DNA of 64,000 nucleotides from Closterium sp. NIES-65 (Eukaryota > Streptophyta > Zygnematophyceae > Desmidiales > Closteriaceae): positions 186,001 through 250,000 of the forward strand of contig CANXME010002053.1 of NCBI GenBank assembly GCA_948144175.1. The letters run 5' to 3'. Below, piece after piece: positions 1 through 64,000 of the stretch; the stretch's first letter is position 1; the number at the start of each line of letters is the position of its first letter. Below the pieces are notes generated by a model, which saw nothing but the letters and a program-made list of their open reading frames with translations, searched no databases and was not told the DNA's origin. The translations under genes and the position numbers were made by a program.

Positions 1-416
1 CCTCCGCCGCATCTGCCGCTTCCTCTGCCTTCCCTGCTTCCTCTGCTAACTCCGCCGGTGCAACCCAATCCGCTCCTTCCACGTCACCCGCCGTCTCCGC
101 GTGTTCCTCGTTAAATAGAAGTGCTTTCTACTTCTCCTCCTGCGCTCCTTCGTTTCCCGCTCGTTTTAGTCACGCTGACTTGCGTGCCAGCCCCACACCC
201 GCCGCCACTTGCGCCGCGAGTTCAGCTCTCGCTCCGCCTACGTCCGTAAAAACCGATTCTCACTCCAATTCTCACGCCGATCCTCACCCTGATTTTCACG
301 CCAGTTCTCACACCAATTCTCACGCCAGTTCTCACGCCAATTCTCACGCCAGTTCTGTCGCCGATCCTCTCGCCGATTGTCGCGCGACATTCTCCTCGTC
401 GTCGTGGAGGCGCTCC
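1..416. other. Upstream flank of the first gene, imperfect TCTCACGCC-type repeats
   Basis: No ATG-initiated gene is supported here. Between about 250 and 355 there is a run of imperfect short repeats built on TCTCACGCCAATTCTCACGCC. The downstream reading frame stays open back to about position 180 without an ATG, so this is either 5' untranslated sequence or part of an exon whose start lies before the window. Confidence 0.4.
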
Positions 417-2840
417 ATGTCGATAGCGATCCCCGCATGCGACGGCGACGACGAGGTGCATGCGGTGGGGGAGGACGAGGGGGGAGAGGCGGAGGAAGAG
501 GCGGGAGAAATGGCGGAGTCGGATGGCCGTAGTGGCGGCGCTCAGGATTCTGCGGTGGACATCGATTCGCTGTGGGAAGCGGCGGCGGCAGCGGAGCTCG
601 AGGCGGAAGAGCGAGCGGCCATGGCGGCGGCGATAGCGGCGGCGGCTGGAGCGAAGCGATGGCGAGGAAGCTGGAAAGCGCTAACGCCTCGGTTAAATAT
701 TTCGGCGCACAAAACTCCGAAATCTGACATTTCTGGCAGCGCAACGCCAACGCGAACGCCCGTACTCACGCCGAAAGGATTGGTTCTCGAACCTAAAAAG
801 GGTTGGGGCGCGTTGGCGGAAAGTGTGGCATCCGCGCTGGCGGACAATCTAAGCGGGGCGGAGCTGGCGGACGGCGCAGCGGGGCTGGCGGCGCCGACGA
901 CTCCGCGCTTATCCTTCCGCCAGTGGAGGTCCGCCTCAGAGTCGACCCGACCTAGCGGGCGTGTAGTTGCGGAAGATGAGTTTGCGGAAATGCCCCGCAA
1001 TTGGTTGGAGAACGCGTGGAGTGGCGGAACTACAGGTTCCGCCGTGAGCCCCCCGCCTCCTTCCACCCCTCGGTTCCTCTCCGCTTTCCGCTCGTCTTTC
1101 AAGCGCTCTGCTTCAGAGGCAGCGCCTGTGGTGGTCGCGGGTTCGAATCCTAGCGACAGTGCGATTCCCGTTGTGAAGGATCATGTTACCGTTATGGTAA
1201 CTGTTACAGCATCTGCAATTTCTACAAAAATTCCATGCCACAGTCCTCCAGCGACATCAGCATCAGGATTACCACCAGGAGCAATTCCGGCTAATAAGTC
1301 CGTTTCGTGTGGTTCCCTTAATGAGCATCATCGCAACACTGTACAGCGCAGCTCTGTGGAGTGCAGCAGTGTAGTTCATTCTAGACGAAGCACTACTCGC
1401 AACCCATCTACACTTCGTGAAAGGGTCAAACCTTCCAAAAGTGCCAACAGCATCGACGTTAATTCTACCAGCAATCATCAACTGATTGCTTCAAATTCCT
1501 CCTTGTCTACTCCCGCACTTCACGCCCGCCGAGGCCTTCCTCCCTTTGAAAATCTTTGTACCGAGGAAGAACAGCCAGGTCAGGCAAGGCAGCCGAACCT
1601 GCTGGCTCGGAATGGCACCAGCGCTCCTGATTTGCAGGTTCTTAAGTTTGCTCAGATTTCCTCCAACCTGCCCGGCAGCAGCAGAATGGTGCCTGAGTTG
1701 TCTTGGGGGCAGCTTTCTGAGCTTGCAGCAGGCAAGGAGAAAATGGACTGGCCTGTGGTGAGCGGGGGTGTGGTGAAAGGGGGTGCGGTGGAAGGGGGTG
1801 CGGTGCAGGAGTGTGCAGTGGAGTGGTGTGCGATGGAGGAAGATGCATGGGATGAGCCAGAGAGCCCTGCAATGGTCCCTGCTTGCTCCTTGTGTGGGGT
1901 AAGAGGCTTTCAAGCTCCTCCCTTGGCCCAGCAGGATCGGCAGCAGGTGTGGCATGTGCAGCAGCAGGGGAGGTTACGGCAGCAGCAGCAGCAGAGGCAG
2001 CAGCCGGGTGGGGGCAGAGAACAGCGAGAGCAGGAAGGGGAGAAGGGGGAGGAAGACGAGGAGGTGCAGGAGCAGCATTACGATCTGGCTGAAAAGCAGG
2101 CTGGCTGTGCAGCAGGAATAGCTTGTGCGCCTTTTCCAATTCCAATGAGTCGGAGTATAACCCGCCGCCAGGGAACTTTTGAGTCGACTCAAGAATCGCC
2201 TGGCAGTGCAGAAGCGATGGGTTGCGCACCCTTTTCAATGAGCCGGGGTATAACCCGCCGCCAGGGAAGTAGCCGCAGCAGCAGGAGGTTCAATAGGAGC
2301 AACAGCACGAGCAGCAGCATCAGCATCAGCAGCAGCAGCAACTGCTTACACTTGAGTATGTGCAACTGCGGAAACAGCAGTAGGACTTTTGGTAGGAGTG
2401 ATAGCAATAGCAGCAGCATCAGCAGCAGCAGCAGCAAGTGCTTACATTTGAGTAAGTGCAACTGCGGAAACAGCGGTAGGCTGTTTGGCAGGAGCGATAG
2501 CAATAGCAGCTGCAGCAGCACGAGCAGCAGCAGCAGCAGCACCTGGTTATTTGCGGGATGTATTAGTGATATTTATGAAAATCCCCAAACAGAGCCTGCA
2601 CAGAGGGACAAGGACGAGAGGTCAGCAGATTTCAAGCTGTGCTTGAATGCACCGAGGGGAGGAGGCAGGGTTCGGTTGGACAGGATGGGGAGTGGTGGTG
2701 GTGATGGCAGTGGTGGTGGTGGGACAGCCACTGTGGTTTGGTATGTCCCGCGATTTGGCAGGCATAGGCAGCAGAGGTCGATAGTAAGGGAAGTGGCACG
2801 AGAAGCCGTGCGAGACATTGTGTGTGGGGGAGCAAGGTGA
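417..2840 (+). CDS. Ser-rich low-complexity protein of unknown function
   Basis: One open frame of 807 codons from the first ATG at 417 to TGA at 2838; the frame is open upstream to about 180 but lacks an ATG there. I do not recognise a catalytic family. The N-terminal part is acidic and Ala-rich and contains a basic patch (GAKRWRGSWKAL). The middle is Ser/Thr-rich. A motif of the form CAPFxMSRxITRRQG occurs twice (about 2127-2180 and 2221-2270). A Cys-rich unit with core CLHLSxCNCGNS followed by FGRSDSNSS is repeated in tandem (about 2338-2510) inside poly-Ser encoded by AGC/CAG runs. The C-terminus carries VVWYVPRFGRHRQQ, loosely like SVWLLIPRFGKEAE in the long gene at 44994-50566; that similarity is weak and may reflect a shared short linear motif. 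Long consistent coding periodicity supports a real gene, but intron structure and start are uncertain. Confidence 0.55.
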   Translation: MSIAIPACDGDDEVHAVGEDEGGEAEEEAGEMAESDGRSGGAQDSAVDIDSLWEAAAAAELEAEERAAMAAAIAAAAGAKRWRGSWKALTPRLNISAHKTPKSDISGSATPTRTPVLTPKGLVLEPKKGWGALAESVASALADNLSGAELADGAAGLAAPTTPRLSFRQWRSASESTRPSGRVVAEDEFAEMPRNWLENAWSGGTTGSAVSPPPPSTPRFLSAFRSSFKRSASEAAPVVVAGSNPSDSAIPVVKDHVTVMVTVTASAISTKIPCHSPPATSASGLPPGAIPANKSVSCGSLNEHHRNTVQRSSVECSSVVHSRRSTTRNPSTLRERVKPSKSANSIDVNSTSNHQLIASNSSLSTPALHARRGLPPFENLCTEEEQPGQARQPNLLARNGTSAPDLQVLKFAQISSNLPGSSRMVPELSWGQLSELAAGKEKMDWPVVSGGVVKGGAVEGGAVQECAVEWCAMEEDAWDEPESPAMVPACSLCGVRGFQAPPLAQQDRQQVWHVQQQGRLRQQQQQRQQPGGGREQREQEGEKGEEDEEVQEQHYDLAEKQAGCAAGIACAPFPIPMSRSITRRQGTFESTQESPGSAEAMGCAPFSMSRGITRRQGSSRSSRRFNRSNSTSSSISISSSSNCLHLSMCNCGNSSRTFGRSDSNSSSISSSSSKCLHLSKCNCGNSGRLFGRSDSNSSCSSTSSSSSSTWLFAGCISDIYENPQTEPAQRDKDERSADFKLCLNAPRGGGRVRLDRMGSGGGDGSGGGGTATVVWYVPRFGRHRQQRSIVREVAREAVRDIVCGGAR

Positions 2841-3091
2841 AGGGAAAGGGCTGTGATTGCCTGCCAAGGTCCAGAGCAAGAGGTTGCTCCTCGAGCATAG
2901 CCACCAGACGTCCTGTATTTGAGCTTGTGTTGATACTACACAACATACAGTATTTGTTGCTGTATCTAATATATTTAGTTATCCCAAGAGCCTTACCTAT
3001 TTCAGACCATCGCAGTAGTACACTTCATGGAATTGTACAGTACTGAAGCTGTTAAGCTGTACTCAAATGCTACGTTGCTACTACCGGCATC
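2841..3091. other. 3' flank of the Ser-rich gene, left half of the host convergent spacer
   Basis: No gene is seen. It ends with GCATC (3087-3091), which is repeated at 9970-9974 and marks the insertion point of COP1. The host sequence resumes at 9975-10037 and again at 27259. Confidence 0.6.
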
Positions 3092-3224
3092 TGTCAAATT
3101 ATATATATGCTATATATGTTTAGGTTGCAGTGGGGTAGCCAATATGGGGTACAGCCCCTTCTAGGGTTTCATATTTCTACCCAACACTTTCCTAGTTCAT
3201 CCATTCCTGCCTAGCATTCTGACA
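3092..3224 (+). repeat. COP1 5' LTR (133 bp)
   Basis: It starts TGTCAAATT and ends CTGACA just before the primer binding site. It contains the LTR core shared by copia families here: GCAGTGGGGTA, ATGGGGTAC and the telo-box-like TAGGGTTT at 3162-3169. The partner copy starts at 8599. Confidence 0.93.
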
Positions 3225-3238
3225 TGGTATCAGAGCAG
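3225..3238 (+). other. COP1 primer binding site (initiator-Met tRNA type)
   Basis: TGGTATCAGAGCAG lies immediately after the LTR. It is the standard plant copia primer binding site, complementary to the 3' end of initiator methionine tRNA, where minus-strand DNA synthesis starts. Confidence 0.93.
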
Positions 3239-3500
3239 TAGGTCCGTAGGACCGATTTTTTAGGGCCCACCTACCGTTGCAATTACTGAGCTGCCCCACG
3301 TCGTGCCTGTGCTGCGCTGCCCGCGCGCGCCTTGTCTTGCCTGCTCTGCGCTGCCCGCGCGCGCCTCTGCCTTGCCTGCGCGCGCTGCCCTAGTCCCGGG
3401 CACGCCGCCTGGTCCTGCCCCGCGCGCCGCCTTAAGAGCCCGCGCGCGGCCCGCTGCTGCCCCGCGCGCCATCTTAGGTGCCCGCGCGCGGCTCGCTGCT

Positions 3501-3740
3501 ACCCCCGCGCGCCGCGTCCGCCGCCCGTGCAGCCCGCTGCTGCCCCGCGCGCCGCGCACGCCGCCCGTGCAGCCCGCTGCTGCCCCGCGCGCCGCATCTG
3601 CCGCCCGCGCAGCCCGCTACTGCCCCGCACGCCGCGTCCGCCGCCCGAGCAGCCCGCTGCTGCCCCGCACGCCGCGTTCGCCGCCCACGCAGCCCGCTGC
3701 TGCCCAGCGCGCTGCGTCCGCCGCCCTAGCGCGGCCCGCT
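3501..3740 (+). repeat. 40-bp GC-rich minisatellite in the COP1 leader
   Basis: Units of exactly 40 bp recur at 3541, 3581, 3621, 3661 and 3701, each beginning TGCCCCGCGC or close variants, with diverged sequence on both sides. The period is not a multiple of three, so long Ala/Pro/Arg-rich open frames appear in several frames and on both strands. I read them as by-products rather than genes. Confidence 0.85.
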
Positions 3741-3938
3741 CCTGCCTTGCGCGCTGCCTTACCTGCCCGCGCGCCGCTTCAGCACCCTGCGCGCGCCTCG
3801 CCGCTGCCCTGCGCGCCGCCCTAGCCACGTGCGTGCCGCCAAAGCAGCTTGTGCGCCGCCACAGCCGCCCTGTGTGCAGCTTCTCCTGTCTGTGCTCTGC
3901 CTTGCCGCCTACGCGCTACTCTCACCTGCGCTGCACTC

Positions 3939-5042
3939 ATGGCGACTCTTAATGTCCTAGCTTTCGATTCTGACGGTCGCCCGATAGAGTTTGCCACTTG
4001 GCTCGACGACCTGCAATTGTTCATTCTGACTGATGCCAAAGATGGAGTTTCACTGTTCGATTACGTGACTGGCACTTCCGTTGCTCCTGCTGACACTGCT
4101 ACCGCTCTTGACCGCTTACAGTGGCAGACTCGCGATGCTGCTGCGCGCCTCGCTATTCGCAACCATCTGCCGATCACTAAGCGCGCGCACTTTAGTCAGC
4201 ACAAGACTGCTAAGGCACTGTATGAGGCTGTAGTTGCCCGCTACTCTTCCCCAGCCGCTGCAGCCGTAGGCCGTCTCATGCTACCCTACCTGTTCCCCGA
4301 CCTGTCCTCGTTTACCACCGCTGAGGACCTCATCTCTCACCTCCGCGCTAGTGACGCTCGCTTTCGTGCCGCCCTTTCATTCGAGTTCATCGCCGAGAAT
4401 CACCCCCCGATGTACTTAACTCTCTACTTCCTCATCACTCGCCTCCCTGACACTCTTCGCCCAGTCTGGGACCACTTTCTCGCCCTAGACCCGGCCACTC
4501 TCACTGTCGCCAACTTCGAGACGCACCTCCTAGCAGCTGAAAAGAACATTCTCGTTGTAGGTGCTGCTCGTGGCACTCCTCGCACTCCCCTCTTTGAGGG
4601 GTGCTCCCCCACCCCTCTTGCCCCCTCCTACGCCTTTGATGCAGCTGCTCTGGACTACCTTGGTCCTGAGAAGGTCGGGGCTGCTTCCGCTCCTAGTGGG
4701 AAGCGCCACAGCGCCAAGGGCAGCAGGGGTGGCAGGGGAGGTGGAGGTGGCGGTGGAGGGGGCGGTGATGGAGGCGGTGGGGGTGGTGGAGGTGGTGGGG
4801 GTGGTCGTGGGGGTGGAGGTGGTGGTGGGGGCGGCAGAGGTACCGGGGGCAGTGGAGGTGGCAGCGGCGGGAGTGGGGGAGGAGGGAGCGGTGGTGGCAG
4901 CGGTGGTGGGAGCTGGAGTGGAGCCGGCCAGAAGGGGAGCTCCAGTGGTGGCCAGGGACAACAGCAGCAGCAGCAGCAGCACCAGTGCGGACAAGTTCTC
5001 CCTTCGCGCCATTCCCTGCGTCTTCCTTGGTTTCCCCCCTGA
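3939..5042 (+). CDS. COP1 Gag (capsid-like) protein, 3' end altered
   Basis: The ATG at 3939 aligns with the start of the Gag proteins of COP3, COP6 and COP7 (MATxNVLxFDxxG). The conserved block includes WLDDLQLF, HFSQHKTAKALYEAVVARYSS, GRLMLPYLFPDL, MYLTLYF and LFEGCSPTP, typical of Ty1/copia Gag of the UBN2/DUF4219 kind. A Gly-rich tail of about 90 residues replaces a zinc knuckle. After a CAG-encoded Gln run (about 4960-4980) the frame enters sequence that in the intact family encodes the integrase-RT linker in another frame, so the last roughly 15 residues are not native Gag. Confidence 0.75.
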   Translation: MATLNVLAFDSDGRPIEFATWLDDLQLFILTDAKDGVSLFDYVTGTSVAPADTATALDRLQWQTRDAAARLAIRNHLPITKRAHFSQHKTAKALYEAVVARYSSPAAAAVGRLMLPYLFPDLSSFTTAEDLISHLRASDARFRAALSFEFIAENHPPMYLTLYFLITRLPDTLRPVWDHFLALDPATLTVANFETHLLAAEKNILVVGAARGTPRTPLFEGCSPTPLAPSYAFDAAALDYLGPEKVGAASAPSGKRHSAKGSRGGRGGGGGGGGGGDGGGGGGGGGGGGRGGGGGGGGGRGTGGSGGGSGGSGGGGSGGGSGGGSWSGAGQKGSSSGGQGQQQQQQQHQCGQVLPSRHSLRLPWFPP

Positions 5043-8000
5043 CGCGCCTGACTGGCAGTTTTACGACCCCGCCTCGCGTCGTGTCTTTCCGTCTCAGGAC
5101 GTCACCTTTGACGAGTCGGTTCCCTTCTACCGTCTGTTTCCCTACCGCACTGCCCCTCCCCCCCCCCCCCCCCCCCCCCCCCCCACCGCTCTTTCTCGCT
5201 CCAGGTTCTCCTCAGGTAGACCCCCTCTCCGCTCCCGGTCCTGCTCCTTCAAGTATGTCTCAGGACCCTCCTCCCTTGATTGAGCCATTTGAGGTCACTG
5301 GTGACCCAGGTCCTCCTAGGTGTGAGGAGTCTGGGGGTGCTGAGCCTGAGGGTACTGAGTCTGGGGGTGTTGCGCCTGGGGGCACTGAGGCGTGTGGTGA
5401 GCAGTCTCCTTGGAGCGGCCGCCTCCGTAGTCGCTCCGCTGGTGCCTCGCCGCAGCGCTCTCGTAGGCGTGTCCCTCTCTCCACACAGCAGCTGTGTGAG
5501 TGGTACGTGAGCCGTCAGAGTCGCGCTGCTGGAGCTAGGGGCCCTGCTACGGAAGGCGCTGGCGTTGGAGGCACTGTAGTTGGTCTGTCCCTCTCTCCCC
5601 ACAGCAGCTGCGTGAGTGGTACGCTAGCCGTCAGGGTCACGCTGCTGGAGCTGGGGGCCCTGCTGCAGGAGGCGCTGGAGCTGGTGACTCTGCTACTGGA
5701 GGTGTTTCTACTGGGGCTCCAGGAGCCGCTAGTCTCGGAGGTGCTCATACTGGAGGTACTGGAGCTGCTGGGACTGAAGGTACTGCTGAACCTGGAGGTG
5801 CTGCTGTCGACTCTGAGGTTGGAGGTCCTGCTGCTGGTGGTACTGGTACTGGAGGTGCTGTAGCTTGAGGTTCTGGAGCTGCTGGAGGTGTTGGTACAGG
5901 AGGTGCTGGCTTTGGAGGCGCTGGAGCTGGAGGTTCTGGAGCTACTGGAGGTAAAGGTACTGGAGGTGCTGGCGCAGGAGGTTCTTGAGCTGCTGGAGGT
6001 GCTGGTACTGGAGAAGCTGGCGCTGGAAGCTCTGGAGCTGCTGGAGGTGCTGGCGCTAGAGGCGCTGGAGCTGGAGGTTCTGGAGCTGCTGAAGGTGCTG
6101 GAGCTACTGGTGCTGGTGGCCCTGCACAGCCGCGACTGTTCTTCGCTCCGCCGTCACCTTCGTCCCTGCCACCGCCTGACTCTGTGCTTCGCCAGATTCT
6201 TAGCCTCCCGTCTTCTACTGTTCTTCCGTTACAGCCTGGCTCACCGCTGCCTGCTCTTTCTCCTTACACTGAGTAGACAGGGGGGTCTTACTGAGCGTCG
6301 TGAGCCTGCGTCTCGTCCTGTCTCGCCTGTTCGCACTGTCCGCACTGGTCGTACTGGTCGTCGTGTTCCTCGTAAGCGTCCGCCGGCTGTCCACGGCACA
6401 CACCTCATGGCTCTGCGTCCTTCCTCTGCTCCGCAGCGTGTTCCCCTGCCGTCCCCTCCTGCGTCCTCTCTGCCTGACATTCCAGACAATGAGTCCGACC
6501 GCGCTCATGCTACTCACCCTACTGTCACGCGTCTGGTAGCCACTATTGTTACGGACTCGTCGTTTGAGTCTGCTGCTGCGTCTGCCTTCATCATTGAGCT
6601 TGTTGAATTAGCTACTGCCTGTCGTCTAGACTATGGTGCTAGTCTTGTTGCTGAGTCTGAGTCTGTCTGTCCTCCGTCCGTCGGGGGTGAGTGTGCTCTT
6701 AGCACGGACGTCCTTGAGGACAGACAGGAGGAGTTTGAGTGCTTTCCCGCTACTTTTCCTCATCTCGTGTCCATGCTGATTGCCCCTGAGGGAGACCCGG
6801 ATGCACCAGACATCCCGACCCCGCGCTCTTACGCAGAGGCGATAGAGGGTCCCTAATCCTCTCAGTGGCAGTTAGCCATGGTCGCAGAGATGGCTTCCTG
6901 GAAGTCCACTGGCACCTACGTCGACGAGGTTCCCTCGCCTGGGGCGAACATCGTCACTGGCATGTGGATTTTCAGGGTGAAACGGCCGCCGGGTTCTCCG
7001 CCTGTCTTCAAGGCGCGTTACGTTGCATGAGGCTTCAGTCACCGTGAGGGAGTTGACTTCTTCCAGACCTTCTCCCCTACCCCGAAGATGACCACTCTTC
7101 GGGTTCTGCTGCACGTCGCCGCTCAGCGTGACTACGAGCTCCACTCTCTTGACTTCAGCACTGCTTTCCTACAGGGCAGCCTGCACGAGGAGATTTGGCT
7201 GCGCCGCCCACCTAGCTTCACTGGGTCGTTTCCTCCTGGTACCCAGTGGAGCCTCCGGCGGCCGGTCTACGGTCTCCGCCAGGCACCCCGTGAGTGGGAC
7301 GACATTCTGAGGACGACTCTTGCTGCTCTTGGGTTTGCTCCTTCTACTGTTGACCTGTCGCTGCAACTGCGCACCGACACTTCGCTGCCGCCGTTCTACA
7401 TCCTCATGTACGTCGACGACTTGGTCTTTGCCAGTGCTGACATTGAGGCTCTCGCCTTGGTGAAGTCGGAGCTGCAAAAGAGACACACGTGCACGGACAT
7501 GGGTGAGCTGCGTAGTTACCTTGGCTTGCAGATCACCCGGGACAGAGCACGCCGCACCATCACACTGACTCAGTCACACATGGTGCAGCAGGTCCTTCAG
7601 CGCTTCGGCTTCACCTGGTCCTCGGCACATGCCACTCCTCTGGCTACAGGTCACTCGCTCTCAGCTCCACCTTCGGACGAGTCTGTAAAGCCGAGTGGTC
7701 CTTACCCAGAGCTAGTAGGCTGCCTCATGTACCTGATGACCTGCACTCGTCGTGACCTTGCGTACCCTCTTGGCCGTCTGGCTCGCTACGTGGCTCCTGG
7801 TAGGCACTGAAAGGTACACATGGATGCTGCTAAGAGGATACTGCGCTACTTGTGCAGTACATTGGGCATGGGGCTCGTGCTTGGAGGACGGGGCGACGTT
7901 GTCCTCACTGGGCACTCGGACCGTTCTTGGGTTGACGACCAGGCTACGCAGTGGTCGTCACAGGGTTACACCTTCAGTCTTAGCTGTGGCTCTGTTTCTT

Positions 8001-8346
8001 GGCGGTCTATACGCTCGTCTTCTGTTCTCAGCTCCAGTTGTGAGGCGGAGATCTACGCCACAGCCATGTCTGCACAGGAGTTACGCTGACTCACCTACTT
8101 GCTGACCGACTTGGGAGAGCGGCCTCGTCCTCCTCCAGTCCTGTACGTTCTGTACAAACTGGAGCACAGAACGAAGCACATCGCTCTGCGTTACTTCTTT
8201 GCTCGAGAGTTGCAGGAGCGTGGTCAGCTTCGTCTTGCTCACGTGGCCACTCGGGCCAACACTGCTGATTTATTCACCAAGGCACTTCCACCTGGTGATC
8301 ATAAACGCTTTTGTACTTTGTTAGGCCTTGTGCCTCACTTGCTGTA
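4985..8346 (+). pseudogene. COP1 pol remnant: integrase-RT linker, reverse transcriptase, RNase H
   Basis: The linker is recognised by PCVFLGFPPDAPDWQFY and FDESVPFYRLFPYR near 5010-5145. It is followed by a C homopolymer of about 26 bases (around 5158-5183) and a long GGTGCTGGAGCT-type repeat region (about 5590-6120). Reverse transcriptase follows with YVDD near 7409-7420. RNase H is recognised by SSSCEAEIYA and TKHIALRYFFAREL. In-frame stops include TAA at 6854, TGA at 7028 and TGA at 7808, and there are frame changes. The whole protease and the catalytic integrase core are absent. Confidence 0.88.
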
Positions 8347-8588
8347 GACTTTGCTTGTACAGTGATGTATATATATATATATATGTATGTATATATATAT
8401 ACCTGCATGCTTGCCCTTGCTAGGTAGTCATCACTGTGTTGTTGTTGTTGCATATATACCTCTGCATGTGAACTGGCCTTGTAGCCCTCTGCTTGTGCTC
8501 AGTGTGTGTGGTGACTTTGTGATCCACCCTGAGCTTGCTTTGCTTCTCTTGACTGGTCCTGTGACCCCTTGCTCTCCCCCACTTTGCC

Positions 8589-8598
8589 TATGGGGGTG
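8589..8598 (+). other. COP1 polypurine tract
   Basis: TATGGGGGTG lies directly before the 3' LTR. The same TTTGCCTATGGGGGTG context precedes the 3' LTR of COP3, COP5 and COP6. It primes plus-strand synthesis. Confidence 0.8.
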
Positions 8599-8714
8599 TG
8601 TCAAATTATATATATGCTATATATGTTTAGGTTGTAGTGGGGTAGCCAATATGGGGTACAGCCCCTTCTAGGGTTTCATATTTGTACCCAACACTTTCCT
8701 AGTTCATCCATTCC

Positions 8715-8956
8715 TGTCAGAACTTATATTTGTAACTGCCTGTAGCTGTAGTTAGTCTAGTTATTATAAACTTAGTTTGGTGGTGCACCTTCTTTGTTTC
8801 CTATGCTATATGTTCCTTGAAACCTATAGTGAAACCATTTCTTCCCAATTCTCTCGATCCTCACCCTTGGCACAAAACTACTCGATATCCTAGTTGGACC
8901 TAGGCTCCTAAGCCTAGGCCCTAGTAAAACTTAGTTCATTCTCGCTCATCTCGATA
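8715..8956 (+). repeat. TRIM1 5' LTR (242 bp)
   Basis: It matches 9746-9947 over most of its length but has about 40 extra bases near the right end (CCTAAGCCTAGGCCCTAG region). That stretch was lost from the 3' copy or gained here. Confidence 0.88.
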
Positions 8957-9745
8957 TGCTATCAGAGCAAGTTACGTCCTGGCCTATGCGCCCGCCTCAT
9001 GTTTCCGCTGCTACGTTTTTCCGGTCGCGCGCCTAGGGCGCGTGGCGATTTTCTCTTGTCCCGCCCCCGGTTGGCGTGTGACTCCTTCTCTGCCTGTCGC
9101 GCGCCCCGTGGCACGCGACGGTGCCCTAAACCTGCCCGTCGTGCGCCCCGTGGCACGCGACGGTGCCCTGCTCGTCGTGCGCCCCGAGACACACGACCGG
9201 GCCCTAAACTTAAACTTACCCGTCGTGCGCCCCGTGGCACGCGACGGGCCTCTCCGCACCTGCTATCCCTGCAGCCGCCCCTGACCTATCTGCGCCGACA
9301 TAATTTAGCCGCTCTGCGGCTTTCTTCCCGCCCACCCCCTCCTCCTTTGTCTCCTTGCAGCCGTGGGGAGGAGGGTATGGGGGTGGCGGGTGTTGGAGTG
9401 TTGGGTCGTCTCCTTCCCTTCCCCTCCTCCTCCTTTCGTTCCCACTGCTGCAGCTGCCGCTGGGGGGGAGGGTGTGAGGGTGTGGGGGAGCAGGGGGAGT
9501 GGCACCGGGGTGGGGGGTGTGAGGCAACCAGCAGCCGTCCCTCCACCTCTCTTCTCTCCCCCCCCTTCTCTGCTGCTCCTGCAGCAGTGTGGGGGAGGGG
9601 AAGGAGGAGGGTGAGGAGATGGAGGGGGTGACCAGCTAGTGTCAGCCCGCCTGCAGTTCCTGCTGTTGCTTGTTTATTATTTTGCATGTGTACACCTGCA
9701 GGTTGTATTCTGCACAAACTCCTGCTGTAGGCAGTTATGGGGGAG

Positions 9746-9947
9746 TGTCAGAACTTGAATTTGTTACTGCCTGTAGCTGTAGTTAGTGTAGTTATTATAA
9801 ACTTAGTTTGGTGGTGCACCTTCTTTGTTTCCTGTGCTATATGTTCCTTGAAACCTATAGTGAAACCATTTCTTCCCAATTCTCTCGATCCTCACCCTTG
9901 GCACAAAACTACTCGATATCCTAGTTGGGCCTAGGCTCATCTCGATA
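9746..9947 (+). repeat. TRIM1 3' LTR (202 bp)
   Basis: It begins TGTCAGAACTTG after the purine tract and ends CTCGATA directly before the ATTCC target duplication. Confidence 0.88.
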
Positions 9948-10037
9948 ATTCCTGCCTAGCATTCTGAGAGCATCTGCTCCAATGCCACATGTTGGCTTCA
10001 GTGAAATTTACCAGCATCTGCATATCAACCACTCTTA

Positions 10038-10090
10038 GAGCGTGTTCCTACGACCCCATATCAGGGGTACCTCGTATCAGGAATGGATTT
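10038..10090 (+). repeat. HARB1 left terminal inverted repeat (53 bp)
   Basis: It begins GAGCGTGTTCCTACGACCCC and pairs with 27203-27255. The subterminal motif ACCTCGTATCAGGAATG occurs inside it and again near 10112-10128, probably a transposase binding site. Confidence 0.92.
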
Positions 10091-10503
10091 TCGCATGCAA
10101 CACGTTATAAAACACCTCGTATCAGGAATGTACCGAATTTGTGCACCAATCAAAAGGCTCGCATCACCTTGCACGGACGTGCCCATTGACCAGTGCAGTG
10201 TAGAGACTGACGTGCAAACGTGAGGCCTGACGATGCGGGCGTCAATGATGCATGCTTTGCAGTAGGACGTGGCAGTCAGGCGCAACGCGGATTCGTGCCC
10301 ACTAAGCATCCATTGCGCGAAATTTTGCAAATGTCGCGGCACGCGCCATAAGATCCCCCACGCACGTCCGACGATTCCTGATCCTAGCCAACCTCCTCCC
10401 CACATGACCCTCTCAACCATCGTTTCTAGTGATCGGAGCATACAAAATTGGATGAAGACTTGCTTCCTACCAAATAGCTACTAGATACCAAATAGCTACC
10501 ACT

Positions 10504-11826
10504 ATGGCCCGTAAGCGTAAAAACCAGTCAACCACGGCTGAAGAGGCGCCATGACACCCTGATGACCTTGCGTATGTGAAGTGGATGAAGGGTGAACTGG
10601 CGGATGGGAGGCTGACGGCGAGGCCCCTCCGAAATGTGAGACAGACGCCTACGCAGTCCACCGCCAATCGTGAATCTAACCCCGGCCCAAGCAACGTCAG
10701 AGCCCGTACCAACTACGACACGGATGACGACGACGAGGAAAATGACTCCGCCAATGAAGACCCTGCAACTGACTACGATAAAGAAGACCTTGTCGCCGCG
10801 TGGTCCGGCGATCCGGAATACAACGGCCCAGTTGAAGATCGCGCCACTTTTTCGCCCGGCGGCCGTAAGAATGGAGGCCCGTCCATTCGCGAGATGGCAA
10901 AACGAAAGAACAAGGGGCGGGTGCAGACTACTGCGCATCGCGTGCCGGAGATCGAAGCAAGTCCAGGGAAAGGGCCGGGGTCGGAGTGGACACCGAAAGA
11001 ATCAACGATTCTTGTGGTGGCTCAATGGTTCACCAAAGACGAGCTGACGCAAATGACGGGCAAGCAGGGATCACAATATTGGTTGCGGCTCATCGAGCAC
11101 ATTAAGCTGCGGCACCCTGATTGGTGCAGAAATGTTACTGCGTGCTCCAACCAGTGGAAGCGCCTGAAAGCGCTTTGGAAGCAGATTGAACGGGGTGACT
11201 CTGCTTCCGGCGATGCGACGGTCATAAAACCCGCGTGGTGGGAGTGGATGGTACTTTATTATCAAGACACTGCAGCCGCCGAGCCGCACCCACTAGATGG
11301 TGGTGGAGCAGTGAACGTCACCGTGGATCCTGGAGTCACCGTCCCCAAGCCAGCCACCACCGATGCTACAACTACTACGGGTATGTATTATCTTGTCTTT
11401 GCGTAATGTGTTCTCGAGGCATGCTCTTGGTTTAGATTATCCCTCTGCCATGTAACTTCATTTATTTCGACTCAAGGCCCGTACAGTGCGATGCATCCAT
11501 ATGGCACCCACATATTCCCGCACCCTTACTATGGTTCCCCCCTAGTTCGTAGCTCCCCTGCACGCCGCCGTATCAATGAGACTGCTACGATGGCTGCAGC
11601 TCAACTGCTGGCGAACACCTTCAAGCAATGCTCGCAGGAGGGCGTTGTGCAAATCACAGGGGTGATTCGCGAATGGATGGCGACTCAGCAGTCGCAGACA
11701 AACCGGCCACTCAATTTCGGAGGCGCGCGGGCAGATGATAGTTGGCCGAACAATAGGGATACTCAAGTTGGAGGCGACGTCAATGACGGTGTGGAGGTGT
11801 GGCGTCGGACTGACGACGACGCTTAA
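10504..11826 (+). pseudogene. HARB1 ORF1, Myb/SANT-like DNA-binding protein, early stop
   Basis: The likely start is ATG 10504 (MARKRKNQ, a basic nuclear-signal-like start). An in-frame TGA at 10552-10554 interrupts it after 16 codons, after which the same frame runs to a donor at 11381 (ACGG/GTATGT). A second exon starts at 11477 after TCAAG and ends at TAA 11824. A trihelix Myb/SANT-like region sits around WTPKESTILVVAQWF, CSNQWKRLKALWKQIE and WWEWMVLYY. In PIF/Harbinger elements this protein binds the ends and helps import the transposase. The TGA could have arisen from CGA by C-to-T change. Confidence 0.8.
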
Positions 11827-13164
11827 GGTAAGCTTCATGTAGCGCCTCACCGAACCTTTTGCGGCGCTCTTTGAGATCTGCCTTCATAACTGCCAGGTCC
11901 GCGTTCCAGTTGTACTGCGCTCCCTTGTCCACCGCGGGTCTTGATTGATCGAGACCGCATTCCACTTATGATTCGGATTTTTCATCCTTGCTCCCGCCAT
12001 CTTGATGCCCATGTTGTGCAGTATCACCACACAACTCGCACCCGCAAGGACTCGCCATAAGGCGCAATCGTGCCATCCCGCGAAGAGGCGGTAACGCCTT
12101 TTGAACTGCCCAATCGTGCGCTCCACTGACATGCGGGTGCCCGATTGGCAGTAGTTGAAAGTTTGCTCCCACTCTAGCATGAGGCGGCCGGTGGGAGCAT
12201 GTAGAGGGGTGAGGCAATAGCTGCGGAGAGGGTAGGCCACGTCGCCAACCAGCTGGTAAGGCTCGATGTCCCCCCTTTCTAGGCGTTCGTAGAGGCTTGA
12301 CTGGACGAGCACCCGTTGGTCATGCGCGGTGCTGGGAAAGCCGATAAAGTAGTCCCATATGATTCCCTTGGCGTCGCAGGTTACTTGTAGCTGCACTCCA
12401 TATTGATAGTTTCTAGTATAGTATTCCGCTCTGTGCCCTTCCATTCCACGTATTTGAATGTGGGTCCCGTCGATAGCTCCAATAACCATGGGCACGCCTT
12501 TTATGCTACAGAACTTCTCAGCCATCTCACCCATTTCTTCTCTTGTGGGGAAACGCTGTCAAATTATATATCTGCTATATATGTTTAGGCTATAGTGGGG
12601 TAGCCAATATGGGGTACAACCCCTTTTAGGGTTTCATATTTTTACCCAACTCTTTCATAGTGCACTCATTCCTGCCTAGCATTCTTAACAAACGTACCCA
12701 TTTTGCTTTGAACACACGTGGGAAGTTCGACAGGAAGATGTCCACTAGCTTATGACAAAGCGTTTTAGGGACGCTGAACTAGAAGGCCAAGTCGATGTAC
12801 GCCATCGCACTGGCGAAGTACTTGATCGGCACTAGAACGGCGACTCTAATGAGTATGCTGTGGCGCTGGATTACTGGGTTTAGTATGGCCGACATGCCAT
12901 TGCAAATGTAGTCTAGGATTGCGCGGCTGATCCGGAATAAGTCGACAAACGTCTCTTCCGACATTGATGCCATTTCATCTTCCCACCAAGACGACGCCGA
13001 CGAAAACGGCGGTTCCTAGCACGCAGTTCACTTCGCGACTCTACGACATGCTCTTCGAAATCGTCGTTGTTAATCTGCTCAAGAAATTGGACGCAGACAT
13101 TAATCGCACTATTGACGGCATGCCACACTATTAACAATCGCGGCAGGAACGGAACATCATTCAT
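11780..13164 (-). pseudogene. HARB1 DDE transposase (PIF/Harbinger, DDE_Tnp_4), broken
   Basis: The DDE signature is present: first Asp in VIGAIDGTHIQI, second Asp in GFPSTAHDQRVL, and Glu in SVERTIGQFKRRYRLF, all within 11884-12534. The N-terminal half lies at 12691-13164 (RRFRRRRLGGKM, then SEETFVDLFRIS). Defects seen: a frame change near 12975, a TAG near 12778, the solo LTR at 12557-12690, and a frame change near 11965 before the C-terminal tail KADLKERRKRFGEALHEAYLK. Reading continues across the solo LTR from FKAKWV to FPTREEMGEM. The gene faces ORF1 and overlaps its 3' end. Confidence 0.88.
12557..12690 (+). repeat. Solo LTR of the COP1 family inside the Harbinger transposase
   Basis: 134 bp, beginning TGTCAAATTATATATC and matching the COP1 LTR, including the TAGTGGGGTA box and an exact telo-box TTAGGGTTT (12626-12634). 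AACGC before it (12552-12556) and AACGT after it (12691-12695) are the likely target duplication with one change. No internal sequence remains, as expected after recombination between two LTRs. Confidence 0.88.
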
Positions 13165-13317
13165 GGTGTGTGTTTGAGCTGTTGAAGCAATTGCATAATG
13201 TATGAGCCGATGTGAACACCTTTCATTAGCTCAGTCCCGATTGGTGTGTGGTTGTGAAGTAGCTGGTTTACTAAGGGTGAGTCTGGAACGCTGCTAAGAA
13301 CCTGCTGACGTGGCGTG

Positions 13318-13759
13318 TGTTGGAAGCAACTTAAGCGCCTCTGTCGTGTCGAAACACAAAGTTAGAAGCAAAGCGAAACATATCGAAGCATCACCGAGTC
13401 AACCCTCGGAGGTTAAGCAACTGCTGGAGGTTACGCGAAAGTCAAAGGTAAGCGACCTTTGACTTGACAAGTACAGCGCGACAGCAAGGACAAACAACTG
13501 ACTCGCTATTGAGCAGTTGCCCAAGTCGTCACTGTATCGAACCGCAACAGCAACAGCAAAACAATTATTAGTTATAACCCTTCGTATTCCCTTGTACTCT
13601 TATAAAAGGCTTGTATCTCTTTGTTTTTAATGAATCTACTTTGCCCTCACACACCAGCGCAAGATGGTTCACAACCTTTCATTAAATGCTTCCGCTATTA
13701 CATTGTCCTACTCAGAATTTAGTCCTGCAAAGATCCTAAGGGCTTTTCTCAGCCCAACA
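13318..13759 (+). repeat. COP2 5' LTR (442 bp)
   Basis: It begins TGTTGGAAGC and ends CAGCCCAACA. A primer-site-like TAGTATGAGAGC follows at 13760. Compared with 26591-27052 it lacks three short TA-flanked insertions. Confidence 0.9.
13601..13608 (+). promoter_or_regulatory. TATA box in the COP2 5' LTR
   Basis: TATAAAAG preceded by CTCT is conserved in both LTR copies (the second at about 26885) and lies about 150 bp before the LTR end, the expected place for the promoter of genomic RNA. Confidence 0.6.
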
Positions 13760-13817
13760 TAGTATGAGAGCTGTTAGGACAAATTCCACTATCAAGACAC
13801 CTATAACATCAGAAAGC

Positions 13818-15059
13818 ATGGCTACTCAGAAGGAAAGGAGTTCCTCTAATGGTTCTCCCGGCACTACCCCTACTCCACCTCCTGCCTCTGGCCTACAGAC
13901 AGAGCAGGGCACGGCGACAAGACCAGCAGCAAGGTCCACTGAAACTCCTGCGAATAAAACTGTAAACTTCGACCAGAACATGATGGAGAAGTTCTTCTCC
14001 TTCATATCCTTCTACGAGCAACACCAGCAGCTGGCACCTGCGCAGTCAAACAACAGCAACAACAACAACGACGTGACGCCCATGAGCCACGACGGCTCAT
14101 CCTACGCACGCGGAAATCAACAGCAGCAGCCTACCTTTGCTCCGTACGAGCCCCAGCGCGGCTCCGTCAGCTTTATGCCACACCCGCAGCCTGCACCTGG
14201 ACAAGAGAAGACACTGGACGCACTTCAAGTTCAGTCACAGTTCGCGCACGTCTTAAAACTGCAAACGTCGAAGCCTTTCGACGGCAAGGACTTCTTTACC
14301 TGGTCATTCGAGTTCGAGCTGATGATGGAAGGCACGCATATCCTTGGCTTCTTCGACTGGTCCCTGCCATATCCAACACACGGCACACAGTACGACAAGC
14401 AGCAGTAAACGTATCAGTCAATGATGGCGTACACAATAATACTGAGAAACATCACTCCGAATCAGCAGCAGAATATACGGTCTTACCGGGGATACGGCAA
14501 CTCTGCAGAGCTTGCGTACAACCACTTGAAGAACCTGTATCAAGCAACAGATAGCGTCAATAAAAGTCGGTTAATGTGGCAACTGACAACAGTCGAAATG
14601 AAATCGGGTGAAAAGGGAATGGCGTATATCAGCCGCTGTCGCGAATTGCGCGACAAACTCCTTCGATGCGGAAGGTCGATTTCAGAAGACGCCTTCGTTA
14701 CAGTCATCATCGGCGGCCTCGGTCCTCAGTGGCGCTCCAGTCGCGCCATACTCTGAGCTCACGGAAAAATATCAGAAGCAGCACTCTACGCCGAGATCCA
14801 CGCTGAGCAGCAAGATATGGACCTGCAAGAAGAGCGACACAAGAGGAAGGCATAAGTGTCCGAATTCGCATTCCACACTCAACGGCGCTACAACAACAAC
14901 AACAACTGGCATCAACCGAAACCAGTACCTCCATTCTGTCACCTTTGTAAGACGTCAGGTCACCCCCGTACACATTGCCCAAACCGGCAATAGTCAACGC
15001 CAACGCAGCGTCCGCTCCGCCCTTCAAGCAGTCAAGTTGCCTCAACGCAAGCGAATCTG
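13818..15059 (+). pseudogene. COP2 gag remnant with CCHC zinc knuckle
   Basis: The ATG at 13818 starts MATQKERSSS. The frame reaches TAA at 14406 and resumes at once with conserved Gag sequence (SRLMWQLTTVEMKSGEKGMAYISRC-type block at about 14565-14640). Further stops lie near 14754, 14853 and 14990. A zinc knuckle CHLCKTSGHPRTHC (C-x2-C-x4-H-x4-C) is encoded near 14937-14980. In an active element this protein would form the virus-like particle and bind the RNA. Confidence 0.78.
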
Positions 15060-15074
15060 ACCACTCAAGTACAA

Positions 15075-17430
15075 GCTCCAACAACATCGACGGAACAATC
15101 TGCGCAAGGAACAAGAAACATCGTCAGCTGCATGGCACGACTGACCGACTCCTGCATCACAAAGTCACCACCGCATTACTCACCGGAAGAGCAACTCGAC
15201 AACAGCACGCCTCGCCGCGAGTCACTTCAACCAAACCCGACGTATGCAGCCATCGCCCAAAGCGAGCCATCCGGAAAAGATACCAGGTTCTTGGACAGCT
15301 GCTGCGGACAGCACATGTGCTCTTCAGGACGATTCGTTCAACGCGAAGTCGTCATCACCGTCGCCAACTACCAGAACTTGCGCACACGATGACAAGGTGT
15401 GGTGCAACTTCAGTCACGAGAGACAAACGTAATACTGCAAATGTCAAAAGTGTTAATTGCGGAGGGACTCGGCTACAATTTAATGAGTGTCAGTCAACTG
15501 ATGGCGAAAGGCATCCATCTCGAAGCAGATAGCACAACACACGACTTCAAGTTGTACCACGGGAAAGGAGGTCTCTACATCGGCAAGGCAGTCCTGAAGA
15601 ATAACGTCTTTGTCCTCGACTTCCTCCCAGATTTCGGCACAGTTGACAGCGACGGGATCGTCACCTTCACCTCCTGGAAACACCCACCAGATCTTGATCC
15701 CGACTTCAGTCCCGAAGGATTCTGGTACTCGCACACCATCCCTGAAGCAGAACGAATGAGAGCATTAGCAACAATTCAATCGGCAGTAGCAAAGACAACA
15801 TCGGTAGCAGCAGAGACAACATCGGCAGCAGCAGAGACAACATCGGCAGCAGCAGAGACAACATCGGCAGCAGCAGAGACAACATCGGCAGCAACAGAAA
15901 CAACATCAGCACCAATCGCGGGTCCTTCAACTGCACCGGCTCCAATCGACGACGACATTCCACCGACTCCTGCACAGCAATTGAACCCAACACCACGAGA
16001 AGTACATCGAAGCGCAAACTTCACCGCAAGCTTCTACTCCAACTCCGACCTGTACCGTCGCTCACCCAGACATCGAGCTGGCGAAGACATCTGGCACGCA
16101 CGAATGGGGCATCCAAGCAACACAGTGTTAAATAACACGATCAGAGCAGGAGTGCTCGACAAGGACTCACTGCTCCTAACCGACGGAAGCGAACTTCGAC
16201 GAGCTCGTGGAACGTGCTTTACCTGCCCCGAAGCTGGCTTACCACATCGGCCGTTCGCTTCTCACCACAATCCCAACGCACCAGCTTACGCACCACTCGA
16301 GCAAGTGTACAGCGCCATCTGTACAACCGCAAACCTGGACAAGGAGCATACAGCTACACCATCACGTTCATCGATGCCGCTACGCGTTACGTTTGGCACC
16401 TTAACCTTCCGAGCAAGGACATGGCTTTCGAGGCCTTTGTCGCTTGGCTCCCAGTAGCAGAACGAGAATCGGGCGTGAAGCTAAAAAGCTTCCAATCAGA
16501 CGGAGGAGGAGAATACACCTCACAGAGGTTCAAGCAGTACTTGGCAGAAAGAGGGATCAAGAGGCTCGTCTCTCTTCCCTACGCTCACCAGCAGCAAGGC
16601 GTAGCAGAAAGGATGAACAGGACTCTCCAGAACACCATGCGCAAACTGCTACGAGGCATGCGACTGCCCAACCACCAGTGACTCGAAGCAATGGACCACG
16701 CTATCATGCTGCACAACTTGCTCTCGTCATCATCGCTCCCAAACAACGCATCACCGCATCTGCTGTGGACAGGAAAACAGGGCAGCAAAAAAATGTTAAG
16801 AGTTTTCGGCTGCATGGTACAGTACCGACCCCCATCCGCACGAGCCGGCTAATTTTCCCAACGCGCACAGTAGGGACTACACTTGGGCATCAAAAGACAT
16901 TACAACGCGTGGAAATTTTTTCGACGTCCACTCCAAGGAAACAGTAGCAGCCCGTGATGTCATTTTCTACGAACGACTCACCCTTCCGACGTACCTTGCC
17001 AACCTGGAAGAAGATCGGGACCCCACAGGTGGCTTCCGTGGTGACCGAGCCTTCGCCTCGGTAGCAGACGAAGTTGACTGGGACGAGCAGAACGTGGATG
17101 CAGCCTCGGAGGAAGCCGGACCTCTCCCTACTGCTCCGTCGACGTCCCAATGGATGGCGAAATTCCTCGCGAAAGCGCCAACGCCGAAGTATTCTACCAC
17201 TTCGCCGACAATGGTTACGTTACACCTGGAGAAGTCAACACCAACGAAGCAAAACGCATAGGGCCCAACTTCATACCTGACCCACAAGCAGGTGACGAAG
17301 CAGCTTATCCCGCGGACACAACACTCCCCCGCTACACACAGAGTGGCCTCCAGATACTCGGTCTCGTCACCGCGGTCCACGGCACTGAGATTCCTAAGGA
17401 GCCCGCCACAGTTCAGCAGGCTCTGGGGGG
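15075..17430 (+). pseudogene. COP2 pol remnant part 1: protease and integrase
   Basis: The protease site is degenerate (FLDSCCGQHM near 15292). A GAG-pre-integrase segment contains DIWHARMGHPSN. The integrase core reads FIDAATRYVWH, then SFQSDGGGEYTS and QQQGVAERMNRT, giving the D, D, E series. Between them a tandem 21-bp repeat (GCAGCAGAGACAACATCGGCA, five to six units, about 15800-15910) encodes ETTSAAA repeats. Stops and frame changes accumulate after 16680. The frame is cut at 17430 by COP3. Confidence 0.82.
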
Positions 17431-17435
17431 GGAGC

Positions 17436-17566
17436 TGTGAGAATGAGAACGAGAATGAATGAACTATGAGCGAAGTGGGTACAAGTACTAACCCTAATTG
17501 GGTTGTACCCCCTATGGGATACCCCACTATAGCCTACACAAAAGCATAAGCTATAATGTTCTGACA
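17436..17566 (-). repeat. COP3 3' LTR (131 bp)
   Basis: Same sequence and orientation as the right copy. The minus-strand polypurine tract TATGGGGGTG (17567-17576) lies directly upstream of it. Confidence 0.92.
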
Positions 17567-17777
17567 CACCCCCATAGGCAAAGTGGGGGAGAACAAGGGG
17601 TCACAAGACCAGTCAAGCAAAGCAGAGCAAAGCAAGCTCAGGGTGGATCACAATGTCACCACACAGTCTGAGCACAAGGTCAAGGCCACAAGGCCAGTTC
17701 ACATGCAGGAGGAGACATATATATATAAGTCTAAAAAGCAAGAGCAGGCATATATATATGCAAGAGTACAAGTAAGG

Positions 17778-17957
17778 TCAAGAGGTGAGCAAGTGAGGCA
17801 AGACTGGGACAAGTCCCAGCTGAGTACAGAAACGCTGATGATCACAAGGCGGAAGTGCCTTGGTGAAAACATCAGCAGTGTTGGCCTCAGAGGCCACGTA
17901 CGCAAGTCGTAACTGACCACGCTGCTGCATCTCACGAGCAAGAAAGTAGCGGAGAGC
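17778..17957 (-). pseudogene. COP3 RNase H C-terminal remnant
   Basis: The minus-strand sequence encodes ALRYFLAREMQQRGQ, LAYVASEANTADVFTKAL and a terminal GLVPVLPHLLTS before a stop at 17778. This is the extreme C-terminus of copia RNase H. Upstream of ALRYF the homology stops abruptly at about 17957, where the COP4 fragment begins. Confidence 0.85.
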
Positions 17958-20903
17958 TGTCAACGGGAGTTGGGTATTGGCCCCGTCCTCGCTTGGGCGG
18001 AGCCGACTTCGTGGTCGGGTGTGAGGGGAACAGCCGACCTGCAGCAGTGGGTGAGCTGGTCGACGAGGAGGTCGACCTGCACGGGGGACCACTGCACGGG
18101 CGCCGACTTCAGGGAGGTCGACTTGGGAGTCGACTTGCGGAGGACGTCGAAGCCGACTTCGGCAGTCGGCTAACGGACCGCTGGTCGACCTGCGGGTGGT
18201 CGACTGGACCTGGTGGTCGACGAAGGAGGGACCGACGTCGACCTTTACGCAAGGCGTCGAGTAGCGGAGCGTCAACTTCGTGACGCGCTTCGGGCGGCCG
18301 ACGTGGGTGGTCGGCCGACGACTGTGCTGGTCGACGTGGAGCTGGTCGACCAGAGGGGACATCGACTTGGGAGGTCGACGGGCACGAACGGGAGCTGCTG
18401 GTCGACACGGTTGCCCGGTCGACCAGGTTACCTGGGTGGCGAAGTGCTGCGGAGGAGTACGACGGTCGCCCAGGCGAAGTTGGCGAGCCCGACCTCGGTG
18501 GTGGTATCCCGAGGTCGACGTGGCCGATTAGAGGCAGTCGTCAGCTTGAGGTTGACGTGGTGTTGTGCGCTGTGTAGGTGACGAGACTCTGCACGCCAAT
18601 CACCTGCATGCAACTGCGAAGCAGGGTGCACTGCTGTCCTGCGTAAGCAACGCTGTCACGCCGTCAACCTGTGACGTTGGCACGCCGTCGACCTTGCCTT
18701 GCTGGAGCGCGGTCGACCAAGTCGTGCTGGAGCACGGTCGACCAAGCTGCGTTGGCAGTTGGCCGACCTGAATGCTTGCTCTGATGTAGTCTTGCTGTGC
18801 CAACTTCATTGTACCTTTTTTTCTGAACTTTTTCCTAGTGAAACTCTTGCCAATTTTCCCCGTGAACTAGCAAGTAGTGTGTGCACAAGGAAAACGACTA
18901 AGGACTAACGAACGCAGAGATCACACGAGCACACGTGCCTAGCCCGTAGCCTAGCTCCCGTTGCTGCAGTTATCTCCGCATGGTGCGGTGAGCGTGGACG
19001 GCACACGACTTACCTTTCAGTCAGGTCGACGTAGACACCACTTACCTATTTCGTAGTTGCAGGCCGGCAACTGTGCTGTAGTCACTATGGTAGGAGCCGT
19101 AGGTGACGCGGGGGTGGTGGACACCCTAGAGGCACGGTTGGAGAACGCGAGGAGGAAGCACGAGGCCAATGAGTATGGCGACTTGCCCTGGCCGGTCGTC
19201 GAGGCTGGACTCCGCTCCATGTGGGCGACGGAGCACCCGTCTCGACCTGCCTCTCCTCGTCCGGTGAACAACGAAGGCGGCGTCGACGTGGGCGTCAACG
19301 CTGGTGGTGGTCAAGTCGGCAGCAGTGCTGGTGGCACGTCGAGGCAGAGAGGTGTGATACACGCCGGTGAAGTCGGCGGCGTTCAGGCGCGAGGGATGCA
19401 GTCGTCGGCGACTGCAGGCTCTTCGCGGGGTGACGTCGGAGGTCGACGGAGTGGGGTGTCGCCGATGTCGGCGTCCCAGGTGACGGCAGGTGGGATTGCG
19501 CCGAGCTACGGCTACTTCAAGTTTACGCCGGACAGGATCTCGGTCACCCCTCCGCTGGTCGGTCGACCCGACATTCTCACCTGGAAGGAAGCCATCGAGC
19601 CCCAGCTGGAGATGGTCGGGCTGATCGGCTTCGCCCGAGGGACCGTGGCGACGCCGGGGGAGCACCACCCCGACCTGCGTGCGGAGTTTCGCGCCGTGCA
19701 GCTGTTGACCTTCACGGTCATCTCGCGATGCTGCTCGCCGGGCGTACAGATCGCCTTGAAGTGGTGCCGGGAGTACATCGACGCTGGCCACCGGGCGTGG
19801 CACTTCATTGAGTCGACGTACCAGGTCACCGACGACCTGTTCATCGCCCAGCTGGAGGGACAGCTGACACACCTGCGTATGGGCGACGAGGAGAGTGCGA
19901 CCGACTACTGCAACCGAGCCAGGCGAATTCTCGCTACCATCAGGATGGCCAGCGCGCAGTACTCCACGGCGTCGTACATCACCCATGTCATGCAGGGACT
20001 GTCTAGCAGCTATAACCTGCTGAAGCGGCTGTCTATGGCGCCAAGCACAAGGGCGACGCTCAACGAGGACAACCTGACCTCGTATATCCTGCAGGACGAG
20101 GCGATGCAGGAGGCTGAGCGATCGCAGGAGCTCTTGGCGCAGGCCAACTTTGTCGCCCCGGCGAAGCAAGGAGGCCGACCAGGACAGCGCGGACAGCCTG
20201 GTGGCGGCGGGAGCGGTGGCTGGAAGTCGACCAAGGAGGTCGAGAAGAAGTCGACCAAGGACGGCGGTCGAGGAGGAGGAGGTCGACGTCGGGACTGCTG
20301 GATCTGCCACAGCCCAGATCACCTCTCCTTCGAGTGTCGTGACCGCAGTGACTCCGACGACGACAACAAGGGCGGCCGCGGGAGGTCTGGCAGCCGTCGT
20401 CCTCGTCGAGGAGGAAACAAGCCGCGCAAGGAGAACCAGTCGACGACATCGACCTCGGCGAAGGACGCCGACTCCGTTTTACGCGGCAAGGGAAGAGACG
20501 ACAAGGTGGCGTCGTGCTCGCTGGTCGGCGTCGTGGAGCCGACCATCTCTCTGGCACCGGAGGCCGGAGAGGACTTCCAGGCGGTGGCGGCAGCTGTGCA
20601 GGCGAACCCGGCGGTGGTCCTGCTCGACAGCGGTTGTTCCCACCACCTGATGGGAACGAAGGAAGCCTTCGTCGACCTGCAGCCGAGTAGCTCCATCAAG
20701 CACGTGCGCGGCTTTAATGGGGCGCTGCAGGACGTTCAGGGCCGTGGCACCGTCTCCCTGCAAGGAGAGGCCGGGAAGGAGGTGCTCATCCCCGACGTGC
20801 TGTACGTCCCGGGTGTGCGGGCCAACCTGCTGTCGGCCGGCCAACTGAAGGAGCACGGCGTGAAGCTGCAGGAGGACGACGACGGCATGCTGCTCGTCTC
20901 AGC
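17958..20903 (+). mobile_element. COP4, 5' fragment of a Ty1/copia element inside COP3
   Basis: A plus-strand block lies between the end of COP3 RNase H and the COP3 integrase-RT linker. It starts with TGTCAACGGG at 17958, possibly an LTR start, has a leader unusually rich in GTCGAC (about 18050-18560), then gag and protease, and stops abruptly in the protease at about 20903. No 3' LTR or pol is left. The simplest reading is insertion of COP4 into COP3 RNase H, followed by one deletion that removed the 3' part of COP4 and the reverse transcriptase of COP3. Confidence 0.75.
19087..20903 (+). pseudogene. COP4 gag-protease, truncated
   Basis: One long open frame from ATG 19087. Gag is of UBN2 type (ILTWKEAIEPQLEMVGLIGF, then FIAQLEGQLTHLRMGDEES). 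A CCHC zinc knuckle CWICHSPDHLSFEC lies near 20300, and a protease active site VLLDSGCSHHLMG near 20620. The frame is undamaged up to the junction, then runs into antisense COP3 sequence (Ala/Pro-rich, ending at 21018). Good coding condition up to the break suggests the truncation is recent. Confidence 0.85.
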
Positions 20904-22954
20904 ACCCCCAGTCGCAGCACCCCCAGGCTCAGCACCCTCAGCAGCACCAGAGTCACCAGGAACCTCGACCGGCTCGACTACATCGACCTGGGACACACCT
21001 GAAGGGGCAGGACCCTGAGGGGGAAGGGGGTCTACCGGGGGGGGACCTGGTACAAGAAAGTGCGACGGCGGCGGGGGGGAAGGAGTGCGGTAGGGGAAGA
21101 GGCGGTAGAAGGGGACTGACTCGTCGAACGTGATGTCCTGGGAGGACAGAACACGACGAGAGGAGGGGTGGTAGAACTGCCACCCTGGGGCGTCAGGAGG
21201 GAAGCCAAGGAAGACACAGGGAGCAGCACGAGGGGACAGCTTGTCCGCAGACAGGTCACGGACAAACGCCCGAGATCCCCAGACACGGAACGCAGACGCA
21301 TCGCCGACCTTCCCCGTCCACAGCAGAGATGGGGAGGTCTCCGGCCGGGAGACCCTGGGGTGAAGGTTGAGCTGATGCGCCGCGTACCGAACCGCAAACG
21401 GCCACAGAAAATGGGGGGCAGCCGCATGCATCATGGACGTACGAGCGACGTCCATGACCATGCCAATGCGGCGCTCAGCAATCCCATTTTGCTGTGGAGA
21501 GTCCGGAAGCGTGAAGGTCTGGCGGATGCCTCGTGCACGACAGTAGGCTCGTAGAAGGCCAGAGGAGAACTCTCCGCCTCGGTCAGAGTGCAGACGCAGA
21601 ACAGGAAAGTCCGAGCCGAAGCTCCTCCTGAGCTGGAGACAAGCCGCGCGGATCCAGTCGATTAACACCTCAGTGACATCACCCTTGCTGCGCAAGGGGA
21701 AGATTGTGGTGTAACGCGGGTAGTCGTCAACCACCAGCAGGAAGTAGCGCTCGTGACCCTGTCCACGGACGCGGGCCGGGCCCCACACGTCCATGTGAAG
21801 CGTCTGCAGAGGAGCCTCTGTCGGGGGAAACTGGGAGGAGTGAGGGGCAGCCCGGAGCCGCCCCTCGACACAAGGGACACAGGAAGGTCCTGGCCCCGAA
21901 GGAAGGGGAGGGAGAGACCGGGGGAGACCAGAGACAAGGACACGGGAAGCCATGCCCCGAAGACGAGGCAAGGAGGGGTGGCCAAGACGGTGGTGCCACA
22001 AGAGAGTCTCGTGAGACAGGAGGCGACACGAGCAGGGGGTAGACTCAGGACCAGACCTAGACGCAGCAGCAAACACCTGACCTGACGCAGCTACCTGGCC
22101 AGACGCAGGGACTGGAGGAGACTCAATGGTCAGGGTGTAGAGACTCGACCCGGGCCGACGCGAAAACGTAGCTAGGTGTCGGCCTGTGCGGGCGTCCGAG
22201 CAGTGGGTCCCCCGCTGACTCGCAGGAGTAAACTGGTGAACCCCCGCATCCTGCAGGTCAGCACCACTCACCAAGTTCGTCGAGAACGAGGGGAGGTACA
22301 GACCCGACAGGGTGCCCGAGGGGGCAGCCGGACACGGGAGGACAGTGGAGAAGTGAGCTAGGACAGGACCCCCAGAGGGGTCAGCCAGGGAGACTGCAAC
22401 CGGCCGACCAAGCGGCGTGAGTGTGGTGCGGTCTCGAAAGAAGGAGCGAGAAGCCCCTGAGTCAAGTGTGAAGGTGAGGGAGGCCGAAGCCGACGCAGTA
22501 CCTGAGAGCGCAGCCTCACTAGTACCTGAGAGCGCAGCCTCACTAGCACCTGAGAGCGCAGACGCACTGGCACCTAGAGTAGTAGCCTCACAAGCACCTA
22601 GCGCAGCAGTACCAATGCCCGGGTCGGACGGGAAACACCGGTAACAGTCACCCTCATCACTAATAGTCACAGCATACATGGCAGCAAGGATAGCATCAAA
22701 GTCAAGATCAAAGATAGCCACGCCAACCCTAGACAGCTCTCCCCAGCGGGGGATCTCCGTGGCCTCCGGAAACTGCTGACGCCAAGCGTCCGTCAGGCGG
22801 CCAAAACAGCGCTGGGTGGGGTGGGCACCCCCACACTGCTCACCCGCGCGGTCGCCGGAGCGAAGGACGTAGGTGCAGGGACCAAGTCCCCCACCACGCT
22901 GACGCTGCGTGTACCACTCACGGAGCTGCTGAGGGGTGGGGACGTCGCGAGAAC

Positions 22955-22985
<31 letters not shown>

Positions 22986-22997
22986 CTGCTGCTGGCG
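20904..22997 (-). pseudogene. COP3 protease and integrase, cut before reverse transcriptase
   Basis: It is in the same frame as COP3 gag, after an in-frame TAG at 22998-23000. Order on the minus strand: PTPQQLREWY-type spacer, protease (FTLDSGASRSFFRD), HHCC zinc finger (HHRLGHPSLP, then CVPCVEGRLRAA), and integrase core (LVVDDYPRYTTIF, then LHSDRGGEFSSG and PQQNGIAERRIG). Next comes AFRVWGSRAFVRDLS and the linker FLGFPPDAPGWQFYHP. Homology ends at about 20903. No other stop is visible, so this domain set is well preserved. Confidence 0.85.
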
Positions 22998-24032
22998 CTA
23001 ACCACCCCAAGTGCCGCTCCGCTGTGAAGTGCCACTCCGACCACCTCCACCACCTCCTCCTCCACCTCCTCCACCTCCGCCACCGCCGCCACCCCTGCCG
23101 GTACCGCCGCCGCCGACGCCGCCTCCGCCACCACTGCTGCCACTAGCACCCCCACCCCCGCCACCTCCTCCACCGCCACCCCCACTCCCTCCGCCGCCTC
23201 CACCTCCACCGCCACCGCCCCCGCTAGCCCCACCCGCTCCCTTGCCCCCCTTGTCCTTGCCAGGGCGACGTCTCCCGCTAGGGGCAGACGCCGCACCGAC
23301 CGACTCAAGACCAACGAGGTCGGCCGCAGCGGTAGAGGCGACAGAGGGCAAGAGAGGGGAAGGAGAACACCCCTCAAAGATGGGGGCGCGGGGGTCACCT
23401 CGAGAGGCTCCTACAGCGACGATGCTCTTCTCCGCCGCTAGGAGGGCCTTCTCTAGGCTGTCGACTGTGAGAGTGGTGGGACAGACCGCGAGGAAGTGGT
23501 CCCGGACTACACGAAGGGAGTCGGGGAGGCGGGTGACTAGAAAGTAGAGAGTGATGTACATGGGGGGGGGGTTCTTGGCGCAGAAGTCAGCAGGAAGCGC
23601 AGCGCGGTAGCGGGTGTCACTAGTGCGGAGATGCGTAATGAGATCAGCGACTGTGGGAAAGGCAGCAAGGTCAGGGAAGAGGAAGGGTAGCATGAGGCGG
23701 CTCAGTGCAGCAGTGGCAGGGGAGGAGTAGCGCGCAACTACAGCGTCGTACAAGGTCTGAGCACTCTTGTACTGACTAAAGTGCGCACGCTCAGAGGTAG
23801 GGAGGTGGCGACGCACAGCAAGACGTGCAGCAGCATCGCGCGTAGCCCACTGGGAGCGAACAGTAGGGTCAGCATCAGCAGCAGGGGCAGGGGAAGCGCC
23901 AGAGGTAAGGTCAAAGAGAGAGAGGCCGTCTGCCCTATCGCACTGTAAGAACAGCTGGAGGTCATCTACCCAGACCTCAAAGTCAATGGCCTGACCCTCA
24001 GCGTCAAAAGCGAGGACATTGGGGGTAGCCAT
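22998..24032 (-). CDS. COP3 Gag protein
   Basis: 344 codons from ATG at 24032 (MATPNVLAFDAEGQ). The conserved Gag block matches COP1, COP6 and COP7 (WVDDLQLFLQCD, HFSQYKSAQTLYDAVVARYSS, MYITLYFLVTRLPDSL, IFEGCSPSPLLPS). The C-terminal third is an almost pure Gly run and lacks a zinc knuckle. A TAG ends it where the reading frame otherwise continues into protease, so either this stop is read through in Gag-Pol synthesis or the copy has a nonsense mutation. Confidence 0.8.
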   Translation of the reverse strand: MATPNVLAFDAEGQAIDFEVWVDDLQLFLQCDRADGLSLFDLTSGASPAPAADADPTVRSQWATRDAAARLAVRRHLPTSERAHFSQYKSAQTLYDAVVARYSSPATAALSRLMLPFLFPDLAAFPTVADLITHLRTSDTRYRAALPADFCAKNPPPMYITLYFLVTRLPDSLRVVRDHFLAVCPTTLTVDSLEKALLAAEKSIVAVGASRGDPRAPIFEGCSPSPLLPSVASTAAADLVGLESVGAASAPSGRRRPGKDKGGKGAGGASGGGGGGGGGGGGSGGGGGGGGGGGGASGSSGGGGGVGGGGTGRGGGGGGGGGGGGGGGGGGRSGTSQRSGTWGG

Positions 24033-24119
24033 GACGACAGACGCCTAGTTGTGCAAGCAGTAGGGTGAGGGCAGCGCAGTGAAAAAGAAGGCTCTGTGCT
24101 CACCAGGCTGGGTAGAACG

Positions 24120-24845
24120 GGCCGTATGGAAGTAGGGCAGCTCAGCGGCCGGCGGCTCGGCTGCGGGGCGGCTCGGCTGCTCGGCGGCTCGGCTGCTCGA
24201 CTGCTGGGCGGCTCGGCTGCGGGGCGGCTCGGCGGCTCGGCTGTGGGGCGGCTCGGCTGCTCGGCTGCTGGGCGGCTCGGCGGCTCGGCTGCTCGGCGGT
24301 TCGGCGGCTCGGCGGTCGGCTGCTGGGCGGCTCGGCGGCTCAGCGGCTGGGCGACCCGGCGGTCGGGCGGCGGGTGGGCCGCGGGTAGGGCGGCTGGCGG
24401 GCCGCTGAGTAGGGCGGCGGGGCCGTCGATGTAGGGTAGGACGGCGGGGCCGCAACGTAGGGCGGCGGGGCCGCGAAGTAGGGTAGGGCGGCGGGGCCTC
24501 GACGTAGGGCGGCGGGGCCGTCAAAGTAGGGCGGCGGGGCCGCAACGTAGGGCGGCGGGGCCGTCGAAGTAGGGCGGCGGGGCCGCTACGTAGGGCGGCG
24601 GCTCCGTCGAAGGGTAGGGCGGCGGGGCCGCGACGTAGGGTAGGGCGGCGGGGCCGTCGAAGTAGGGCGGCGAGGCCGCGTCGTAGGGCGGCGGGGCCGT
24701 CGAAGTAGGGCGGCGGGGCCGCGACGTAGGGCGGCGGCGCCGTCGAAGGGTAGGGCGGCGGGGCCGCGACGTAGGGCGGCGGGGCCGCTAGAGTAGGGCG
24801 GCGGGGCCGCGACCGAAAGGCGGCGCGACGGGCCGCTGGGAGGGG
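24120..24845 (-). repeat. GC-rich minisatellites in the COP3 leader
   Basis: Two arrays: a CGGCTCGGCTGCTCGGCGG-type repeat (about 24140-24350), and a roughly 21-bp repeat with core GTAGGGCGGCGGGGCCG (about 24400-24830). They lie between the primer site and gag. Arg/Pro/Ala-rich frames on both strands are by-products. Confidence 0.85.
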
Positions 24846-24947
24846 GGGAGGGCGACACTACAGGTCGCTAAAAAAAAACGCGCGCCTCGGGGCGCGCTTC
24901 GGTGGGCCCAAGAAACAGTCCCTAGGAGGGGACCTGCTATGATTCCA

Positions 24948-25078
24948 TGTGAGAATGAGAACGAGAATGAATGAACTATGAGCGAAGTGGGTACAAGTAC
25001 TAACCCTAATTGGGTTGTATCCCCTATGGGATACCCCACTATAGCCTACACAAAAGCATAAGCTATAATGTTCTGACA
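24948..25078 (-). repeat. COP3 5' LTR (131 bp)
   Basis: Read on the minus strand it begins TGTCAGAACATTATAGC and ends ATTCTCACA. A primer-site variant TGGAATCATAGCAGG follows at 24933-24947. It carries the shared core TAGTGGGGTA and a telo-box-like AACCCTAA. Confidence 0.92.
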
Positions 25079-25083
25079 GGAGC

Positions 25084-26541
25084 ATAGGGAAAAATGGCAT
25101 GAAGCCATGGACAGGGAACTGAAAGCACTGGAGGAACGCAACACATGGAAAGTCGTTCCCATCGGCGTGGCACGAAACAAGACAGTACTCACCGGGAAAT
25201 GGGTCTTCTGTGTGAAGACAAAGGCAGACGACACCATCGACAAGTTTAAGGCGCGCTGGGTCGTACGCGGCTTCGACCAAGAGCACGGACATTCGCCCCG
25301 GACAGCCGACACACCTCGCTGCGAATTCTCCTCGCGATCGCCGCCATGAAGAAGAAGAAATTGCGGCAATTTGATGTTGCCAACGCATTCCTCTACGCAC
25401 CTGTCGACGCAAAAATCTTCGTCAAACTACCACATGGCTCCAACGGAGAACCTAGTCACGTCTGTCAGCTGCTGAAGTCATTGTACGGCATCAAACAGGC
25501 CCCGAGACTGTGGCAGCAGTACCTACCCGCTCGGCTCAATCGCATTGGATTCCGCCAACTACCTCACGACCAGGGCATGTATCGGCTCACAAAGGGCACC
25601 GACTACATCCTACTGATCGTCTACGTGGACGATTTACTCTACATCGGCTCGACCGACAACGTCACTACCTGGTTCGAAGGGGAGCTACAGAAGGATCTCG
25701 CGCTCACGGTCTCGTCCACTGTCACGCAGTACCTCGGCCTCAACATCCAGGAACCTCAACGCCGTGAAATACGCCGACACCATCGCCAAACGTTTCGCAC
25801 TCACGCCAACTACCATCTCTACGCCATACCGCTACACGGCAGGAAATCACAAGGAAGGCTCCACTCCACTCAAGCCTGCCGGGATACGCGAGTTCCAGAG
25901 GAAGCTGGGATGCCTTCTCTTCGCAGCTGTCACCTGCCGCCCGGACCTATCATACTCTGCAAGTCAACTCGCCACCTACCTTAAAAGGCCTGAAGCTGAA
26001 CACATGGCGGAGCTCGACCACGCTCTTCACTACCTCGTTAGCCCGCCAACGATCGGCCTGACCTACTACAAGAACGGAACTACAACACTTGAGTTAATCG
26101 GCTACGTCGACGCCGACCACGCCGGAGATTCTTACAACAGGCGCTCGCGCACAGGGTACATCTACCCGCCTCGAGCCTATCGGACCTATCTCGTGGCAGT
26201 CGAGCAAGCAGGAATTAATCGCTCTCTCCTCAGCTGAAGAAGAATATATCGCACTCTGCTCGGCCACCAAGGAAGGATTGTACCTTCGCGAACTCTTGGA
26301 GGAAGCGAAGTTGGCTCAGTTACCCAGCTTTACTCTGTTCTGCGACAGCCAGTCGACAATTCGCATAGCCAACAAAAACGGATTTGCGAAAAGGACGAAG
26401 CATATCGCCCTGCGATATTTCTTCGTGAAAGACGAGATCGAGAAGGGGAGACTCGAATTATCCTACTGCCCCACGTCCGAGATGGCAATTGATTACTTGA
26501 CCAGCTCGGAAAGCAGAAGTTCGAGTACTGCATGCTGCTGA
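25084..26541 (+). pseudogene. COP2 pol remnant part 2: reverse transcriptase and RNase H
   Basis: It continues part 1 on the right side of COP3: WHEAMDRELKALEERNTW and KFKARWVVRGFDQ lead into the reverse transcriptase, with catalytic YVDD in VYVDDLLYIGS near 25620. RNase H is recognised by GYVDADHAGD, SAEEEYIAL, and TKHIALRYFFVKDEIEKG near 26395. Several frame changes (around 25320, 25760 and 26205) break it. Confidence 0.85.
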
Positions 26542-26590
26542 CTGGACAGAGCCACGTCACCAGCAGCAACACTCCAGAAGCGAAGGGGAG

Positions 26591-27052
26591 TGTTGGAAAC
26601 AATTAACTTTAGCGCCTCTGTCGTGTCGAAACACAAAGTCAGAAGCGAAGCGAAACATATCGAAGCATCACCGAGTAAATCCTCGGAGGTTGAGCAACTG
26701 CTGGAGGTTACGCGAAAGTCAAAGGTAGGCGACCTTTAACTTGACAAGTACAGCGCGACAGCAAGGACAAACAACTGACTCGCTATTGAGCAGTTGCCCA
26801 AGTCGTCACTGTATCGAACCGCAACAGCAACAGCAAAACAATTATTACCGGTAGTCATAACCCTTCGCATTCCCTTGTACTCTTATAAAAGGCTTGTACG
26901 GTATCTCTTTGTTTTTAATAAATCTGCTTTGCCCTCACACACCAGCGCAAGGTGGTCCACAACCTTTCATTAAACGCTTCCGCTATTACATTGTCCCACT
27001 CATAATTTAGTCCTGCAAAGATCCTACCGTAAGGGCTTTTCTCAGCCCAATA
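26591..27052 (+). repeat. COP2 3' LTR (462 bp)
   Basis: It begins TGTTGGAAAC after the purine-rich GAAGCGAAGGGGAG. It matches the 5' LTR with scattered substitutions and three small insertions at TA dinucleotides (TACCGGTA, TACGGTA and TACCGTA where the 5' copy has TA). Confidence 0.9.
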
Positions 27053-27202
27053 GCGTGATGTTGATGTGGGTTGAGTCGCGGACACCTGGGCAAGTGGATG
27101 GGTCGCATACTCCACATCAGCAGGTGTTTGGAAGCAGAGGTGTGTTAGCCGGCAAGATTTCTTGATATGAGGTTTTAGCGAGGCTGCAAACTTACAGGCG
27201 AG

Positions 27203-27255
27203 AAATCCATTCCTGATACGAGGTACCCCTTATATGGGGTCGTAGGAACACGCTC
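27203..27255 (-). repeat. HARB1 right terminal inverted repeat (53 bp)
   Basis: It is the reverse complement of 10038-10090 except for one base (ATATAAGGGG versus ATATCAGGGG), and is followed by the TTA duplication. Confidence 0.92.
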
Positions 27256-27258
27256 TTA

Positions 27259-27707
27259 GTATAACGGCCAGCATTTACATAACAAGAAAGAGCAGCAACT
27301 GTTTCAATGGCAACATACTATACAGAATAAACCTCAGCCTCTTTGCACCAGAAGCTTTCACATGTCTCCTCACCTTGATCCACAGTCTCCCAGGCCCATC
27401 GAGATTAACAACACGGAAAGGAGGACACACAGCACAGTCTTCCCCTTGAAAGACCGTCGTTGAAGCCTCTTCTGAAGTCAGCCTGTGACTTGAATGGACC
27501 GACTGGGACTGAAGCCGGCAAAGAGCTGCCACCATGCCTTTCCCATGCATTGCCTTCACTCCTCCATGCCTCCACCATTTTTCAGACTTCTCGCAAGTTC
27601 TCCATGCCTCCACCGCACCCAACCCACCAACAGCACTTAACTGACTGGCATTCTTGAGCTGGCATGTGTGAATCTGGCCATCTGGCAAACTAAAAACCTA
27701 TGGCTCC
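27259..27707. other. Right half of the host convergent spacer, 3' flank of the coiled-coil gene
   Basis: Host sequence resumes after HARB1. No convincing gene is seen; a minus-strand open frame (27275-27688) has no recognisable features. It probably includes the 3' untranslated region of the gene ending at 27708. Confidence 0.5.
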
Positions 27708-27786
27708 TCATTCAGCTGCAGCAGAAACAGATCCGTTGATACCACTAAAATCACTGTTACTGTTGCTGTTACCGTGAACATCAATG

Positions 27787-27824
<38 letters not shown>

Positions 27825-29744
27825 GAGATGAGCAACGGCTACCATGAAACCCACGCCCACTGTGACGGCCGCTCCCACCCCCAGCACCTTCCAGATGACG
27901 TTCCACCTCCGCCTGTGCGCCCGCATGTGCTCTGAAGGGGGTGAGCAAGGGACAAAGGAGTGCGCCACAGCGGAATGAGACAAGCGAGACAGACATGCAA
28001 CGAGAAAGGGGAGTTTGAGGCTCCTAAAAAAAACGGCCGCTCTCAACCCCAGCGCCTTCCAGATCAAGTTCCACATCCGACTGTACGCCTCATGAGCTCT
28101 GACGGGGGGACAGGAGAAGAGGAACGGGCCAGGGGGGGATGAGACAAGGATTTTATTCATTTGAACAAACGAACATAACAAATCACCCCCACCCCCAGCT
28201 CCTTCCAGATTAAGTGCGCAATCATATGCTCTGAAGGGGCGCAAGGGACAGAGAAACGTGCCATAGCGGAATGAGACAACCGAGACAGCCATGCAACGAG
28301 ACAGGCACGGAAAATGGTGCAGATTTTAAATCGAAACGGAAACATTGCAGACCACAAAATAGGCCGTGTGTACAAGAAAGAATTCAACAAGAGGCAACAA
28401 CTCGGAACACGAAGGAGGTCGTGTGTTCAATTAGCCACCAGAAGTCGTTTCAGCATGTTCTCCTTCCAAACGGCTTCGTTATTCTTTCGAATCGACACAA
28501 GGTCAGCACGAAAGAAGTGGTGTGTTCTTTCAGCTTGTCCTCCTTACCGATGGCTTCGTTATTCTTCTGAGCCATCTCCTGGTTCATCCTCTCCCAGTAT
28601 TGAAGCTTATCTCGCAACCGCGATACCTCCGCCTCTTTCCGCGCCACCAGATCTGCTTGCTCCAAATCCGAAACCAAATGCTCCTCGCCTCGCTTCATCG
28701 CTGCAGCAACCGCTCTCGCCAATGCAGCTTCCACATCCACGCTCCCAGTCGTATCTGCTTCCGCACTGACAATCCCAACCACATTTGTTTCCGCGCCGAC
28801 GCTCCCACTCGCATCTCCTTCCGTCGGACCGTCTTGCGATCCGTGAGCAGATCTCGACCTGGCATCCTCGTTTCCAGCTTCCTCGATACCAGCCGTCCTG
28901 CTATCGCTCCCGCCTTGAGCATCACCAGACCCCGCCGGACTGAGAACAACCAGAGCAGCTTCGTCGAGAGCTTTCTGGGCGGCTGCGACCGCAGCTTGTA
29001 CGCCATCCAGCCGTTTCGTGCAGGCGGAGAGCGCTTCCTCCGCTTCTGTTCGCCTCCTTGACTCTTCCTGGATTCGCGCGACGAGATCACGGTACGAGGT
29101 TCGCCGGCCGCGAGTAGCAGTGGTGGTACTCGTAGGAACGGCTCGGCTGCTGCCGTTGCTGGTAATGCCGGGAGCGTTCTGGAAATCCTCGTCGCTGCTA
29201 AGATAATCTGCAGGAATTGGAACGGGATAGTGATCAGATTTGATCAAATTCGACAATGCAATCAGGGAATGGAACAAATTTGCAGATTCGCAAAAACGCA
29301 ATGCATGCTAACAAGAATGTAGTGCTACACACAAGGTTATTTCTGGTTCACGAAGACTTGGGGCTGCCTTGGCGAACGCAAAAACGCCTCTACAAAACTG
29401 ATGGTCAGAGCAACGAAGATCGGAGAAAGAAAAGCAGAACACCAACCTTCTAGGCCGTCCTCTGCTGCGTCAAAGAAATCCTCGTTAGAAGATCCAGTCT
29501 TGGTGATTTCAGCCGAATGGAAGTCCTCGTCGTCGCTGTCTCCGTGTGGTCGACCGCCATTAGTCAGATGATGGGTATTAGCCACTCCGTTTCCTTGATG
29601 ACCGTTTCCGCGACCGTTAATGCGGCCGTTCATGCGCGCTGTCGAGGGTTTGACCCGGTAACTGGCTGTTTTCTCCGCTGAAGTTCGCCAGTCCGCCTCG
29701 CCTGGACTCATGGGACACACGGCTCCAGCCATGCGCGGGTTCAC
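27708..29744 (-). CDS. Tail-anchored coiled-coil protein, three exons
   Basis: Gene model: exons 29744-29447, 29207-28548 and 27931-27708, 1182 nt, 393 codons. Splice sites fit: GAAG/GTTGGT to CTGCAG/ATTATC, then ATCG/GTAAGG to CTTCAG/AGCACATG, all phase 1. The N-terminus is polar and Gly/Asn-rich, with acidic motifs SDDEDFHSAE, NEDFFDAAEDG and SSDEDFQNAPG. Exon 2 encodes heptad-rich helix (SYRDLVARIQEESRRRTEAEEAL; AEVSRLRDKLQYWERMNQEM), i.e. a coiled coil. The last exon encodes a basic stretch and one hydrophobic helix (VLGVGAAVTVGVGFMVAVAHL), then poly-Ser and a short tail, so the product is probably anchored by its C-terminus in an internal membrane. Family not recognised. Two further copies of the last exon lie in the final intron. 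Confidence 0.7.
28020..28098 (-). pseudogene. Decayed duplicate of the membrane-anchor exon (copy B)
   Basis: After an acceptor-like CCCCGTCAG it reads AGCTCATGAGGCG, homologous to the used exon, but a one-base deletion puts the phase-1 splice out of frame and gives an early TGA. The conserved core WNLIWKALGL is still readable in another frame. Confidence 0.65.
28157..28230 (-). pseudogene. Shortened duplicate of the membrane-anchor exon (copy C)
   Basis: Acceptor CCCCTTCAG is followed by AGCATATGATTGCGCAC. A 15-bp in-frame deletion removes the basic stretch, and the frame gives EHMIAHLIWKELGVGVICYVRLFK and a stop. Phase is compatible with exon 2, so splicing to this exon would give a form without the normal transmembrane helix. 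It could be a functional alternative last exon rather than a relic. Confidence 0.55.
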
Positions 29745-31135
29745 GCAATCTCAACGGAGTAGCACGCTACCAAGAGAGGAGTATGTCGGCTTGGACAGAG
29801 ATTACAAGCCTCTAATAATCCACTTCATAAAATCAGCGCGACTATGACTTAACCATGTATTGCGAAGTGCCTGAAAGAACGCAGGGCTTGTCACTGTGTC
29901 AGTAAAAGGCGCTGCGCGCAAAGCACTTGCACAAGAGCTACTTGTCCACCTTGAAACGAACACCTGGAGCGAATCTGAATGAGTGACTAATTATCTAACC
30001 TGCTTGCTACAGGCCTGGTTTTACTTCTGGCATAGTTTTACCTCTTCCTCCACATTTTTCCCGTTTGATGTGTGGTTTGACCCTCCTGGGATTACAGATT
30101 CTGCCTGGGATGACTGGTGACTGGTCCCAAGAAACCACTGCAGCGATGTGGTGAGGTGCAGTTAGATACGTTTCCAAGTGGTTAAAGTAGGGTTTGATGT
30201 GGTGCAGTGACTTGATTGACGGATCCCGAGGAAGAGTTGGAGTTGACGAAGTGTGTGCAGTTGCCGAAAGCTTCGCTTCCACGTCAACTCCAACTAGGCG
30301 TAGTTTCTACGGTCTCGATTGACCGGTGAAATCAAGATCAGGGGAACGTTGACGTGATGCATTCTGTGCTTCTGCCCCCGGGCAGGCGGAGAGTACTCTC
30401 AACTGTATTCGACAATTTCGATCCCAAACGCAGGACAGCCCTGCCCAGAGCAAGTTCTGGCTTGGAGGAAAACTAGTACTTTGCCACATCTACGAACCTC
30501 TCAACATTTTTCTGTCCCTTCCCCTTGACTTTTTCCCCCTATGTTTGTACTTGTGCGGTGTGGTCCCCACAAATGAGGGGAACGTTCGTGCCAGCACACT
30601 CAATTGAACCAATCTAATGATAGACCATGAAATGGGGGAAGAAAGCCAATTTAGAGCCACTCGTCCCCACACACGTCACAACTACCGCAATCAGATCTGA
30701 CGGCCTCCACACTTTTGGCGGGCCCGAGGTCCCGGGTTTGGTGGAGAATCGCCACCCAAACAAAGGCATGGAAGATGAAGCATCGACGGCTGGGAATAAA
30801 TCTTCTTCCAAAGGCTGCGATCTCACCATGTGTCGGCCTTTGAACGGAACTTGCACTCATGCACGTCGTGCGTGACGCACCATTGCCCCTCACCAGCTGC
30901 AATGCAATCAACCCACCAATTTTCCAATTTCTGCAATTTCTGCTTGGAATTTCGCGCCGCACTTTTTCAGCCATGGCGTCCCTCACACATCTCTGGAGTC
31001 TCGCAATGTTCAACTTAGCCTCCTTATTAGCGAACACGTCTATTAGATCGGTAGACACTCGTACTGGTTGCTCCGTTGTTTTGCGCTTTCCACGTGCCTT
31101 TCCGACAGTTCACGATTGTTTTCGAGAAACTCGAA
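29745..31135. promoter_or_regulatory. Divergent intergenic region between the coiled-coil and LEA-like genes
   Basis: 1.4 kb between two divergent genes, free of transposons. It must hold both promoters. I see no clear TATA box or conserved element, and only short non-coding open frames. Confidence 0.5.
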
Positions 31136-34100
31136 ATGGCTTCCGAGCAGTCGCGCAGATCCGGGGCAATGGCCCAGGAGGAGGTGGAGCCTTACATGAA
31201 AAAGGAAGATCTAACACATGTGGGCATCGCTATTACCGTTTTTTTCCTGGTGTTCATCCCCTGCTTTTTTAACAACTACCATTGACATGTTTATTTATTT
31301 TGTGTTTGCAGAAGCATGCTGATCCCGCAGAGTACGAACAAGAGCAGACTTTGACGCAGAAGGGACAGGAGGTCACGGCGGCGAAAGGCAAGGAAGAACT
31401 CCCAGCATCGTAAGGCATTCGTTGATCCCAGCATCACGTGTTCAGCTCACGTCTTCGTAGTCGCCAATGGCGCGTCGTTGCCAACGGAAAACAGGACATA
31501 CCGGCACTAATTCTTGAGGTTTTGTCTTTATGGTCCTCCAGGCACGAAGACGCGCTGAAGCGCGGCGAGGAAGCTCTTACGAGCACCGAGGATTCCGCCT
31601 CGGGCGGCGGTTTTTTTGCGCCGCTGAAGAACCTCGCGTCGCGGTTCATGGGCCACGCGGCTCCAGAAACCGAGGGAGCTTTTCAGACTGGATTGGACAT
31701 TCCGATCTACACGCAGGATGAGCCGGCCGCTGGTGACGTGTCGACTGACAGCCAGGCTGCACGTGCCGGCCACGTGGACAAAGCGGAGCGTGGATCGACG
31801 ATCGAATTGGGTCAAGAGGAAGCTGTTGGGGAGTCGCCGCAGCAGGAGAGGGAGCGAAGTGCGGAGATGGCGAAGGAGAGTGCTAAGGAGGAAGCTCGTA
31901 AGGCGACCGACGAGGTGAAGGAGCATGCTGCGAGCGGATGGGACGCAGCGAGACGCGGCGTCGCGGAGACTACGGAGTCGATCAAGCAACCAGCGGCGCG
32001 CGAGTCGAGTGAGGATGTGAGCCGGAAAGCCAGCGAGGGTACTGCTGCGTCGGCGGAACGCGCTGCGCCAGTGGAGTCGCAGAAGGCGGCGGAAGGAGCA
32101 GCGGTGGCGGAGAGGAAAGCGGAAGATGCGCGTGCAGGTGCGGCGGCGGGGATTGAGGAGACGAAGGAGAAGGCGGTACAGGCGCGAGAGGAGGCGGGAA
32201 AGCAGGCGGAGGAAAGCGCGCAGGGAGTGAAGGAGATTGCGCAGGAGGCGCAGGCGGAGGCGCAAGCGGCGGGGGAGAAGGTGCAAGGGTCGTTCGACTC
32301 AATGGCTGAGCGCGCGCGCGGGGTGATGGAGCGCACGTTGGAAAGCATTCAGGAGACCGTCGAGGCCGCGCGCGAGCGGTCCGCACAGGCGGGGGAAACG
32401 GCGGAGCAGGCGGGCGAGACGGCGAAGGAGGCCGGGCGGGAGGCGTACGAGAAGGGGAAGGGGTTCGCAGCGGAGACAAAGGATGCGGCTGTGGTGAGCC
32501 TGGTGCCTTTTGTTTTTCTGTTATTTTTTATTCCCATATTTCCCTCTCCGTGTGCACAAAACTCGTGTTCGTGTCACACTGTCCTGGGGTTTTGACCCGT
32601 CAGTAAAGAGTGCGTGTTGATTCGAGATGCGTGTCCGTGCAAGGCGGTGCGTGAGTGAATTAGCGAGGCAGTATCTCGTGTTCACGTTCTTGCAGGAGAA
32701 CCTCGAGGCGGCGGGCACCGTCACGGCGAGAGGGCTGGGCAAGGCGGTGGGTACGGTGGAAGGAGCAGCAGAAGCGGTTGGCGAGAGTGCGCAGAAAGGG
32801 TACGTGAACACACATTCTATTTCCCTTTGCTCCACAAAATCGGCTTTCCTCGTTTTCCGTTAGGTTTAACGATGGGTTCGCTTTCCTTCTGCTTCGTGGG
32901 CATCCCACCCCTTTTCACCTCTTTATCTCTTTTCACCTCTTTATCTCTTTTCACCTCTTTATCTCTTTTCACCTCTTTCATCTCATTTCCCCGCGCTTTA
33001 AAGAGTATCCGCTGCAGCTGAGCGGACGGCAGAGGGCATTGAGTCTGCGCAGGAGGGCGCGCGCGGCGCGTACGACCGCACGGCGGAGAACGTATCCGCG
33101 TCTGCAGCTGGCGCGCGCGACCGCACGGCAGAAACCATCGAGTCCGCGCAGGAGGGCATTGCATCCGCAGAGGAGGGCGCAAAGGACGCGTACAACCGCA
33201 GGGCGGAAAACATCTCTGCCTCCGCCGCTGGTGCGCGCGACACTGGCGCAGTCGCGACGGGCACCGTCGCAGGCGCGGTTGGGCAGATCTTCCACTCGTT
33301 TGCGGAGGCGCTAGGCGTCGCGGGGAAGCACGCCCCGCCGGAGGCGCCAGTGGGGGAGGTGCCTTCGGCGGAAGCGTCAGCGGCGCATCGCCCGCTTTCT
33401 GCGGACGTGAAAAGTGGCGGAGAGCGTTCCGTCCCCCATGCGCCTGACCGCGCGCCTGCCAGCCTCTCCGCGCGCACATCCGCGGAAGGAGGTGGCCAGC
33501 ACGCGGGGGGAAGCGGGGCAGGCGGCGGAGGGGAAGCGGGGGAAGCGGAAAGGCACGCGGGGAAGGCAAGCTTTGGGGAGGAGGAGGGGGCAATAGAGCC
33601 GGGACTGGGCGGGGGTGTACGGTATCATCCTGAACCCAGCGCTGATCTCGGGGGGTCTGGTCTGAGTGCCATGTTTGCTGCTGGGAGCAAGGCGGATGTT
33701 CCACAGAACTACCCCCACGCTAGCCAGGAGACAGGCGAACAAGCGTCTAAACGAACTGCTGATGTTGGTGGTGGTGGTGAGAGTGGTTCCCGCGGTGCCG
33801 CAGAGGAATCTGGTCCTGGGCATGGTGGGGGTGATGGGACGGCGGCCACTGAGACAGCAGCAGGCAGGTCGGCAGTGAAATCGCCTTCATCAGATGAACG
33901 CGGCGTGTTTGGTGGAGGGGGTGTTCCTGGCGCCAAGAGCGTCCCGTGGGACCAGGTGAATGTGGGGGAAGGCGTGGATGAGAAAGGGGTGGACAGGAGG
34001 CAACAGGTGGAGATGCTTAAAGGGGGGGCGAGGGAGCTGCTCGGTAGAATCACAAAGGCTGTTATGGATAAGTCCGGGATTGAGACTGTGGAGCCAAAGA

Positions 34101-34513
34101 ATCGAATTGCAAAGGAGAATACCATGGCGCCGAAAATTGCCGGCCAGAGGGAGGAGCTGGGGATTGGCGGGGTGGCAGGTGAGGGAGGAAAGGGAGGAGG
34201 AGAGGAAGGAGAGGGGATGGCGGGAGGGGAAGGGGGAAGGGGAGGTGAAGGGGGAGAAGGAGGAGGGGGGTGGGTGAGTGATTTGGTAAATCGGGCGCAT
34301 ATGGGAGATTTGGTGGAGCAGGCGAAGGTGAGGCGGCAGAGTGTGAAGCATGCTGGGGTGTTGGAATCAGTTGCAACTGCTGCCGAGCATGTGAAGGATG
34401 CTATGGTGGGGAGGAGGGCTGTGGGAGGAGGGGAAGGGGATGTGGAGAGTGCCAAGATGGCTGATTCGGAACTGGGGAGGCTGGTAAAGGAAGCACAGCT
34501 GAAGGAGCAGTAG
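31136..34513 (+). CDS. Large LEA-like (group 3/LEA_4 type) protein, five exons
   Basis: Exons 31136-31219, 31312-31409, 31542-32493, 32696-32799 and 33004-34513; 2748 nt, 915 codons, all junctions GT-AG with matching phase. ATG 31136 begins MASEQSRRSG. The product is very hydrophilic, rich in Ala, Glu, Lys and Gly. The middle has repeated amphipathic 11-residue-like units (ETAEQAGETAKEAGREAYEKGK; ESIQETVEAARERS), typical of group 3 LEA proteins, which protect membranes and proteins on drying, salt or cold. Exon 5 adds a longer repeat with IESAQEG and GAYDRTAENVSASAAGARD (two to three copies at about 33020-33250), then a Gly-rich tail. No signal peptide is evident. It is far longer than most LEA proteins. 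I cannot exclude another helical stress or lipid-droplet-associated protein. Confidence 0.7.
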
Positions 34514-35052
34514 GGAGAACTGTTTACAGTGGGCAGATCGGTGGTTGGCTGACAGGCAAAATGTGAAGCATGCGGGTGTGTTGTGAGCCAGTGGCTACTG
34601 CTGCTGAGCACGTGACGGATTCCATGGTGGGGAGGAGGGATGTGTGCTGGTTTTTTAGAATCTCAAAAACCAGGGGAGGGATGATGTGGAGAGAGCCAAG
34701 CCAACATGGCTGATCCTGAGCTGGGGTGGTTGGTGAAGGAAGCACAGCAGAAGGAGCAGCAGGGGTGGAGGAAGGCAAAGCAGCAGGAGCAGCCACTGAC
34801 TGCTCAGCATGCTTCACACTTACATTACTCCATCCACACACTCACGCACCCCATCTGCCCACTGATACTGCTAGTGTGAAGCATGCTGAGCAGTCAGTGG
34901 CTGCTTCTGCTGCTGCTGCTGAGCATGTGAAGAACGATATGGTGGGGAGGAGTGTGGGAGGAGGGGAGGCGGATGTGAAGAGAGCCAAGAGGAATAATCC
35001 TGCGCTTGGGAAAGTGGTGAAGGAAGCTATGCGGAAGGAGCAGCATGGATGA
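34341..35052 (+). repeat. Three tandem, diverging copies of the LEA-like gene's 3' end
   Basis: The unit starting GTGTGAAGCATGCTG and ending GAAGGAGCAG occurs at about 34341-34512 (the true gene end), 34561-34770 and 34874-35052. Copies two and three contain stops and indels. The order of sub-blocks (AGCATGTGAAGGA, TGGTGGGGAGGAG, GTGGTGAAGGAAGC) is conserved, so the last exon end was duplicated twice. Confidence 0.82.
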
Positions 35053-35194
35053 GGTGCAGCTACTGTTGGAAACAGTGTGCGGGAAGGGGAAGGATGATAT
35101 GTTACTGTGTTTGATTTGTTGTGTAATGTACTGTATATAATGTACATAATTTCTTTCTGATATTATTTCCTACTCTAGCTTCACTGTATCTGTG

Positions 35195-35520
35195 TGTAAG
35201 GAATTTTCTCGGCATTCCTTACGGGGCCGACTACATCGCGTACAGCAACAGCCGATTGTTCGCCCGTTACTGCTAACGAAACTTCGCCGACTTCGCGCGC
35301 ACTGTTTTGCCAAACCTCGCACTGCTGGCATGGCCGTATCGGCCTACGCTTCGGGACTAGCCCGAGCCTCGCTCCAGCGTAGCACTAGCAAGCTCGCACG
35401 CACCGCGTTACCGTTTGCATGTTTCGCGTATAAATGTTCGCTCATGCCTTCGCTCACATTTTGTACTCGTTTGACACCTTAGTGCAATTCTCGCTACCTC
35501 GATTCATTGCACCCGTAACA
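35195..35520 (+). repeat. GYP1 5' LTR (326 bp)
   Basis: It begins TGTAAGGAATTTTC and ends CCCGTAACA. A TATA box TATAAAT lies at 35429-35435, about 90 bp before the LTR end. Confidence 0.94.
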
Positions 35521-35522
35521 CT

Positions 35523-35537
35523 TGGTTATCAGAGCCC
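35523..35537 (+). other. GYP1 primer binding site
   Basis: TGGTTATCAGAGCCC lies two bases after the LTR, a variant of the initiator-Met tRNA primer site. Confidence 0.75.
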
Positions 35538-35703
35538 CTTTCTTTCGGACCGCGCATCTCCGCACACCAGGAAATCAACTTTTGATTTTTCACTCGAAGG
35601 GACTCACGCACCTTAGCCCCTGGGAGCCGCTGTCCTCGCGTTCTCTCGTAAACGCGTGCAGCCACGACTGCGCCTAGACTAAGACGAGCCGACGCCCTTC
35701 GTC

Positions 35704-36873
35704 ATGGCTGAAAATATCGACGTCACCACCCTCACGCAGGAGCGTTTGAACGATCTGCTGCGACAGCTGCACGAAAGCTCCGAGGAAATCGCGGCATTAA
35801 CGGCAGAACGCTCATCGCTGCAAAATGACCTCATGAAGGCACAACAAGCACAATCTCAAGCACCTGGCACTCCGATTCAACCTGCACCCTCAACATCACA
35901 ACACGGGAGTGTGGGGCAACCCGCGAGCGCGGCCAGTGAGGGCGTCGTCCGCCCCGACGGAGACGACGACCACGGCACGACACACCCCAGAGCGACGCAT
36001 GCGGCCCCAAGTCAGCCTCGCGTCACGATTTCGGCACCAACCCACGATTCGGGACTGCCGTCACCGATGCCGCTGAAGCCGCAGCGCCCGCCATGCTTTG
36101 ACCCGAGTCAACGGGGTGGTCCTACCGTTCAGGCGTGGTTGTTCACAATGAATGTCTTCTTCGACGCCAACTACGTCTCGGAGGACTCGGCGAAGATTCG
36201 ATACGCCGTGTCGTTGCTGCGAGGACCCGCCATGGACTGGTGGCGCGTCATCGTCACGAAGCCGACCGACTACGCGACACTACCGACACGGGAAGGACAA
36301 ACCGGACCCTGGGCGCCGTCGTATTTCGTGGAGGTGCCCCAGTATCGCACGTGGGACGCGTGGTGCGCAGGTCTGCGCGCTCGATTTGAGCCAATCGCAG
36401 CCTCGATCTCGGCGCGACAGAAGCTCCGCACTTGGCGCCAACTCGGTTCCGTCCAGGATTACACGAGCGGATTTCTGGAGCTATGCGAGCAGGTGGGCTA
36501 CATGCATGAGAGCGAACGCATCGACCGCTACATCGGCGGCCTGAAGCAGGACATCGCTCAGGAAATCCAGCTTCGCGGCGTCACTGAGTTTCAGGAAATT
36601 CTCGCTATGGCGGAGAAGCTCGACTTCTTTCGCCGACCGAGACCGGGGTCCTACGGAAACAACACCTGGGGACATCGGCCTCGTGGGACGAACGAGAGCG
36701 CCACGATACGCGCCGTCGCCGCAAATGCCGCTGCCGCACCGTTCAAAGGGCGCTGCTTTGCGTGCAATCGGCCGGGACATCGCAAGAGCGAATGCCCGGA
36801 AAACGCTAAGGGAAAGGGGGAAGCTGAGCAGCAGACACAGACCAAGCAGCAGGGAAACGCTGGAAGTCAGTAG
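35704..36873 (+). CDS. GYP1 Gag (capsid and nucleocapsid)
   Basis: 389 codons from ATG 35704 to TAG 36871. An N-terminal Leu-rich helix (LNDLLRQLHESSEEIAALTAERSS) is followed by a Pro/Ser linker and the retrotransposon capsid domain (VQAWLFTMNVFFD, RGPAMDWWRVI, LRTWRQLGSVQDYTSGF). A CCHC zinc knuckle CFACNRPGHRKSEC lies near 36754-36795. The tail is Lys/Gln-rich. It would form virus-like particles and package the RNA. The frame ends 12 bases after a slippery heptamer. Confidence 0.92.
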   Translation: MAENIDVTTLTQERLNDLLRQLHESSEEIAALTAERSSLQNDLMKAQQAQSQAPGTPIQPAPSTSQHGSVGQPASAASEGVVRPDGDDDHGTTHPRATHAAPSQPRVTISAPTHDSGLPSPMPLKPQRPPCFDPSQRGGPTVQAWLFTMNVFFDANYVSEDSAKIRYAVSLLRGPAMDWWRVIVTKPTDYATLPTREGQTGPWAPSYFVEVPQYRTWDAWCAGLRARFEPIAASISARQKLRTWRQLGSVQDYTSGFLELCEQVGYMHESERIDRYIGGLKQDIAQEIQLRGVTEFQEILAMAEKLDFFRRPRPGSYGNNTWGHRPRGTNESATIRAVAANAAAAPFKGRCFACNRPGHRKSECPENAKGKGEAEQQTQTKQQGNAGSQ

Positions 36874-36893
36874 CAGACGGGCCCTCTACTGAC
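36852..36893 (+). promoter_or_regulatory. Probable -1 ribosomal frameshift signal between gag and pol
   Basis: G GGA AAC at 36852-36858 is a canonical X XXY YYZ slippery heptamer and lies in the correct phase for the gag frame. Seven bases later comes a perfect 8-bp stem: GTCAGTAG (36866-36873) pairs with CTACTGAC (36886-36893) around a 12-base loop; the gag stop lies inside the left arm. After a -1 slip the frame stays open through 36930 into protease. No ATG starts pol nearby. Confidence 0.75.
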
Positions 36894-36932
36894 AGGTCAC
36901 GCCGCTCGCCCGACCCAACCGACCCTCACCGA

Positions 36933-39900
36933 GTGATTGTGCCGGTTCACGCAATCGACCACACCCGGCCGAATAAGGAGGGTACCACGGTAGACAGCCC
37001 TATACTGCTCAGTGGGAAAATGGGGACGGACTTAGTTAAAATCTTCGTAGACGGGGGAGCCAGCCACAGCCTCATTAACACTGCTACAGCACGAAAACTG
37101 CGACTGCCACTGGACAGATGCTTACCTGAGATCGACGCACGACTGGTAGACGGCACGCCGCTGGCGATACGGGAACGCGTAAACCGAGTTCGGATTCGAT
37201 GCGGGGGTAACTTCACGTTTAGTCAGGAAATGCTTGCAACGACCCTCGACGGAACCGACATTTTACTCGGGCGTGATTGGCTGCGACGACACAATCCGCG
37301 AATTGACTGGACGACGGGTGACTGCACCGTGCGAGTAAACGGTAACAACATCGCCTTACCTCGCTGGGGCTCGCCTGAGTCTTCGTCGGTGCGTGTCAAT
37401 GCGATCACGATGAAACGCGCTGTTGCGGCCGGAGCCGACGTGTACGCGGTTGACATTCGGGAAGCCGAGGCAGCAGACAAGGGGGGCGATTTACAGAAGC
37501 TGCTGACCGACGTACCGAGTGACCTGGCGGCACTGTTAAAACAGTACAGTGACATTTTCCCGGGCGACCTGCCGACGGGACTGTCACCTCAGCGACCGCA
37601 CGATCACAGGATAGAACTGGAACCGGGGGCACAGCCAACAGTACAGCGACAGTTCAGACTGACCCAACCCGAACTAGACGAACTAAGGAAGCAGCTCGAT
37701 TACCTGCTCGAGAAAAAATTCATTCGCCCTAGCTCGTCGCCCTTCGCCGCACCAATACTGTTCACACCGAAAAAGGACGGGGGGTTTCGGATGTGTATCG
37801 ACTACAGGGCACTGAACAGGGTTACCATCAAATCCCGTTACCCCATCCCACGAGCCGACGAACTGATCGACCAACTGCGCACAGCCCGGGTTTTCTCGAA
37901 AATCGACCTCCGAGGAGGCTACCACCAAATCCGCGTCAACCCACCCGACTGCCCTAAAACCGCATTCCGAACACGCTACGGATCCTTCGAATACACCGTC
38001 ATGCCATTCGGACTGACCAACGCCCCCGCCATTTTCCAAATGACCATGAACGAAGCATTCCGCCCACTTTTAGATAAGTGCGTCATCGTTTATCTGGACG
38101 ACATACTGATTTACAGCCCTGACAGAGCACAGCACTTACAAGACATCGAAGCAGTTTTTAAAATCCTGAGTGAGAACCGCCTACTGACCAAAGCATCTAA
38201 GTGTGAGTTTTTACAGGACCGCCTGGAGTTTTTGGGACATGTTATTTCAGCTGCAGAAGTGGAAATAGACCCGAAGAAAATTGCGACGATTCAGGCTTGG
38301 CACGCGCCGACCAACTTGACCGAGTTGCAGAGTTTCCTGGGGTTCGTCAACTACGTGCGCCGGTTCGTCCCCGACATGGCGAAGCTGACTGCCCCGTTGA
38401 CCAACCTGCTGAGGAAGGGGGTTGAGTACACGTGGAGGGAGAAAGAGCAAGCTGCCTTCTCGGCCCTCAAAAATATTTTGTGCTCCCCGCCCGTCCTTCA
38501 CATTGCAGATCCCCACCGTCCGTTCGAGCTCGTCACCGACGCAAGTGATATCGCTGTGGGAGCAGTACTGTTGCAGGACTTCGGGAACGGCCTCCAGCCA
38601 ATCGCGTACGAATCCCGCAAGTTACACCCGCCCGAACGCAACTACCCGATACACGACCGCGAAATGCTGGCGATCGTGCACGCGTTCAAAGTTTGGCGGT
38701 GTTACCTGACTGGCGCCGACGTGACAGTACGGACAGACCACCGTTCACTACAGTACCTTCGCGCCCAACCGAATCTCAACCCACGACAGATTCGCTGGTT
38801 GGACTATCTCGAGTCCAATTTTCACTACACCGTCACGTACAAAAAAGGAGCATCCAACATCGCCGACGCTCTCACCCGCCCCACCGCCCAACTCCACGCC
38901 ATCCTACTCGCCCAGACCAACCCACTTTTAACTGGCCTATTCACCCACGGATACCGCACCGACCCATTTTTCACGACCGGAAATTCACAGCAACTAGCAG
39001 AAGCAAAAGGAGTCTATTACGTAAAAACAGGCACCAACCGCATTTGGGTACCCGCGTACTCACTACTGAGGGAGCTGCTACTGCAGGAGGCACACGACGG
39101 GATTACCTCGGGACATTTCGGGGTAGAAAAAACGCGACAGCAACTGCAGCGGTATTATTACTGGCCGGAGCTGTTGACCGACGTACAGCAGCACGTGGGC
39201 TCGTGCCCGACGTGTCAGGTGATGAAGAGTTCAAGGAAGCGGAAGGCGGGTCAATTGCAGCCGATCCCACCGCCCGAACGCGCCTGGCAGCAAGTAACCA
39301 TGGACTTCGTCACAGGGTTACCTTCGAACCCTGGGGGTAACGACGCGGTGATGGTCGTCGTGGATAGGCTGACGAAGATGGCACACTTCGCTGCGTGCAA
39401 AAAGTCGATCTCAGCCGAGGAGACCGCTCGCCTGTTCATCGCAGCCGTTGTTCGCCTGCACGGGATACCAGCAGCAATTATCAGCGACAGGGACACGAAG
39501 TTTACCAGCAACTTCTGGAAGAACCTCTGGGAGCAGTTCGGGACCAGGCTACAGTTCAGTTCGTCGTACCACCCCGAGACCGACGGCCAAACGGAGCGGA
39601 CGAATCAGACGATGGAGCAGTTGATTCGTGCCACGTGCGACGACCCCACGACCTGGGAGCAGCAGCTGCCGCTGATCGAGTTCGCGTACAACAACGCCAC
39701 ATCAGCCACGACGCAGCAGTCCCCGTTCTACCTGAACTATGGGCAAAACCCCACAGTGCCCATGACGCCGAGTCCGGACAACCCAACGCCACGTGCACAA
39801 CAATTCGCCGAAGTCCTGCACGCTGCCCGCGCCAGAGCCGCCGAAGCAATAAAAAAGGCCAACGTCATCGCTAAGCGCAACGCTGATCGCCACCGCCGTC

Positions 39901-40361
39901 CTGTCACGTACCAATCTGGAGATTACGTGCTGCTTGACAAGCAAAATCTGCGACTGCCCGACGTACCAAAATTACGACCGCGCTACTGTGGACCATTCCA
40001 AATCAGTCACATGATCACACCCGTCACCGCGCACCTACTGTTGCCAACCGACTGGTACATCAGCCCTTCGTTCCACGTCAGCCTACTTCGCCCATACATC
40101 CCGACCACAAGTCAACTGCCGCGTCACCGGCCACAATCAATGACTCGCCCTGCATCAGAGCCGATCATCGAGCCCGACAAAATTCTGAGCCATCGGATCC
40201 GCCACCCCACGGGAATCAGGAGGATTGAATTCCTCGTTCGCTGGAAAGACCGCACGCCAACTGAAGATAGCTGGGTGCCCCTGAGCAACATCGAAAATCA
40301 CCCTGCCCTGCAAGTGTACCTGAGGAGCCGGGGATTCCGCGATATACACGCACTCGCGTAG
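36933..40361 (+). CDS. GYP1 Pol: protease, RT, RNase H, integrase, chromodomain
   Basis: 1142 codons listed from a GTG at 36933, but the frame is open back into gag and is probably entered by -1 frameshift. Order: protease (IFVDGGASHSLINT, near residue 40), reverse transcriptase (GFRMCIDYRALN; YLDDILIYS near residue 386), RNase H (LVTDASDIAVGAVL; RTDHRSLQYL), integrase HHCC finger (HDGITSGHFGVEKT to CPTCQ), and integrase core (TMDFVTGLP, IISDRDTKFTS, HPETDGQTERTNQ). The C-terminus has GPFQISHM, SPSFHVSLLRPY and a chromodomain (EPDKILSHRI, IEFLVRWKDR, EDSWVPLSNI). Chromodomains direct integration to marked chromatin. No stop or frameshift is visible. Confidence 0.95.
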   Translation: MIVPVHAIDHTRPNKEGTTVDSPILLSGKMGTDLVKIFVDGGASHSLINTATARKLRLPLDRCLPEIDARLVDGTPLAIRERVNRVRIRCGGNFTFSQEMLATTLDGTDILLGRDWLRRHNPRIDWTTGDCTVRVNGNNIALPRWGSPESSSVRVNAITMKRAVAAGADVYAVDIREAEAADKGGDLQKLLTDVPSDLAALLKQYSDIFPGDLPTGLSPQRPHDHRIELEPGAQPTVQRQFRLTQPELDELRKQLDYLLEKKFIRPSSSPFAAPILFTPKKDGGFRMCIDYRALNRVTIKSRYPIPRADELIDQLRTARVFSKIDLRGGYHQIRVNPPDCPKTAFRTRYGSFEYTVMPFGLTNAPAIFQMTMNEAFRPLLDKCVIVYLDDILIYSPDRAQHLQDIEAVFKILSENRLLTKASKCEFLQDRLEFLGHVISAAEVEIDPKKIATIQAWHAPTNLTELQSFLGFVNYVRRFVPDMAKLTAPLTNLLRKGVEYTWREKEQAAFSALKNILCSPPVLHIADPHRPFELVTDASDIAVGAVLLQDFGNGLQPIAYESRKLHPPERNYPIHDREMLAIVHAFKVWRCYLTGADVTVRTDHRSLQYLRAQPNLNPRQIRWLDYLESNFHYTVTYKKGASNIADALTRPTAQLHAILLAQTNPLLTGLFTHGYRTDPFFTTGNSQQLAEAKGVYYVKTGTNRIWVPAYSLLRELLLQEAHDGITSGHFGVEKTRQQLQRYYYWPELLTDVQQHVGSCPTCQVMKSSRKRKAGQLQPIPPPERAWQQVTMDFVTGLPSNPGGNDAVMVVVDRLTKMAHFAACKKSISAEETARLFIAAVVRLHGIPAAIISDRDTKFTSNFWKNLWEQFGTRLQFSSSYHPETDGQTERTNQTMEQLIRATCDDPTTWEQQLPLIEFAYNNATSATTQQSPFYLNYGQNPTVPMTPSPDNPTPRAQQFAEVLHAARARAAEAIKKANVIAKRNADRHRRPVTYQSGDYVLLDKQNLRLPDVPKLRPRYCGPFQISHMITPVTAHLLLPTDWYISPSFHVSLLRPYIPTTSQLPRHRPQSMTRPASEPIIEPDKILSHRIRHPTGIRRIEFLVRWKDRTPTEDSWVPLSNIENHPALQVYLRSRGFRDIHALA

Positions 40362-40372
40362 CGGAGGGGGCT

Positions 40373-40390
40373 TCTTAAGGGGGGGGGTAG
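40373..40390 (+). other. GYP1 polypurine tract region
   Basis: AAGGGGGGGGTAG directly precedes the 3' LTR and is the expected plus-strand primer. Confidence 0.75.
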
Positions 40391-40716
40391 TGTAAGGAAT
40401 TTTCTCGGCATTCCTTACGGGGCCGACTACATCGCGTACAGCAACAGCCGATTGTTCGCCCGTTACTGCTAACGGAACTTCGCCGACTTCGCGCGCACTG
40501 TTTTGCCAAACCTCGCACTGCTGGCATGGCCGTATCGGCCTACGCTTCGGGACTAGCCCGAGCCTCGCTCCAGCGTAGCACTAGCAAGCTCGCACGCACC
40601 GCGTTACCGTTTGCATGTTTCGCGTATAAATGTTCGCTCATGCCTTCGCTCACATTTTGTACTCGTTTGACACCTTAGTGCAATTCTCGCTACCTCGATT
40701 CATTGCACCCGTAACA
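40391..40716 (+). repeat. GYP1 3' LTR (326 bp)
   Basis: Same as the 5' LTR but for one base; followed by the CTGTG duplication. Confidence 0.94.
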
Positions 40717-40721
40717 CTGTG

Positions 40722-41333
40722 CAACATCCTCTTTACAAGCTGCTTGTTGCTGTAATGCTTCTCTAGCAGATGATTCAGCACGCTTCTGCATTCAAGTGAA
40801 TGCTCCATGATGCTGGGGCAGCAACCCAGGAGTCTATAATCCGTCACCCTCGGCTATCCCTTCCGATCTGTCCCTTGAGACTCTTTCCCCTTACAAGCTG
40901 CCAGTCTTGCCACTCCGTAAGCCATGCTTTATCAGTTGATCCAAGTGTATTTACTGCTGCTGCTGCTACTGCTGCTTCCGCTTGCAAAGAAAATACTGAT
41001 CTGAGTACCACTCAGCGATAGTGATTCTTCACCACTCAACCAAATCGTAAAGTTGCTGCTGCGTTCAAGGTGAGTACCCTTGACGTTGCTCTGGTTGGTG
41101 ATAATCACAGTTCCTGCTGCTTGATGTGCTGCTTGCTGTGCTGCAACATCTGTTCCCCTCAATAGCAGTGTGCTCCTGCGCCACTCAGCCAGGCCTTTCA
41201 TCTTCGTACTGCTTGCTGCCTTCCGGAGGTCACATGTTCTCTGATCGATGCTGCTTTGGCAGGTGGTGCGCTGCAGCGTTCAAGTGAGCACACTTGACCA
41301 CCGTGCTGATTTTTCTTTCAATTGACCGAATGT
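40722..41333. other. Intergenic DNA after the chromovirus, 3' flank of the next gene
   Basis: No gene is seen. CTG/CAG triplet runs occur near 40950-40985. It probably contains the 3' untranslated region of the minus-strand gene ending at 41334. Confidence 0.45.
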
Positions 41334-43680
41334 CTACTCAGGAAAGGCAGCCGGCTTCTCTTGTTTTGAGTCGACTCGAAATTCTGCCCGGGGGACAAAA
41401 CGGGCGCTGCATGCTGCACCATGCTCCCCTCCATTTGCATCCATGCTCCCCTCCATTTGCATCGGGTCAGAGGTCATCTCAGGAGAAAAAGCAGGAGCCA
41501 AACGGTGCACTGAGCCGCTCCTCCTTCCCCTCTCGCTCCCCCTTCTCCACCTCCCCCACCTCTCCCGCCTCCAGCACCCCCTCCCGCTCATCCTCCATCG
41601 CTTCACCCCTGCCATGTCCTGTGAAAGCACAGCACCCGGCGGCACCCCTTTCGCCTGTGTGAGACGAGCTGATTCCAGAGTTGGTGCAGCACCCCCACTT
41701 CCCTCTGCATGTCTCTGAACGTCACATGTGCCTCTCCGCCCCTCGCCAGAGTTCTCCCCCCACAGCACCCCTCCCTCCTCCTTTCTTCCCACGCGTCCCT
41801 CGCCCTGATGACCCGCGCTACGTTCCAACGTGCCACGCTCGGGCGGCGGCCGCCCAGCGGCGCGAACAAACATGTGGCAGCTTCTTTCTTCTGATTGGCC
41901 ATCATGATGCCGCTGCCACTCCTGCCGTCCATGAGCAACACGTGTAAAAAGACAACTCGGACCCTCCTGCTGTCCCTCCTGCTGCCACTCCTGCTGCTCC
42001 TTCTGCCGCCCGCGGGCGGCACGCATGAGGGGCGGGCCGTACAGGATCTGCCACGTGCGGTGGGCGTCGAGGATCACCGCTCCCGCTTTCCGGGAAGCTT
42101 CTTCCTGCCAGCTGACGCGCAGTCCGCTTCCGCTACTGAAGCAGCAGCAGTGCTCGTTCGGGTCATCTCGAGAGGATGTACTCGCTGTGCTGCAGCCTGC
42201 TGACGTCACGTCAGTGCAGCAGCCTGGTGATACCTCGGTTGTGCAGCAGCCTGGTGACGTCAGCATCTCTCCGGGGAAGGGGGCTGTGAAGTGTGCTGCC
42301 TCGGCCCACCTATAAACAGCAGGGAGCAGCTTTCGGGAAACTTCCTCGAGTTTTCCTGCAAGGACAAGTTGGTCGTCTGCAGCTATCACGAGCAGCTTCC
42401 AGGAAACCTCCAAGCCAGAGTCAGCCTCACGCGGGTTCCACTCACCCATTTCCTCCTCCTCCTCACTAACTTCTCTCGCTGCTCCTCCCCTTCCGTCCCC
42501 CCTTCCCCCACGTCCCTCTCCTCCACCCGATATTCTCCCCCACCCTCTCCCCGCCCTTACCCCGGCGCCTCCCCCGCGCAGTCTGACGGGCAGCGCCAGC
42601 AGCGGAACAACGGAGTAAACCTCTCCGCACTGTCTCCGCCTGCCCCCCACCTCCACGGCTTCCAATGGCGCGTCGTCGAGAATCTCCGGGAACGGCTCCT
42701 TTAACCTACCGTTATCTACAAACCCGGAGTCCGCGCTATAGGGTTTCAGCTCCGCAGTCCGTCGCGGAAAGTCCGTTGGAATGACTCCGAGCACGCACGT
42801 CTGCGGGATAATCCCAAGGTTCCACGGACACGCTTGCGCGACTGACGCGGAAGGACACGCCTGCGCGACTGACGCGGAAGGACACGCCTGCGCGACTGAC
42901 GCGGAAGGACACGCCTGCGCGAATGACGCGGAAGGACACGATCTGGACCTGGCGCCAGTTCGCTCGGCGGACGTGCGGTCGTGTGAGCACGCGCCGGACG
43001 CGCATCCTTCACGTGAGCGCGGGTCGGAAGGTGGGGAGGTGCAGACGAATGTGAATTCGGCGGTTGTCGTTGTTGATGACGTTGACGTTGACGGTGGTGA
43101 GCAGAACCCGCGGCTGCTTCCGAAGAGGGATGTGGTAGAGCTAGGAATGCGCGTTTCGCTAAACGAGCGTGGTAGCGAGGTTGATTTTAGCGAGAATGAA
43201 GCGGGCGACGCAATAGCCGGCGGATTGTTGCTAGTAGCAGTATTTGTGGCTGTAGGAGGTAAGGACGCGGACCGCAGTAGTGGAGTCCCAGCCACGCAAT
43301 CGGAAGAAATCGGCACGTCGTGCCAGATCGATGCCACGTCATAGCCCGATCCGATCAACGCCGGCAGGCGGTTCCAGTTAGTGGGCGCCGCCGCTCCGGT
43401 GTCGGCAGCCAGCGGCGACGCTGCGAGACTAGGACTCGGAATGAGATATTCTCCTGGAGGCGCGCTCGAAGTACACTTCGAAATAGAACATGGCGGCTCG
43501 CTTGAATCAGGGCTTGGAGAGAAGTTTCTTCTGGTGTTTGTTGCTGATAATGCGGTGCAGACTGAGGTGGAATCACTAGTCTTGCTCGAAAAGCAACGCG
43601 TGTTGCTTGCTCCGCGCGATGCGCCATAAATTCTCGACGGACCGTGGAGAAGTTTCGATTTCCTGCCGTAGACTGTGCTG

Positions 43681-43718
<38 letters not shown>

Positions 43719-43820
43719 GCTGGAAGTGTTGCTGCACTTATCGTTTTTCCTGCCGCCATAGTTTCTGACGCTCCCAGAAGCAGTGGATACTATTCGCCAC
43801 AGTATGGTGATTAGCGCCAT
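41334..43820 (-). CDS. Inorganic pyrophosphatase-like protein with long inserts, probably inactive
   Basis: First in-frame ATG is at 43820; 828 codons in one exon, though hidden introns are possible in the Gly/Glu-rich parts. Blocks collinear with eukaryotic-type family I soluble pyrophosphatase: IWHDVPI (residue ~165; enzyme PWHDIPL), EFTFVCTS (~255; NFIVEIP), WNLGIIPQTCV (~333; WNYGLLPQTWE), DDAPLEAVEVG (~382; DNDPVDVVEIG), YSVVPLLALPVRL (~402), SWKLLVIAADD (~473; DWKIVAISLDD) and DAHRTWQIL (~585; ETNESWAKL). In the metal-binding motif the second and third Asp are Ala and Glu, and the Asp before WK is Ser, so catalysis is unlikely. Four tandem 9-residue repeats ACPSASVAQ (27-bp units, about 42826-42940) precede WNLG. 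The C-terminal 200 residues are low-complexity and may not all be translated. Confidence 0.68.
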
Positions 43821-44993
43821 TCGCGGGTGTCTGAAACCAGATTTCGAATCCCTCTCAGGACAGATTTTTTCTGAAATTTCCGTGTGCCGCGCATGTATCA
43901 CCCCGTGTCACATTGTGCGGCATGGCGCAATGAGAAACTAGTAGCTATTGATCGGCGCTCGGCGGCGAGAGTCAGGTACGTTTTTTCGAGACGCGAGACA
44001 TGAAGTATGCCAGGCCGCCCGCCAGCGTAAAAATTATTTTGCTTCATCTCCCGTTGCTTGCTGGCGGTAATAACGCGTGGCGCAAAGGTTCCACAGGTGA
44101 AGTGTCGGTGGAACTGGCACAACTCGAAAGCTAGGTTACTGGAGGTGAAAGTGGCAGTGAAGCAGCAAAAACAGAAACATTTGCAGCTTTCGTCAACAGA
44201 AATGTGAAGCAGCTTTCGCAGGCGAAGAGGTTGCTCACATTTGCCTGCTTTCAGAAACATTTTCCCGTCCAACTTTCCGTCAACGAATGCCTGTTTCATT
44301 TGCATGATGTGCTGGGAGCGGGCAGCTTGGATTTGCCAAGGACCGTTCTGATGCCAGGTAGGAGAAGCTGATGCTGCATGAAGCAAGCTGCTAAGGGAAC
44401 ATCCAAGTGTTGGGAGTTGGCGGACGGAAATGTGCGTCGCCATCGGGCCGCATCTCATCGTGGAATTCAGCCGAACCGCGAATTGCCTTCGCCACCAATG
44501 GCTGGCAAGCAACCAGGCCACCTACCGTGCTCTTGGGCCATCAATACAATAGCAGTCAGGTCAACTTGTACATGACATAGAAACACTATGGTTAAGATAG
44601 CTTAGTTAACTGTCAAAAACATGTTAGATATTTACACCAGATACATGCTGATGTCATACCGTACCTATCAACAAATCAGATGCCTCAATCAACGCCAGAA
44701 GCTGCTTTTCCCACCATTTCCTGTAACGGCTGCTGCAGCACCTCCAGTTCTCCCCCCAACTTTTTATGCCCTTCAACAATCACTAATAGCAGCAGCCGAA
44801 CCAGCGGCGATCGCCGCTGATAGCAGAGTCTGGAGGCACTGACTCATCCATATACACAGAAATGCCAATCTCTTATGTCTTGAACATAGTCCTCCCCATT
44901 GCAACCGCTACAACCCATCTCCCCATCACCCCACTGTGACTCGTGGCTGCTACACCCAAAGCTGAACTTCTCACACCATCCCACTTAATAAAA
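43821..44993. other. Gap between the two pyrophosphatase-like genes
   Basis: A 207-codon minus-strand open frame (43898-44521) has no recognisable domain and ordinary composition. I treat it as unproven; it may be leader sequence of the downstream gene. The rest shows no gene. Confidence 0.4.
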
Positions 44994-47900
44994 TCACCAC
45001 GCATTCTCTCCCAAACCCTCACCCATCCTCAACCAACCAGTCACAGCACCACCGTCCACCCCTCGCACCATTCCCACACTCTCTCCATCATTCCTAGACA
45101 CCAACAGGGTAGAAGACGAGTTAAATCCTTCTGGCCATCCACGCTCCCTCCCATTCCTTGATCGCAGCTCGCGTGGGCTTGGGGAAATGGACCGGGCCTG
45201 ACTCAGCGTCCTGTTGTGATTTTGAGCGGTGGAGAGCGGTGCAAGGTTGCCAGTGGAGCGGTTCTGAGCGGTGGAGAGCGGTGCAAGGTTGTCACTGGAA
45301 AATGACTTTGGCACAGAGCGACCCGAGCGGGGGGTTGCAACGGTGCCACCCCCAGACGAGGGTTTAAAGCCAGAGAAAGCAGAGTCAGAAGCCCGGGGTG
45401 GGCGGGGCGAGAGGGGTGAGAGGGGTGAGAGGGGCGAGAGGGAAGAGCCGGGTGAGAGGGGCGGGAGGTACGGGTTGTGTGGGAGGCACACAGCATGAGG
45501 GCGGGAACTGGGAGAAGGAAGAGAGGAGCGATTGGCAGGAGAAGAAAGAGAGGCGGCAGCAGCGCTGCTGGCAGTGGTGCTCCCGTTGCTTGGTCGAGCA
45601 AGCACCTGCTGTGCTCTTGCCTGTGGTGAAAGCACCCGGGGATGGTGCACCTCTGGAAGCACTCCTGCTGTGCTTTCGACTGCTGTGACTGCTTGGGCTG
45701 CTACCGCTGCTAGGGGTGCTTTGCCGGCGACAGCAGTGAGCTGCCTGGACAGCCGCCACGGAGCATCCTTGGCAGCAATAACGGTGAAGCCTTTAGCGGA
45801 TGGCATGCTCATCGACGGTCGGATCTTCTTCCCCTCGTTGCCCTTCCCTTGGCTGCCCTTCCCCTCGTTGCCCTTCCCTTGGCTGCCCTTCCCCTCGTTG
45901 CCCTTCCCTTGGCTGCCCTTCCCCTCGTTGCCCTTCCCTTGGCTGCCCTTCCCCTCACTGACCTTCCCTGTGCCCCCGCCCTGTGACTGAGTCTGCCTAC
46001 TCGTGCTGCTGTGCGTTGCTGCAGCCTTCATCCGCCTTGTTTCTTCCCCTGCCTTGCCCATGATGTCACCGTTGCTGCTGCTCCTACTGCTGCTCTTGCC
46101 GCTGCTCTTGCTGCGGCTCTTACCACTGCTCCTGCTGCCTTTACTATTGCTCTCCTTGCCACCAGGACTGCTCTCCTTGGCCTCCTGACTCGAGAAGCTC
46201 CCACCACCAGCACCAGAGTCATTCCCAGAAGGGGTGTCACCAGAACAGTTGGCACAAGACAGGCTGTCACCAGGATTCGACAACCTGGCAGAAGAAGTAG
46301 CAGCAGCAACGGCACGAGCAACAGACTGTCTGGGAGCGACCAGGGCAGCAGCGGCAGCCGCTTCGGCAGCCGCCTCAGCAGCAGCGGAAGCCGCAGCGGC
46401 TGCAGCTGCTGCCTCTTTTGGTTGTGAATAGCACACAGCAGCAGCTGCAGCGGCGGCGGCAGCAGCAGCAGCAGCTGTTGAAGCAGACACAGCAGCAGCA
46501 ACAGCCGAGAGTGCCGCTGCATATGCGTCATCAGGATCCACGTGGGATTCGCTTAGAGCCCTCATTAGCAGCTCACTGGCACTGACTTTCCTGTCATCCT
46601 TATAAACATCCTCGGTAGGAGCACTTGTGTCTGAATTGCTCCATCCATGGTAACTTGGCTTGGCAGAAGGTTTGGCAAGAGGCTCAGCACAAGGCTCGGG
46701 AAAGCGTTGAGGCTTGGCCCATTCCACTATGGACAGGTCTTGGCTGGATCCCCACCCGTCCCGAGCCGCACACCCCCTCACCCCGGGAAACTCCCGAGAA
46801 AAGTCCTTTCTCACCCTCTCTGCCTCTTCAGTGCTCTCTGCTTCGGCCGTCCGGGGCCGTTCGGGCTGAGAGCTGTGAGGGCGAGATAGTGTGCGGTTAG
46901 GAGCGGTGGGAGCATGGCGGGCGGTCTGGGGGGTGGGAGGCCAGTGAGCCTTGGGAGCCTCTCGGGCAGTCTGGGGAGTGGCAGGCCAGCTGGTCTTGGG
47001 CGCCTCGCGACAGCTGGCAAGCGCCAGGTCAGCGCTCTCGGAGAATTTGGACGGGATGATGATGCTGTACCGGAAACTCTTCTTGCCCACTGCGCCGCCC
47101 GCTACGCTGCTGCCGCCCGCTGAGGTGGCGCTGCCGTCTGCGCTGGTACTGTTATTGATACTGCTGCCCTCCTGCACCTTCTCCTCCACTTCCTCACCCT
47201 CCTCCTCCATTTCCTCCTCCTGCCCACCACCCACTTCCTTCTCCCCCTCCCCATCCACACACTCATGCCTCGTCTCTGCTCTCTCTCTGCCTGACCGCTG
47301 CTGCTCCTCCTCCAACCTTTCATCGCCTTGAGTTTGAGTCCCCTCCTCTTCCACTTCGCCTTTCTCCCCCACTTTCCCGACCGGTGCCGGAACTTTCAAA
47401 CGCGGAAGCAAGCGGGCAATTGCTCGAACTTTCCCAGTCCTTTCCATCCATAAATTCCTCCCTATGCTCCTAGGCGTGTCCGTGTTAGTGTTAACTTTAC
47501 CTCCGCTATTACTGCTGCTGTTACTGCCAACCATGCTACTATTAGTGCTATTTAGGCGGTTGCTGCTGCCTGGTAACTCCAGCCCTGAGCTCCTCCGTAC
47601 AATATCACCGCTCATTAGAATCGCACTCCTATCGATCCCATATGCGTTTGCGTTTTCTTTAACAACAGAGTTCGTATAAATAGCAGCTGCTTCACTGTAG
47701 TCCCTTTTATTCATTGTTGTAACGGTATGCCTTCTCAGCAGCTCCATCGGCCTCGGGCTGTCCTCACCCTCGCTATTGTCACCATCACCACCGCCACCAG
47801 AACCCTCATCGCCGCCGCCGGAGCAGAATCCTTTTCCTTCCTTATTGTCACACAGATTGCCCAAACGACCACCACTGGTTTTGCCGAACCCCCCGCTCCT

Positions 47901-50566
47901 CCCCTCTCCCCCGTTTCTCTCCTCCCTCGCCCACCACCGCCCACTGATAGCACCACCACCCAACCTGTTGCCGTTATTTTTAGCACCGCGTTTCTGCACA
48001 ATACATGACGATCCGATAGTGGCGCTTCGCCGTAGGTCCAAGAACATGGGCAGCGGCGCGTCTAGAATTTCGTTCAGTAGCGCCGCCGCAGCTTCTGACG
48101 TGGACGAATCCTCCTGCGACGTGCATGTCAAGGATGGGACGTTTCGGGTGGGGACAAGGGAAATGGTGCGGAAGCTGGCGCGTCCCACGCTGGCGGAAGC
48201 AGCGCTTGCTGAAGTCGCACTGGCGGAAGTTGCGCCGGCGAAAGTTGCGCTGGCGGGATATTTTAAGCCAGGGCGTGGAGACGGGAACACGGAGTGCGGG
48301 GAAAGACAGGGGGAAAGTTCGCCGGTGCTGCTCGGAGCGGCGTCGAACCGGCGCCAGCTGTCGCCACTAGTGCTGCCGCTGCTGCTGCAACTGCCGCTCT
48401 GTTCGCATGGTAACACAGGAGTTTCGCAGTTTTTCGCACAGCTGCCGCCGCTGCCGACGGTATAGCTCCGTTCGCCACCCCACGAACCGCGGCGATTATG
48501 GCCTCTGACGCTGCTACCGGAAACATTACGCGTCGCAGCACCACTCGAGGAAGCATTCACGTGAGCGACAGCCACTGCCGCAGCCGCCTCGAGACGGCAA
48601 CGACACCCGTTATTAGGCTCGGTAATCGAAGCGGCGGAGGTGGCGGAAGTTGCGGAAAGCGCGCGCGACCTGCTACGAGCTACTTTTTCCGCTTCCTTCC
48701 CAAATCGAGGGATAAGTAGCCACACAGAGTTACCACCACTTCCCGCGTCGCCCTTTCGAAACACCTCCTCCTCAGAATCTTTCGCAGCTTTCCAAACTGG
48801 TTCGCTAAACTTCTCGTCTGCCTCGGCGGAAAAACCGCTGCTGGTAACAGAGCCGATATAGCCGAACCTTCTGCTTCTTAAGAGAGTTGGCTTTTGGGTT
48901 GTTGACTTTTGAGTCGACTCAAAATCCAACTCGGAAAAGCCGCTGCTGCTACTAATAGTGCCGGTAGAGCCGAGCCTTCCGCTTCTTAAACTGGTTGCGA
49001 AGCTTACCTTACGCTTGCTGCTGCTGCCTTTTGCGGCTGATTCGCTACTGAGCGTCGCGTTGTTGAAACAGTTGAGGATCTTATCTCGCTCTTGCCACGC
49101 TGGCAGCGCGTGCGCGTGCACGTGGCCTCTCCGTTGCAAGGTAGGCCGGCGGAGCGCGCTTCCGAGAACCTTCCACGTGTAGTGCGACTCGGTGATCACG
49201 GCGCGCGCCTTCTGAGCAGCTTCGTCCCACAAGCACGACACATCAGGAGATGAGAGAGGGTCGCGCGACGGGCTAGCAGGCGAAGGCTTTTTTTCTGCTT
49301 GGGGAACGGAAAAGGGCGAAGGAGAAAGGAAGAAGGGGAGAGGGGGAAGGAGGAAAGGTTAGGGGAAAGGGGAAGGGGAAGGGAAAGGGGAAGCTATGCG
49401 GACAAAGGGAACGGATTGGGCACAGGGAGTGGTCACACCGCCGTCGCCGTGAAGGCATCGCGACGTCAAGAGAGGAAGAATTGGCGGTCTCGCTGCTAGA
49501 AGTAGTACCATCATGTCCTTAACTTTGCCGCGAACTCCCTAAACTCTTGATAAGGGGGAAAAGGATATATATTGCTACAGTGTGGCCGAACGAACTCACC
49601 CCGTCTTGACGATTCCCTTTGCGGACGTGGCGGCGACGCGAAACCCGACTCGCGAACCCATCTCCGCACCATCGGCAGAAGCTTCCGCGAAACCACGTCC
49701 ATCCGCCGGGCAGCAACCAACGGGTCATCGATCGCGATAACCACCAGTTTCCACGAAACTTCCGAGCGCGTCTCGTTGTGAAGCCGCACAGGCAGCGCGA
49801 GGAGCGGAAGCACCGGGTACGCCTCCCCGGGTTCGCGCTGCCGCGCGCCAACTTCTACCGCTTCGATCGGCGCGTTGTCGAAAATCACGGGGAAAGCCGA
49901 GTCGCCAGACTCGCGCGGCGATCCAGGACCTGCGGAAGCTGCTAACGGGGACGACGGCGGTGAGTCGTTGGCGTCTGTCGCGACATCTGACGGCTGAGAA
50001 GCGATGGGGGAGAGAACGCACGTCTGAGGCATGATTCCTAGATTCCATGGGCGCGGCGCGGAGTCGTCGGGGCTCAAAGAGCCGTCTAGGTCGAGCCGCT
50101 GGCAAGGCAAGGCGGGACGCGACGAGCGGGGAGAAAGCGAGTCGGGAGAAAGCGAACGGGGAGAGGTGGAAATCTGAGTTTCGCTCTTAAAATTTACTAG
50201 GCTGTTTTTCCGATTCGAACGAGCGCTCTGAGGGAAATGTCTTCCGCCGCGATTAGCGGCGTGATCCGCGCTGGCGGTTTTTGAGGAGGTGCAGACGAAG
50301 GTGAACGCAGAAAGTGACACGTAATTATCGTTCGCCACATACCTCCCCCCAAAATCGTGGCTCTCAGTTTCCGCGGCTGGTGATGGAAAGAGCAATTCGT
50401 TAGCACTAGCAGCTAGAAACGCGGAATCCTGCAAACGCGGAGAGGATGATTGCGACAATTGCGGCGGCGTGAGCAGCACGTCGTGCCAGATGGATGCCAC
50501 GTGTCCGGCTTGGATTAGAGGAAGGAGGTTGCCAGTTGGTAGCTTCGGAAAGGCAGGTAAAATCAT
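44994..50566 (-). CDS. Pyrophosphatase-like domain fused to a very long low-complexity tail
   Basis: Two exons: 50566-49600 and 49294-44994, 5268 nt, 1755 codons. The intron runs from CGGG/GTGAGTTCG to CCAAGCAG/AAAA (phase 1), and splicing restores the domain: exon 1 holds IWHDVLL (26), FTFVCTS (89), WNLGIMPQTCV (174), DNAPIEAVEVG (230), LPLLALPVRL (253), SWKLVVIAIDD (271) and VVSRKLLPMVRRW (291); exon 2 adds the final helix AVITESHYTWKVLG (352). As in the neighbouring paralogue, active-site Asp residues are replaced (D-N-A-P-I-E; Ser before WK). The remaining 1390 residues are Ser/Gly/Glu-rich with poly-Ala blocks, KGSQGKGNEG repeats and Ser-Pro-Leu runs, apparently disordered. An upstream exon is possible. 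It is probably a tandem duplicate of the gene at 41334-43820. Confidence 0.68.
45838..45957 (-). repeat. 30-bp tandem repeat inside the long tail
   Basis: Four near-identical 30-bp units with core CTTGGCTGCCCTTCCCCTCG encode the ten-residue repeat GKGSQGKGNE on the minus strand. The period is a multiple of three, so the array has been kept in frame. Confidence 0.85.
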
Positions 50567-50979
50567 GCTGTCAATTGCTGCAGCGGCCGTTCCTGCCGCT
50601 GGTGGTAGTAGCGCCGAGTTCGAGGCGGAAAATAGGAAAGATGATTAGTACAAACACAAAATCTGAGGTCCACATTGGGTGGGAGAGAGAATGTCTGAGA
50701 GCTTGACTTGACGGTCTTCATTAGGTGACGGTTTCCTGTCCCTGTGTGGTGTGAAGTGGAGTGGACGTCGTCGTCAATCCGCAACTCATTTGCACAGGCA
50801 ATGCAATTTGGAGTTCGTCATCTCGTCTCTCCTCGTCCTTCAAGAAAACTTCCTTGAATGACCTCATCGATGAGGACGCACAGCAGAGAGAGAAATTGTG
50901 TGTTTGAATCTCAAAATAGATGAGTACCGTGTATAATGTAAGCGGTTTTGAAAGACACTCTGTGTTACCATGGGATCAA

Positions 50980-51360
50980 TTACGGTGAATTACATATTTT
51001 TCCATGAAGACTCACCAACACAATCCAATCCTGGGCACCAGCAAAGAGGAGTCCTCTGTCAGGATGGAGTCCAAAGTCGAGTCGCCTTTCAGGTACAGTA
51101 ACCTTCTTCTCAAGAAAACGGGCAACCTCAGTGCACGCCTCACTTCTCGTTTTGAAACTCTCTTCCATTTCAGAGATGATTCCACATGCTTCTCCCGTAT
51201 AGAGGTAGAGTATGAGATGAAAACTGTAGAGCCAGTCGGATCGGAACGGATGAGTAGCCCAGACTGAAAAAAGATTTCGCCTCGCGGGGATTCCCCTCCG
51301 CCTACACATCGCCACCCCACGACCGCGTGATTTTCTTCCTACACCGACCAAGCACGACAC
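50980..51360 (-). CDS. Unassigned exon-like open frame
   Basis: The minus-strand frame contains EEVARFLEKK-like helix sequence (EACTEVARFLEKKVTVPERR) followed by LDFGLHPDRGLLFAGAQDWIVLV, which resembles one beta-propeller (WD40) blade but is too short to prove it. It ends at a good donor, TTG/GTGAGT (about 51010). I found no matching downstream exon, so it may be an isolated exon, a relic or chance. Confidence 0.25.
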   Translation of the reverse strand: MSCLVGVGRKSRGRGVAMCRRRGIPARRNLFSVWATHPFRSDWLYSFHLILYLYTGEACGIISEMEESFKTRSEACTEVARFLEKKVTVPERRLDFGLHPDRGLLFAGAQDWIVLVSLHGKICNSP

Positions 51361-52120
51361 GACGGGAGATACAGCAGCACAGTGGACGCTGCTGGCGGCG
51401 ACTGACTCCTTCCCACACTGGTCCCGCTAGCTGTGGGTCCACTCTTCCACGCGCGTTGATTGTATCGCGTACACACGATGCTCGTTTGACTAACCCAAGG
51501 TTGCTCTGTAAAGTAGGCTTTTACTAGTTTCTACTCTTTCGCAAAGTTCGTCAACGTCGCAACAAGCAAAAAAGGGCTTATAAAACATTTGAAACTCCTT
51601 GTTGACATTTTGACTTCAGTCTCTTCTGTTTGACTTCGGTTTCTGTGGTTATTATTGGCTCATAAACACTGCAGCTTGCTCGAGGGGCTTGTGATGTAGG
51701 TGCAACTTTCCGGTAAAAAAAACACGTGTGCAGACTATCCATCCGAGGCAGGGCAAATTCGCGCGCAGGGGCTGAGCATCTTACACAATCAGCATTTGGT
51801 CGGCGGCATTGCTCTGCATCACTTTACTGTGTCCAGTGTACAGTGCTGTCTGACTCTAGTCTGATCGAGGTCAAGGGGTGGCGTGGTGTGGCAGGGCAAC
51901 GTGGCAAGGCGAGTGGGTGAGATACGCTTGAAGGTGGCGATGCCCGTGAACCAGTGAGTGCTCTTTAGGGCGACGTCAGGTGGGAAATTATCAAACTGGG
52001 GCCGTACAGTGCCAGAGAGGCGTCCAAACTGGGGCCGGGAGGTCCGGAACTGACCAAACCCCTGCGCGAGGAGTGATTGACAGAGAGGCTCGTTACGGCT
52101 TGCATTTGTTTTTTCCACCT

Positions 52121-52172
52121 GGTAGCGTCGTTTGGCGAGCCAGGTAGCGCTACTGGCTGTACCGACGCTACC
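52121..52172. repeat. Nested inverted repeat (two-level hairpin)
   Basis: Outer arms GGTAGCGTCG (52121-52130) and CGACGCTACC (52163-52172) pair perfectly. Inside them GCCAGGTAGC (52139-52148) pairs with GCTACTGGC (52149-52157) with one bulge. The 52-base unit can fold as a stem with an inner hairpin. Confidence 0.7.
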
Positions 52173-52242
52173 CGGGAAATGTTAAGGCAACCAAAAAAAA
52201 AAACTAAAACCATTAGGGAACCTGGACGCATTATCGGGATGG

Positions 52243-52285
52243 ATCAACCCTAAACACGGAAACCCGTCAGGTGTTTAGGGTTGAT
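52243..52285. repeat. 15-bp perfect inverted repeat carrying telomere-type units
   Basis: ATCAACCCTAAACAC (52243-52257) and its exact reverse complement (52271-52285) surround a 13-base loop. Each arm holds one CCCTAAA/TTTAGGG unit, the plant-type telomere repeat. Confidence 0.75.
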
Positions 52286-52822
52286 GCCTCCCGTGTCGCA
52301 TCTGTTTCCGAACGGGATTTTTTTACGTTAGCTAAAGTGACGATTTTTATGGAAACAAATATGCATTTCTGTTTTTTAAAAATACATATAAACATGACGA
52401 AACCTACTTCAAGAGAAAAGCGACGCAGGCTTCATGTTCGGCAGCGATTATAACCTATAAACTCAAGTAATTTCATTTAAATCTTGCTTCAAATTTTCGG
52501 CCCAACCACGTAAGCAGCCTTAGGTATATATCCAATCGTTAGAATTAACCCACCTAATTCGGTCATTTCCCTGCTATTGTTTGGCCCATATTTGATCTTT
52601 TCCCATATCAGGTTATACAATTTTCTCACATACACAATTATTGCAACGTGGCTCAGGACGGTTCCACACGGTGTAAAGCGGTTTTTAAGCATCGTCGTTT
52701 TGCACCGCGAAGAAACTAAGTTGATCGTAGAGGGCGTATCAAAAGTAAAATTAGTACAACCTGACGTCACCCTTAGGGGGCAAGTACATACTGGTGTTAC
52801 AGGTGCAATGGAACGGGATAGT

Positions 52823-52998
52823 TGTGAGAATAGTAAGCAAAGCTAGGAGCCATAGCTAGGGTTTAGCTAGCTAGGCAAGAGAGAAATGAAGAAAGGAGGG
52901 GTTTCACTAGCAGCAGTTGGGATACATATAGCAAACACTAACACGATTGTACTCGCTATAGAGCACCCCACTACAGGCTAGATAATAACATTCTGACA
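52823..52998 (-). repeat. COP5 3' LTR (176 bp)
   Basis: On the plus strand it runs from TGTGAGAATAG to ATTCTGACA. It differs from the right copy mainly in one cluster (AAACACTAACACGA versus AAACCCTAATAGGG), which destroys the telo-box here. Confidence 0.9.
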
Positions 52999-53097
52999 CA
53001 CCCCCATAGCCAAAGTGGGGTGTAATCAGCAGAGCATACAGTCATAGAGCAGGTTCACAATGGCAAGCAAAGCTAGAGGCTATCACAGAGGGCTAGT

Positions 53098-53223
53098 TCT
53101 CACGCATATATGCTATAGTCTGTGTAGGTTGTAGTGGGGCAGTTCATATGGGGTACAACACTTTAGGGTTTGCTACTTGTACTCCTCTTTCTGCTCAATG
53201 CATTCATTCCTCGTTTCTTATCA
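53098..53223 (+). repeat. COP6 5' LTR (126 bp)
   Basis: Contains GTAGTGGGGCA, ATGGGGTACAAC and an exact telo-box TTAGGGTTT (53163-53171). It is followed by the primer site TGGTATCGAGCAGG (53224-53237), which lacks one base of the standard site. Confidence 0.88.
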
Positions 53224-53379
53224 TGGTATCGAGCAGGTTCCCTACTGGGAACACTACCTAGGGCCCAACACGATTTTTTTTTTCCTGCCCGGAGCGCGCT
53301 TCACTCCTGCCCGAGTCGCGCTCTGTGTGCCCTCCCTATCTTCGCGCCGCCCTTAGTGGCCCCTCTCACGACCCCTTAT

Positions 53380-54170
53380 GCCACCCTTCCGGCCTCTCGC
53401 GCCGCCCTCTACGGCCCCTCGCGCCGCCCTTACGGCCCCTTAGGCCCCTCGCGCTGCCTTTACGGCCCCTTACGGCCCTCGCGCGGCCCCCTTTCGGCCC
53501 CTCGCGGCGCCCTTTCCGGCCCCTTACGGCCCCGTCGCCGCCCCGTTTAGGCCCCTTGCGGACCCTCTTCGGCCCCGTCTAGGCCCCTTGCGGACCCTCT
53601 GCGGCCCCGTCTAGGCCCCTTGCGGCCCCTCTGCGGCCCCTCTGCGACCCCATCGCCGCCACTTGCGGCCCCGTCGCCGCCACCTGCGGCCCCGTAGCCG
53701 TCAGCTGCGGCCCCGTCGCCGCCACCTGCGGCCCCGTCGCCGCCACCTGCGGCCCCATCGCCCCCACCTGCGGCCCCGTCGCCGCCACCTGCGCCCCCGT
53801 CGCTGCCACATGCGGCCATGCAGCCGCCACCTGCGGCCCCGCCGCCATCTGCGGCCCCGTCGCCGCCACCTGCGGCCTCGTCGCCGCCACCTGCGGCCCG
53901 GTCGCCGTCACCTGCGGCCCCGTCGCCCTCCCCTAGCAGCCACGTCGCCGCCTCTACCGGCCCTGTCACCGCTCAGCCGCCGAGCAGCCCAGCAACCGAG
54001 CCGCCCACCAGCCGAGCCGCCCACCAGCCGAGCCGCCCAGCAGCCAAGCCGCCCACCTGCCGAGCAGCCGAGCCCCCCAGCAGCCGAGCCGCCCAGCAGC
54101 CGAGCCGCCCAGCAGCCGAGCCGCCCAGCAGCCGTGCCGCCCTGCCGCCGAGCCGCCGAGCCGCCCTACT
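53380..54170 (+). repeat. GC-rich minisatellites in the COP6 leader
   Basis: Successive arrays: CGGCCCCTTACGGCCC-type (53390-53640), a 21-bp repeat with core CCGTCGCCGCCACCTGCGG (53650-53930), and GAGCCGCCCAGCAGCC-type (54000-54160). They occupy most of the roughly 1-kb leader between primer site and gag. Confidence 0.85.
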
Positions 54171-54255
54171 GTCGAGCCTCTGCTGTTCCTACCGGTGCGC
54201 CCCGGCCCTCCTTCCTCGGACTGGTGAGCTCACTCCCTACTAGGCCACTGCAGTC

Positions 54256-55400
54256 ATGGCTACCCCCAGTGTTATTACATTTGACACTGAGGGCCGTGCT
54301 GTTGACTTTGAGGTCTGGGTCGATGACCTCCAGCTGTTCCTCCAGTGCGATAGGGCAGACGGCCTCTCTTTGTTCGACCTCACCTCTGGTGCCTCCCCTG
54401 CCCCGCCTGCTACTGCTGACAGTACTGTTCGCTCACAGTGGGCGACACGCGATGCTGCTGCCCGTCTTGCTGTGCGTCGCCACTTACCGACCACTGAGCG
54501 TGCACACTTTAGCCAGTACAAGAGTGCTCAGACCTTGTACGACGCTTTAGTTGCACGCTACTCTTCCCCTGCGACTGCTGCACTGAGCCGCCTCATGCTA
54601 CCGTACCTCTTCCCTGACCTTGCTGCCTTTCCCACAATCGCTGACCTCATTACGCACCTCCGCACTAGTGACACTCGTTACCGCGCTGCGCTTCCTGCTG
54701 AGTTCTGCGACAAGACCCCCCCCTCCCATGTACATCACCCTCTACTACATAGTCACCCAGCTCTCTGACTCTCTCCGCGTAGTCAGGGACCACTTCCTCT
54801 CAGTTTGCCCCACCACTCTCACCGTTGACCTCCTCGAGAAGGGCCTCCTAGCAGCAGAGAAGAGCATGGTCGCTGTAGGAGCTTCTCGTGGTGACCCTTG
54901 CACCCCCGTCTTTGAGGGGTGTTCCCCCTCCCCCCTCTTGCCCTCTGTTGCTTCTGTTGCTGCGGCCGACCTCGTTGGTTTCGAGTCAGTCGGCGCTGCA
55001 TCTGCCCCTAGCGGGAGACGCCGCACCGGCAAGGGCAAGGGGGGCAAGGGCGCTGGAAGGGCTGGCGGGGGCGGTGGAGGGGTGGTGGAGGCAGTGGAGG
55101 GGGTGGGGGTGGTGGTGGGAGTGGTGGCGGGGGTGGAGGCGGCGGCGGCAGCAGTGGAGGCGGAGGAGGTGGCGGTGGTGGCGGAGGGAGCGGAGGCGGC
55201 GGAGGTGGCGGAGGAGGCGGAGGTGAAGGAGGCGGCGGAGGCGGAGGAGGTGGCGGTGGTGGCGGAGGGAGCGGAGGCGGTGGAGGTGGCGGACGAGGCG
55301 GAGGTGAAGGAGGCGGCGGAGGCGGCGGCGGCGGCGGTGGTGGAGCGGGTCGCGACTCTGCGCAGAGGAGTGGGTCGGGTGGTGGTCCACGCCGGCAACA
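54256..55400 (+). pseudogene. COP6 gag, frameshifted at a C tract
   Basis: The ATG at 54256 begins MATPSVITFDTEGR. The conserved block (WVDDLQLFLQCD, HFSQYKSAQTLYDALVARYSS, SRLMLPYLFPDL) is intact up to the C run at about 54716-54723, where a length change moves MYITLYY and the rest into another frame. The Gly-rich tail follows in a third register (55060-55400). Confidence 0.85.
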
Positions 55401-55410
55401 GCGGAGTGGT

Positions 55411-57310
55411 GTGACCCTGTCCCCTCAGCAGCTTCGTGAATGGTACGCTGCGCGTCAGCGCGGTGGGGGTACTGGTCCCTGCACTTACGTCCTCCGCACC
55501 GGGGACCGAGCTGGTGAGCAGTGCGGGGGCTCGCACTCAACCCAGCGCAGCTTTGGTTGCCTGACGGACGCGTGGCGTCGCCAGTTTCTTGAGGCGTCAG
55601 AGATCCCTCGCTGGGGAGATCTGTCTAGGGCGGGGTTGCCATCTTTGATCTTGACTATGATGCTATCCTTGCTGCCATGTATTCTGTGACTACTAGTGTT
55701 GAGGGTGACTGTTACCTGTGTGTACCGCCTGACCCGGGCATTGAGGCAACTGCTCTAGGTGCTGGTGAGGCTGCTGCTCTAGGTGCTAGTGCGTCTGCTG
55801 CCCCAGGTGCTAGTGCGTCTGCTACCCCAGGTGCTGGTGAGTCTGCTCTCTCAGGTACCACGTCGGCTCAGGCCTTACACACCTTCACCCTTGACTCGGG
55901 TGCGTCCCGCTCTTTCTTTCGAGACCGCACCACGCTTACGCCTCTTAGTCGGCCGGTTGCAGTCTCCCTGGCAGACCCCTCTGGGGGTCCTGTCCTTGCT
56001 AGCTTCTCCACTGTCTTACCGTGCCCGGCAGCCCCCTCTGGCACCCTGTCAGGTCTCTACCTCCCCTCGTTCTCTACGAACCTGGTGAGTGGAGCGGACC
56101 TACAGGATAGAGGGGTTGACCACTTCACCCCTGCGAGTCAGCGGGTGACCCACTGCACGTGTGCTCGGATAGGCCGACACTTGGCCACGTTCACCCGTCG
56201 GCCAGGGTCGAGCCTGTACACCCTTACTACTGAGTCTCCTCCTACTGCTGAGTCTGGCCAAGTAGCTGCGTCGAATCAGGTGTTTGCTGCAGCGTCCAAG
56301 TCTGGTCTTGAGTCTGCTCCCTGCTTGTGTCGTCTACTGTCCCACCAGACTCTCCTCTGGCACCACCGCCTTGGTCACTCCTCCCTGCCTTGTCTCTAGT
56401 CTCCCTCGGTCTCTCCCTCCCCTACCTCTGGGGCCTGGCCCTACCTGCATCCTTTGCGTCGAGGGGCGACAGCGCGCCGCCCCTCACTCCTCCGTGTTTC
56501 CTCCGACAGAGGCTCCACTGCAGACCCTCCACATGGACGTGTGGGGCCGCGCCCGCGTCCGTGGGCAGGGGCACGAGCGTTACTTCTAGCTAGTGGTTGA
56601 CGACTACTCGCGTTACACCACAGTCTTCCCCTTGCGCAGCAAGGGTGATGTCACTGAGGTGTTGATCGACTGGATCCGCGCAGCTCGTCTCCAGCTCAGG
56701 GAGAGTTTCGGCTCGGACTTTCCTATTCTGCGTCTGCACTCGGACAGAGGCGAGGAGTTTTCCTCTGCCCGTCTAGGAGCCTTCTGTTGTGCACAGGGCA
56801 TCCGCCAGACCTTCACCCTTCCGGCCTCTCCACAGCAAAATGGGATTGCTGAGCGCCGCATTGGCATGGTCATGGACGTCGCTCGTACGTCCATGATGCA
56901 TGCAGCTGCCCCCCATTTTCTGTGGCCGTTTGCGGTTCAGTATGCCGCGCATCAGCTCAACCTTCAGCCCCAGGTCTCCTTGCCAGAGACCTCCGGGGGT
57001 GCTGCTGGGGCTTCTGGAGTTGGTCCTGCTGGAGCTGCTGGCGGTGTTGATGCTACAGGAGCTCGAGTTGCTGGGGGTGTTGGCGCTAGTGATTCTGCTG
57101 GCGCTGGTGCGTCTAGGGGTGCTGGCGTTGGTCCTGCTGGAGCTGCTGGCGGTGCTGGTGCTACTGGAGCTGAAGCTGCTGGGGGTGTTGGTGCTGGTGG
57201 TTCTGCTGGCGCTGGTGCGTCTGAGGGTGCTGGAGCTGGCGCTGTTAGAGCTGGAGGTGCTGCTGGCACTGGTGATGCCGCTAGGGGTACTGGTGCTGTC
57301 CCTGCTGGTT
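55411..57310 (+). pseudogene. COP6 protease and integrase remnant with Gly/Ala repeat expansion
   Basis: LSPQQLREWYAARQR (55411) is followed by a one-base shift near 55636. The protease is FTLDSGASRSFFRD (near 55888). A stop ends the HHCC region near 56397 and a TAG lies at 56587. The integrase core reads VVDDYSRYTTVF, LHSDRGEEFSS and PQQNGIAERRIG. After LPETS (about 56990) the integrase C-terminus and linker are replaced by about 300 bp of GGTGCTGGAGCTGCTGG-type repeats. Confidence 0.85.
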
Positions 57311-57950
57311 CTGGTGGCGCTGCGCGGCCGAGGCCGTACTTCGTTCCGCTCCTGGAGCAGGTTCTTGGTCTCTCGCCCTCTACTAGTTCTGCTCGTCCCT
57401 TGGAGTGTCCTCAGCTTGTCCAGTCGCAGTCTGAGTTACAGCCCGACTCCCCCCTACCTGCTCCTTCTCTCTACACTGGTCCTACTAGAGGTCTTGCTGA
57501 GCGTCGTGAGCCTGCGTCTTGTCCTGCGTCGCATGTTCGTGCTGCTCACGCTAGTGGTCGTACTGCGCGTCTGCGTCCTCCTGCGGTCCGAGGCACACAC
57601 CAGATGGCGCTGCGTCCTTCCACTGCTCCTCTGCGTGTCCCGTTGCCGTCTCCTCTAGAGTCCTCTCTTCCTACTCTTGCTGACCCGAGTCTGACTCTCT
57701 TCGTGCTGCCAGTCCTTCTATCACGCGTCTCCTGGCTACTGTTGTCACTGACCCTTCCTTTGAGTCCACTGCTGCGTTTGCCCTAGTTACTGAGCTTGTC
57801 GACTTTGCTGCTCGCTGTCGTCTAGACTACGCTGCTAGTCTAGTTGCTGGGTCTGAGTCTGTCTGTCCTCCGTCCGTCGGGGGTGAGTGTGCTCTTAGCA
57901 CGGACGTCCTTGAGGACAGGCAGGAGGAGTTCCAGTGCTTTGCTGCTGCT

Positions 57951-59520
57951 TTGCCCCATCTCGTGTCCACGCTGATTGCCCCTGAGAAAGACTCGGATGC
58001 ACCAGACATCCCCACTCCTCGATCATACGCTGAGGCGATCGAGGGTCCCTGCTCCTCTCAGTGGCAGTCAGCCATGGACGCAGAGATGGCTTCCTGGAAG
58101 TCCACAGGCACCTACGTCGACGAGGTTCCCCCACCTGGGGCGAACATCGTCAGTGGCATGTGGATTTTCAGGGTGAAGCAGCCGCCAGGTTCTCCGCCTG
58201 TCTTCAAGGCGCGTTACATGGCTCGTGGCTTCAGTCAGCGGCAGGGAGTTGACTACTTTCATACCTTCTCTCCCACCCCGAAGATGACCACTCTTCGGGT
58301 GCTGCTGCACATAGCCGCTCAGCGCGACTACGAGCTTCACTCTCTTGACTTCAGCACAGCTTTCCTGCAGGGCAGCCTGCACGAGGAGATCTGGCTGCGC
58401 CGCCCACTTGGCTTTACTGGGTCGTTTCCTCCTGCTACCCAGTGGAGCCTCAGGCGGCCAGTCTACGGTCTCCGCCAGGCGCCCCGTGAGTGGCACGACA
58501 CACTGAGGACTACACTTGCGGCTCTTGGGTTTGCTCCTTCTACAGTCGACCCGTCGCTGTTTCTGCGCACTGACACCTCTTTGCCGCCGTTCTATATCCT
58601 CGTGTACGTAGACGACTTGGTCTTTGCCTCTGCTGACACTGCTGGACTCGCCCACGTGAAGTCCGAGCTGCAGAAGAGACACACGTGCACAGACCTGGGT
58701 GAACTGCGCAGCTACCTTGGCTTGCAGATCACCCGGGACAGAGCACGCCGCACCATTACCCTGACTCAGTCACACATGGTGCAGCAGGTCCTTCAGCGCT
58801 TTGTCTTCACGTACTCCTTGCCTCAGGCCACTCCTCTGTCTACTCGCCACTCGCTCTCAGCTCTTCCTTCGGATGAGTTCGTAGAGCCGAGTGGCCCGTA
58901 CCCAGTGCTTGTTGGCTGCCTCATGTACCTGATGACCTGCACACGACCTGACCTTGCATACCCTCTTAGCATCTTGGCACGCTATGTTGCTCCTGGGAGA
59001 CACCGACCAGAGCACATGGCTGCAGCGAAGAGGGTGTTGCGCTACGTGTGCAGTACGTCAGGCATGGGGCTAGTGCTTGGAGAGCGACGTCGAGTGGTCT
59101 TCACAGGTCACGCAGACGCTTCTTGGGTTGACGACTAGGCTCTGCAGCGGTCGTCACAGGGTTACACCTTCAGCCTTGGCTCCGGCTCTGTTTCGTGGCG
59201 GTCTACTCGCTCGTCTTCTGTTCTCAGCTCTAGCTGTGAGGCTGAGATCTACGCAGGGGCCATGGCTGCACAGGAGTTACGCTGGCTCACCTACCTGCTG
59301 ACTGACCTAGGAGAGCCGCCTCGTTCTCCTCCAGTTCTGTACGTAGACAACAAGGCCATGCTGGCCTTGTGTCGGGAGCACAAACTGGAGCACAGACTGG
59401 TCAGCTCCGCCTCACCTACGTGGCCTCTGAGGCCAAGACTGCTGATATCCTCACCAAGGCCCTTCCGCCTTTTGATAATCAGCGCTTCTGTACTATGCTA
59501 GGTCTTGTGCCTACTTGGCC
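57951..59520 (+). pseudogene. COP6 reverse transcriptase and RNase H
   Basis: Reverse transcriptase is nearly intact (MWIFRVKQPPGSPPVFKARY; YVDDLVFASAD near 58605; YLGLQITRDRARRTITLTQ), ending at TAG 59136. RNase H follows (SSSCEAEIYAGAMAAQELRW; VDNKAMLALCREHKLEHR), but about 20 codons around TKHIALRYFLAREL are missing at 59397, with a frame change before QLRLTYVASEA. Confidence 0.87.
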
Positions 59521-59738
59521 TCACTTGCTCACTTCTTGACCTTGTTTGTACTGTCCTCTTTCTATACCTGCACTTGGTTGTTTACCTTTATATATATCAT
59601 CTTGCATGTGAACTGGCCTTCTGGCCTTGCTCTTGTGCTCGGACTGTGTGGTGATGTTGTGATCCACCCTGAGCTTGCTTTGCTTTGCTTGACTGGTCTT
59701 GTGACCCCTTGTTCTCCCCCACTTTGCCTATGGGGGTG

Positions 59739-59864
59739 TGTCAAGCATATATGCTATAGTCTGTGTAGGCTGTAGTGGGGCAGTTCATATGGGGTACAAC
59801 ACTTTAGGGTTTGCTACTTGTACTCCTCTTTCTGCTCAATGCATTCATTCCTCGTTTCTTATCA
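59739..59864 (+). repeat. COP6 3' LTR (126 bp)
   Basis: It begins TGTCAAGCATAT after the polypurine tract TATGGGGGTG and ends TCTTATCA. The telo-box TTAGGGTTT lies at 59804-59812. Confidence 0.9.
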
Positions 59865-60745
59865 CAAGTGAGGAGGAGAGTACTGTGGACGGAGAGAAGA
59901 TGGGAGGCAACGACTGAAGCTGCAAAGGCACGAGCACAGGAGCGGCTGACTCAGTGGCTACCGAAGCAAGGGCGACGGACTACTGGAGTGACTGGCTCCG
60001 CGATTTAGACGAGCGGCAGGAGCAACGGACCCACTGGCGACTGGTGCAATAGGCTCATTGGCTACCTAAGCAAGGGCGACGGACTACACGCGCTGCAGGC
60101 GACACGACAGCTACCTCCACACAACCTCCTCCAACTGACCCACACCCTTGACACACACCCCCTGCTGAACCCCTAACTCCACTACCACGTCACCCCCTTA
60201 GCACCACTCCTTCGGCTCCCACACACCCACCCCCCTGAGCGGCAGTTGCAGCAGCGGGAGACGGAGGAGGAGGAGGAGCAAGGGACGCCGCACACAACCG
60301 GTACCCCCACAACCGTCCCCCCCACACTCTCCACCCCCAAACCCTAAAGCGAGTGGCACAGGGTAGGAGCGCGGGGGACAGCGAGTTGGACGGCGCGCGG
60401 CCCCCAGGGCGCCACCATGGGGCAGCGAGGGGCCGCGCACGGCTCCCCACGGCGCCGCGACGTGAAGGGCGGGGGCCGCGCGTGCTCCCCAAGGCGCCGC
60501 AACGAGCAGGGCGGGGGCCGCGCGCAGGTCTCCAAGGTAGGAAACCGCTGCGCGCCCCAGGGCGCACGGCGGGCAGAAAACCGCCGCGCGCCCCGAGCGC
60601 ACGGCGGTCAGAAATCCCGAAAAAAAAACACGGCAAACGGCGGCAGGAAGAAGGATTCGCATGCCACGGGGCGTGCAACAGACAGAGTAGCAGCGGAAGT
60701 AGTTAGGTGGGCCCACAGGCCAGGAGCGTAGATGCTCTGATAGCA
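59865..60745 (-). other. COP5 GC-rich interior, no coding capacity recognised
   Basis: Pro/Arg/Ala-rich open frames exist on both strands (for example 60190-60678) but none resembles Gag or Pol. Repeats of the CGCCGCGCGCCCC type fill 60360-60610. A CCTCCTCCTCC/CTGCTGCAACTGCCGCT block on the minus strand parallels one in TRIM1. Confidence 0.6.
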
Positions 60746-60921
60746 TGTGAGAATAGTAAGCAAAGCTAGGAGCCATAGCTAGGGTTTAGCTAGCTAGGCA
60801 AGAGAGAAATGAAGAAAGGAGGGGTTTCACTAGCAGCAGTTGGGATACATATAGCAAACCCTAATAGGGTTGTACTCGCTATAGAGCACCCCACTACAGG
60901 CTAGATAATAACATTCTGACA
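60746..60921 (-). repeat. COP5 5' LTR (176 bp)
   Basis: Same ends as the left copy. It carries an exact telo-box AAACCCTAA (plus strand 60856-60864) and the shared TAGTGGGG box on the minus strand. Confidence 0.9.
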
Positions 60922-60926
60922 ATAGT

Positions 60927-61194
60927 GAGGATTGCACTATGTGGGCAAAAGATACAAAGTATGAGCGAAGGCATGAGCGAATACTTATGTGCGAAAGCAT
61001 GCAACGGTTTCGCGATGCGTGCGATCTAGTGCTAGGCTGGCATTGAGGTTCGGGCTAGCCCCGAAGGTAGGCCGACTCGGCCGGGCTAGCGGTGCATGAT
61101 TTGGTGAAACAAATCGCGCGAAGTTGGTGAAGCTTCGTTAGCTGTAACGTGCGAACAACAGCTTCTGCTGTACGCGATGTTGATGGTCATTACA
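60927..61194 (-). repeat. GYP2 3' LTR, right part (left part 52795-52822)
   Basis: It matches the reverse of the GYP1 LTR (for example GCGAAGGCATGAGCGAA, GGTTCGGGCTAGCCC, GCGAACAACAGC) with many substitutions. The 28-bp left part is separated from it by COP5, with ATAGT duplicated at the break. Confidence 0.85.
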
Positions 61195-61219
61195 CTACCC
61201 CCCCCCCCCCCTTTAAGAA

Positions 61220-62072
61220 GCCCCCTCTACTACGCGAGTGCGTGTATATCGCGGAAACCCCGGCTCCTCGTGTACACTTGCAGGGCAGGGTGGTTTTTGA
61301 TGTTGGCTAGGGACACCCATCTATCTATAGTTGGCGTGCGGTCCTTCTAGCAAACGAAGAACTCGATCTTCCTGATGCCTGTGGGGTGTCACATTCGATG
61401 GCTCAAAATCTTATCGGGCTCGACGATCGGCTCCGATGCAGGGCGAGTCATGGATGGCGAGCGGTTGGCTCGTGGTTGGGATGTAAGGGCGAAGTAGGCT
61501 GACGTGAAACGATGGGCTGATGTACCAGTCTGTCGGCAACAGTATATGGGCGGTAACTGGGGTGTCCATGTGGCTGATATGGAACGGTCCACAGTATCGT
61601 GGTCGAAGTTTTGGTACGACGGACAGTCTTAAATTATGTGCGTCGAGCAGCACGTAGTCCCCTAACTGGTACGTGACTGGGCGGCGGTGGCAATCAGCAT
61701 TTCTCTTGGCGAGGATGTTTGCCTTTTTATTCGTTTTTGCGGCTCTGGTGCGGGCAGCTTGCAGAATCTTGGCAAATTGCTGTGTGCGTGGCGTCAGGTT
61801 ATCCGGACTCGGCATCGTGGGCACTGTTGGATTTTGCCCTTAGTTCATGTAGAATGGGTACTGCTGCGACGTTGCTGACATGGCGTCGTTGTACGCGAAC
61901 TCGATCAACGGTAGCTGCAACTCCCATGTTGTCGGATCGTTGCACGTGGCACGAATCAGTTGCTCCATGGTCTGGTTCGTCTGCTCCGTTTGATCGTCGG
62001 TCTCCAGGTGGTACGACGAGTTGAACTGAAGCGTGGTCCCGAACTGATCCCAAAGTTTCTTTCAGAAGTTGC
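61220..62072 (-). pseudogene. GYP2 pol 3' remnant: integrase end and chromodomain
   Basis: Minus-strand frames match the GYP1 Pol C-terminus: AKRNADCHRRPVTYQLGDYVLLD, LRPRYCGPFHISHM, LLPTDWYISPSFHVSLLRPY and SEPIVEPDKILSH. Frame changes near 61410 and 61810 and stops in the chromodomain part (61220-61400) make it non-coding. Only the part after the integrase core is inside the window. Confidence 0.85.
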
Positions 62073-62195
62073 TGTCAGAACTATGCTCTAAGCTGTAGTG
62101 GGGCACTCCTTATGGGGTACAACCCAATTACGTTTTGCATATACAAACTCTGTACTGCTGTTGTTCCAGTCATTCCTTTTTTTCACATTCTGACA
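62073..62195 (+). repeat. COP7 5' LTR (123 bp)
   Basis: It carries the shared core: CTGTAGTGGGGCAC, TATGGGGTACAACCC and TTACGTTTTG (a one-base variant of the telo-box). Confidence 0.85.
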
Positions 62196-62209
62196 TGGTT
62201 TCAGAGCAG
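62196..62209 (+). other. COP7 primer binding site
   Basis: TGGTTTCAGAGCAG directly follows the LTR; one base differs from the usual initiator-Met tRNA site. Confidence 0.85.
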
Positions 62210-62289
62210 GTTCCCTAGTGGGAACGTTTTTTTTAGGGCCCACCACGACTTTTTTTTCCTGCCCTGCCCGAAGCGCGCCTCGCGCCTGC

Positions 62290-62790
62290 CTCACGTGCGC
62301 CGTCGCGCGCCCTGTCCTACTGTGGCCCGTCGTGGCCCTGCCCTAACGGCCCGTCGCGGCCCTGCCCTAATGGCCCGACGCGGCCCTGACCTAGCCGCCC
62401 GTCGCGGCCCTCCCCTGTCGCCGCCCATCGCAGCCTGACCTAGCCGCCCGTCGCGGCCTGACCTCGCCGCCCGTAGCGGCCCTGCCGAGCCGTCACTCAT
62501 CGCAGCCCTACCCTCAGCCGCTTGTCGCGGCCCTGCTCTACCGCCGCCCCGTTGCGGCCCTGCCCTGCAGCCGCCTGGTCGCGGCCCTGCCCTGCTGCCA
62601 CGTCGCGGCCCTGCCCTGCTGCCGCCACGTTGCGGCTCTGCTCTCCCGCCGCCTCGTCGCGGCCCTGCCCTACTGCCGTCCAGTCGCGGCCCTGCTCTAC
62701 CGCCGCCTCGTCGCAGCCTTGCCCTACAGCCGCCCCGTTACGGCCCTGCCCCAAACCACCAGTCGCGGCCCTGCCCTGCACCCGACCCTG
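62290..62790 (+). repeat. GC-rich repeats in the COP7 leader
   Basis: Repeats with core GTCGCGGCCCTGCCCT recur about every 20-40 bases between primer site and gag, parallel to the leader arrays of COP1, COP3 and COP6 but of different sequence. Confidence 0.8.
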
Positions 62791-62938
62791 GTAAGCGCCC
62801 GCCCTGCTAAGCACGCTGCTGCGCCCGCCTAACTGCCGCGCCGCACCGCCCAGCCGAGCCGCGCCACCCTGCCGAGCCGCGCCGCCCTACCAAACCGTGC
62901 CGCCCTGCCCTACTGCTACTGCTGCTGCTACTGCCACC

Positions 62939-63985
62939 ATGGCTGGCCCTACTGTTCTTACCTTCGATGCTGAGGGTCGTGCGGTCGATTTTGACGTTTG
63001 GGTAGATGACCTGCAGCTCTATCTTCAGTGCGACTCTAGGGACGGAATCTCACCTTTTTATCACACGTCCGACGCCTCTGTTGCACCTGCTACTGATGCT
63101 GATAGTACAGTTCGCTCGCTCTGGACTACTCGTGAGGCTGCTGCTCGCCTTGCTGTTCGTACTCACCTGCCGTCTGCTGAGCACGCGCACTTTGGCCAAT
63201 ACAAGATTGCGAAGTCTTTGTATGATGCTGTAGTCGCGTGCTACTCCTCCCCTGCCACTGCCGCCCTCAGCCGCCTCATGCTGCCGTACTTGTTCCCTGA
63301 CCTAGCCGCTTTTGCCACAATCGCTGACCTCATCACTCACCTCCGCACTAGTGACACCCGCTACCGCGCTGCACTTCCCCCCGAGTTTCGCGCCCAGAAC
63401 CCCCCCCCCCCCCCAATGTATATCACCCTCTTCTACCTAGTCACTCGTCTCCCTGACTCTCTTCGCTCAGTCAGGGACCGCTTTCTCTCCCTTTGCCCCA
63501 CCGAGCTCACCGTCGACCTGCTCGAGGAGCGCCTCACTGCAGTTGAGACTAGCATAGTCGCTATAGGAGCTTCTCGCAGCGACCCTCGCGCCCCTTTCTT
63601 TGAGAGGTGTTCCCCCATTCCCCTTTTGCCCTCTGTTGCTTTTGCTGCTGCTGTTGACCTTGTTGGCACCAAGGAGGTCGGGGCTGCGTCTGCTCCTAGT
63701 GAGAGGCGCCGCAGCGGCAGGGGCAAGGGGGGCAAGGGTGGTAGAGGGGACGACGGGGGTGGCGGTAGTGGTGGTGGAGGAGGCGGAGGGGGTGGGGGTA
63801 GAGGTGGGGGTGGTGGCGGGAGTGGGGGAATTGGTGCCGGCGGTGGAGGTGGGGGCGGCAGCAGTAGTGGCGGTGGGGGTGGCGGCGGCGGTGGTGCTGG
63901 TCGGGGTGGAGCCGTGCAGCGTGGAGGCTTTGGCGGTAACCAGCGACAGCAACAGCCGCCTTCCTATGAGGCCCCGTCACCATAG
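62939..63985 (+). CDS. COP7 Gag protein
   Basis: ATG 62939 lies in an excellent context (GCCACCATGG). 348 codons. It has the complete copia Gag block (WVDDLQLYLQCD, HFGQYKIAKSLYDAVV, SRLMLPYLFPDL, MYITLFYLVTRLPDSL, CSPIPLLPS) and stays in frame through a long C tract (about 63397-63412). A Gly-rich tail without zinc knuckle ends in GGNQRQQQPPSYEAPSP. A TAG follows, and then QLREW, the start of the protease-side spacer, in the same frame. The gene therefore ends exactly where Gag-Pol would continue. Confidence 0.88.
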   Translation: MAGPTVLTFDAEGRAVDFDVWVDDLQLYLQCDSRDGISPFYHTSDASVAPATDADSTVRSLWTTREAAARLAVRTHLPSAEHAHFGQYKIAKSLYDAVVACYSSPATAALSRLMLPYLFPDLAAFATIADLITHLRTSDTRYRAALPPEFRAQNPPPPPMYITLFYLVTRLPDSLRSVRDRFLSLCPTELTVDLLEERLTAVETSIVAIGASRSDPRAPFFERCSPIPLLPSVAFAAAVDLVGTKEVGAASAPSERRRSGRGKGGKGGRGDDGGGGSGGGGGGGGGGRGGGGGGSGGIGAGGGGGGGSSSGGGGGGGGGAGRGGAVQRGGFGGNQRQQQPPSYEAPSP

Positions 63986-64000
63986 CAGCTTCGTGAGTGG

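What the first reader, a model, noticed from the sequence alone, without database searches (positions are those of the whole stretch)
41334..50566. Tandem pair of pyrophosphatase-like genes that appear to be pseudoenzymes with giant disordered extensions
Both minus-strand products share at least seven collinear blocks with eukaryotic-type family I inorganic pyrophosphatase (IWHDV, FTFVCTS, WNLGIxPQTCV, D[DN]AP[LI]EAVEVG, PLLALPVRL, SWKLxVIA.DD, [DE][AS]HxTWx[IV]L). In both, the metal-binding D-x-D-P-x-D motif reads D-x-A-P-x-E and the Asp before W-K is Ser. The same losses in two otherwise diverged paralogues, with the hydrophobic framework kept, suggest the fold is selected without catalysis. 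Inserts of 50-100 residues sit between blocks and one copy has a tail of about 1390 residues. I know of no described family of this architecture. The fold match and residue losses are seen; the loss of activity and a regulatory or scaffold role are inference.
Basis: partly seen in the sequence, partly recalled or inferred. Interest (0 to 1): 0.85.

Follow-up and report, generated by a model that had tools for sequence, protein, structure and literature searches.

The report
Algal pseudo-pyrophosphatase family with long tails
Two neighbouring genes in a green alga related to land plants carry the shape-forming core of the enzyme pyrophosphatase without its catalytic residues, and they belong to a large, apparently undescribed gene family in that genome, several of whose members carry very long floppy tails, which suggests that an everyday enzyme was turned into a non-enzymatic interaction part.

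Summary
The window is from Closterium (probably NIES-65). Both products are diverged eukaryotic-type family I pyrophosphatases (PPases): a profile of 12 intermediate paralogues from the same genome, built without the window's group, picks only these two of 550 window ORFs (E 6e-22, 3e-18; next 0.19). Pfam and PDB matches alone are weak. The catalytic losses are family-wide: in 29 rows Glu48, Tyr93, Asp117 and Asp152 are never kept, Asp120 once; a multi-exon PPase with these residues intact is in the same genome. Pseudo-PPases form one clade against two catalytic rows and were found at 53 places of a duplicated assembly, 37 of them read. Copy 1 is insecure: one 'insert' may be an intron and its duplicate is broken. 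Best reading: a non-catalytic barrel used as an interaction module with a disordered, perhaps phospho-regulated tail; that role is inference. New variant of a known kind.

The parts
49600..50566 (-). Copy 2, exon 1: start codon to the end of the barrel (pseudo-PPase core). Contains IWHDV (50477-50491), D-N-A-P-I-E in place of D-x-D-P-x-D (49862-49879) and S-W-K in place of D-W-K (49748-49756).
   Evidence: profile hit 6.2e-22; 80% identity over 322 aa to P0005
49295..49599 (-). Copy 2 intron (GT..AG, 305 nt), between the barrel and the C-terminal helix
   Evidence: Spliced frame intact; spliced readings of P0001 and P0005; same length and no differences in the segmental duplicate
44994..49294 (-). 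Copy 2, exon 2: C-terminal PPase helix (DEAAQKARAVITESHYTWKVL), the LRRPTLQRR motif, then a Ser/Ala/Gly-rich tail to the stop
   Evidence: FAM profile hit 4.8e-15 at its start; tail matches P0001 at 67% over 114 and 79% over 103 residues; 3 of 3 indels against the duplicate are multiples of 3 and no stop arises, but two of the three are changes in tandem repeats whose unit is itself a multiple of 3
41334..43907 (-). Copy 1 ORF (857 aa, stop to stop) with the PPase blocks: IWHDV (43314-43328), D-D-A-P-L-E (42660-42677), S-W-K (42396-42404)
   Evidence: profile hits 3.2e-18 and 7e-38. ORF broken in the duplicate on C1798
42408..42560 (-). Possible in-frame intron of copy 1 (GTAAGG .. CTGAC .. 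TTGGAG, 153 nt), read by the first stage as a protein insert
   Evidence: removal leaves 6 residues between PVRL and VSWK where the other 7 rows of the window group's alignment have 7. Against: an in-frame insert at this place in C1872
42826..42940 (-). 27-bp tandem repeat (4.3 copies) coding for ACPSASVAQ repeats in the copy 1 linker between FVCTS and WNLG

Best explanation
The two genes are members of a large Closterium family of non-catalytic (pseudo-) inorganic pyrophosphatases that descends from a eukaryotic-type family I PPase, probably the plastid-type enzyme. SHOWN by sequence: homology, family-wide loss of metal-binding and general-base residues, one clade against the two catalytic rows used, few and only synonymous changes in the core of copy 2, and a long tail frame that stays open. 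INFERRED: the barrel, which can no longer bind the metal ions and activate water, is kept as a folded interaction module. It anchors a long, probably disordered tail whose short motifs (basic-Ser/Thr sites such as RS[KR]T[DE]P and LTRRWS in sister groups) are phosphorylated and bound by partners, so that the protein works as a phospho-regulated scaffold or adaptor. PPi hydrolysis is left to the intact PPase encoded elsewhere in the genome. Cell location was not tested. My confidence is about 0.9 for the identity and loss of catalysis and about 0.35 for the scaffold or adaptor role.
For: Homology: DIV profile 6.2e-22 and 3.2e-18, only 2 of 550 ORFs below 0.19; the same profile matches yeast PPase at 4.9e-44. 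Residues: of 29 pseudo rows (some are orthologues from different strains, so not independent) E48 is kept in 0 of 28 with a letter there, Y93 0 of 29, D117 0 of 29, D152 0 of 29, D120 1 of 29, D147 3 of 29, D115 25 of 29, K154 19 of 29; the Closterium plastid-type PPase keeps 12 of 13. Asp117 is the residue that activates water in yeast PPase (PMC11210485, passages). One clade, 100/99. Selection. Architecture: 1030-1303 aa single ORFs with the same core in this genome and 1115-1248 aa models in three other strains. Motif islands: 6 in the tails of groups B, C1 and C2, 0 in each of 8 shuffles. In the group B tails of three strains [RK]Sx[ST] and PxxP exceed shuffles (for P0010 11 against 3.7 and 16 against 3.2).
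Against: No expression, structure or binding data. AlphaFold2 gave no confident model. In the copy 2 tail replacement changes run at the neutral rate (17 against 3 synonymous; p 0.44 for neutrality); two of its three in-frame indels are repeat-unit changes; RSxTxP is absent from it and RxxS/T is not enriched (25 against 21.5), so motif-based scaffolding is weaker for copy 2 than for groups B and C. Other duplicate pairs show no clear selection: group B core 1 synonymous and 1 replacement, tail 4 and 5; group C1 core 0 and 1, tail 1 and 0. Between groups the core ratio is moderate (B-C1 dN 0.30, dS 0.64). Two of the six motif islands are Ala- or Ser/His-rich. Copy 1 is broken in its duplicate. 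Asp115 and Lys154 are often kept, so some ligand binding is not excluded.
Confidence: 0.55

Rival explanations
1. Decaying duplicates: the pair are pseudogenes or relics whose frames are still open by chance, with no present function.
For: Copy 1's duplicate has a 1-nt frameshift, a TGA and a 22-nt gap; the copy 2 tail shows neutral replacement rates; one sister locus (C2, L048) has its first block in another frame; other duplicate pairs show too few changes to prove selection.
Against: Copy 2 core 3 synonymous and 0 replacement changes; the 4.3-kb exon 2 stays open in the duplicate; pN/pS 0.29 between the copies in the blocks; members with the same blocks in five Closterium genomes: Naga37s-1, Yama58-4, NIES-53, NIES-68 and this one.
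Confidence: 0.15
2. A regulatory subunit of the true PPase: the pseudo-barrel forms mixed dimers with the catalytic enzyme and tunes or places it.
For: Eukaryotic family I PPases are dimers (PMC11210485, passages); an intact plastid-type PPase is encoded in the same genome; pseudoenzyme-enzyme pairing is a common pattern (recalled).
Against: The clade has dozens of places against one multi-exon eukaryotic-type PPase gene at two places with equal scores; the yeast segment E48-W52 that lies near the dimer contact (recalled) is not kept; the branch to the window group is long (1.44 changes per column).
Confidence: 0.15
3. A re-tooled ligand-binding or enzymatic domain: Asp115 and Lys154 are kept with new neighbours and the barrel binds or processes another phosphate compound.
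For: D115 25 of 29 and K154 19 of 29 kept; D120 to E is common.
Against: E48, Y93, D117 and D152 lost in all rows with a letter there, K56 in 24 of 28, Y192 in 27 and K193 in 28 of 29; by eye no new invariant cluster of charged residues stands out in alignment A4.
Confidence: 0.13

Closest known systems
Eukaryotic-type family I inorganic pyrophosphatase (yeast IPP1, PDB 1e6a; plastid-type plant enzyme)
   Same: Order of the blocks from IWHD to the C-terminal helix; D115 and often K154
   Different: E48, Y93, D117, D152 and nearly always D120 lost; copy 2 below and copy 1 without a PF00719 match; long inserts and tails; barrel in one ORF, whereas the plastid-type gene is split over several
NURF-38, a PPase that is a structural subunit of the Drosophila NURF chromatin remodeller
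   Same: A PPase-family protein used as a complex subunit (PMC2705796, passages, with the title of its reference 50)
   Different: NURF-38 is an ordinary PPase by sequence and activity (recalled); no family expansion or giant tail known to me
Pseudoenzymes in general (pseudokinases, pseudophosphatases)
   Same: Loss of catalytic residues with the fold kept, beside active relatives
   Different: I saw no described pseudoenzyme family built on the family I PPase fold in the listings of five searches, which cover open-licence papers only

Membership tests
Family I inorganic pyrophosphatase (catalytic) | Sequence homology over the PPase domain | tested here: met
   Intermediate-paralogue profile 6.2e-22 and 3.2e-18; PDB profile search 7.1e-05, 20 of 21 listed sequences named as PPases and the other matching yeast PPase; hhalign to yeast PPase P 3.7e-05, probability 71%
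Family I inorganic pyrophosphatase (catalytic) | PF00719 curated cut-off | tested here: not met
   Copy 2 18.6 bits against 23.5; copy 1 none
Family I inorganic pyrophosphatase (catalytic) | Metal and catalytic residues (E48, Y93, D115, D117, D120, D152, yeast numbering) | tested here: not met
   Both copies keep only D115 of these six
Family I inorganic pyrophosphatase (catalytic) | Five-stranded barrel fold | tested here: inconclusive
   AlphaFold2 pLDDT 33 and 34 with 7 and 10 sequences; no fold search run on such models
Family I inorganic pyrophosphatase (catalytic) | Hydrolysis of PPi | not testable with these tools
   Needs an assay
Pseudoenzyme | Homologue of an enzyme with catalytic residues lost across relatives | tested here: met
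   29 of 29 rows lack D117 and D152; 16 of the 53 places were not read
Pseudoenzyme | Kept by selection as a protein | tested here: met
   For copy 2 only and on small numbers: core 3 synonymous, 0 replacement. For copy 1 only its old divergence from copy 2 speaks for it
Pseudoenzyme | Expressed protein without activity | not testable with these tools
   No transcript or protein data

The most novel reading that the evidence does not exclude
A family I PPase, probably the plastid-type enzyme, gave rise once, perhaps through a reverse-transcribed copy, to a pseudoenzyme lineage in Closterium that grew to dozens of genes. Its members use the dead barrel as a docking module on long disordered tails with 14-3-3-like and basic-kinase motifs: a lineage-specific network of phospho-regulated scaffolds made from a housekeeping enzyme.
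Probability: 0.33. Interest if true: 0.85.

Novelty: new variant of a known kind. Interest (0 to 1): 0.72.

Why it matters
Soluble pyrophosphatase is a highly conserved housekeeping enzyme, and I saw no described pseudoenzyme family on its fold. A large family in a close algal relative of land plants, with many degrees of change beside an intact enzyme, lets one test how an enzyme fold becomes a non-catalytic module and what its tails bind. It also warns that PPase-like genes in such genomes should not be annotated as enzymes from a Pfam hit alone: 18 of the 22 PF00719 matches in this genome are not at the canonical PPase genes, and the 14 of these 18 that were read lack Asp117 and Asp152.

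Tried and rejected
Structure prediction of P0002 with 7 and then 10 aligned sequences gave pLDDT 33.3 and 34.3, so no fold search was run. A scan of bacterial and archaeal genomes for eukaryotic-type PPases with the yeast sequence found none. The idea that the protein is a fusion of an inositol 5-phosphatase-C2 enzyme with a PPase-like domain (P0005) was judged a probable gene-model merge: 5-phosphatase-C2 models that end without it exist in Naga37s-1 and NIES-64, and a partial one in NIES-65, and that part is not found in the window. Enrichment of RxxS/T in the copy 2 tail was not found (25 seen, 21.5 in shuffles). A first motif-island scan with a stricter filter showed two islands; the finer filter, chosen afterwards, showed six, against 0 in each of 8 shuffles. 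pN/pS of the B, C1 and C2 tails is below 1 but depends on uncertain alignment, and the C2 core there includes a stretch in a shifted frame. Rows left out of the 29-row residue count: P0001, P0003 and P0004 (truncated or oddly spliced models), near-identical duplicates of fetched loci, the broken copy L052, and the 16 of 53 places that were never read (12 found with copy 2, 4 found with PF00719).
Full report
Where the window lies. The nearest database proteins are from Closterium, a zygnematophycean alga. The window is G000:C1755:186001-250000 of an 874 Mb, 2400-contig assembly. NIES-65 is listed at 876 Mb (PMC10407611, abstract and one results section read). A NIES-65 protein (P0008) has 3,172,135 bases as its longest contig, the length of C1798 in this assembly. 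I therefore take the strain to be NIES-65; this is inference.

Gene structure. Copy 2 reads from the ATG at 50566 through 49600, then over a 305-nt GT..AG intron to 49294 and on to a stop at 44994: 1755 aa with no internal stop. The spliced sequence agrees with models from Naga37s-1 (P0001) and Yama58-4 (P0005). Copy 1 is one ORF of 857 aa. Against that, the diverged paralogue C1872 has an in-frame insert of about 40 residues at the same place.

Is it a pyrophosphatase fold by sequence? Taken alone the evidence is modest: PF00719 at 18.6 bits for copy 2 and nothing for copy 1; PDB phmmer 0.0034 for copy 2 and no PPase for copy 1. A profile of eight Closterium members reaches 7.1e-05 in the PDB; 20 of the 21 listed sequences are named as PPases and the other, 4qlz, matches yeast PPase at 6.7e-98. 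The decisive step came from the host genome: PF00719 gives 22 matches over its cut-off. Four of these are the multi-exon plastid-type PPase (two places) and a cytosolic, plant-type PPase (two matches); from the other 18 places 12 distinct diverged genes were read. A profile of these 12, without the window's group, matches yeast PPase at 4.9e-44 and, of 550 window ORFs, only copy 2 (6.2e-22) and copy 1 (3.2e-18) clearly; the next is 0.19, and the best shuffled or reversed ORF is 0.025.

Catalytic residues. Aligned to yeast PPase, 29 pseudo rows (12 diverged genes, 10 rows of the window's group including both copies and five from other strains, 7 further loci) keep E48 in 0 of 28 (one gap), Y93 in 0 of 29, D117 in 0 of 29, D152 in 0 of 29, D120 in 1, D147 in 3, K56 in 4 of 28, E58 in 9 of 28, R78 in 4 of 17 (12 gaps), Y192 in 2, K193 in 1, D115 in 25 and K154 in 19. 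Orthologous rows are not independent. The Closterium plastid-type PPase keeps 12 of these 13; at the thirteenth, R78, the alignment puts Y, but the exon reads KGKIRYY, so I think it is misplaced by one. Asp117 is described as the residue that, with two metal ions, activates the attacking water in yeast PPase, and Asp115, Asp120, Asp152, Tyr93 and Lys56 are shown as active-site residues (PMC11210485, passages only). 'Plastid-type' and 'cytosolic' are my labels from recalled plant sequences.

Family. In a tree of 24 rows all 22 pseudo rows form one clade (100/99) apart from yeast and the plastid-type PPase, and the window group is a sub-clade (100/100). There are only two catalytic rows, three rows have long end branches, and the programme warns of long-branch joins. 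A search with copy 2 gives 61 matches. Together, and leaving out the canonical PPases, I count 53 places (list). Of these 37 were read and 16 were not; many are segmental duplicates, some unread ones are weak (to 6.2e-4), and one (C570) lies at a contig end with a broken frame, so the number of genes is smaller and not settled. In 4 of the 12 diverged genes the C-terminal helix is found by score in a separate downstream ORF (C2346, C365, C128, C1834), by eye in three more (C2139, C1724, C105), and in the same ORF in two (C1255, C1673); copy 2's intron has the corresponding position. The helix-bearing downstream ORFs run from 105 to 676 aa, stop to stop. Sister groups B, C1 and C2 in this genome are single ORFs of 1303, 1030 and 1179 aa; C2 has its first block in another frame. 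Three protein searches, each scoring about 8000 candidates, found relatives of the window's group only in Closterium, apart from one unnamed JGI 5-phosphatase-C2 protein (P0013) that shares only the merged part of P0005. The wider family was not searched in other species.

Selection and coding status. Between the two copies, 130 codons of the blocks give pN/pS 0.29 (bootstrap 0.21-0.39), dN 0.23 and dS 1.82, near saturation; the blocks were chosen for similarity. A segmental duplicate of the region lies at C1798:1547976-1553491 for copy 2, with copy 1 beside it. In copy 2 the core (403 codons) has 3 synonymous and 0 replacement differences and the tail (1353 codons) 3 and 17; the tail's ratio does not differ from neutral (p 0.44). 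No stop arises, and the three indels are 9, 6 and 60 nt; the 60-nt and 9-nt ones lie in tandem repeats with units that are multiples of 3, so they would keep frame anyway. By hand, the chance that all three core changes fall among the 6 synonymous of 23 is about 0.011. Of the tandem-repeat rows in exon 2, 15 of 15 have periods that are multiples of three; in the copy 1 ORF 5 of 6, the exception being a 22-bp repeat near its end. Duplicate pairs of sister groups have too few changes to tell: B core 1 synonymous and 1 replacement, tail 4 and 5; C1 core 0 and 1, tail 1 and 0, no gaps. Between groups B and C1 the core gives dN 0.30 and dS 0.64. Copy 1 against its duplicate: 1-nt gap near codon 316, TGC to TGA in the original frame near codon 564, 22-nt gap near codon 815. 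The stop lies where other members have an intron, and a 1-nt gap may be an assembly error, so copy 1 may be living or decaying.

Tails. Alignment of groups B, C1 and C2 shows six islands of conserved residues in the tails, among them W[AG]GL..F.S.P, RS[KR]T[DE]P and L[TN]RRWS, against 0 in each of 8 shuffled sets; two of the six are Ala- or Ser/His-rich. RSxTxP fits the recalled mode-1 14-3-3 site. The copy 2 tail lacks RSxTxP; there PxxP (12 against 4.9) and, less so, [RK]Sx[ST] (10 against 5.7) exceed shuffles, while RxxS/T does not.

What is in print. Searches for Closterium with inorganic pyrophosphatase, pyrophosphatase with pseudoenzyme and family I, inactive pyrophosphatase terms, Closterium with pyrophosphatase and genome and soluble PPase in streptophytes gave, in the listings, no paper on such a family; only open-licence papers are held. 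The Zygnema genome paper notes that gene families specific to Zygnematophyceae are enriched for the term 'pyrophosphatase activity' among others (PMC11096116, passage); that term can also cover NTPases (recalled), so it is only a lead.

Verdict. The mechanism (dead barrel as interaction module on a phospho-regulated disordered tail) is the best guess, not shown.

Noticed in passing
window 35194-40689: A Ty3-type LTR retrotransposon with a chromodomain (pol ORF 36828-40361) and two identical 300-nt direct repeats at its ends. Homology of the region with its segmental duplicate starts at about 40717, so it probably inserted after the duplication.
   Followed up: partly
window 19057-21018 and 57684-59138: Copia-type retroelement pieces: RVT_2 at 57684-59138, Pol_BBD plus Retrotran_gag_2 (the latter below its cut-off) at 19057-21018. 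Other ORFs look alike by eye.
   Followed up: no
window 11884-12558 (-): A DDE_Tnp_4 transposase ORF, Harbinger-like by recall.
   Followed up: no
window 31426-34513 (+): Long charged Ala/Glu/Lys-rich ORFs resembling LEA-type proteins by eye; Pfam gives only a sub-cut-off apolipoprotein match for the first and none for the second.
   Followed up: no
   Followed up: partly
L018 (G000:C1673:1435000-1444000): A pseudo-PPase member within a very long ORF (1836 aa in the fetched piece; 2211 aa), with an insert of over 100 residues between PPase blocks.
   Followed up: no
L052 (G000:C570:84200-90224): A third copy of group B at a contig end, spread over several frames, possibly poor assembly.
   Followed up: no
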